A DNA stretch of 35,254 nucleotides from Falsigemmobacter faecalis (GTDB taxonomy: Bacteria; Pseudomonadota; Alphaproteobacteria; Rhodobacterales; Rhodobacteraceae), in contig NZ_RRAZ01000036.1 in the NCBI RefSeq assembly GCF_003863335.1, positions 1 through 35,254 on the forward strand, written 5' to 3'. The notes under the pieces were generated by a model. The model was not told the DNA's origin. It saw only the letters and a program-made list of their open reading frames with translations, and searched no databases. Made by a program: the position numbers and the translations under genes. Shown here one piece after another: positions 1 through 35,254 of the stretch. Position 1 is the stretch's first letter, and every line of letters starts with the position of its first letter.

Positions 1-65
1 CAGAACAGATCAGTCCTGATGAACAAAAACCGTCCTGCACTCAGGACTATTTCAGCAGCCTGTTA
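1..65 (+). mobile_element. Terminal fragment of an IS related to copy A
   Basis: Positions 32-65 are nearly identical (two mismatches) to 2008-2041, the sequence that follows the decayed IS5/IS1182-type transposase gene. Both contain the hairpin GTCCTG-N4-CAGGAC followed by TTTCAGCAGCCTGTTA, which looks like an IS terminus. The rest of this copy would lie left of the window. Confidence 0.5.
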
Positions 66-88
66 GTTTTGGACCGCGGTCCAAAACT
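65..88. repeat. 24-bp perfect palindrome next to the IS end
   Basis: The left arm AGTTTTGGACCG is followed directly by its exact reverse complement CGGTCCAAAACT, with no loop. It abuts the IS terminus at 65. It has the same build (AT-rich outer arms, GGACC/GGTCC inside) as the hairpins found within the transposase genes of this window. Confidence 0.7.
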
Positions 89-118
89 TCGCAGGGCGTT
101 AGTGTATTGGTCACCGTT

Positions 119-650
119 TCACCGGGCACTCAGGCGGTTGCGATTTGAGCCGAAATGAATTCGCGTGGGGAGCGCATCTTCAGCCCTGAGTGTGGGTGAT
201 TTGCACTGTAGTTCCCGAACCAGCTCCCGATCAATCCGAGAACGGTTCGGGTATCTGGCCAGCCGGGCTGTGAGGTTTAAGTGCGAGACGCTAAGGGTTT
301 GGGTAACCACCTTCATCGGAAATCGCCCGATCGCAGCGGCTGCGCAAGCGAGGCCGGCTTTTTACCCGTGACTTGTCCAACGCCCCGCGCAGGTCTTGGC
401 GTCAAGTGTCTTAGGGCCGAGTTGGCGTTTCAGTTCCCGGACAGGTTCCTCAAGCTGGCGTGCAACGCGATTGCTGCTAATCTCACCCTCCTCGGACACA
501 GCGACACTCACGCCTTTGAAAATGAGCCAGCGCCAACGGTCAAATAAATTGGGCGCAACGCCAGTGCGACGGGCGGCAACCGAAAGACTGGCGCCGTCTT
601 CCAGCCATGGTCGGCTTATAAGGCCCCGCGGGGGGCACGGTCCTTCTCAA
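119..650 (-). pseudogene. IS3-family (IS2-like) transposase remnant
   Basis: Read on the minus strand, about 600 to 330 resembles an IS3 orfA product: a helix-turn-helix segment (SLSVAARRTGVAPNLFDRWR-like) followed by a leucine-zipper-like stretch (VRELKRQLGPKTLDAK). It continues at 316-119 into an orfB-like start (MKVVTQTLSVSHLNLTARLA, then RELQCKSPTLRAED). The frame changes between the two parts, there is no DDE core, and the end is abrupt, so this is a dead fragment. The subgroup assignment is from memory of the family pattern; IS3 in general is fairly safe. Confidence 0.55.
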
Positions 651-988
651 CCTCGACGACCCGAAGCTTGTCGGTGGCAGCCCGGCGACGACGGGGGCAC
701 CATCGGGGATGATTTGAAAATCAGACATAGGCATGTGCTTAGCAGCAAGATCCGGCAGGTGGTGAATGCAGCTCTGGCGAGCCTGGACGGCGCATTTGCA
801 GCTCTCTACACTGGCTTCGGCCGCCCCCCCCGATCGCGCCAGAGCGGCTGATCCGGCAGGCCTGCTCCAGATCCTCTTTTCGATCCGCTCTGAACGGTAA
901 CTCATGGAGAAGATGTAATATAACTTCTTGTTTCATTGGTTTGTGGGTCTTGGGATTGATGGCCAGGTCTGGGGTGAAGGGCGCCCGG

Positions 989-1011
989 AAATCTGTCCCC
1001 GGGACAGATTT
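989..1011. repeat. Palindromic insertion, AAATCTGTCC type
   Basis: Arms AAATCTGTCCC (989-999) and GGGACAGATTT (1001-1011) pair perfectly around one base. It lies in a roughly 71-bp insertion (about 973-1043) between transposase codons for GLGIDGQVW and PTVFSKNRD. The insertion is not a multiple of three and breaks the frame. A related, partly decayed version is at 33962-33976 in copy B. Confidence 0.75.
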
Positions 1012-1413
1012 GAGCCCTGAACGGGCGCAGCCCCGGGCCGAAGCCGACGGTCTTCAGCAAGAACCGCGACCGGCTGCTGAGCACGGAGATGTCGTAGGGG
1101 GTGGTGGCAGCCATTCTGGCTCACCGCAAAGTCGCGCCCCTGCTGTCGGACGACCACGTCCCGGATTGGTGAAGGCATCGGCCGCGATGAAGAGCTTCCG
1201 TCCAAAGCCTGACAATAGGCCCTCGGACGACGATCCCGGTGGGCCGCAGAAGCCGGAGAGCCCGAGTGAGACCCATCCCAATGACCCGCCAAATCCGCAA
1301 TGCCGAAGTGAACTTGCCGTCGGCCAGAGGCGTTCCAATATCACTCATGTTTCGACGACCGATCCCGACGCGCGGCACAGGGGCGATGCTCTGCTTTGTC
1401 GGCGGAGGAGTGT

Positions 1414-1440
1414 GGAAAACGGTCCGGGGGACCGTTTTCC
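1414..1440. repeat. Palindromic insertion, AAAACGGTCC type
   Basis: Arms GGAAAACGGTCC (1414-1425) and GGACCGTTTTCC (1429-1440) flank the loop GGG. The reading frame runs open through it, from AMLCFVGGG to MALMENRSGLIV, adding about 14 residues. The same insertion is at the matching place in copy B (33511-33533) with one arm mismatch. Confidence 0.8.
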
Positions 1441-1754
1441 CGACGATGGCTTTGATGGAGAACCGCTCCGGCCTGATCGTGCGAAAGCGCGACCTCACTC
1501 AGACCGATGATCGTGCGGAACGGCGCGCCGCCCTCGGCATGATCCACCGGCATTCCCCGGGCTTCACGCGTCAGCGGGCGCCGGGGGCCGATAAGGGTTT
1601 GACGCTGCCGACTTCGTGGCTGATCTGCGCCGCGCCTGGGTCACTCCGCATGTTGCGTAAAAGTCGGGGTATTCCGCGGTTGATGGCTGCACCACACGCC
1701 ACAAGGGTTACGCCCTGTCGATCAGGCACCGTAAACGCATCGACTTGTGGCGGA

Positions 1755-1777
1755 AAAACGATCCCCCGGATCGTTTT
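1755..1777. repeat. Palindromic insertion, AAACGATCC type
   Basis: Arms AAAACGATCC (1755-1764) and GGATCGTTTT (1768-1777) flank CCC. It lies in frame between codons for RHRKRID and GWAKTLGG of the transposase. Read on the minus strand, its flank is GAGGAGGATCAG, the same as the flank of the hairpins at 24341-24365 and 33177-33198. Confidence 0.8.
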
Positions 1778-2130
1778 CTGATCCTCCTCACTATTGGATG
1801 GGCCAAAACCCTCGGCGGCATGGCCCGGACCCTCTGGCGCGGCGTCGAACGAGTGCCTGCGTGTTTCATTCTGACAATGGCCGTCAATAATCTCGCCCGT
1901 TTGCCCAACCTGCAGCCCGCCTGAACGTGTCAGCCCGGCCAGGCAGGCGTATCATCTGTCGAAGGGGGCGTGGGAGTAAATCTAACCGGCCTTGATGAAG
2001 GGCGATTGTCCTGCGCTCAGGACTCTTTCAGCAGCCTGTTAAGGGAAGCCCGACCTATGGCAGCAAGATAGACTATTGCCAAATCAAGCGTCTCAAGGTT
2101 GATTATTACCATTAGAAATATTCGCTTTAC

Positions 2131-5100
2131 GTGAAAGTGCCTTTCCGAATGCCTGGACTGCTCTCGCTGCTGAAGACCTATCCTCATGGGCGCAGCCTTG
2201 AGCAGATACACCGGATGAGGGGCGCTACGTTTTCGCCTGATGCACGACTTGGGGTGCTGACAGAGCTGGGCGATCTGCAACGGGCCGGCCTCGTGCAGCG
2301 AACGGCCGATGGGCTGTGGGTCTGTGCGGCGCGGCAAGACAGCTCCACGGCTGAGGTGCCAGGAACCCCTCTGACGGTGGATCGTCATCCCGGGGCAGAC
2401 GGCGGAAACAGGATCGCCGCTGCGCCATTCCGGCGCGCCACCAGCCCCGTCTCCTCCGCAGATCCGGTGGAGGACGCGGGGAGTGATGTGCCTGATCCTG
2501 CGGCACTGCTGCGCTACTGGCGATCGTCATTGCGGTCGGATCCGCGGGGCGCATTGACTGAAACGCCCGATCGGCACGGGATTGTCTGGCACCTGATCAC
2601 CGGAGAGGGGCCGCTTGTCCCGGATGCGGATCAGGATCTGCAGCTGAGCTTCCGTTCAGATCACCTGCAACCGGGATTTCGCGAAGCTCTGCGGAGACGG
2701 GAGGCCGAGGAACGGGTTCTGGCCATAGGATGGCCCCTGGCCCTCGGGCGGGCGAAAGGCGTTCCCGTCGTCTGGCCGGTCGGTCTGATTGCCGCGCGGT
2801 GGGCGCTGGAAGCGGACGAGCTGCGCCTGACGATTTCGGCCGATGATCTTTTGGTGAACCCCGACTGGCTGCGTGGTTTTGTGCGCAGCAGCAGCTGGAC
2901 TGCCGAAGATCTGCAGTCGGTGTTCAGGGGCGGGGAGGGCGTTGGACATCAGTTCTCCGAGTTCCTGCCGCGTCTGCGCGATGCCGCCGCGCGCCAGATC
3001 AGAGGATCTCTGAATGGTGTTGTGACCACGCGCACGCTGGATCTGGACGACACCGGCCTGTTTGACGCCGCCGCGCTTTTCCTTCCGGATGAGAACTCTT
3101 TCACCTCCGGAGCGTCAAGGGAGCTGGACCGCATCGCGGGCTGGGACGCCGGAAAGCTTGCGTCGACGGCTCTGGCCCCTTTGCTGAACCTGGCCGAGAC
3201 TGACCCGGCCCCGCCTCATGGTGCGATCAATACCAGCGCGCTGAACAATGAGCAGCTTCAGGCCCTTCGCTACAGCTGCTCAGCGCCACTGACCGTGGTG
3301 ACCGGACCTCCGGGCACCGGTAAGTCAGAGGTGATCGTTTCTGTTGTCGCATCGGTTCTGCTGGAAGGGGGATCGGTCCTTGTCGCCTCCAAGAACCATC
3401 AGGCGCTGGACGCCGTTGAAGATCGCCTTGGGGCCATCGCGCCCGATATTGATTTTCATGTGCGCACGCTGGACCCGTCGCGGGAGCTCGACCAGGGCCT
3501 GGTGCAGGTTGCGCGCCGTTTAAATGACATCAGCGGTCCCGGAAGTCGTGAGCCGGATCCGGAATTGCTGGCTCAGATCCGGGCCATAAGCGCTGATCGC
3601 AACGCTGCTCTTTCGGGCGCAGAAGCACGCGAAGTGCTTCAATGTGAGCTGGCTGACCTGTTGGAGCGGCGGCTGACCTCAGCCGAGCCGATGGCGGCCA
3701 GAGGCGCGCCCGAACGCCCGACCGGCATCTGGCAGCGGCTGATTTCATTTCTGAAGGGGACAGCGGCGGGGACCGGTCCCTCAGATCCCGACAGACGCAT
3801 AGCCGCTCTTCGTAAAGAGCTCTCTCAGAGCCCATCCTTTGCAGATCCGGTCGTGCTGACCGAAGACATTGCAGGCCGCGCAAAAGCGCTGCTGCCCCGC
3901 TATCTGGGCGCAAAATCTGCCATGAGCAGCGCAGCCCGATCAGATCTTGGCGGGCTGATTGCGGATTTTGAATTTGCCGGTCGGCGGGATGCGGTTCCTC
4001 TGGCCCTGACGCGCCAGGTTCTTGAACATCGCCCGCTCTGGCTGGTGTCAGTGCTTGGGGCCGCGCGCCGGGTTCCGCTGGAGCCTGCGCTTTTTGATCT
4101 GGTGGTCTTTGATGAGGCCAGTCAGTGCGATATTGCCTCGGCGCTGCCGCTGTTTGCGCGCGCGAAGCGCGCAATGGTCGTGGGCGACAGCAATCAGCTG
4201 ACCTTCATCCCCTCGATCGGCCGGGATCAGGATCGCAATCTGATGCGCACCCAAGGGCTGCCTGTCGCGCGGATGAGCCGCTATGCGCAAAGCAGCAATT
4301 CGCTGTTTGATTTCGCCAAAAATGTGCCGGGCGCAAAGCGGGTTATGCTGCGCAGCCAATATCGCTCCGCCGCGCCGATCGTCGATTATATCAGTGACGA
4401 ATTTTATGACGGCAGCCTGCGGGCCGCAGGCGATCCGGCACGGCTTCGGCCACCACCCGGACAAGCGCCGGGAATTGCATGGACCGATGTCCGAAGCCCC
4501 GCTTCCATCAGCGGCAACGTCAACCGCGCTGAAGTGACGGCAATCGCTGCTCATGTGGCAGATCTTCTGAACGTGCAGGGCTATGGCGGCTCGGTCGGGG
4601 TTGCGACGCCCTTTCGGGCGCAGGCGCAGGAGATTGATCAGGCGGTGCGCGCGCTGGTCTCTGTACCCCGGCTGGAGCTGTCGGCTTTCCGGGCGGCAAC
4701 CGTTGACAGCTTTCAGGGGCAGGAGCGGGACCTGATTATCTTCTCGCCGGTTCTGGGTCCGGCCAGTGCCGAGACAGCCGTGACATTCGTGCAAAAAGAT
4801 CGTCGCCGGATGAATGTGGCGATCTCACGTGCCCGCGCGGTGGCGCATGTGTTCGGCGATCTGAATTTCGCGCGGGGCGCAAGAGTGCGCTCTCTGGCAA
4901 GGCTTGCAGCCGTTGCAACCGAGCCGCGCCAGCGCAGCGGCGAGGGTGTTTTCGACAGCCACTGGGAGCGTGTGCTTTATCATGCCTTGATTGAGCGCGG
5001 GTTAAAGCCGCAGCCGCAATACGAGATTGCCGGACGCCGACTGGATTTCGCGCTGTTCGGGGCAGGGGAGATCCGCCTGGATGTCGAGGTGGACGGGCGG

Positions 5101-5259
5101 CAGTGGCATGAGGCCCGCGATGGCGGGCGCAAGCTTCCCGATCTCTGGCGGGATCATCAGATGCAATCCATGGGCTGGCGCGTGCGCCGCTTCTGGGTCG
5201 ACGAACTCAGCGAAAACATGGAGGCATGCCTTGAGCGCATCGAACAAGACCTCAGGTAA
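2131..5259 (+). CDS. SF1 helicase fused to Vsr/DUF559-like nuclease
   Basis: First gene of a five-gene operon; about 1042 residues from GTG at 2131 (an in-frame ATG at 2149 is an alternative; an in-frame TAG at 2113 limits extension). Residues 7-65 look like a winged helix. Helicase motifs: Walker A GPPGTGKS (392-399), DEAS (661-664), GDSNQL (685-690), VDSFQGQE (858-865) and MNVAISRAR (894-902), the pattern of UPF1/Dna2-like superfamily 1 enzymes. Residues about 945-1042 resemble the Vsr/DUF559 endonuclease fold: SHWE, RRLDFAL (D972), DVEVDG (E986, D988), then HEARD and GWRVRRFW. The roughly 300 residues before the helicase are unassigned. I infer a nucleic-acid unwinding and cutting subunit of a defence system, acting on DNA or RNA. 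The 5' leader is AT-rich but shows no clear promoter. Confidence 0.85.
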   Translation: MKVPFRMPGLLSLLKTYPHGRSLEQIHRMRGATFSPDARLGVLTELGDLQRAGLVQRTADGLWVCAARQDSSTAEVPGTPLTVDRHPGADGGNRIAAAPFRRATSPVSSADPVEDAGSDVPDPAALLRYWRSSLRSDPRGALTETPDRHGIVWHLITGEGPLVPDADQDLQLSFRSDHLQPGFREALRRREAEERVLAIGWPLALGRAKGVPVVWPVGLIAARWALEADELRLTISADDLLVNPDWLRGFVRSSSWTAEDLQSVFRGGEGVGHQFSEFLPRLRDAAARQIRGSLNGVVTTRTLDLDDTGLFDAAALFLPDENSFTSGASRELDRIAGWDAGKLASTALAPLLNLAETDPAPPHGAINTSALNNEQLQALRYSCSAPLTVVTGPPGTGKSEVIVSVVASVLLEGGSVLVASKNHQALDAVEDRLGAIAPDIDFHVRTLDPSRELDQGLVQVARRLNDISGPGSREPDPELLAQIRAISADRNAALSGAEAREVLQCELADLLERRLTSAEPMAARGAPERPTGIWQRLISFLKGTAAGTGPSDPDRRIAALRKELSQSPSFADPVVLTEDIAGRAKALLPRYLGAKSAMSSAARSDLGGLIADFEFAGRRDAVPLALTRQVLEHRPLWLVSVLGAARRVPLEPALFDLVVFDEASQCDIASALPLFARAKRAMVVGDSNQLTFIPSIGRDQDRNLMRTQGLPVARMSRYAQSSNSLFDFAKNVPGAKRVMLRSQYRSAAPIVDYISDEFYDGSLRAAGDPARLRPPPGQAPGIAWTDVRSPASISGNVNRAEVTAIAAHVADLLNVQGYGGSVGVATPFRAQAQEIDQAVRALVSVPRLELSAFRAATVDSFQGQERDLIIFSPVLGPASAETAVTFVQKDRRRMNVAISRARAVAHVFGDLNFARGARVRSLARLAAVATEPRQRSGEGVFDSHWERVLYHALIERGLKPQPQYEIAGRRLDFALFGAGEIRLDVEVDGRQWHEARDGGRKLPDLWRDHQMQSMGWRVRRFWVDELSENMEACLERIEQDLR

Positions 5260-6697
5260 GTCCTGGACCTTCACCACAATTGCAGCCGTGCTGGCGCTTA
5301 CCAGCGCAGGCGGGGTCGCGTTTACGGGCTGGAAACTGAACACGCTGCACCAGGAATTTGGCCGGATCAGCTCTGACATCGACTGGTTTCAGGCGCAACG
5401 CAGCGGGCTTCTGGCCGAGCGCGATGAGCTGCGGGCCCAGCAGATACAGCTGGAGGCCGCGACGGTGCAAACACGTGAAGCCGCGGTCGGGGAAGAAGCG
5501 GCGCTGGCCCTTCTGAGGACGGAGCGCGCCCGTTTTGCAGATGAGATTGCAAAGCTCGAGGCTGAGTTGAAGTCGCGCCAGGACCGCGTGACGAAGGCGG
5601 AAGAGACCATTCGCAACGCGGGCGCTCTGCGGAGCGAGCTTGAGACCGGCGCCACACTCAAGCGCCAGTTTGAGCGTGAGGTGGCTTCGCTGACGCAAAG
5701 CCGTGATAAGCTTCTGGCGGAGGAAACACGGCTTCGCGAAGCCCAGACGACCCTTACCTCGTCTCTGGCAGCCCTGCGCCAGGAGCGGGATGACCTTGAT
5801 CGCGCGACTGAGGAAAGTCGCAGTTCACTGAGCGCATTGCGCACAACCGAAGAGCGGCTGAAAGTGACGCTGAGCGGCCTTGAGGCCCGTGCGGCAGAGG
5901 CCGGGACGGCGGATGAACGGCTGCGCGAAGTGGCTGAAAAACTGGCCTCCGCTCAGGTGGAACTGAGCGGAGTAACCGCAGAACGCGACAGGATTTCCCA
6001 GAGTATCGCGGCGCTGAAGACAGAGATCTCCGGGCTTCAGGTCGAGAAACAGACGGCAGATCAGGAGCTTGCAGCTCTGCGCTCTGAGCTGCCTCCGGCT
6101 GCGGCTGCGGTGAAGACCGAAGCGGCCCGACTGGAAGAGCTGACGCTTGCGGTCACGGCAAAACGCACAGAGCTGCAGAGTGCAGATGCACAACTGGCCT
6201 CTGTGACCACAGCCCTCAGCGCGGCGCAGGGGGATCTTGCAAAGGCGAAGGCTGATCTTACCCAGGTGAGCGCAGATCTGGACACCCGGCGGGCCATAAC
6301 CCTGGAAGCCGACAGCGCGGGTCTGCGGCTGCGGGAGGTTACGGCAGCGATCACCAGCGAAGAGGCCCGGCTGAAAAGCCTGGAGCAGGAGGTGGCGGCG
6401 CGGCTCACAAGGCTTGAGGAAACCCGCACATCTCTTGATGTGGCGAACCGCGACCTCGCCCTTGCGCTGGCCTCTGTCGGCGCAGAACAGGCCCGGCTGC
6501 CGGCCCTGCAGATGGAAACGGAAAAGCTTGACCAGGTGCTCGCGGCCCGTGCCCAGGCCGAAACCGCGCTGTCCGCGATCCGGCTTGAGCTGCAGGCCGA
6601 AACGGCCCGTCTGAACCTTCTGCGCGAAGAGATGGCGGTGCAGCCTGTTCCCGCTGTTGCCGTGCCGCTGTCGCAACCCGTGATTTCCCAGCCCTGA
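5231..6697 (+). CDS. Membrane-anchored coiled-coil protein
   Basis: I place the start at TTG 5231, six bases after GGAGG (5220-5224), overlapping the helicase gene by 29 bp; longer readings would be translated inside that gene's nuclease domain. The 488-residue product has a short amino end with two lysines, a hydrophobic segment at about 12-33 (FTTIAAVLALTSAGGVAF), and then about 430 residues of almost unbroken heptad-rich Glu/Arg/Ala/Leu coiled coil. It ends in a proline-rich tail (PVPAVAVPLSQP). No enzymatic motif is visible. Positive charges before the membrane segment would favour a coiled coil outside the cytoplasm, but the prediction is weak. As part of the operon it is probably a structural or sensing partner of the AAA+ protein encoded next. 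Confidence 0.8.
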   Translation: MSASNKTSGKSWTFTTIAAVLALTSAGGVAFTGWKLNTLHQEFGRISSDIDWFQAQRSGLLAERDELRAQQIQLEAATVQTREAAVGEEAALALLRTERARFADEIAKLEAELKSRQDRVTKAEETIRNAGALRSELETGATLKRQFEREVASLTQSRDKLLAEETRLREAQTTLTSSLAALRQERDDLDRATEESRSSLSALRTTEERLKVTLSGLEARAAEAGTADERLREVAEKLASAQVELSGVTAERDRISQSIAALKTEISGLQVEKQTADQELAALRSELPPAAAAVKTEAARLEELTLAVTAKRTELQSADAQLASVTTALSAAQGDLAKAKADLTQVSADLDTRRAITLEADSAGLRLREVTAAITSEEARLKSLEQEVAARLTRLEETRTSLDVANRDLALALASVGAEQARLPALQMETEKLDQVLAARAQAETALSAIRLELQAETARLNLLREEMAVQPVPAVAVPLSQPVISQP

Positions 6698-6708
6698 GGA
6701 GCGCTCCT

Positions 6709-8901
6709 GTGTATACCACGGATCTGATGATCTTTATCACCGCAGCCTCGGGACTGGTCGTTCTGTCACTTCTGATGCTGTTCAAATCCTGGCGCCATGA
6801 CCGGGTCGTGCAACTGGCGGGCCCTCTCGCAAGTCGCGAGGCCCTGGAGGCGCAGGTCATTGAACTGCGCAAAGAGCGGGACCGCCTTACCCTGGCCAAT
6901 AATGATCTGCGCGAGGTGCAGGGCCAGACGGAACTGGCAAAGGGCGTGCTTCAGGCGCTGCAGGGCCGTATCGCAGACCTGGAACGCGAGTGGGAAGGCC
7001 GGGACGAGCAGCGCAGTGAAATCCGTGATCTGCGGGTTCAGACCGAGCAGGCCGCAACCGAGCTGCTCGCAAAGACCGGAGAGCTGGAGCGCGCAAAGGC
7101 CGGGCTTGATCTGGTCAAAGAGCGCCTGGCCCAGGCTGAGGGCATTGAGACCAGGCTGGAGGAGCTGAGGTCTGAAGAAGGGCGGATGCGCGACGCTCTT
7201 CAGGCCCTGAGCGCAGAGCTTGGCGATCTGCAGGCACAAAGAGCAGCAGCTGAGGCTCTGGGTCTGGAAATCGGTGGCCTGAACGCGAAGAAGAACGAAC
7301 TGGAGGCCGGGCTTGCACGCCTTGAGGGTCAACAGTCAGTGCGCGCAGCAGAACTGGCAGAGCTTGAGGACCGGGTGAAGTCAGCCCGCACCGCTGAGAG
7401 CGAGCTTCGCAGTCGCAACGACCTTCTGGCCAGCGAGCTGTCGGCTGCGCGCCAGAGCAGTCAGGAACTTGCCCAGGCGGTCAGTGCCGCTGAGACGCGG
7501 TTGCGGCTTGCCGAGCATGAACTCAGGCAAACCGAAACTCAGACCGACCGTCTGAGCGCGCTGGAAGAAAGCATCGATGCACTGCGCGGAGAGCTGGCCC
7601 ATCTTCAGGCCCGTCGCGACACGCTGGCAGAGGATGAGCAGCGCCTGCAGATCACCCTCGAAGAAAAGAACGCGCGTCTGCAGGCCATTCTGCGGGAAAC
7701 GGAGAAGAGCGGGGCAGGGCGCGCAGCTGCAGGGCGCGAAGGCCCGCCTGCTGAACTCAGCGAAGAGCCTGAAGTCATCCGCCATCTGCGCCTTCTTCCC
7801 GGCCCGCGCAGCGGTCTGGCGGAGGATGAGGCGCTGGATAACGTCCGGCGCACCCTGCAGGGCGCGGGGCTCAGCTATCATCCGCGTGTGCTCACCGCCT
7901 TCCATACGGCGATGAAGGTCAACGATACCACGCAGATGGCCGTTCTGGCCGGGATCTCGGGCACCGGAAAAAGCCAGCTTCCGCGCAATTATGCCGCTGG
8001 TATGGGCATCGGCTTCCTGCAGGTTCCGGTGCAGCCCCGCTGGGACAGCCCGCAGGATCTGATGGGATTTTATAACTATATCGAAAGCCGCTTCCGGCCC
8101 ACCGATATGGCAAAGGCCCTGTGGGCGCTGGATTCAGAGAATAACATCAATGCCCTGCAGGACCGCATGATGATGGTCCTGCTGGACGAGATGAACCTCG
8201 CGCGGGTTGAATATTACTTCTCCGACTTCCTCAGCCGCCTGGAAAGCCGGCCCGCGCCGCTGCGGGTGTCTGATCCCATCCTGCGCAAGGATGCTGAGCT
8301 TGAGCTGGAAATCCCCGGCCAGCCGGTCCGGATTTTCCCGGGCTATAACCTGCTCTTTGCCGGGACCATGAACGAAGACGAAAGCACCCAGTCGCTTTCC
8401 GATAAAGTGGTGGACCGCGCGAATGTGATGCGCTTTGGGGCGCCGAAGAAGATCGTCACGCCCTCGCCCGCGGCGCGCGCGGAAAACTCACAATCGGTCC
8501 CGGCGCTCAGCTATACGCAGTGGAAACGCTGGACCTCGCGGGATGCGTCGGGCGATGCGGATCTGGCGCGCAGTCAGCTTGATGAGATGCTCTCCATTAT
8601 GCAGACCTTCGGCAAGCCTTTCGGCCATCGCCTGGGGCGCGCGATCCTGTCTTATGTGGGGGCCTATCCTCAGGTCAGCGGCGGCGGTGATCGGGTGCGC
8701 ACGGCGCTGGCAGATCAGATTGAGATGCGGCTTTTGCCAAAACTGCGCGGCGTCGATGTGACAAGCCATGACGACGACTTCCGCAGGATTGAGAAAATGG
8801 CCTCCGATCTTGGCGATGAGCCGCTGGCCGCTGCCATCCGGGCCTCTGTCGATGCGTCACAGGCCAGCACGCTCTTCAGCTGGCAGGGCGTCGTGCGTTG
8901 A
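6709..8901 (+). CDS. Membrane-anchored coiled-coil McrB-type AAA+ ATPase
   Basis: GTG start 8 bases after GAGGAG, 11 bp behind the previous gene; 730 residues. Residues 6-25 form one membrane segment (LMIFITAASGLVVLSLLMLF) followed by K/R, predicting a cytoplasmic body. About 30-340 is coiled coil. About 375-730 is an McrB-like AAA+ module: Walker A GISGTGKS (415-422), Walker B with the McrB-family signature LLDEMNLARVEYYF (491-504), sensor region GTMNEDEST (552-560) followed by LSDKVVDRANV. In McrBC systems this domain is a GTP/ATP-driven motor that works with McrC; the NEDEST motif differs from the NTAD of classical E. coli McrB, so nucleotide preference is open. It overlaps the DUF2357-like gene by four bases, as McrB and McrC genes usually do. 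Confidence 0.85.
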   Translation: MYTTDLMIFITAASGLVVLSLLMLFKSWRHDRVVQLAGPLASREALEAQVIELRKERDRLTLANNDLREVQGQTELAKGVLQALQGRIADLEREWEGRDEQRSEIRDLRVQTEQAATELLAKTGELERAKAGLDLVKERLAQAEGIETRLEELRSEEGRMRDALQALSAELGDLQAQRAAAEALGLEIGGLNAKKNELEAGLARLEGQQSVRAAELAELEDRVKSARTAESELRSRNDLLASELSAARQSSQELAQAVSAAETRLRLAEHELRQTETQTDRLSALEESIDALRGELAHLQARRDTLAEDEQRLQITLEEKNARLQAILRETEKSGAGRAAAGREGPPAELSEEPEVIRHLRLLPGPRSGLAEDEALDNVRRTLQGAGLSYHPRVLTAFHTAMKVNDTTQMAVLAGISGTGKSQLPRNYAAGMGIGFLQVPVQPRWDSPQDLMGFYNYIESRFRPTDMAKALWALDSENNINALQDRMMMVLLDEMNLARVEYYFSDFLSRLESRPAPLRVSDPILRKDAELELEIPGQPVRIFPGYNLLFAGTMNEDESTQSLSDKVVDRANVMRFGAPKKIVTPSPAARAENSQSVPALSYTQWKRWTSRDASGDADLARSQLDEMLSIMQTFGKPFGHRLGRAILSYVGAYPQVSGGGDRVRTALADQIEMRLLPKLRGVDVTSHDDDFRRIEKMASDLGDEPLAAAIRASVDASQASTLFSWQGVVR

Positions 8902-10397
8902 GCCGCCATCTGCTGCACCGTCCCTGGGAAAGCAAATCCGAGGCTGATGCGGTCTTTCGGCCCGAGGACTGCCTGTTGAGTGAGGCGCAGGGCGGGCGGC
9001 CCGGCGGCGAGCATGCGGTCCTGATGTCCTCGGGGAGTGCAGCCACGCGGCGGGCGCTTTTGCTGCATCCCTATCCGCTGCGCCAGCCCGCGGCGGATCC
9101 TGCGCGCGAGGGGTTCTTTCTGCGCCCCCGTGAAGGCCGTGAAGAAGAGGCCCCGCCCGAAGCCCGCGCGGCCCTGAGCCGGATGAACCAGGTGATTGCG
9201 CGGGTCCAGGAGTTGGGAGAAGCCCTGGATGATCCGTCAAATCTCTGGGAGCATCTGCGCGAGGCCTGGGACCGCGCAGGCCAGGAGGAAAGCCCGCGGA
9301 TGGCGGAAATCGTGCGCCAGTCCGCAGAGATGGAGCCGGTTCTGAGCCGCCTGCGCAGCACGTTGCGGCGCGTGCTGCGGCGACACCGCGAACTGACGCC
9401 GATGGGGCGGGTTCAGGAAATGGATCGCAGCTCAATGCGCTGGCTGTCACGGCAGCCCGGACGCAGCATCGCAGAGCGCGCAGGCGCTGGTCAGCGGATC
9501 ATGGCCGTCGTTCGTCATGAGGATTTCGACACCCTGGAGAACCGGGTCGCCCATTCTTACGTCACCCTTGCCGCAGAGGTGGGCCGCGAATGGCTGCGCG
9601 AGCATCAGCGCGCCAGTGGCAGCCGCCGCTTTCAGAGTGTCGACAGCTTTGTAAAGCTGTGCCGGGTGACGGCCCTGGATCTGCAGGCCCATGGCATCGG
9701 TTTTGCCGAAGCGGGGATTACCCCCAATTATGTCCTGCTGGAGAACCCGACGTATTCGAGGATCCGCACCAACTGGCTCAGGCTGTTGCAGCGCAAAAAG
9801 GCCAATGACAGCCACTGGGCCTGGCAGGCGCAGACCTGGATGGATTTCACCGTATTGGCGATTGTGCTGGCCCTGAGAGATCTGGAGGGCGCTGAGCTGA
9901 TCGCGCAGTCTCCGATCCTGTTCCGGGAGGAGGCTGAGGGGGGGATCTGGTTCGAACAGGAGCGCCCGATCGCCGTCTTCTGGCTGCGCCATCAGGGCAT
10001 CGTTGCGGAAGTGATGGCCCGTCCGGCGCAGCCCGGCACAGCGCTTCTCGAAGCGCGGGCACCGGTCAGCCTGCGCATCACGCCACTGGGACATGGCAGC
10101 GCGCCGCCGCATCGGGTTGCGGTCTGGGCCGCGCATGCGCTTTTGCCGATAGACCTGAGACAGGCGGCAGCCGGGGCCGCGCAGCGGCTGGACCAGGTGC
10201 GGCGGCTGCCCTCTTTGTCAGAGCGGATCCGCGACGGCCTCATCCTGACCCCCGCGCATGACAGTTTCGCACAGGCTGCGGAACGCCGGGGAAATTGCAC
10301 TGTGGTTGCGGTGGCACTCGGGGCCGCGGGCGAGGCGCTGACGCAGGGCCGCGCAGCCATCAGCGCCTTCCTGCAGCGCGATATCTGGAGCGCGTAA
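8898..10397 (+). CDS. DUF2357/McrC-like protein
   Basis: TTG start in a TTGA overlap with the McrB-type gene; 499 residues, no membrane segment. The central part (about 185-300) has the pattern of DUF2357/McrC proteins, with a hydrophobic helix after FDTLENRVAHSYV (210-222), comparable to the conserved ENR motif of that family. Its position directly after an McrB-type gene supports the call. The carboxyl part contains a possible restriction-endonuclease-like strand pattern (IWFEQERPIAVFWL, then GIVAEVMARP), but I see no convincing D-(x)n-ExK set, so it may be inactive as a nuclease. The likely role is to couple to and activate the AAA+ partner. The family assignment is an inference from short motifs and synteny. 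Confidence 0.6.
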   Translation: MSRHLLHRPWESKSEADAVFRPEDCLLSEAQGGRPGGEHAVLMSSGSAATRRALLLHPYPLRQPAADPAREGFFLRPREGREEEAPPEARAALSRMNQVIARVQELGEALDDPSNLWEHLREAWDRAGQEESPRMAEIVRQSAEMEPVLSRLRSTLRRVLRRHRELTPMGRVQEMDRSSMRWLSRQPGRSIAERAGAGQRIMAVVRHEDFDTLENRVAHSYVTLAAEVGREWLREHQRASGSRRFQSVDSFVKLCRVTALDLQAHGIGFAEAGITPNYVLLENPTYSRIRTNWLRLLQRKKANDSHWAWQAQTWMDFTVLAIVLALRDLEGAELIAQSPILFREEAEGGIWFEQERPIAVFWLRHQGIVAEVMARPAQPGTALLEARAPVSLRITPLGHGSAPPHRVAVWAAHALLPIDLRQAAAGAAQRLDQVRRLPSLSERIRDGLILTPAHDSFAQAAERRGNCTVVAVALGAAGEALTQGRAAISAFLQRDIWSA

Positions 10398-12793
10398 TGT
10401 CTTTTCGCAGGCTTTGTGGCTATGATCTCAACGGCTGGCGGGACCAATCCGCCCGAAACTGGCAGATCACAGCGGATGGGGAACTTGAAGAAGGCCCTGT
10501 CTCTCTGACGGGGGCGGTGACGGATCCCTGTGTGGTTCTGACGGGATCAGGCGGGCGACGCGAATGGATTGGCGGCGCGCAGGCTGCATTGTCGCCGCAT
10601 GGCCTTGGGGAAGGCTGGGGAGATCTTGGTGATCCCGCGCGCAGGCGGCGGGTGCGGGATTGTCTTGCCGATCAGGCCGTCCGGCCCGAGCAGCTTGCAG
10701 CAGCGTTGAAGGGGCTCACGGCGGGGGCTGCGACCATCGCGATTTCGCTGGAAGAACAGGAGGGCCAGGACGAGGCGCTGCAGGACCGGTTGCTGCGGGC
10801 GGTCTCGGCGGCCCGGCTCGGCCAGCCGGTTCTTGTCTGGCGCAGTGTCCTGGCTCTGCTGGGGCACCTTCAGCTGGATGGGGCCGGGGACAATCTCTCC
10901 GAAGGCGACCGGATCGGGGTGATCTGTCACGATGCTGAGGGGTTTTCTGTGCAAATCCTGCGGCTGCGCGAAGAAGAAACCCTGCATGGGCGTATCCTGA
11001 CGCCGGAGCGCCAGAAGGCGGCCCGGCACGTAAACTCGCCCTGGGGCTATCACGGTCTTCTGGATGAGGCGGCCCGGGTCACCGCGCAGATCACCCCGCA
11101 GCTTCGCGGCGATCTGGCCGGGCAGATGCGCCGGTTGAGCACCTTTGCGCTTTCCGGCGCGCAACAGGAGGAACTTTTACGCGACGCTGCAGGGCGGTTT
11201 CATCTGATCCGAACCCCGGCAGAGTTTGATCTGCCAGAGCAGACCCCTGATCTGTCAGGCTTCAGTGAACTCGCGGGATGCCAGACAGTGCTCTTTGAAA
11301 GTCACTGCTCGGGCGCGGTTTATGCGTCCTTGTTTCGTGAACTCTCCGCTCTGTGTCCGAAGCCTTTGCAGCCTCTCTTTGCCGGGGCCGTGGCTTTTGG
11401 CGCGTTCGAGGCCGCGCGGCGCCTCGCGGCAGGTGAGCCGGTTTACTACGATTTTCTTCCTCAGATATCGACCATCGTTCTGGGCGCGGAAGGGGCGGGC
11501 AGCTTTGATCTGATCGAGCCCGAGGCCCGTCTGCCTGCGGGGCGCGTCTATCGCTCACCGGTCGCGGCGGATTTTGGTCTGCAGCGCGGCGCGAAAGAGC
11601 TGAAGGTCTACCTCAGGAGAGAGCTGGACCCCCGGCCCAGGCTCGCGCGTCATCTGCTGGACGTGGAAATCCATAAGCAGACCAAGGTCTCCCTTCACAT
11701 CGAACAGGCCCCCGCTGCGGGGCGCGCGCAGTTAATCGTTGAAGCGCCCGACCTTGGGCGGCAGTTCCGGCTGAACTGGGCGCAGGCGGAGGTCTGTCCC
11801 GAGAGCTGGGAAGACCTGATTGCGAAGCTAAGCACACCTCCCGTGTCCATCCCCCGGCGCATGGTTCTTGAGGGGGGCACAGAGCCATGGCAAAGGACCC
11901 CGACCTCTGACGGGCTGGCGCTCGCCTTGCATCGGCAGTCCGGCAGGCCATCCGCTGACTGGGAGGTGCTTGCTGGTTTAATGTGCCGCAAAGCCGACGG
12001 GCGCTACCCCATTTCCAGCGACGGCGATCTGACGCCGGAGCTTCCTGCTGTCACTGTTGCAAACCTTGAGGCCGTCAATGCGCGGGCCATGACGCATCTG
12101 CGCGCCAGAGCCAGCGGAGAGATCACGGCTGACAACAGCTCCTTGAAATACCTGACCTGGCAGTTCCGGCGCGCACCTGCGGGACTGGCACGCATGCTGC
12201 TCGATGTGCTGCGGTTGCGGGAGCCGGGCAAAAAGCATCCCTTTATCCGCAGCCAGATGAGCTGGATTCTGGTGGCGCAGGGTCTTGGGCGCATCTGTCA
12301 GCGGCCTCAGGACGAAGAAGACCTCCTGCGCATCTGTCTTGCGAGGCAGATCACTGACTGGAGCTACCGCGTGGAGACGGCGGCGGTCGCCTTTGTGCTC
12401 TCCCGCTCTCCGACCGCCCATCACTTTCTGACGCCAAAGGATCTGCACAGACTTGTAAAGCGCATCAGGCTTGAATTCGAAGCAGAGCGTGGCAGCGATT
12501 ACACGAAGTTCAACTACGCACCGCTTCTGCTTGCAGGCCTGCTGCGTCAGCGCGAGCGGGACCGCTCTGCCTTTGTGCTGGGCCGCGATCCGCTGGCGCA
12601 GGTTCTGGACGATCTCATCGACGGCACCCTAAGCGACTTTGACAGCCGGCGCAGCTCATCTCCGAGCCGGATCCGAAATATTGCCCGCTATCGCCCGCTG
12701 CTTAAAGCCCTGCGGGATGAATTGCGCGGTGAAGGCACAGATCCGGATATTCTTTTGCATATTCATAATCTTGACGATGACCCCAAAGGGTAG
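10397..12793 (+). CDS. Divergent Hsp70-like ATPase with helical tail
   Basis: ATG at 10397 overlaps the previous stop by one base (TAATG), six bases after GGAG; 798 residues. The amino end CGYDLNGW sits where Hsp70 proteins have GIDLGTT, so phosphate loop 1 is altered. At about 325-380 there is a clear Hsp70-like run: FAGAVAFGAFEAARRLAAGE, then PVYYDFLPQISTIVLG and EARLPAGRVYR, matching the end of the nucleotide-binding domain and start of the substrate-binding beta domain (to about 435). About 440-798 is mostly helical and may be the DUF3731-type tail of large YegD-like Hsp70 homologues (from memory). It probably acts as a chaperone-like switch for the other four products. Last gene of the operon. 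Confidence 0.65.
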   Translation: MSFRRLCGYDLNGWRDQSARNWQITADGELEEGPVSLTGAVTDPCVVLTGSGGRREWIGGAQAALSPHGLGEGWGDLGDPARRRRVRDCLADQAVRPEQLAAALKGLTAGAATIAISLEEQEGQDEALQDRLLRAVSAARLGQPVLVWRSVLALLGHLQLDGAGDNLSEGDRIGVICHDAEGFSVQILRLREEETLHGRILTPERQKAARHVNSPWGYHGLLDEAARVTAQITPQLRGDLAGQMRRLSTFALSGAQQEELLRDAAGRFHLIRTPAEFDLPEQTPDLSGFSELAGCQTVLFESHCSGAVYASLFRELSALCPKPLQPLFAGAVAFGAFEAARRLAAGEPVYYDFLPQISTIVLGAEGAGSFDLIEPEARLPAGRVYRSPVAADFGLQRGAKELKVYLRRELDPRPRLARHLLDVEIHKQTKVSLHIEQAPAAGRAQLIVEAPDLGRQFRLNWAQAEVCPESWEDLIAKLSTPPVSIPRRMVLEGGTEPWQRTPTSDGLALALHRQSGRPSADWEVLAGLMCRKADGRYPISSDGDLTPELPAVTVANLEAVNARAMTHLRARASGEITADNSSLKYLTWQFRRAPAGLARMLLDVLRLREPGKKHPFIRSQMSWILVAQGLGRICQRPQDEEDLLRICLARQITDWSYRVETAAVAFVLSRSPTAHHFLTPKDLHRLVKRIRLEFEAERGSDYTKFNYAPLLLAGLLRQRERDRSAFVLGRDPLAQVLDDLIDGTLSDFDSRRSSSPSRIRNIARYRPLLKALRDELRGEGTDPDILLHIHNLDDDPKG

Positions 12794-12803
12794 ATCGCAG
12801 GTG

Positions 12804-12818
12804 GCCTCACACTGAGGC
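12804..12818 (+). terminator. Weak hairpin after the defence operon
   Basis: GCCTCA-CAC-TGAGGC begins 10 bases after the stop codon of the Hsp70-like gene. The stem is only 6 bp and no T-run follows, so its role as a terminator is doubtful. Confidence 0.25.
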
Positions 12819-13149
12819 GGTCTCTGCCCCTCGGGTCGTTGGCAACCCTCTCAGCCATCGGCTTAATCTGACGTCGCCAATGCCATCGCTTCCTGACCTT
12901 TGCGTGCAAAGAGCAGGCCATTTCCCCGCTCATCCCGTCAGATGGACTGGATGTCTGCGTCGCCGTGGGGCAGGGGGCTCGTCTTTCGAAGCCTCGGGCA
13001 TCGCGGGGGTCGTGCCCCCGCAATGCCGTTCCTGCGTTTCTGCAAGGCTGATTTTTCCGGAGGCTGGCAGGCAGCGAAATGCACATCAGAGATATTCTGC
13101 CCAAGCCTGATGATGTGAGCCCTGAAAACCGGATCGTTTGAAACCGGAG
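12819..13149. other. Non-coding stretch between operon and IS3 remnant
   Basis: I find no gene I can support on either strand. A hairpin with arms GCGGGGG and CCCCCGC lies at about 13002-13020 with partly matching outer bases (GCAT/ATGC). The stretch is probably mobile-element debris. Confidence 0.4.
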
Positions 13150-13622
13150 TTTTTCGGCTGCCCTTCCCATGGCCGGGAGGAGTGAAAACCGATGAAATCC
13201 TCGAAGTTTTCGGCTGCCCGGAAGGGTTCATCCTGAAGCGGGGCGCAGACGGCATGCTGGTGGCGGATCTCTGCTGTAAGGCCGGGATCCGCCCTGCGAC
13301 TTACGTCAGCTGGAAGAAAAGATACAAGCGCATGCTGCCGAAGGATATGCGGCGGATAAAGCTGCGTGAAGACGAAAATGCGCAAGCTGGTGGCAGACTT
13401 GTCTCCGGACAGGGAAATGCTGTGAGGCATGTCCTGCGCCGAAAGCTCAAAGGCCTGCCGGAAGGCGTCAGCTTGTCGACCGCACCTGCCTCGAATGGAA
13501 CGTCTCGATCCGGAGGGCCTGCGCGGTTTTTCTCGTTGATACGTCGAGCTGCCATTCCAAAGCGTGGCGGTCCGGGCAGGCCAGCATAGAGCAGAAGATC
13601 CGCGACATTTGTCAGATGTAAA

Positions 13623-13664
13623 TGCTGGATTAAACTTCCCCTTTTCGGGAGATTACGTCCAGCA
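13623..13664. repeat. Hairpin insertion in IS3 orfB
   Basis: Outer arms TGCTGGA (13623-13629) and TCCAGCA (13658-13664), with further matches inside (TAA/TTA, CT/AG, CCC/GGG) around a CTTTTC loop. It lies just after codons for EQKIRDICQ and before the ARREG-like region, where the family has no such sequence. Confidence 0.55.
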
Positions 13665-14146
13665 CTCACAGTCAGGCCCTTATACGCTACGGCTGCATGC
13701 CATGCTGTGTCGCGATGGCTTGCACATAACCTCCCAAAAAAAACCAGAGGATCTACAGTGCGTTAGGGATGCAACTGCACAACACCGAGGTGTGAGCCGC
13801 TACCGGGTCAAGGCCAGGCTTCGCGAAGACCGGCAGCGGGCCACAGCCGCTCATGAGACCTGGGCAATGACCCGTCGACCGGCTGCTAGATCCGGGTTCT
13901 GACGGTCGTTGACATCGTCTCCCGCGTCTCGCCCGTCGTGGATCCACGCTTCAGCTATCGGGCTGAGAAAGTCGTTGAGACGCCTGAGCGCCTCGGCGCA
14001 GAACGCGGCTATCCCAGGACAACCCGGGTCGGCCAGGGGCCCGAATTCATCTCCCGCGATCTGGATCTCGGGGCCTGTACCAAGGGGGGGCACCCTCGAC
14101 TTCTCCCGGCCCGGAAAACCCACCGATAACGCCTTCATCCTGCGGC

Positions 14147-14184
14147 GGGGGAACCCCCCCCCCGGAGTGTTCCCTGGTCCCTCC
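14147..14184. repeat. Hairpin insertion in IS3 integrase core
   Basis: Arms GGGAAC (14149-14154) and GTTCCC (14169-14174) enclose a C-run and CGGAGT. It splits the integrase motif between DNAFI (ending near 14139) and GRFRAEC (from about 14196). On the minus strand the flank reads GAGGAGGGACCAG and the core TCCGGGGG, matching the flank and core of the 24341-24365 element. Confidence 0.55.
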
Positions 14185-14267
14185 TCGCATTCATTGGCCG
14201 CTTCCGCGCGGAATGCCTCAGCGCGCACTGGTTCATGACGCTTGCCGACGCGCGCGCAAAGATGAAG

Positions 14268-14358
14268 ACATGAGGAAGCTCAGAAAACGCTCCGGGTATG
14301 AGCAGGACAAGCATTTGATCCGAGGAATCAAATGCCCTGCGATTGGTTTTCCCGACGA
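14268..14358. repeat. Two nested palindromic insertions
   Basis: A left half-element GAAAACGCTCCGGG (14283-14296) with flank TGAGGAAGCTCA, and a right half GGTTTTCCCGACGA (14345-14358), match the two sides of the 1414-1440 type. Between them is a second element: GCATTTGATCC (14311-14321), GA, GGAATCAAATGC (14324-14335), with its own flank GAGCAGGACAA. The whole 90-bp block interrupts the IS3 orfB sequence between ADARAKM and the RPQGAIG region. Confidence 0.6.
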
Positions 14359-14584
14359 TTGGGTTGAGGGACGACAACACCGAACGACCGCAGGGCGCCA
14401 TTGGCGATAAGACGCCCTGCGAACTGGCAAAGCCGGGGCCTGCATCCGGCCCGGGCCCCGGCTGAAGGCCCGAAAATTCCAGCTTCGGGCGGTCCGGAAA
14501 CCGGGCTCCCTCCATTGAAGAGCAGTCTCTGGCGTCCGCCGGTCCGGGTTTGGGATCAGGGGGGCAGCTGGCAGGACCGCCCGC

Positions 14585-15808
14585 TCAGACCCGGGAACGA
14601 CAATAGCTGCAGACTGCCCCGGCTGCCACGCGCAGGCCCAGTTCGAGATCCTCCCGCGCCGTATCTTCCGCAAAACTGTGACTGATACCTGCAATCGAGG
14701 GCACAAAAAGCATCGCCATCGGCATGCGGAGCGAGAGATTTGCGGCATCATGCAAAGCCCCGGACGTCATCACCCGCCACTTTCCGGCTGCCAGTTGACC
14801 GGCCGCCTGCGACAGGGCCCCAACCAGCCCGGGGTCGCTCAGGGTGGGGGGAAGGCTGTCGCAGCCAAAACGCTCCCAGCTCAGCCCCATCTCACCTGCC
14901 ACCTCTTCGCAGGTGCTGTAGAGGATGTCGCGCATCTGATCGAGGCGGCTCTCCTCAGCGTCACGCCACTGAATGGTGAAATCCGCCCGGCCCGGGACCA
15001 CAGAGTTCGCATTCGGCTGCAGATCGACGCGGCCGATCGTCCAGACCGTCGCCGGAGTTGCCACGCCAGCCAGACGCTCATTGATGCGCGAGGCCATGGT
15101 GACAAGGCCCTGAAAGGCATCGCGGCGCAGATGCATCAGCGTGGTTCCCGCGTGGTTCTGTTGGCCGCAAAAGCGCATGCGCTCGGTGCGGATGCCCACA
15201 ATCGCTTCGACCACACCGATCTGCTCTCCTGCCAGATCAAGCGCGCCGCCCTGCTCAATATGCAGCTCTAAAAAGCCATGGAAACGCTCGGGAGAAACGT
15301 CCCGCGGGGCGGGCAGACGCGCGCGGATGACGCGCGCTTCCGCGAGGCTGAGGCCGTTGTCGTCACACCCCTTATCGGCCTCCTCAAGGCTGAGGGAGCC
15401 CGCACAATACCGCGAGCCGATCAGATTGCCAAAGCGCCCCTCCTCATCCTGAAAGGAGACGCAGGCAATCGCCGGACCGCCCTGCTCAAGGCTGGCGCGT
15501 GCGAGCTCCAGCCCTGCGATGACGCCATAGGCCCCGTCGAGCCAGCCGCCTTCAGGCTGGGTATCGCTGTGCGATCCGACCAGAAGCGCAGGCGCATTGC
15601 CGGGGGGCAGACCAAAGACATTGCCAAGGGCGTCGACCGAGACCTCAAGCCCGGCCTCTTCCATGCGCCGCACCAGCCAGGAACGGGCCTCAATATCGGC
15701 CTCCGAGAAGGCCTGGCGCACCACCCCGGTGCTGACCTGGCCGATGCCGCGCAGGGCGTCGAGATCGCTCAGCATGCGTTTGGTATCAACGGTGAAGGTG
15801 TCGGTCAT
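14585..15808 (-). CDS. M20-family amidohydrolase / N-carbamoylase
   Basis: The product of 407 residues (ATG at 15808) belongs to the zinc peptidase M20 group that contains N-carbamoyl-L-amino acid hydrolases, beta-ureidopropionases and allantoate amidohydrolases. Visible metal-binding features: GSHSDT (H80, D82), GGWLDGAYG (D91), FQDEEGRFG (E122/E123), ELHIEQG (H183), and a late AGISHSF histidine near 378. The NSVVPGRADFT stretch belongs to the lid/dimerisation domain. These enzymes typically release CO2 and ammonia from ureido groups. An upstream start would extend it by 51 residues into non-conserved sequence, so I reject it. It is transcribed away from the LysR gene with a 137-bp gap, which makes it a likely target of that regulator. 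Exact substrate not decidable. Confidence 0.85.
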   Translation of the reverse strand: MTDTFTVDTKRMLSDLDALRGIGQVSTGVVRQAFSEADIEARSWLVRRMEEAGLEVSVDALGNVFGLPPGNAPALLVGSHSDTQPEGGWLDGAYGVIAGLELARASLEQGGPAIACVSFQDEEGRFGNLIGSRYCAGSLSLEEADKGCDDNGLSLAEARVIRARLPAPRDVSPERFHGFLELHIEQGGALDLAGEQIGVVEAIVGIRTERMRFCGQQNHAGTTLMHLRRDAFQGLVTMASRINERLAGVATPATVWTIGRVDLQPNANSVVPGRADFTIQWRDAEESRLDQMRDILYSTCEEVAGEMGLSWERFGCDSLPPTLSDPGLVGALSQAAGQLAAGKWRVMTSGALHDAANLSLRMPMAMLFVPSIAGISHSFAEDTAREDLELGLRVAAGAVCSYCRSRV

Positions 15809-15917
15809 CTGGGCGATCGCTTCTGAATGGGAGGGCCGCGGGGCCGGGCCGGGTGGAGACTGCGATCCGGGATAGCGCTGATCGGCTTGCGAAAAAAGAG
15901 CAGGGCTGTTTAGTTTA

Positions 15918-15934
15918 CTTGCATCAATTGCAAG
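15918..15934. promoter_or_regulatory. LysR-type dyad in the divergent intergenic region
   Basis: CTTGCA-TCAAT-TGCAAG is an exact 6-bp dyad with a 5-base spacer, of the T-N11-A form bound by LysR regulators. It lies 12 bases before the regulator's ATG and 110 bases before the hydrolase start. The same half-site TGCAAG recurs before the deiminase gene. Confidence 0.5.
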
Positions 15935-15945
15935 AAAGCAGCCGA

Positions 15946-16878
15946 ATGGCGAAATTTTCAACCTCCAGCTATGATATCCGCCAATTGAGAACCTTTACCA
16001 CCGTGGTTGAATTCGGCGGCATGTCAGCCGCGGCGATAAAACTGGGGACCAGTCTTTCCAGCGTCAGCCGGGATATCACCGCGCTGGAGACACGGCTGGG
16101 GATCGCGCTCTGCAGCAGGGGAAGGTCGGGATTCAGCCTGACGCCGCATGGCGCGGATGTTCATGGTGCAGCGCTGCAACTGCTTGAAGCTATGAAGATA
16201 TTTGAGCAAACCGTCGATCATTCGCGCAGCTCTGCGGGGGGCACGCTGACGCTTGGCTCGATCGACAGTGTGATCACCAACCCCGAGGCAGGGATCGTGC
16301 GCGCCCTCTCGCAGATTCACAGGATTTTGCCCGATATTCAGGTCAATGTCTCGATGCACCCCGTGTCGGTCATCGACGTCAAAGTGCGGAACAGCGAGCT
16401 CGATATGGGGATCACCGCCCAGCCTGAAGGACTTCCTGCGCTGGTCTATGAAAATGCGTTCAAAGAAAACCAACGTCTTTATATTGCAAGATATTCTCCC
16501 CATGTTCAGCTGGCGAAAGCGGTCGGAGAGGCGCTCTCTGCGGGCCGCGAGCCGCCGGCGGGAAGCCGCATTCCCTATATCGCCCGCAGCTACCGCGCCG
16601 ATGCCTTTTCCGAGCTTGAGCGGGTGATGCCCTTCCAGGTGGTGGCGCGGGGCAGCAGCCTGGAGTCGATTCTCGCTTCGGTTCTTGCAGGCCTGGGTTG
16701 TGCGGTGCTGCCTGCCCATATTTTAAGCAAAGCCGGGGGAGAACAGTTAATGGAAATACCGACGCCTTTTACCCCGATGGACGTCCAGTTCCACTTCGCC
16801 TACCGCCGCGATTCACTTAAATTACGGGCAATCCGCACGATGGTTGCCTGCTTTCACGAGGCTGCTTTGAAGCGATGA
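15946..16878 (+). CDS. LysR-family transcriptional regulator
   Basis: 310 residues from ATG 15946. Residues 8-67 form the LysR winged helix-turn-helix (DIRQLRTFTTVVEFGGMSAA, then LSSVSRDITALETRLGIALC), followed by a substrate-binding-like effector domain (TLTLGSIDSVIT at the start, SILASVLAGLGCAVLPAHIL late), normal length for the family. A longer reading from 15853 would place the dyad inside the gene, so I prefer 15946. It lies between the M20 hydrolase (divergent) and the deiminase-transporter genes (same direction), and both sides carry TGCAAG/CTTGCA motifs, so it probably controls the cluster in response to the substrate or a breakdown product. Confidence 0.9.
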   Translation: MAKFSTSSYDIRQLRTFTTVVEFGGMSAAAIKLGTSLSSVSRDITALETRLGIALCSRGRSGFSLTPHGADVHGAALQLLEAMKIFEQTVDHSRSSAGGTLTLGSIDSVITNPEAGIVRALSQIHRILPDIQVNVSMHPVSVIDVKVRNSELDMGITAQPEGLPALVYENAFKENQRLYIARYSPHVQLAKAVGEALSAGREPPAGSRIPYIARSYRADAFSELERVMPFQVVARGSSLESILASVLAGLGCAVLPAHILSKAGGEQLMEIPTPFTPMDVQFHFAYRRDSLKLRAIRTMVACFHEAALKR

Positions 16879-16880
16879 GT

Positions 16881-16905
16881 TGCAAGATCTGCAAGTGAAC
16901 TTGCG
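16881..16905. promoter_or_regulatory. Repeated TGCAAG motifs before the deiminase gene
   Basis: TGCAAG occurs at 16881-16886 and 16890-16895, and the inverted CTTGCG at 16900-16905, forming TGCAAG-TGAA-CTTGCG with one mismatch. This echoes the LysR dyad at 15918-15934 and suggests a second binding region for the same regulator. Confidence 0.4.
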
Positions 16906-16972
16906 TAAAATCTGCTTTGCCCTGCCTCAATCTTTGCTCAGTCATAGTCTGAACGCAAAGAATGAGGCGATT

Positions 16973-17974
16973 ATGACAGTGCACGAGCCCGCCGCAGGCG
17001 CAGCCCCCATCTATGTTGACTCCGAATGGGCGCCTCTGCGGGAATGCGTTTATGGCTCTCCCGACACCTGGGTTCTGCCGATTTTTCTGAGTGACGTGAA
17101 ACTTCGCGCACAGGGTGAGTTTGGCGAATTCTGGGCGAAAAATCAGGGCCGCGATGTCAAAGACGCCTGGCCGGAGCTGTTTGCCGAATTCAGCGGACAG
17201 ATCTCGGGGGCGATCCGCCTGCTCGAAGGTCAGGGTGTGAAGGTGCATGTTGCAGGCCCGATCAGCGAGCAGAACCGCAAATTCCCGCGCGGCCAGGAGC
17301 ATGGCGTCTCAACGCCCTGGATGCGCGATCCCTTTGTTACCATTGGCAATAACGTGATCGAACTTGCGCCGCGCAGCCTGTTCCATCGCCGCCAGCGCTT
17401 TGCGATCCGCGAGATTCTGGCGTCAACCATGGAGCGCGGTGCGCGTTACTTCTCGCAGCCCGATGGCGGTGCGGATGATTACAACGAAGGTCCGGGCTGG
17501 GGCTATCTGGAAGGCGGCGACGTCTTTGTGCTGGGCAAAGAGGTCCTCGTTGGCCATTCGGGCGGCTGCTCGAACCCCGAGGGCGCGCGCTGGCTGCAAC
17601 ATATGCTTGGACCGGACTACCGCGTGCAGACCGTGCAGATCGACCCGATGTTCCCGCATCTCGACTGCGTGCTGATGACCCCGCGCGAAGGCGTTGCGGT
17701 GGCCTGCATGGAGGCGCTGCCTGAGGGGCTGCCGGACTTCATGAAAGATTGGGATGTTGTCCCGGTCAGCAAGGCGCTGGCCAAGGGGCATATGGGGTGC
17801 AACAACCTGGTGCTGGACGACCGCACCGTGATCGTGCCCTCGGAAGAGGCGCTTGATCCGATTGTCGAGGCGCTGAAGGCGCGCCGCTTTGAAGTGATCC
17901 GCATCCCCTACCGCGTGCCCTGCATGGCGGGAGGCTCTTTCCGCTGTGCGCATCAGCCGCTGATCCGCGTCTGA
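16973..17974 (+). CDS. Guanidino-group modifying enzyme (deiminase/amidinotransferase fold)
   Basis: 333 residues from ATG 16973 (GAGG upstream). The sequence has the marks of the pentein-fold amidinotransferase/arginine deiminase superfamily: TPWMRDPF (R118, D119), YLEGGDVF (E180-D183), FPHLDC (H229, D231), and near the end GGSFRCAHQPL with the presumed nucleophile C325. A Cys-His-acid set like this acts on the guanidinium carbon. The GGSFRC ending is closer to deiminases than to glycine amidinotransferases, so I expect hydrolysis to a ureido product plus ammonia; a transferase remains possible. It stands between the regulator and an amino-acid ABC transporter, with a strong hairpin after its stop. 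Substrate unknown; a small guanidino acid is likely. Confidence 0.75.
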   Translation: MTVHEPAAGAAPIYVDSEWAPLRECVYGSPDTWVLPIFLSDVKLRAQGEFGEFWAKNQGRDVKDAWPELFAEFSGQISGAIRLLEGQGVKVHVAGPISEQNRKFPRGQEHGVSTPWMRDPFVTIGNNVIELAPRSLFHRRQRFAIREILASTMERGARYFSQPDGGADDYNEGPGWGYLEGGDVFVLGKEVLVGHSGGCSNPEGARWLQHMLGPDYRVQTVQIDPMFPHLDCVLMTPREGVAVACMEALPEGLPDFMKDWDVVPVSKALAKGHMGCNNLVLDDRTVIVPSEEALDPIVEALKARRFEVIRIPYRVPCMAGGSFRCAHQPLIRV

Positions 17975-17986
17975 GCAGGACAACGC

Positions 17987-18010
17987 AAGCGGCCCCGCAG
18001 GGGGCCGCTT
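17987..18010 (+). terminator. Strong intra-operon hairpin
   Basis: AAGCGGCCCC-GCAG-GGGGCCGCTT is a perfect 10-bp GC-rich stem, 12 bases after the deiminase stop and before the binding-protein gene, followed by CTTCTTCC rather than a long T-run. It may act as a partial terminator or protect the upstream mRNA end. Confidence 0.6.
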
Positions 18011-18039
18011 CTTCCCGCATTCCTCAAAGGATTTTCGTT

Positions 18040-18897
18040 ATGAAAAAACTCACCGGCCTCGTCGCGGCGCTTGCGCTTTCGTGTCTCTCAGTCAATACCG
18101 CCGCCTTTGCCGCGCCGAATGAAAACCTGCCCGAAGCGATCAAATCGGCGGGCGTTCTGGTGCTGGGCACCACCTCCAGCATCGGCCTGCCCTGGACCAG
18201 CATCAAAGAAGGCACGTCGGATCAATATACCGGCGTCGAAGTTGAGCTGGCGACCGAGATTGCAAAGCGCCTCGGGCTGGAGCTGAAAGTGCAGAACCTT
18301 GGCTTTGACTCGCTGATCCCGAGCCTTGAAGCCAAACGCATCGACATCATCATGTCGAATATGCTCGACACCCCGGTGCGGCAGAAGAAGGTCGATTTCG
18401 TCGATCACATCTACGGTGGCTCGGCCATGCTGCAGACCGCTTCGGCGGCTGAGAAGATCGACAGCCTGGACGGGCTGTGCGGCCGTAAAGCCTCGGCTCT
18501 GCGCGGCGCTATGGAGGCGATTTCCGCGGCTGAGCAGTCGGAGAAATGCGTGGCCGAAGGCAAAGCTGCCATCGATATCCAGCTTTACCCCGATACCGGC
18601 GCGCAACTGACCGCATTGCGCTCCGATCGCACCGATGTGGCGCTGACCGATCTGATCATGGCCGGCATGCTGGAGCGCGATCATCCTGAGCAGTTCGATA
18701 TGGTCGGCGCGCCCTTCAACTTCGGCCCCTGCGGCATCGCTGTTGCAAAAGAAAGCAGCCTGACCGGCCTGATCGCTGAAGCCCTCGATACCATGGTGGC
18801 CGATGGCACCTATGCTGAGATCATGTCGCGCAACGGTTTTGTTAAGGAATCCTTCATCACCAAAGCGACGATCAACGGCGTGAAGGGCGACGAGTAA
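18040..18897 (+). CDS. ABC transporter substrate-binding protein, polar amino acid type
   Basis: 285 residues from ATG 18040 with AAAGGA upstream. The amino end is a typical Sec signal peptide (KK, then LTGLVAALALSCLSV, cleavage probably after AAFA near residue 25). The mature part shows the family-3 solute-binding pattern: GVLVLGTTSS, YTGVEVELATEIAKRLGLEL, GFDSLIPSLEAKRIDIIMSN, then the second lobe with the LTALRSDRTDVALTDL and GPCGIAVAKES stretches. It binds a small amino-acid-like ligand in the periplasm and delivers it to the permease encoded next. High synthesis of this component relative to the membrane parts would fit the hairpin placed just before it. Ligand not identified; a guanidino compound fits the neighbours. 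Confidence 0.9.
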   Translation: MKKLTGLVAALALSCLSVNTAAFAAPNENLPEAIKSAGVLVLGTTSSIGLPWTSIKEGTSDQYTGVEVELATEIAKRLGLELKVQNLGFDSLIPSLEAKRIDIIMSNMLDTPVRQKKVDFVDHIYGGSAMLQTASAAEKIDSLDGLCGRKASALRGAMEAISAAEQSEKCVAEGKAAIDIQLYPDTGAQLTALRSDRTDVALTDLIMAGMLERDHPEQFDMVGAPFNFGPCGIAVAKESSLTGLIAEALDTMVADGTYAEIMSRNGFVKESFITKATINGVKGDE

Positions 18898-19778
18898 TGC
18901 ACAGCGGCGGAGTTCGCATGGGAAGCTCTTCCCATTTGTCGGATGCGGAGCTTGCCTCCGCCCGGCTGATGCCTCGCAGGCGCCCCCTGACCTGGGCGGC
19001 GGCCGGTATTCTTCTGATCGTTCTGGCCGAGGCGGCCTACTCCGTCGTGACCAATCCGGGGTTCGGCTGGCCGGTGGTGGGGGAACATATTTTCTCGCCT
19101 CAGGTACTGGCCGGACTTGTCATGACGCTGACCCTGACGGTGGTGTCGATGACACTGGCGCTCGTCCTCGGCATCGTGCTTGCGGTTTCGGCGGCAAGCA
19201 AAAACCCGGTGCTGTCGACGGCGGCCCATGGCTATATCTGGATCTTCCGCGCCATCCCGCTGCTGGTGCAGATCATCTTCTGGTATAACCTTGCGGCCCT
19301 TTACCCAAAACTCGGGATCGGCCTGCCGTTTATGCCCTCCTTCGTGGAGTTTGACACGAACAGCGTCATCACCGCCATGATTGCCGCGATCGTCGCCATG
19401 TCGCTGAATGAGGCCGCCTATATGGCCGAGATCGTGCGCTCCGGCCTCAATTCCGTTGACAATGGCCAGCGCGAAGCCTCGCGCGCTCTCGGGATCTCGC
19501 CGCTTGATACCTTCATGCGGATTGTCATGCCTCAGGCCATGCGGGTGATCATTCCGCCGACCGGAAATGAGACGCTGTCGATGCTGAAATACACCTCACT
19601 GGTCAGCGTCATCGCACTTCCGGAGCTGCTCTATTCCACTCAGCTCATCGCCTCGCGGACCTTTGAAGTGATCCCCATGCTGCTGGTGGCAAGCCTTTGG
19701 TATCTGATCGTCAGCACGGTCCTGATGCTGATCCAGGTCGCAATTGAGCGGCGTCTTGCAAGATCGGTGGTGCGCTGA
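18897..19778 (+). CDS. ABC transporter permease, polar amino acid type
   Basis: 293 residues; its ATG overlaps the previous stop by one base (an ATG at 18918 is an alternative). Hydrophobic segments are seen at about 25-45, 65-100, 110-130, 155-185 and 260-285. The transmembrane domain contains the EAA loop [22 protein letters not shown] (starting at E193), which contacts the ATPase. [23 protein letters not shown] precedes it, as in HisM/GlnP-like permeases. A single permease gene is present, so the transporter probably uses a homodimer. The stop overlaps the ATPase start. Confidence 0.92.
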
Positions 19779-20554
19779 TGACCAACCTGGTTCAACCCAT
19801 CCGCGCCCGCGGCATCCGCAAATCTTACGGCTCGCTTGAAGTGCTTAAAGGCGTTGATCTTGATCTGGCGAAGGGAGAGGTGCTTTGCATTCTCGGCCCC
19901 TCGGGATCGGGAAAAAGCACGCTGCTGCGCTGCCTTAACCACCTTGAGCGCCCCGACGGCGGTATGGTGGAATTTGAAGGCTGTCCCGTGGGCTATCGCC
20001 TGAAAGGCGACAGGTTCCATGAACTTCCCGAGCGCGAGATCCAAAAACAGCGCAAATCCATGGGCATGGTGTTTCAGCGCTTCAACCTGTTTCCCCATCT
20101 CACGGCGCGCGAGAACATCATGGAGGCCCCGCGCCGCGTGCTGAAAGTCTCGCAGGCCGAGGCCTCGGCCCGGGCAGAGCGGCTGATGGCCCAGGTCGGG
20201 CTTGCCGACAAGCTCGATGTCTACCCCGGTGCGCTTTCGGGTGGCCAGCAGCAGCGCGTGGCGATCGCCCGCGCCCTCGCCATGGATCCCAGCGTGATGC
20301 TCTTTGATGAGCCGACCTCTGCGCTTGATCCTGAACTGGTCGGTGAGGTGCTCGACGTTATGCGCATGCTGGCCGACAGCCACGCCATGTCGATGATTGT
20401 CGTGACCCATGAGATCGGCTTTGCCCGCAGCGTCGCGGACCGGGTGATCTTCATGGACGGCGGGGTAATCGTCGAAGAAGGCCCGCCCGATGAGATCCTC
20501 GTCCACCCGCAGCATGAGCGGACGCAGGCCTTTCTGCGCCGCATTCTCGATTAA
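19778..20554 (+). CDS. ABC transporter ATPase, polar amino acid type
   Basis: 258 residues, starting in an ATGA overlap with the permease stop. All ATPase motifs are intact: Walker [10 protein letters not shown] (40-48), Q-loop [16 protein letters not shown], signature LSGGQQQR (153-160), Walker [15 protein letters not shown] (173-186) and the H-loop in VVTHEIGFA. It belongs to the GlnQ/HisP group that drives import of polar amino acids. The operon order, binding protein-permease-ATPase, and translational coupling indicate one transporter. The ureohydrolase gene follows within 20 bases. Confidence 0.95.
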
Positions 20555-20573
20555 TTTTTCCGGAGCCAAGACC

Positions 20574-21506
20574 TTGCTGTCAGCCGTTACTCAGACTTTC
20601 CTCGGGGCCGAAACCCTCAGTGATCCGCAGGCGGTGACAACGCCCTATGCTTTCCTCGGCGTGCCGTTCGGTCCGGCCTATGAGGCCTGGGAATATGGCG
20701 CTGCCGCCGGCGCCGCCGATGCCGTGCGCCGCACCTCGCATGAACGGGCCTATGCGCGTTTTCTGCATCACTGGAACTTCGACATCGGCGAGCCGCAGTT
20801 TGAAGATGGCCGCCCCAATGTGACGGACCTTGGCAATATCGCGGTCAATGTCCGCGCACCCGAGCAGATCGTTGAAGACACCATTGCCGTGCTGAAACCC
20901 CTGGTGCAGGCCGGTGTGGTGCCGCTGGTCATGGGGGGGATGGATTCCGTGCCGCCCCTGCTGGTCGCGCCTTTCGAGGGCGTCGAAGAGATCAATGTTC
21001 TGCAGATCGACGCCCATATCGATTTCCGCGATGAGATCAACGGTCGCCGCGACGGCTTCTCCAGCCCGATGCGCCGGATCCGGGACTATGCCTGCGTGAA
21101 AGAGCTGGTTCATCTGGGCACCCGCTCAATCGGCAGCGCACGCCGCGAGGATGTTGAGGCGGCGATCGCTGCCGGAAACCGTTTCGTGACGATCCGGGAT
21201 CTGTGCAACCGCGGCGCTCAGGCGGTTGCGGAGGAGCTGGACCTGTCGCGCCGCTGGGTGGTGGTGCTGGATTGCGACGGGCTCGACCCTTCCATTGCGC
21301 CGGGTGTGGGCGCCATTGAGCCGGGCGGGATGACGCTGATCCAGGCCATGACGGTGCTGAACCATCTGGCGCGCAACAACCGCCTTGCGGGGATTGTGTT
21401 CACCGAGTTCCAGCCCGCCCGTGATCTGCGCGACGCCACCGCGCAGACCATCATCCGGCTGCTGTTGGGGATCACCGGGCTGCAGCGCGCTCCGGCCCGC
21501 CCCTGA
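20574..21506 (+). CDS. Ureohydrolase (agmatinase/arginase family)
   Basis: 310 residues from TTG 20574, eight bases after GGAG. It shows the manganese-binding motifs of ureohydrolases: DAHIDFRD (D146, H148, D150), DCDGLDP (D233, D235) followed by SIAPG, and EFQPARD (E278). The first ligand motif, usually GGDHS, is GGMDS here (121-125), with Asp124 at the usual histidine place; related alphaproteobacterial agmatinase-like proteins, as I recall, have similar GGDDS forms. It would split a guanidino compound into an amine and urea. A longer reading from 20490 would overlap the ATPase gene and adds no conserved sequence. It complements the deiminase-like enzyme: two routes for guanidino nitrogen in one cluster. 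Confidence 0.85.
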   Translation: MLSAVTQTFLGAETLSDPQAVTTPYAFLGVPFGPAYEAWEYGAAAGAADAVRRTSHERAYARFLHHWNFDIGEPQFEDGRPNVTDLGNIAVNVRAPEQIVEDTIAVLKPLVQAGVVPLVMGGMDSVPPLLVAPFEGVEEINVLQIDAHIDFRDEINGRRDGFSSPMRRIRDYACVKELVHLGTRSIGSARREDVEAAIAAGNRFVTIRDLCNRGAQAVAEELDLSRRWVVVLDCDGLDPSIAPGVGAIEPGGMTLIQAMTVLNHLARNNRLAGIVFTEFQPARDLRDATAQTIIRLLLGITGLQRAPARP

Positions 21507-21514
21507 GCCCGCGC

Positions 21515-21545
21515 GCCCCGGCCCGTGAAAGCCTCGGGCCGGGGC
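21515..21545 (+). terminator. GC-rich hairpin between ureohydrolase and hutD-like genes
   Basis: Arms GCCCCGGCCCG (21515-21525) and CGGGCCGGGGC (21535-21545) pair over 11 bp around a 9-base loop, nine bases after the ureohydrolase stop. No T-run follows; it may reduce expression of the downstream gene. Confidence 0.5.
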
Positions 21546-21569
21546 CATCCACTGATGGAGGTGAGGGAC

Positions 21570-22148
21570 ATGGACTTCAGACTGATCCGACTGGCCGATA
21601 CGCAGCAGCTACGCTGGAAAAACGGCGCGGGCGCTGCACGCAGCATCTGGCGCGAGGGGGATGTCGCAAGCCCGGACTGGGAGCTGGCGGTGGCTGAGAT
21701 GACCGGCACGCAACCGTTCTCGTCTTATCCGGGGGTGGACCGCTCGCTCTTTGTCACCGAAGGGGCGCTCGTGATCCGCTCAGAGGTGCGGGATGTCACG
21801 CTGACGCCGCTGAGCGAAGGGCTGGAATTTCCCGGCGAAGAGGTCATTACCGGCACTTCGCCCGGAGAGGGGGTTATGCTCGATTTTAATATCCTCACCC
21901 GCCGCTCTGTCTGCCGCCACAGCGCAGTGCGCCGGCTTGGCGGGCAGGGGACTGAGCTGTCTGTCGCAGGGGGCTGGACGGTGGTTCATGCTGCCCTCGG
22001 CACGGTCTGTGTCAGCGCGGGCGAGGACGTCACCCTGCACCAGGGCGATACGCTGATCCTGCGTGGCAGCGCTGACACCCCGAAGACGGTGAAGCTGCGC
22101 ATCGGATCCGGATCGGCGGCCATCACGGCTGAGATCCTCCCGCGCTGA
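21570..22148 (+). CDS. hutD: HutD-family cupin-like protein
   Basis: 192 residues from ATG 21570 (GGAGGTGAGG just upstream). It matches HutD-family proteins: an opening such as RLADTQQLRWKNGAGAARSI, then WELAVAEMTGTQPFSSYPGVDRSLFVTEGALVI, and a beta-rich remainder consistent with a double cupin fold. HutD is associated with histidine-utilisation operons and thought to moderate them; its chemistry is not settled. No other hut gene is in this window, so here it probably serves the guanidino/amino acid cluster. Last intact gene of that cluster. Confidence 0.8.
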   Translation: MDFRLIRLADTQQLRWKNGAGAARSIWREGDVASPDWELAVAEMTGTQPFSSYPGVDRSLFVTEGALVIRSEVRDVTLTPLSEGLEFPGEEVITGTSPGEGVMLDFNILTRRSVCRHSAVRRLGGQGTELSVAGGWTVVHAALGTVCVSAGEDVTLHQGDTLILRGSADTPKTVKLRIGSGSAAITAEILPR

Positions 22149-22164
22149 CGCCTGTTGCATTGTG

Positions 22165-22213
22165 CTGGTCCCTGAAAACTCCATCGCTGAGCGGTCGGGT
22201 GTTCAGGGGCCAG
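22165..22213. repeat. Long-arm inverted repeat after the hutD-like gene
   Basis: CTGGTCCCTGAA (22165-22176) and TTCAGGGGCCAG (22202-22213) pair with one G-T type mismatch around a 25-base loop. It starts 17 bases after the stop codon. It could be a terminator-like hairpin or a mobile-element scar. Confidence 0.45.
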
Positions 22214-22649
22214 TACAGAACCGATCGACCCCGTAAAGCAGAACCACATTTTGTGCCGGACCCTTCGGCAAGACCACCGCTGTGAATGGGTGTCAGGATG
22301 CCACCCTGGCGCATCGTTGCTGTCGGCGAGAGAAGCGACACAGGGTCCTTCGCAGAATTACCTGCATATGTTCAGAGTGGATGCAGGCTTTCCTCCGCAC
22401 CCTGGTCCGCGTCCTGCGGCTGACCAGGCACTGCGTGGCAGGGAATGACAAAGCACCAATTTCGGGAATGGATGCCTCGCCCCACGCCCGGCGAATTGTA
22501 GCCCGAGAACGTCAGTCCACATCGGGGCAATTATTTAGGCAGATTAAGGGCGTTGGGCTTATAAAGTGACCCATATGACACTTTTTGCGTAACCTTATGT
22601 CCATCGAATGCAGGCTTCGTGACTTTCTTCTCCGCGCAGACAGAATTTC
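22214..22649. other. Non-coding region before the gntR-type gene
   Basis: No supported gene on either strand. It contains the dyad at 22563-22584 and a locally AT-richer stretch at about 22555-22600 that may hold the promoter of the downstream regulator. Confidence 0.4.
22563..22584. promoter_or_regulatory. Dyad upstream of the gntR-type gene
   Basis: AAAGTG, ten bases, CACTTT: a perfect 6-bp dyad about 65-95 bases before the regulator's possible starts. It is a candidate operator for the adjacent GntR/FadR-type protein. Confidence 0.3.
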
Positions 22650-23420
22650 ATGAGGGCACCACGATGGACATTGGTCCGCATGAAGCCAGTCGAACAGCCT
22701 TTGAACAAGTCTATGTTTGCACGGATGGAGCTGCCGGCCATAATCCGCGCCGGCGAAATCGGCGCGGACGGACGTCTGCCGCCCGAACGGGAACTCTCAA
22801 CGCCTTGGGGCATCGGGCGTGGGGCGTTGCGCCGCGCTCTCGAAAGCCTTGAGGGTGAGGGGCTGATCTGGCACCGCCAGGGCATGGGAACCTTTGTGGG
22901 GCAGGCGCCCGACACGGCCGGTCGGGTGGCGGCTGCCATTGTCGGCGAGATGGCGGTGGGGGAACTGATGTTCGCGCGCCTTCAGATTGAGCCTGCACGG
23001 GCCGCTGAGGCGGCGTTGCACGGAAAAGCTGAGGATCTGAGCCGCCTGCAGGATTTTGCTCAGCGGCCTGAGCGCGCGGGCGATGCGGATTCCATTGAGC
23101 TGTGGGACTGGTCCTTCCACCGCCAGATTGCCCGCATGTCGGGTAATCCTGCGCTGCTTGCGGCGCTTGCCATGCTCAATGAATGCCGTGTGAACACCTA
23201 TTGGCGCGCCTTGCGGGCATCTGTTCGCACGCCGGCAAGGCTGCGCGTGACCCATGGCCAGCATGCTGAGCTGTCAGAGGCGATCGGCGCGCGTGATGCG
23301 GAAGCGGCCCGGGCGGCAATGGCGCTCCATTTGCACAGCGAACGGCGCAAGCTGGAAGCAGCCCGGCCGTGCCACCCAGCTGCAGCGCCAGATTTTGACG
23401 AGGAAAGGGAAGAGGTATGA
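22650..23420 (+). CDS. GntR-family (FadR subfamily) regulator
   Basis: Up to 256 residues from ATG 22650; ATG 22680 is an alternative and neither has a good ribosome-binding site. The GntR winged helix is at about 25-82 (LPPERELSTPWGIGRGALRRAL, then EGEGLIWHRQGMGTFVG), followed by an all-helical FCD effector domain (LQIEPARAAEAALHG, WDWSFHRQIARMSGNPALL, HGQHAELSEAIGARDAEAARAAMALHL). FCD domains often bind carboxylic acids with a metal. The stop overlaps the start of the amidase pseudogene by four bases, so the pair formed an operon and the regulator probably controlled the amidase. Confidence 0.85.
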   Translation: MRAPRWTLVRMKPVEQPLNKSMFARMELPAIIRAGEIGADGRLPPERELSTPWGIGRGALRRALESLEGEGLIWHRQGMGTFVGQAPDTAGRVAAAIVGEMAVGELMFARLQIEPARAAEAALHGKAEDLSRLQDFAQRPERAGDADSIELWDWSFHRQIARMSGNPALLAALAMLNECRVNTYWRALRASVRTPARLRVTHGQHAELSEAIGARDAEAARAAMALHLHSERRKLEAARPCHPAAAPDFDEEREEV

Positions 23421-23742
23421 GCAGGATCACACCGGGACAGATCGAAGCGGCAGAAGCGCTCCTGGGACTGAGCTGGACGGCGGCTGAGCGCGCGCAGATG
23501 TGCGACAACCTTGCCGGGCAGATTGGCTCGGCACAGGCACGCCGCGTCACACGGCTCTAAAACAACGTGCCGACCGCGCATCGTTTCGATCCCCGGCTTG
23601 CGGGCTTTGCGATGCCCTCAGAACGGCTGCAGGTCGAGACGGTCACACAGGCTCCCCCGCTCCCGGTCAGCGACGAAGACATCGCCTTTGCGCCTCTGAC
23701 TCAATTGAGCGCCTGGATTAAATCCGGCGCCCCAGGTGTTTG
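23417..23742 (+). pseudogene. Amidase gene, amino-terminal remnant
   Basis: ATG 23417 is inside the regulator's stop (ATGA). The frame reads MSRITPGQIEAAEALLGLSW, AAERAQMCDNLAGQ, ARRVTRL, then a nonsense TAA at 23558, and continues in the same frame with NNVPTAHRFDPRLAGFAMPS, SDEDIAFAPLTQLSAWIKSG until it meets IS481 sequence near 23736. This is the typical amino-terminal extension and first helix of amidase-signature enzymes. The catalytic Ser-Ser-Lys part is missing. Two independent lesions show that the gene is dead. It may once have supplied another amide hydrolysis step for the neighbouring cluster. Confidence 0.7.
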
Positions 23743-23835
23743 ATCCCATGGTATGATGATGAGATCCTTTCGAAAGGATGGAAGGAAGCCCATGGGACAA
23801 ATTCGTCATGGCAGCGCCACGATCGAGCCATGGAA

Positions 23836-23861
23836 CGCCATTGGTCCGAGTGACAATGGCG
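23836..23861. repeat. Hairpin insertion, CGCCATTGG type
   Basis: CGCCATTG (23836-23843) pairs with CAATGGCG (23854-23861) around GTCCGAGTGA. It interrupts the IS481 transposase after HGSAT. Together with its flanks (ATCGAGCCATGG before, GCGAGGG after) it matches the sequence at 34816-34858 in the istA remnant. Confidence 0.65.
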
Positions 23862-23924
23862 AGGGCAGGCCGTGCGAGCTGCCCGCCATCGGCTCAACGG
23901 CAGGCCCGAATGATCGCAGGACGA

Positions 23925-23957
23925 AAGCCTGCCTGCCATTGGTCCAAAGGCAGGCTT
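23925..23957. repeat. Second hairpin in the same IS481 insertion
   Basis: AAGCCTGCCT (23925-23934) and AGGCAGGCTT (23948-23957) pair perfectly; the loop contains GCCATTGGTCC, also present in the hairpin 90 bases upstream. Confidence 0.6.
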
Positions 23958-24340
23958 GAGGGCTCTCGGAGCTGAGCCGTGAGCTCGGGATCAATCCAAA
24001 GACTGTCGCGACGTGGCGCAAACGATCTTCGGTTGAAGACCAGAAGACAGGCCCCAAGAAGCCACGTTCAAAGGTTTTGACTGAGGGCGAAGAAGCTATT
24101 GTTGTTGCCTTCCGAAGGCATATTTTGTTGCCGCTGGATGACTGCCGCTATGCCCTTCAGCCCGGCATCCCGCATCGCAGCAGGTTGGCTCTTCGTCGCT
24201 GTTTGCAACGTCACGGGATTTCGCGGCTCAAGGGTGTCAGCGGCGACAAGCTCAGGCGGCAGACGTTCAGGCGCACTCCGATCTGCTTTTTCCATATCGA
24301 TATCGCCGAGGTTCAGACCGCTGAGGCCTGAGGAGGATCA

Positions 24341-24365
24341 GCAAACGATCCGGGGGATCGTTTGC
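24341..24365. repeat. Palindrome at the IS481 deletion junction
   Basis: GCAAACGATCC (24341-24351), GGG, GGATCGTTTGC (24355-24365): 11-bp perfect arms. It lies exactly between the EVQTAE and TVKRFHY parts of the transposase. Flanks GAGGAGGATCA and CCCGCT are shared with other palindromes here. Confidence 0.8.
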
Positions 24366-24670
24366 CCGCTGAACAGTCAAACGCTTCCACTACGAGGATC
24401 ATGGCCAGCTCAAAGCCCATCCCGCTGACGACATGGCAGCCTGCAACTGCGCGCGCCGCCTGAAGACCCTGAATGGCCTGCCGCCATACGAATACATCTG
24501 CAAAATCCGGACTTCAGAACCGGAACGCTTCATCCTCAATCCGATCCACCAGATTCCGGGACTGAACAATCAATGAGCTGATGACGTCTCTGGAAGAAGC
24601 AACCATCTGGCTTCGTTTTTACTATGCTCAGGTTTTATGAGCGTGTCCTGCTCAGGGGACCCCGGATCAG

Positions 24671-24955
24671 TCAGTTCATTCTGCGGCGCCAGGCAGCAGC
24701 CCGCCCCAGCAGGTGCGCACCGATGGGGGCGGTGAGAAATATGAACAGAATTGCAAATACTGCACGGGTTGTGGCGCTGAGGGTGCCGATGTCCAGTGCG
24801 GCGGCAAGTAAGGCAAGTGCGCCTGCAAAAGAGGCGACTTTTGATGATGCATGCATGCGGGTCATAACGTCAGGAAAGCGAAGAACGCCCACTGCCGCTA
24901 CAATGGCAAAAACGCCGGCGCAGAGTGCAAGCAAGCCGCTGATAAAATTAATCAT
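24671..24955 (-). CDS. mrpG: Mrp antiporter subunit G
   Basis: 94 residues from the ATG at 24955 (MINFISGLLALCAGVFAIVA); the ATG overlaps the end of mrpF by eight bases. Three membrane segments are apparent, with the conserved GVLRFPDVMTRMHASSKV loop of MrpG/PhaG between the first two and a final FLTAPIGAHLLGRAA. A longer reading from 25015 would add 20 residues lying inside mrpF and is less likely. Last gene of the mrp operon; part of the multi-subunit Na+(K+)/H+ antiporter of the inner membrane. No terminator hairpin was seen after it. Confidence 0.92.
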   Translation of the reverse strand: MINFISGLLALCAGVFAIVAAVGVLRFPDVMTRMHASSKVASFAGALALLAAALDIGTLSATTRAVFAILFIFLTAPIGAHLLGRAAAWRRRMN

Positions 24956-25247
24956 CTGAATCACTCCGACGGGCAAGGCGAATGGCATAGCGGGCCAGGG
25001 CGACCACTGAGACAAAACTGACCAGCGCCAGGGCTACAGCGATATCCAGAAAGGCTTCTGTGTGGGTTTTCACGGCATAGATGGCACAAAAACCGATCAC
25101 GGCTGAAGTCATCATATCAAGCGCGACGATGCGATCCGAAAGTGTCGGCCCCCGCCACAGGCGGATAAAGCCCAGCAGGATCGCCACGCCGATCAGAATG
25201 AGGCTGACATCAAGCACATGACTGAAGAAGGTCTGATTGTCGGTCAT
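24948..25247 (-). CDS. mrpF: Mrp antiporter subunit F
   Basis: 99 residues, ATG at 25247, overlapping the end of mrpE by four bases. Three membrane segments, with the family motif RLWRGPTLSDRIVALDMMTS after the first and TEAFLDIAVALALVSFVSVVALARY at the end. Small membrane subunit of the Mrp complex, required for assembly in studied systems. Confidence 0.93.
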   Translation of the reverse strand: MTDNQTFFSHVLDVSLILIGVAILLGFIRLWRGPTLSDRIVALDMMTSAVIGFCAIYAVKTHTEAFLDIAVALALVSFVSVVALARYAIRLARRSDSDD

Positions 25248-25726
25248 CTGAACACCCTGCTCACGCGCAGCTCCATGCCATTCCGGAGATCCTCTATGAC
25301 GGCATCGGTATCTTCGGCATAGATTGAATGAATGAGGAGGGCGTCTTTCTCCTCTGTCACATCCAGCGTCAGGGTGCCGGGTGTCAGGGTGATCAGATTG
25401 GCCAGCACAAAGATCTCAAGATCGCTTTTGGGACCAATGGGAAATCGAAAGACCGCCGGGCTCAGCCTTGGGCGCGGGGACACACAATCCCGTGCCACCA
25501 TCAGACAGGACTTGACCAATTCCTTCACAAAATAGGCAAAAAGGACAAAGATCTGAGGCAAAACCCGAAAATAGCGCTCTTCCCCCGTACCGCTGGCAAG
25601 CCTGCGCGCGAGCCAGAGGGCGACAAAGCCGAAGAGATAGCCACCGATCAGATCAACAGGCGTAAAACTGTCCCACAGGGACGCCCAGATAAGCGCCAGC
25701 AGGACGTTGAGGGCAAAGAACGTCAT
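25244..25726 (-). CDS. mrpE: Mrp antiporter subunit E
   Basis: 160 residues, ATG 25726, four-base overlap with mrpD. Matches MrpE/PhaE: two or three hydrophobic helices in the first 70 residues (LNVLLALIWASLWDSFTPVD, GYLFGFVALWLA), VLFAYFVKELVKSCLMVARD, and a soluble carboxyl half with the FVLANLITLTPGTLTLDVTE pattern characteristic of the family. It is needed for full antiport activity in other bacteria. Confidence 0.93.
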   Translation of the reverse strand: MTFFALNVLLALIWASLWDSFTPVDLIGGYLFGFVALWLARRLASGTGEERYFRVLPQIFVLFAYFVKELVKSCLMVARDCVSPRPRLSPAVFRFPIGPKSDLEIFVLANLITLTPGTLTLDVTEEKDALLIHSIYAEDTDAVIEDLRNGMELRVSRVFR

Positions 25727-27255
25727 ATTGCCTCCGGTGCAACAGGGGGTGCTGCGGGGCCTGCCACATTGAACACAGCGTCAAGATAGGCGACAGGGTT
25801 CAGAAGCTGTTCCGCCGCCGTGGTTGCGAAATCGGCAAAGGGCGCAGGCCAGACACCGATCAGAACCGTCATAGCGGCCAGCGCGATCACCGGACCCAGC
25901 AGCAAGCGGCGCGCGCGGGGCGACAGCAGCGCGAGAGACGGCTGACGCCCTGCAGGATGGGGCTTCCAGAACGCCTCGGCCCAGATCTTGGTCATGGAAA
26001 AGATGGTCAAAAGCCCCGTCAGCAGCGCGATGAAGGCAACGAGCCACATCCCCGGTTCAAGCGTGGCCTTCACCAGCACGAATTTGGCCCAAAATCCTGA
26101 CAGCGGCGGAAACCCCGCCAGCGAGAAGGCCGGGATCAGGAAAAGCACAGCCAGCAGGGGGGCACTGCGGTAAAGACCGCCGATACGGTAAAGGTCCGAG
26201 CTGCCCGTAAGACGCTGCGCGATCCCCGCAATCAGGAAAAGGTTCGCCTTCACGATGATATGGTGAACCAGGTAAAAAACCGCGCCCATCAGCGCCAGCG
26301 GCGTCATCAAAGCCAGACCCAGCACCATATAACCGATCTGGCTGACGATATGGAACGACAGGATCTTGCGGAAGTCGCTCTGGGCCGCCGCGCCGAGCAC
26401 GCCTGTCAGCATCGTGAGGCAGGCAACCCACAACAGAATTTCGTGGGTAAACCCCTGATCATTCACGAAGATCAGGGTGAACATGCGCATCAGCGCATAG
26501 ACCCCCACCTTGGTCAGCAGACCCGCAAAGAGCGCCGAGACCGCGTAATGCGGCGTGTGATAGGAAGCCGGCAGCCAGAAGAACAGCGGAAACACCGCCG
26601 CCTTCATCCCAAAGCCGATCATCAGCATCATCGCGATCAGCGTCATCAGCCCCTGATCGGGATGCGCCGCCACCGCCTGCCGCAGATCGGCCATGTTCAG
26701 CGTGCCGGTCGCCCCATAAAGCAGCCCGGCGGCACAAAGAAACAGGACCGTCGCAATCAGGTTCAGCGTCACATATTTCACGGCCCCATCAATCGCCTGC
26801 CTGCGCCCGCCCACGACCAGCAGGCCGAAGGACGAAATCAGCAAAACCTCAAACCAGACGTAAAGGTTGAACAGGTCGCCGGTCAGAAAGGCTCCCGTGA
26901 CGCCGCCGATCAGGGTTTGAAAAAGGGTATGCCAGCCATAGCGCGATGAGGTCTGGCCCACCTCAGCCATCGCCCAGACCGAGACCGCCAGAGCGATAAT
27001 GGCGGTGATCAGCACCATGGCCGCAGAGAGATAATCACTGACAAGGGTGATGCCATAGGGCGCGGGCCAGCCGCTCATCTGCGTGGCCACAACGCCTTCG
27101 CGCAGAACCGCACCCAGCAGGGCCAAAGCCGCCAGCAGCGAAGCGGCACTGCCAAGGACAGAGATCCAGCCCGCGCCTTTGCGATTGCGCAACATGAGGG
27201 TCGCTGCTGCGGTGATGAACGGCAGCAGGATCGGAAGCGACAGGATCCAGGTCAT
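25723..27255 (-). CDS. mrpD: Mrp antiporter subunit D
   Basis: 510 residues, ATG 27255, overlapping mrpC and mrpE by four bases each. It is a 14-helix proton-translocating subunit homologous to NuoM/N of respiratory complex I: TGDLFNLYVWFEVLLISSF (conserved glutamate near 136), KAAVFPLFFWLPASYHTPHY, the broken-helix lysines around 218 and 250 (LLTKVGVYALMR), and the SDFRKILSFHIVSQIGYM stretch. Length is normal for MrpD. Confidence 0.95.
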   Translation of the reverse strand: MTWILSLPILLPFITAAATLMLRNRKGAGWISVLGSAASLLAALALLGAVLREGVVATQMSGWPAPYGITLVSDYLSAAMVLITAIIALAVSVWAMAEVGQTSSRYGWHTLFQTLIGGVTGAFLTGDLFNLYVWFEVLLISSFGLLVVGGRRQAIDGAVKYVTLNLIATVLFLCAAGLLYGATGTLNMADLRQAVAAHPDQGLMTLIAMMLMIGFGMKAAVFPLFFWLPASYHTPHYAVSALFAGLLTKVGVYALMRMFTLIFVNDQGFTHEILLWVACLTMLTGVLGAAAQSDFRKILSFHIVSQIGYMVLGLALMTPLALMGAVFYLVHHIIVKANLFLIAGIAQRLTGSSDLYRIGGLYRSAPLLAVLFLIPAFSLAGFPPLSGFWAKFVLVKATLEPGMWLVAFIALLTGLLTIFSMTKIWAEAFWKPHPAGRQPSLALLSPRARRLLLGPVIALAAMTVLIGVWPAPFADFATTAAEQLLNPVAYLDAVFNVAGPAAPPVAPEAI

Positions 27256-27614
27256 GCTTTATCTTTCTCCGGCTCAGCCAGCCGCATGCGGTCAGCGTCA
27301 AGATGGCCGAAAACTCTGTAGGCTTTCATGGTCAGCGCCAGCACAAAGGCAAAGAGCCCGAAGCCAATGACAATGGCCGTCAGCAGCAGTGCCTGCGGCA
27401 GAGCATTCGCCATTGCCGCTTCGGGCAGAGCCCCGCCCGCGCCGAGCAAAGGGGCCGCGCCCGGGGTCAGACGCCCAGCCGCGAAAATGGCAAGGTTCAC
27501 CCCATTTGACAGCAGCAAAAGCCCGAAAATGAACCGCAGCAGATTGGCAGACAGCATCAGCCAGACCGCGCATGTGACCAGAAGGCCCGCGAGGATAGCG
27601 GAAATTGTGATCAT
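27252..27614 (-). CDS. mrpC: Mrp antiporter subunit C
   Basis: 120 residues, ATG 27614. NuoK-like three-helix subunit: [32 protein letters not shown], then [26 protein letters not shown]. The sequence [15 protein letters not shown] is highly typical of MrpC. The carboxyl end carries an acidic/basic cytoplasmic tail. Four-base overlaps with both neighbours. Confidence 0.95.
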
Positions 27615-28015
27615 TTCAGAGTATCCTCCAGCGCGAAGACGAGCGTCAGGATGCCTCCGAAGACCGCCAGGTAGACGCCGATGTCAAACAAAAGGATGTT
27701 CGATAGCTTCAGCCCGGCGATTTCTCCCCAAAGCCCGGAAAAGGGCTCGGTCCCGGCAAAGGCGGGCAGCAGACCGGCGATTAAAGCCGCCACCAGCCCG
27801 AGCGCTGCAATATTGCGCGGATCCGTCTTAAGCGCTTTGCGCGTCTCAGCCACACCCCCCGCAAACGCATGGATGGTCAGCCCGCAGGCGGCAATCAGCC
27901 CGCCGATGAAGCCGCCACCCGGGGCATTATGCCCCCTGAGAAGGACGTAAAGCGAGAACACCATGAAGAGCGCGGTGAGCAGCCGGGCCCCGGTGCTCAG
28001 GATCAGAGAGTTCAT
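27611..28015 (-). CDS. mrpB: Mrp antiporter subunit B
   Basis: 134 residues, ATG 28015, beginning one base after the mrpA stop. Four membrane helices; the family motif [19 protein letters not shown] lies at about 29-46, and [19 protein letters not shown] ends the protein. Separate mrpA and mrpB genes place this operon in the seven-gene type. Confidence 0.95.
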
Positions 28016-28016
28016 G

Positions 28017-30260
28017 TCAGTCGGCCTCCCCGCGCGGGAGACGGCGCTTCAGCAGCGCATAGGCCCCGATAGATGCCAGCAGCACCACGGTCAGTTCGCC
28101 GAAGGTATCGAAGGCACGGAAGTCGACAAGAATGACGTTCACGATATTGAGCCCATGTGCGAGAAGATAGGAGTTCTCCTCAAAGAAAGTCGTCAGATTT
28201 CGGTCGAGCGGATGTGCCGCGATGGCCAGGATGATCAGCGTCACGCTGAGGCCGACAGAGACTGCAATAGCGCCATGCACCAGCTGACGGCGGCCTGAGC
28301 GGCGCTCCCGGATCCCGGGCAGACGCAGCATCGCAATACCAAAGAGAACCGCCGACAGGGTCTCAACCATCAGCTGGGTGGTGGCAACATCGGGGGCGCC
28401 AAAGAGGATGAACACCAGCGCCACACCAATGCCCACAGTGCCAATACCGGCAATATTGGCCAGCCGGGAATGCGGGTTCAGCGTGAAGATCGCCCCCCCG
28501 GCAATCGCGGCTGCGATGATCCACATCACGACGGGGGCCGACAGATCAAAGCGGACCTGCGGCAGCCGCAGAACCACCGTTGCCAGCAGAACAGCCCCGA
28601 CCACCGCGAAAGTTACGGTCAGATAATGCGACAGCTTTCCGGTCTGGATCAGCTCGGCCTGCCAGCCCGCAAAGCCCCGGAACCGGTCAAGAAGCCTGTC
28701 CCAGCTGCGATCAAAGACCGGCAGCCGCTCCAGCAGGGCGCCAAGGACAAGGCGCAGCCTGCTGCGGTTCAGATAAAAGACAGTGCCCAGCAGGAAGGTC
28801 AAAGCACTGAGCAGAAGTGGCAGATTGAACCCGGCCCAAAGGTGAAGCCCCGCCGCTTTGCTCTGCGCGAAAGACCCGGTCACGGTCTGATCGACCAAAG
28901 GCTGAACACCCGAAGCCAGCAGCCCCGCCAGCAGTCCCAAAGCCCCCAGCAGCAACGGCCCTGCCAGCATCCGCCAGTCTGCCTCATGCGGGGCGTGGGG
29001 TGTCCTTTTCAGCGGACCATAGAAGGGGGCCAAAGCCACGATTGCCGCAACGGCGAACATCAGCGCATTCGCAATCAGAACGCCGCCCGTGATCAGCGCC
29101 GCAGGCGACAGATCCTGTGCCCCTGCATAAAGAAGTTCTTTCCCCATCCAACCAAGGAACGGCGGCAGACCGGCCATGGAAAGGGCAGCAAGTCCGGCAG
29201 CGACGGCGGTCAGCGGCATTTTTCGCGCCAGACCGCCCAGGCTCTCCGCATCCCGGGTGCCCGTGCCGTGGTCGATATTGCCCACGACCATAAACAGCGC
29301 AGCCTTATAAAGCGAATGTACGATCAGGAAGGTGACGGCCGCCGTCAGCGCATAGGGCGTGTCGCCCGCCAGAAACAGCGTGATGGTCCCGAGGGCCATA
29401 AGCGTCGTATAGGCAAGCGCGGTTTTCAGATCCGTCTGACGGATGGCCAGCAGGGATGCCATCACAGCCGTCATCAGACCCGCACAGGTCAGCGTCACCT
29501 CCCAGGCAGCGGTCCCCGAAAGCGTCGGATGCAGCCTTGCCAGCAGATAAATCCCCGCTTTCACCATGGTGGCGGAATGCAGATAGGCCGAAACCGGGGT
29601 CGGGGCGGACATGGCATTGGGCAGCCAGAAGTGGAAGGGAAACTGAGCCGATTTTGTGAAAGCCCCGAGCAGGATCAGGACCAGGATGCCGCTGTAGAGC
29701 GGATGGGCCTGCAGACCCTCTCCCGCGAGCAGCTCTGCCAGATCCCAGGTCCCGCCCGCGACGCCAATCAGAATGAAGCCCGCCAGCAGCGCAAGCCCCC
29801 CCGCCCCGGTGACCAGCATCGCCTGCAGCGCATTGCGCCGCGCCCGCGGATCGTCATGAACAAAACCGATCAGCAGATAAGACGTGACGGAAGTCAGCTC
29901 CCAGAAGACAAAGAGCGCAATCAGATCCGCCGCCAGCACCAGCCCCAGCATCGACAGCATGAAGGAGGTCAGAAACAGGAAAAAGCGCAGGTAATGCGGA
30001 TGCCCGGCCAGATAGCTGCTGGCATAGAGCAGAACGGCGGAGCCGATGCCGCTGATCAGCAGAGCAAAGGTGAGGCTCAGCCCGTCGATCAGGAAGGAAA
30101 GCCGAATGCCCAGAGCAGGAAGCCAGTCCCAGCCAAACTGCACAGTCCCGCCCGCAAGAACCGCCGGCAAAGCCAGAAGCAGCGCCCCGAAAAGGGAGGC
30201 TGCAAACAGGGCCGGCAGAAGAGACCAGATGCCCGGTCGCGAAGTCGTTTCAGTGATCAA
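28017..30260 (-). CDS. mrpA: Mrp antiporter subunit A
   Basis: 747 residues from TTG 30260 (no upstream ATG in frame; ribosome-binding site weak). NuoL-like membrane subunit with about 20 helices: [18 protein letters not shown] (E121), [20 protein letters not shown] (K203) and [16 protein letters not shown] (K234), the broken-helix and proton-path residues. The carboxyl part has the DUF4040-like [18 protein letters not shown] and the MrpB-like [20 protein letters not shown] segment, usual for MrpA. The gene follows the usp-like gene by 44 bases on the same strand, so both probably share a promoter in the region divergent from the OxyR-like gene. Role: Na+/H+ exchange and pH/salt tolerance. 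Confidence 0.95.
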
Positions 30261-30304
30261 AGCGCATAGCCCGTCGTGTTTCAGGTCGTTTCATGTGGCT
30301 GCGT

Positions 30305-30985
30305 TCAGCCCCGGGGCAGGAGCAGAAGCGGGCTCATACTTCCGGCGTGAAGGTCAGGAAGCATGCGGGCGTCGCCAAAGATCCCCTGCGGCGGGTGACA
30401 GAGCACAGTCAGAGTGCCCGGTCGATCCGCCAGATATCCGGCAAGGGCGCGTCGCAGGCCGCCTTCGAGATCAACCACTGCCTCTGTCAGTTGACGATCC
30501 GCCCGGAGGCGATCCACGCCTGCCCGTGCGACTTTTCTCTGGTGCTGCAAACGGGAACGGATGTCCGCGTCGCGCGCATTTACGCGGGTTGAACGCAGAA
30601 TGTGCTTCTCAGGCAGATGCCAGATGTTCAGCAGCCTCAGGGGCAGTCCCAGGGCTGCCGCAAGCATTTTCGCCTGCTCAAACAGCCTGCTGTGCAGCCT
30701 GTCCGGATCGTCACTGACCAGTGAGACGGCAATTTCAGAGACCCGGCCCGCATCGGTCTTTGGCAGGAGAAGGACAGGCTTGCTTCCACCGTCGGACAGC
30801 GCGGCAAAGCTTCGCTGCCATTCACGGGCCCCGGAAGGGCCGCCACCTCGGGCAGGATCCATCACACCCGGGGCTGCCCCGCTTTCCATTGCTTTTCCAA
30901 TGAACGCTGGCAGATCCCGCAGACTGATATCAGCAGCAGAGGAGACTGAAGTTTCTTCAGAATGTTTCAATTCTGCCCCCCCCAA
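30305..30985 (-). CDS. UspA-like universal stress domain protein
   Basis: Up to 226 residues from TTG 30985; the true start is unclear (internal ATG at 30889) because no good ribosome-binding site is visible. From about residue 65 the pattern is of an alpha/beta nucleotide-binding stress domain: SKPVLLLPKTD, EIAVSLVSDDPDRLHSRLFEQAKMLAAALGLPLRLLNIWH, then a helical part and GTLTVLCHPP, and an ending MSPLLLLPRG, similar to the last strand of Usp proteins. The first 60 residues are not assigned. It stands first in the transcript that continues into mrpA, suggesting a stress-linked cue to the antiporter, but this is inference. Confidence 0.55.
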   Translation of the reverse strand: MGGAELKHSEETSVSSAADISLRDLPAFIGKAMESGAAPGVMDPARGGGPSGAREWQRSFAALSDGGSKPVLLLPKTDAGRVSEIAVSLVSDDPDRLHSRLFEQAKMLAAALGLPLRLLNIWHLPEKHILRSTRVNARDADIRSRLQHQRKVARAGVDRLRADRQLTEAVVDLEGGLRRALAGYLADRPGTLTVLCHPPQGIFGDARMLPDLHAGSMSPLLLLPRG

Positions 30986-31054
30986 GCTCAGTTTCTGACT
31001 GAGCGGATCTCACAGAATGACTTGCAATGGAAATCGATTTCACAGCATAGTCTA

Positions 31055-31069
31055 ATAGATATATTCTAT
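31055..31069. promoter_or_regulatory. OxyR-like half-site (ATAG-N7-CTAT)
   Basis: ATAG, seven bases, CTAT fits the published core of one OxyR motif half (ATAGntnnnanCTAT), with the inner t matching and the inner a not. It ends 12 bases before the ATG of the OxyR-like gene, a position suited to autorepression. Confidence 0.5.
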
Positions 31070-31081
31070 AAGGCTGGTAAA

Positions 31082-31999
31082 ATGCCGTCAGTACAGCAAC
31101 TTAAGTATCTCGTGGCGCTTGCCGACTCGCTGAGTTTCAGCCGTGCTGCGGCAATGACGTATGTGTCTCAGCCCACGCTGAGCATGCAGATCAAAGACCT
31201 TGAGAGGCGTCTGAACGTCGTTCTGTTTGAGCGCTCGCGCTCGCGGGTGGCACTGACGCCCCTGGGCGAAGAGATCGCCCGCAAAGCGCGGGGCATTCTG
31301 GCAGAAGTCGCGGATATTCATGCGCTGGCCAGAACCCAGGGGCGGGGGATGGGCGGCACGCTGCGGGTGGGTGTGGTGCACACGGTCGGCGCATATCTGC
31401 TGCCGCTGGTTGTTCCTGCCCTCAGCGCAACCTTTCCCGATATGCGGTTCTATATCCGCGAAGAGCTTCCGAATGTGTTGCTGACGCATCTGGATGCGGC
31501 GCGCCATGACATCGTTCTGTCGCCCATGCCGATCGTACGGACGGATCTGCAGACAATCCCTCTCTACGAGGAGCCGCTGATGGTCGTGATGCCACGCAAC
31601 CACCCGCTGTCCTCTCATGAGGCAATCGAGCGAAAGGATCTGAAGGGCGAAACCATCCTGACGATGGAGCCCGGACATCGTCTGGCGGAACAGGTCAGCG
31701 AGCTTTGCGAGGAGGTTGGCGCCTCCCTCTCCTATGACTACGAGGGGACAAGCCTCGATACGATCCGGCAGATGGTCGCCATGGGCATGGGGATATCGAT
31801 CATGCCCGCGCTTTATGTCCGCTCCGAGGTCCGGCGGGAACAGCTGGTGATTGCCCGCCCGTTCAGGGGCGGTGCGCCCTCAAGGCTCATTGGCCTGAGC
31901 TACCGGGCCGGAAACCCGCGGGTTGCGACGATCCGGAAAGTCGCAGACGCAATGCGGAGTGCCCTTCATCAAGATATCGAAGAAGTCTCGGTACCGTAA
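31082..31999 (+). CDS. OxyR-like LysR-family regulator lacking the sensing cysteine
   Basis: 305 residues from ATG 31082. The winged helix (QQLKYLVALADSLSFSRAAA, VSQPTLSMQIKDLERRLNV) and effector domain are OxyR-like; TMEPGHRLAEQVSELCEEVG aligns with the E. coli OxyR redox loop. E. coli Cys199 (in GHC) is Arg200 here, while Cys208 is kept as Cys209. The rest (TSLDTIRQMVAMGMGISIMPAL) is close to OxyR. By the established mechanism, loss of Cys199 prevents the peroxide disulfide switch, so this protein probably senses something else or acts constitutively. It diverges from the usp-mrp operon and may regulate it. A longer reading from 30962 would run over the divergent gene and is rejected. Confidence 0.8.
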   Translation: MPSVQQLKYLVALADSLSFSRAAAMTYVSQPTLSMQIKDLERRLNVVLFERSRSRVALTPLGEEIARKARGILAEVADIHALARTQGRGMGGTLRVGVVHTVGAYLLPLVVPALSATFPDMRFYIREELPNVLLTHLDAARHDIVLSPMPIVRTDLQTIPLYEEPLMVVMPRNHPLSSHEAIERKDLKGETILTMEPGHRLAEQVSELCEEVGASLSYDYEGTSLDTIRQMVAMGMGISIMPALYVRSEVRREQLVIARPFRGGAPSRLIGLSYRAGNPRVATIRKVADAMRSALHQDIEEVSVP

Positions 32000-32039
32000 A
32001 TGCGCTCAGCGGCCAGGCCGTCTACCTGACAACTGTGTT

Positions 32040-32860
32040 TCTCTCCGGATCAGGCGCTCCATTTCTGCCTTGATTTGAGGATGGCATTCGCAATCGCCAC
32101 GAGCCTCCTGGCGATTGCAATGATCACGACATATGGGGCTTTCCCTTATCGCGAAGACGCTGTGCTGTGGTCTTCAGAGTTGGATTGTGCAGGGAAGCCG
32201 CGCGCGCTGCCAGAAACAGCGCCTGCCGTAAGTCCCTTCGCCCGCCAGCAATCCTACGGCCTCCTCTCAGGATGCCGCTGTCCTGGGCGAGGGTGCCAGG
32301 CCTGTCATGGAGCCCGGTTCGGGCATTTCTGCACTCAGAAGGCTGGCACAAACAGGACCAATGCCCGGCACGGAGCGCAGCAGTCTCTCATCTTCGTCCA
32401 TGTCGTCAGAGGCGCAGATCAGCCTTCGGATCCTGCTCTCGGTATCACGGATCCGGGCTTCGCTTGCCACAATAAGTTCCTGATCAAGAGCCTTCATGTC
32501 GGCTGGCGCATCCTGTTTCCGTCCCGCCGAACTCTGCGCTCTCAGGCGCTGCTTTATCTCCACGAGTTGCGCCTGCTTAATCGTGTAAGGCCTTAACGCC
32601 ACAATGGTTTCATCCGGCAGCTCCCGACCGGCTTCAGGGCGAAAAACCATGAAGGCAGCAATGAGTTCCGCATCAATGCGCTCCGTTCTGGAATGCGTGC
32701 CGCGAGACCTCGCAAAGGCCTTGATCTGAGCCGGAGGCAGCGGAACCGCTGCGATATCCGCCTGCTCTAAGCGCTGCCAAAGCCGCCACTCCAAACCTCC
32801 TGTAGCCTCAACCCCCGACCTTCAGCGCCGAACGGATCGCCCTCAGGCGCAGAAACAAGG
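32040..32860 (-). pseudogene. IS110-family transposase remnant
   Basis: From about 32825 the minus strand reads VEATGGLEWRLWQRLEQADI, PPAQIKAFARSRGTHSRTER, IDAELIAAFMVFRPEAGREL, LRSVPGIGPVCASLLSAEMPEPG and TGLAPSPR, then a frameshift, GGRRDLRQALFLAARAASLH, and RLRDKGKPHMS. This is the DEDD-transposase followed by the Transposase_20 domain of IS110 elements. The first 60 or so codons, including the first catalytic Asp, are missing or scrambled, and the frameshift ends activity. It lies directly after the OxyR-like gene. Confidence 0.8.
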
Positions 32861-32929
32861 CTTGGGGCCTGCCGAGGGAACCTTTGGCTGACAGGGCTAG
32901 GAAGCCATCAGGCCAGCCCCGCGAGACAT

Positions 32930-33176
32930 CTATACCCATAGCCTTTCGGCGCCATACTTTACAGCCGCTGGACGACTGCCTCTCTGCCCTGCAGCCGAGC
33001 CTCCCGCATCTCAGCAGATCGGCCCTTCATCGCTGTTTGCAGAGACATGGGATTTCACGACCGGAGGATGTCAGCGGTGACAAACCAAAGCCTCAAAAGC
33101 TTAAGCGCATCCCGATCGGCTTTTTCCACATCAATATCGCCGAAGTGCAGACGGCTGAAGTTTGAGGAGGATCAGC
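32930..33176 (+). pseudogene. IS481-family transposase fragment
   Basis: Same frame and sequence type as the copy at 24100-24340: IAFRRHTLQPLDDCLSALQP, LHRCLQRHGISRPEDVSG, FFHINIAEVQTAEV-stop. The left side is truncated at the codons for VAFRRH, and the right side ends at the palindrome 33177-33198, beyond which the sequence is that of the inverted IS5/IS1182-type copy B. Confidence 0.8.
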
Positions 33177-33198
33177 AAACGATCCGGGGGATCGGTTT
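33177..33198. repeat. Palindrome at an IS481-IS5 junction
   Basis: AAACGATCC (33177-33185), GGG, GGATCGGTTT (33189-33198): one extra base in the right arm. The left flank (GAGGAGGATCAGC) matches the IS481 copy and the right flank (CCGCCGCAAGTCGATGCG) matches copy A on its minus strand. Confidence 0.75.
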
Positions 33199-33510
33199 TC
33201 CGCCGCAAGTCGATGCGTGTACGGTGCCTGATCGACAGGGCGTAACCCTTGCGGCGTGTCGTCCGGCCATCGATCGCGGAATACCCCGACTGTTGCGCAA
33301 TCTGCGGGGTGACGCAGGCGCGGCGCAGATCAGCCACGAAGTCGGCAGCGTCAAAACCCTTGTCGGCCCCCGGCGCCCGCTGACGCGTGGAGCCCGGGGA
33401 ATACCGGTGGATCATGCCGGGGGCGCCGTGCCGCACGACCATCGGTCCGGGTGAGGTCGCGCTTTCGCACGATCAGGCCGGAGCGGTTCTCCATCAAAGC
33501 CGTCGTCGGG

Positions 33511-33533
33511 AAAACGGTCCCCCGGAGCGTTTT
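33511..33533. repeat. Palindromic insertion in copy B, AAAACGGTCC type
   Basis: AAAACGGTCC (33511-33520), CCC, GGAGCGTTTT (33524-33533), one mismatch. Same site as 1414-1440 in copy A. Confidence 0.75.
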
Positions 33534-33961
33534 CTCACCCTCCTCCACCGACAAAGCAGTGCATTGCTCCTGTGCCGGGCGACTTCCTGTAAAGCCGCGC
33601 GTCGGGATCGGTCGTCGAAACATGAGTGATATTGGAACGCCTCTGGCCGACGGCAGGTTCACTGCGACATTGCGGCTTTGGCGGGTCATTGGGGCGGGTC
33701 TCTCTCGGGCTCGCCGGCCTCTGCGGTCCACCGGGGTCGTCGTCCGAGGGACTATTGTCAGGCTTTGGACAGAACGCTTCATCGAGGCCCATGCCTTCAC
33801 CAATCCGGGACGTGGTTGTCCGGCAGCAGGGGGCGACTTCGCGGTGAGCCAGAATGGCTGCCATCACCTCCTGCGATATCTCCGTGCTCAGCAGCCCGTC
33901 CCGATTCTTGCTGAAGACCCTCGGCCTTCGGCCCCGGGCTGCGCCCGTTCAGGGCTGAAGC

Positions 33962-33976
33962 CTGTCCCCCGGACAG
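33962..33976. repeat. Decayed palindromic insertion in copy B
   Basis: CTGTCC-CCC-GGACAG; the outer AAAT/ATTT arm survives on one side only. Same site as 989-1011 in copy A. Confidence 0.6.
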
Positions 33977-34696
33977 ATTTCCGGGCGCCCTTCACCCCAG
34001 ACCGGGTCATCACTCCCAAGACCCACAAACCAACGGAATAAGAGGTTATATTCCATCTGCTCCATGAGTTGCCGTGCAGAGCGGATCGAAAAGAGGATCT
34101 GAAGCAGGCTTCACCGGGCTGTGTTTCGGCGTGCAATTTTGACCCCCTGAAGTATCGTCAGACCCTGCGCTGTGGGTCAGCGTACGGAGGGGGAGTTGAA
34201 GCAGGTGGATACGATTACGCGGGTCCGGCGGGCCTTCTACGTGCAGCGCGGATCGATGAAAAAGATCACGCGGGAGTTGGTCTCCCGGAACACCGACCGC
34301 AGGATCCTTCGGTCGGATGAGACCGACTTCAGCTACGGGCGCGCGCATCAGCCGATGCCACGGATCGGCCCCTGGCAGGACCCGCCGGATCTGTTGCCTG
34401 CCGCGAATGCCGGCAGGCCGTCGAGAGAGCGACTGACCCTGATCCGGATCTTCGAAGATCTGTGCGCCCTGGGCTGTGAGGGCGGCCAGGATGCCATCCG
34501 TCGCTTTGCCGCACCGGGGTCGCAGAGCCTCGGCGGCCGGGGCCTATGTGCCGCTTTCTTCTGATCGGGGCGAGGCTGACCGGTTCGACCGGAGCCACGA
34601 GGTGGTGCGGGTCTCGGGCGTGACCGTCACGATCAGGGTGGCGCATGTTCGGCTTTGCCACAGCCGGATGATGTGCGTCCGGGCTTATCCGCGCGA

Positions 34697-34736
34697 GCGC
34701 CAGGGGCCTCCGCCATCGGGCTCGGACCGGTGGCGC
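34697..34736. repeat. Hairpin insertion in istA
   Basis: GCGCCA (34697-34702) and TGGCGC (34731-34736), with inner CTCCG/CGGA. It separates YPRE from FDAQDRAF, where the family has only a few residues. Confidence 0.4.
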
Positions 34737-34830
34737 CGCGATGGCTTCGATCTTCGACGCGCAGGATCGCGCCTTCGCCTTCTTCCGCGGCACCTGCACA
34801 GGTGGCACCTGCGACATCGAGCCATGGCAG

Positions 34831-34855
34831 CGCCACTGGTCCGGGGCCCATGGCG
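34831..34855. repeat. Hairpin insertion in istA, CGCCATTGG type
   Basis: CGCCACTGG, TCCGGGGC, CCATGGCG: imperfect dyad, with flanks ATCGAGCCATGG and GAGGG shared with 23836-23861. It replaces about four residues of istA between GTCD and KTAVFAG. Confidence 0.6.
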
Positions 34856-35254
34856 AGGGAAGACGGCGGTGTTTGCGGGCAGAGAACGGCTCTGCAACCG
34901 CCGCTTTCTCCAGATGGGAGTCCTTCCCTGGTTCAGCCGGTCGCCTGCATGCCCGCGTCTGGCCGGGAGAAGGGCCAGGTCAGGAACCCGGCCGGACTGG
35001 TGCGCGAGCGGTTCTTCACGCCCCGCCTGCGCGTGAAGAGCTTCGGGGAGCGGAACGCCTTGCGGCCGGAAAAATGCGTGGCCTGGGCCCAGGCCAGGGC
35101 GCATCGCACCCCGAGCCGGCGGATCGGACCCCTCTGGGAGGGGTTCGATAAAGAGCGCCGGCACCTCGTGCCCTGCGCAGGCCCTTTCGATGGCTTCCAC
35201 AGCGTTCCGGCCCGCTCGAGCCTTGTCCCTGAACCAAAGGCGAGCAAGGTCTCG

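Follow-up and report, generated by a model that had tools for sequence, protein, structure and literature searches.

An intact Type III-B CoCoNuT operon in Falsigemmobacter faecalis with conserved hydrophobic N-termini in CnuA and CnuB

The window analysed here, a stretch of 35,254 nucleotides from Falsigemmobacter faecalis (contig NZ_RRAZ01000036.1), contains at positions 2131..12793 an operon of five intact open reading frames, all located on the plus strand. The first gene, cnuH (2131..5259), encodes a UPF1-like SF1 helicase of 1042 amino acids to which a Vsr/DUF559 nuclease is fused at the C-terminus. It is followed by cnuA (5231..6697; 488 amino acids), whose product starts with a hydrophobic segment and continues as a long coiled coil, and by cnuB (6709..8901; 730 amino acids), which specifies a predicted N-terminal membrane-spanning segment, a coiled coil (approximately residues 35-330) and an McrB-type AAA+ GTPase domain. 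The last two genes encode a DUF2357/McrC-like protein of 499 amino acids (cnuC, 8898..10397) and a protein of 798 amino acids (cnuD, 10397..12793) that combines an Hsp70 fold (NBD and SBD-beta, residues ~4-481) with an all-helical C-terminal part. In order, the gene junctions are -29, +11, -4 and -1 bases. The junctions are exactly those given in a first-pass annotation of the DNA, which had described five coupled genes on the plus strand, three pairs of which overlap (by 29, 4 and 1 bases) while an 11-base gap separates the other. The start region of cnuA (5220..5233, plus strand) consists of a Shine-Dalgarno sequence GGAGG at 5220-5224 and a TTG start codon at 5231-5233, both of which reside within the 3' end of cnuH. 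The scan for promoters and terminators came out near chance (2 vs 2.0; 15 vs 11.2 ± 3.4).

Relatives of the operon were collected by tblastn with CnuD, which yielded four plasmid records, and by an alignment search, which contributed 35 loci in genome contigs and one in IMG/VR; together with the window, the set comprises 41 loci. The order H-A-B-C-D is complete in 31 of them, while eight operons are truncated where a contig ends (L009, L011, L020, L033, L034, L036, L039 and L041) and two copies are decayed (L006 and L031). Five of the 31 complete loci, all from Rhizobium, carry cnuH in two pieces (L005, L013, L024, L037 and L038), and an IS21-type element is annotated between the pieces in L005. 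Subtraction of these five leaves the 26 full loci to which our counts refer, including one with a short cnuD of 344 amino acids (L040). Mean pairwise identity amounts to 0.54 for CnuH, 0.23 for CnuA, 0.53 for CnuB, 0.56 for CnuC and 0.44 for CnuD, and mean identity to the window proteins to 0.49, 0.20, 0.46, 0.51 and 0.38, respectively. The gene order thus recurs in relatives averaging 20% (CnuA) to 51% (CnuC) identity to the window, which makes the operon more than a chance arrangement. The proposed check by a genome-neighbourhood search for the same five-gene order turned out in favour of one co-inherited operon, as the genes do co-occur. The final 60 bases of cnuH contain a GGAG-N5..8-TTG pattern in 26/26 full loci; its TTG is not the called cnuA start in every case. 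The 29-base overlap between cnuH and cnuA recurs in 14/26, in L012 and L018, where the overlap measures 89 and 140 bases, the start of cnuA may have been called too far upstream, and the B-C and C-D junctions fall between -10 and +4 bases in all 26.

CnuD is carried by 14 of the 394 sampled genomes of the window's family, the window's own included, and is absent from the one genus mate sampled. When the empty site was sought in this genus mate (G615), the syntenic flank was not found there. A class-wide search with full CnuB, in which at most two candidates per genome were scored among the matches listed, pointed to 2/385 genomes, namely the window's own and one with a partial match. CnuD was chosen as the query instead of full CnuB because the coiled coil of the latter was suspected to mislead the search.

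CnuH contains a Walker A motif at 3304-3327 (residue 392) and a Walker B motif at 4108-4125 (residue 660), both on the plus strand. Between the two, the predicted structure shows a large insertion of helices spanning residues 457 to 633, for which heptad analysis did not support a coiled coil (z 0.8). The solved structures nearest to CnuH are those of UPF1, IGHMBP2, SETX and Sen1. Residues 946-1041 match the Pfam families MTES_1575 (1.8e-14) and DUF559 (5.5e-8), and the letter pattern of the Vsr-like stretch RRLDFALFG...LDVEVDGRQWH (5035..5109, plus strand), whose residues presumably have catalytic roles, is kept in 26/26 full loci. At the other end of the protein, a winged-helix-like region (2131..2331, plus strand; residues ~9-65) adopts a helix-helix-helix-strand-strand arrangement in a low-confidence model. 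EutK_C was matched here in two of 16 members (best 9.3e-6), matches to winged-helix families were weak, and comparison of the N-terminus with PDB sequences returned no significant match (best 0.24). PADLOC 2023 matched cnuH, gene 1 of the operon, to helicase parts from several systems.

CnuB carries the Walker A motif GISGTGKS (7951..7974, plus strand) and the NxD GTPase signature GTMNEDES (8362..8385, plus strand), the latter being found in 36/36 CnuB rows, a number that includes the window and near-identical copies. Heptad periodicity is pronounced in residues 35-330 (z 6.0; 0/200 shuffles as high), compared with z 1.1 in the GTPase part. PF09823 (DUF2357) was matched by 26 of 27 CnuC proteins with a best value of 1.7e-8, the window protein reaching only 0.0015. 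The kinship with McrBC that had been noted earlier is borne out. A stretch of CnuC placed by eye, AVFWL...EVMARP in the window (9972..10025, plus strand), is the presumed location of the lost ExK nuclease motif; the 27 aligned rows read EVQ, EVM, EVH, EIQ or EVL at this place and never ExK. The fifth protein had been called Hsp70-like, and the predicted structure of CnuD indeed has an Hsp70 fold. This link needs the structure, since a CnuD profile run against PDB sequences found no Hsp70 (best match 0.17, RdgC).

The operon corresponds to the Type III-B CoCoNuT systems described by Bell et al. in 2024 (PMC11090510; preprint PMC10542128). According to the main text and legends of that paper, Type III-B is characterized by a CnuH that has an N-terminal winged helix, a large helical insertion after Walker A and a Vsr-like PD-(D/E)xK nuclease joined to it directly, by a CnuA made of coiled coil with no further recognizable domain, by an NxD-type CnuB with a coiled coil, by a CnuC that has an inactivated PD-(D/E)xK fold, its nuclease motif being lost, and an immunoglobulin-like N-terminal domain, and by a separate Hsp70-like CnuD with a HEAT-like helical part; TerY-P is not part of these systems, and they occur primarily in Alphaproteobacteria. 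An McrB-type GTPase with NxD instead of NxxD, a long coiled coil joined to the McrB-like domain and a DUF2357 McrC-like partner are features of CoCoNuTs of every type. The helicase-Vsr fusion, the separate coiled-coil CnuA, the NxD coiled-coil McrB, the DUF2357 protein CnuC and the separate Hsp70-like CnuD are all present in the window, TerY-P is missing from its 30 further open reading frames scanned with Pfam, and the relatives show the taxonomic spread stated in the main text of PMC11090510. Since gene order, domains and the NxD motif match published III-B, and every III-B feature that we tested was either found or, for the winged helix of CnuH and the inactivated nuclease fold of CnuC, consistent with our data, it is well supported by sequence that the operon is an intact Type III-B member and thus belongs to a known family. 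The suggestion that it might be a CoCoNuT variant, raised beforehand in the first-pass annotation, is thereby made specific, whereas the label of a candidate new defence system was an overstatement, because the same gene set and architecture are published as III-B in the main text of PMC11090510. It is true that the sole specific candidate-system match of PADLOC 2023 in the operon concerns gene 3, cnuB (PDC-M26A; the name PDC-M26 was not found in the literature searched), and that cnuC and cnuD, genes 4 and 5, have no NCBIfam name. Nevertheless, with III-B architecture and taxonomic spread both in place, it is hardly credible that a categorically new system arrived at the CoCoNuT gene set by convergence, and we rejected this reading. 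A 2025 YprA preprint adds a Type IV and does not treat III-B in the part considered here; experimental or phage studies of III-B are not among the literature matches listed.

GTPase trees place the III-B loci in a single group with support values of 100/99, or 98/99 in a reduced tree, both with long-branch warnings. Their neighbour is the Synechocystis pSYSX operon (95/90; 87/66 in the reduced tree), followed by operons assigned here to III-A, again with long-branch warnings; the types of all comparators are our own assignments from annotated neighbour genes and not those of Bell et al. Of two comparators initially labelled NxxD, one (L049) shows an NxD-like motif, and its label was dropped. 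The Synechocystis operon (L043; III-C by our assignment) has the nearest comparator GTPase by tree, an N-terminal segment in CnuB and a homologous CnuC (hhalign 99.3%, 1.2e-20), but it differs from the window in a phospholipase D-type gene, in gene order and in the lack of a CnuA-like gene in the neighbour annotation. Comparisons of single sequences gave no significant match between its 800-amino-acid protein and CnuD, between CnuD and an Enterobacter DUF2357 fusion, or between CnuC and a Type I-like DUF2357 protein. Operons that we assign to III-A (L044, L050 and L051) and II (L046, L047 and L054) share an upstream AAA-domain helicase-like gene, an McrB-like protein and a DUF2357-type gene with the window. 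In contrast to the latter, they have PP2C phosphatase and kinase genes upstream and a CnuB without N-terminal hydrophobic segment, and the DUF2357 proteins of III-A are larger. Canonical McrBC likewise consists of an AAA+ GTPase and a DUF2357 partner, whereas the window operon has NxD rather than NxxD and a coiled coil where McrBC has a small DNA-recognition domain; its CnuC shows no ExK at the expected place, and its nuclease resides on another protein. CoCoPALM, as described in the main text of PMC11090510, has an NxD-branch McrB-like GTPase fused to a transmembrane and coiled-coil (FtsB-like) part, with signal-peptidase/pilus-assembly partners. This description sets it apart, since no match to signal-peptidase/pilus-assembly genes was obtained in the five-gene set or in the 30 further open reading frames of the window, and III-B is marked by the genes for the helicase-Vsr fusion and the Hsp70-like protein.

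The predicted transmembrane segments of CnuA and CnuB are encoded at 5261..5332 (residues 11-34) and 6724..6783 (residues 6-25), respectively, both on the plus strand. As a measure, we used the best 19-residue Kyte-Doolittle mean within the first 80 residues, with a cut-off of 1.6 and n = 26 full loci. CnuB ranges from 2.33 to 3.35 (2.51 in the window; 26/26 at or above the cut-off) and CnuA from 1.54 to 2.68 (median 2.15; 25/26), with the window CnuA near the low end of its range at 1.62, while none of the 26 CnuH, CnuC or CnuD proteins reaches 1.6 in this region. Beyond residue 80, the maximum is 1.16 in CnuA and 0.94 in CnuB. As a control, the soluble helicase CnuH attains 1.52-2.33 around its Walker A region (residues ~380-400), and CnuC and CnuD reach 1.6 somewhere along their length in 6/26 cases each. 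A second scale separates CnuB (-5.5 to -0.7) from CnuH (0.4 or more), whereas CnuA extends from -2.7 to 2.5 and 11 of 26 CnuH proteins fall inside its range. Because a buried CnuH helix scores as high as CnuA, hydropathy alone is not proof of a membrane helix, and the case for CnuA also rests on the extreme N-terminal place of the segment, on the absence of any other hydrophobic part and on charges. Since nothing in CnuA beyond residue 80 exceeds 1.16, the protein lacks a remaining globular part in which the segment could be buried. The membrane linkage claimed in the earlier annotation is accordingly firm for CnuB, whose segment clearly reads as a membrane anchor, and weaker for CnuA, for which an anchor is likely. 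Among 13 comparator CnuB-like proteins, only that of Synechocystis has such a segment (2.39), the other 12 remaining at 1.54 or below; counted by our own type assignments, a value of at least 1.6 within the first 200 residues was reached in 0/3 for III-A, 0/3 for II, 0/2 for I, 0/4 for others and 1/1 for III-C-like.

A run of 21 or more residues in the CnuA segment is free of D, E, K and R. The mean net charge is +2.7 before the segment and -1.2 after it, and the charge before the segment exceeds that after it in 27 of 28 distinct sequences, the remaining one being a tie; these sequences are related and so not independent; L026 was taken with the upstream cnuA start. The positively charged flank of a membrane segment tends to be inside (positive-inside rule), which is a tendency and no proof. 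On the basis of this rule and the charge bias, CnuA is predicted to have its N-terminus inside and its C-terminus outside, with the coiled coil beyond the inner membrane. The flanking charges of CnuB are undecided on orientation (8 vs 9 of 29), and the location of its GTPase in the cytoplasm is an assumption. CnuA exhibits heptad periodicity (z 3.8; 1/200 shuffles as high), gave only weak coiled-coil-type matches in Pfam, and has an identity of 0.36 within the first 60 residues and of 0.21 outside them. Fast evolution would fit a sensor and would equally fit a loosely constrained coiled coil. The main text and legends of Bell et al. 2024 (PMC11090510) contain no word starting with 'membrane' or 'periplasm', and 'transmembrane' occurs six times in the main text, in connection with FtsB, ShdA, relatives of EssC, a label in Figure 8 and the title of a reference. 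The hydrophobic N-termini of CnuA and CnuB are real at the level of the sequence and apparently new to the discussion of III-B, to which our analysis adds these conserved segments and the predicted outside location of the CnuA coiled coil.

The nearby flanks of the operon are repeat-rich mosaics on both sides, rich in repeats and in sequence occurring elsewhere in the genome. Further along the window, genes for an M20 peptidase, LysR, amino-acid ABC transport and arginase and an Mrp antiporter cluster are found. Pfam matches of the 30 further open reading frames relate to metabolism, transport, regulators, the Mrp antiporter and one transposase fragment, with no match to kinase, PP2C or VWA among them; PADLOC in the window covered the five operon proteins only. 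In the flanks of the relatives, 142 open reading frames of at least 200 amino acids were called mechanically, and 125 of these were scanned with PADLOC at 1e-15 in sets of 60 and 65. Among the matches listed, the first set includes Shedu SduA (2; best 7.2e-142), PD-Lambda-1 (2; 2.1e-162) and GajB-type helicases (3; 2e-42) and the second HEC-06 (2), SspE-like proteins (2) and a Type I methylase, endonuclease and specificity subunit (1 each), counts that are drawn from the best 25 of 76 and 25 of 118 families, are raw, uncontrolled numbers and come in part from closely related loci. Three Rhizobiaceae plasmids carry the locus, one of them near Ku and restriction genes, and the IMG/VR contig with the locus also carries an integrase. 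The complete set of five genes is present on pRmeGR4d of Sinorhizobium meliloti GR4.

With moderate confidence, we propose that the operon is an intact III-B CoCoNuT, a defence system derived from the McrBC type and thus akin to Type IV restriction, which is membrane-anchored and would work as follows. The first helix of CnuB would tether the protein to the inner membrane, with the coiled-coil stalk and the AAA+ GTPase ring hanging into the cytoplasm. CnuA would be a single-pass protein of opposite orientation, exposing its long, fast-evolving coiled coil outside the inner membrane, where it may sense an envelope event of infection and relay it to CnuB via the membrane helices. CnuC would stimulate the CnuB GTPase as McrC does McrB and would no longer cut, CnuD would bind the substrate through its Hsp70 fold and helical part, and CnuH would be the effector, its UPF1-like motor loading on single-stranded nucleic acid that the fused Vsr-type nuclease then cuts. 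CnuH has probably taken over the task of cutting from CnuC, because the Vsr pattern is kept in 26/26 CnuH proteins and no ExK occurs in 27/27 CnuC rows; the same shift is argued for the group in the main text of Bell et al. (PMC11090510). The most likely reading of the sequences is a restriction-like complex that is tethered to the membrane and driven by GTP, CnuH being its nuclease effector. We infer complex formation, membrane insertion, topology, the sensing role, the nucleic-acid target and anti-phage activity, and the role in defence specifically from kinship and context. As a target, incoming DNA is slightly favoured over RNA.

In Zorya, the membrane proteins ZorAB span the envelope and are coupled to a cytoplasmic helicase/nuclease effector. 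More tentatively, and at somewhat less than an even chance, III-B and perhaps III-C may be a trans-envelope immune machine in which a periplasm-facing CnuA sensor and an oppositely oriented CnuB GTPase couple an envelope event to the cytoplasmic helicase-nuclease. The likeness to Zorya lies in the logic of an envelope-spanning protein coupled to such an effector; no MotAB-like proteins are present here, however, and the motor would be the McrB-like GTPase. Our confidence in the mechanism and in this trans-envelope reading was lowered by the CnuH control, in which the hydropathy of CnuA overlaps with that of a buried soluble helix.

Other explanations start from the same observations. In a complex of the same family that is directed against RNA, CnuD and CnuH would recognise aberrant or viral RNA, e.g., at ribosomes, and Vsr would cut RNA, leading to dormancy or cell death, while membrane contact would merely concentrate the complex. 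That UPF1 and the other three proteins named above provide the nearest structures to CnuH points in this direction. The main text of PMC11090510 argues that RNA is the target of these complexes, reads the Hsp70 fold of CnuD as RNA-binding and states that II and III-A relatives carry HEPN RNases and that RNA can be degraded by every one of these kinds of nuclease. We regard an RNA target as possible, albeit on the unlikely side. The anchors may also be real with both coiled coils in the cytoplasm and paired, so that CnuA would be a scaffold and no outside sensor. An interaction of CnuA with other coiled-coil proteins is considered in the main text of PMC11090510, and the positive-inside rule allows exceptions, but the charge bias in 27/28 sequences points the other way, and we consider cytoplasmic pairing unlikely.

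Alternatively, CnuB alone might be anchored and the CnuA segment might be a hydrophobic helix that packs into a protein interface, as its overlap with the buried CnuH helix and the low value in the window would permit. A charge-free run at the extreme N-terminus of what is otherwise coiled coil, flanked by a consistent charge step, makes this improbable. Finally, the system might not be mainly anti-phage and serve instead as a barrier to plasmids or conjugation or as a DNA-repair module on large replicons. Its presence on Rhizobiaceae plasmids, once next to Ku and restriction genes, and on the integrase-carrying IMG/VR contig would be in line with this. On the other hand, the patchy spread in the family and the two decayed copies resemble an accessory defence system, and the McrBC kin are restriction systems; we consider a role that is not mainly anti-phage improbable. 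The membrane-anchored III-B defence complex is the preferred reading.

Apparently, III-B has been described from sequence alone and was predicted to consist of complexes that target RNA. Conserved anchoring of one of the five subunits in the membrane, and probably of a second, would alter both the site of action of the system and the signals within its reach. Should the CnuA coiled coil be located outside, a simple pairing with the coiled coil of CnuB, as suggested, would be impossible. If the trans-envelope reading is true, III-B would follow a Zorya-like logic on an McrBC chassis, in a branch without the TerY-P module, and would connect restriction of the McrBC type with the small number of defence systems based at the membrane.

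The five-gene operon cnuH-cnuA-cnuB-cnuC-cnuD, which we read as a Type III-B CoCoNuT, is surrounded by repeats in the F. faecalis window. Two copies of an approximately 930-base sequence (89% identity) lie on either side of it as an inverted pair, at 860-1790 and 33163-34109. Of the 63 places in this genome listed for the left flank, about 23 partially match a short palindromic repeat at 1750-1795 (hairpin z -4.1), which looks like a dispersed intergenic repeat. A stretch of roughly 90 bases at 14270-14362 likewise recurs elsewhere in the genome: about 18 of the 32 places listed carry it, with identities reaching 97%. An open reading frame with an HTH_Tnp_1 transposase domain (13182-13589) lies close to this stretch. 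The window also carries an Mrp-type Na+/H+ antiporter cluster on the minus strand (24948-30260), which has no relation to the operon.

Among the related loci, L005 harbors an IS21-type element (4446-6750) that splits the helicase gene cnuH, with cnuA to cnuD still open. In L013, L024, L037 and L038, cnuH is likewise present in two pieces; the insert annotated as IS21-type is the one in L005. Decayed copies were found on a Jannaschia plasmid (L006, 12525-15352), where a cnuC fragment accompanies cnuD, and in Rhodobacter sp. KR11 (L031, 9466-12362), where cnuD extends across two frames and no operon genes other than cnuD were found. The system is complete on L042, an IMG/VR contig of 62146 bases filed as viral. 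Here, an integrase gene lies upstream (phrog_1, 3.6e-59), and the downstream gene matches a phage protein family (phrog_19080, 7.2e-133) and, more weakly, an exonuclease family. Two further copies, L036 and L029, stem from metagenome-assembled genomes labelled Candidatus Saccharibacteria and Gammaproteobacteria, a placement that may reflect either transfer or misbinning.

In the window, the Shine-Dalgarno sequence and TTG start codon of the coiled-coil gene cnuA (5220-5233) are embedded in the final codons of cnuH. Because this GGAG...TTG pattern at the cnuH end is kept in all 26 full, uninterrupted five-gene loci, sequence conservation suggests that translation of cnuH and cnuA is tuned and coupled.
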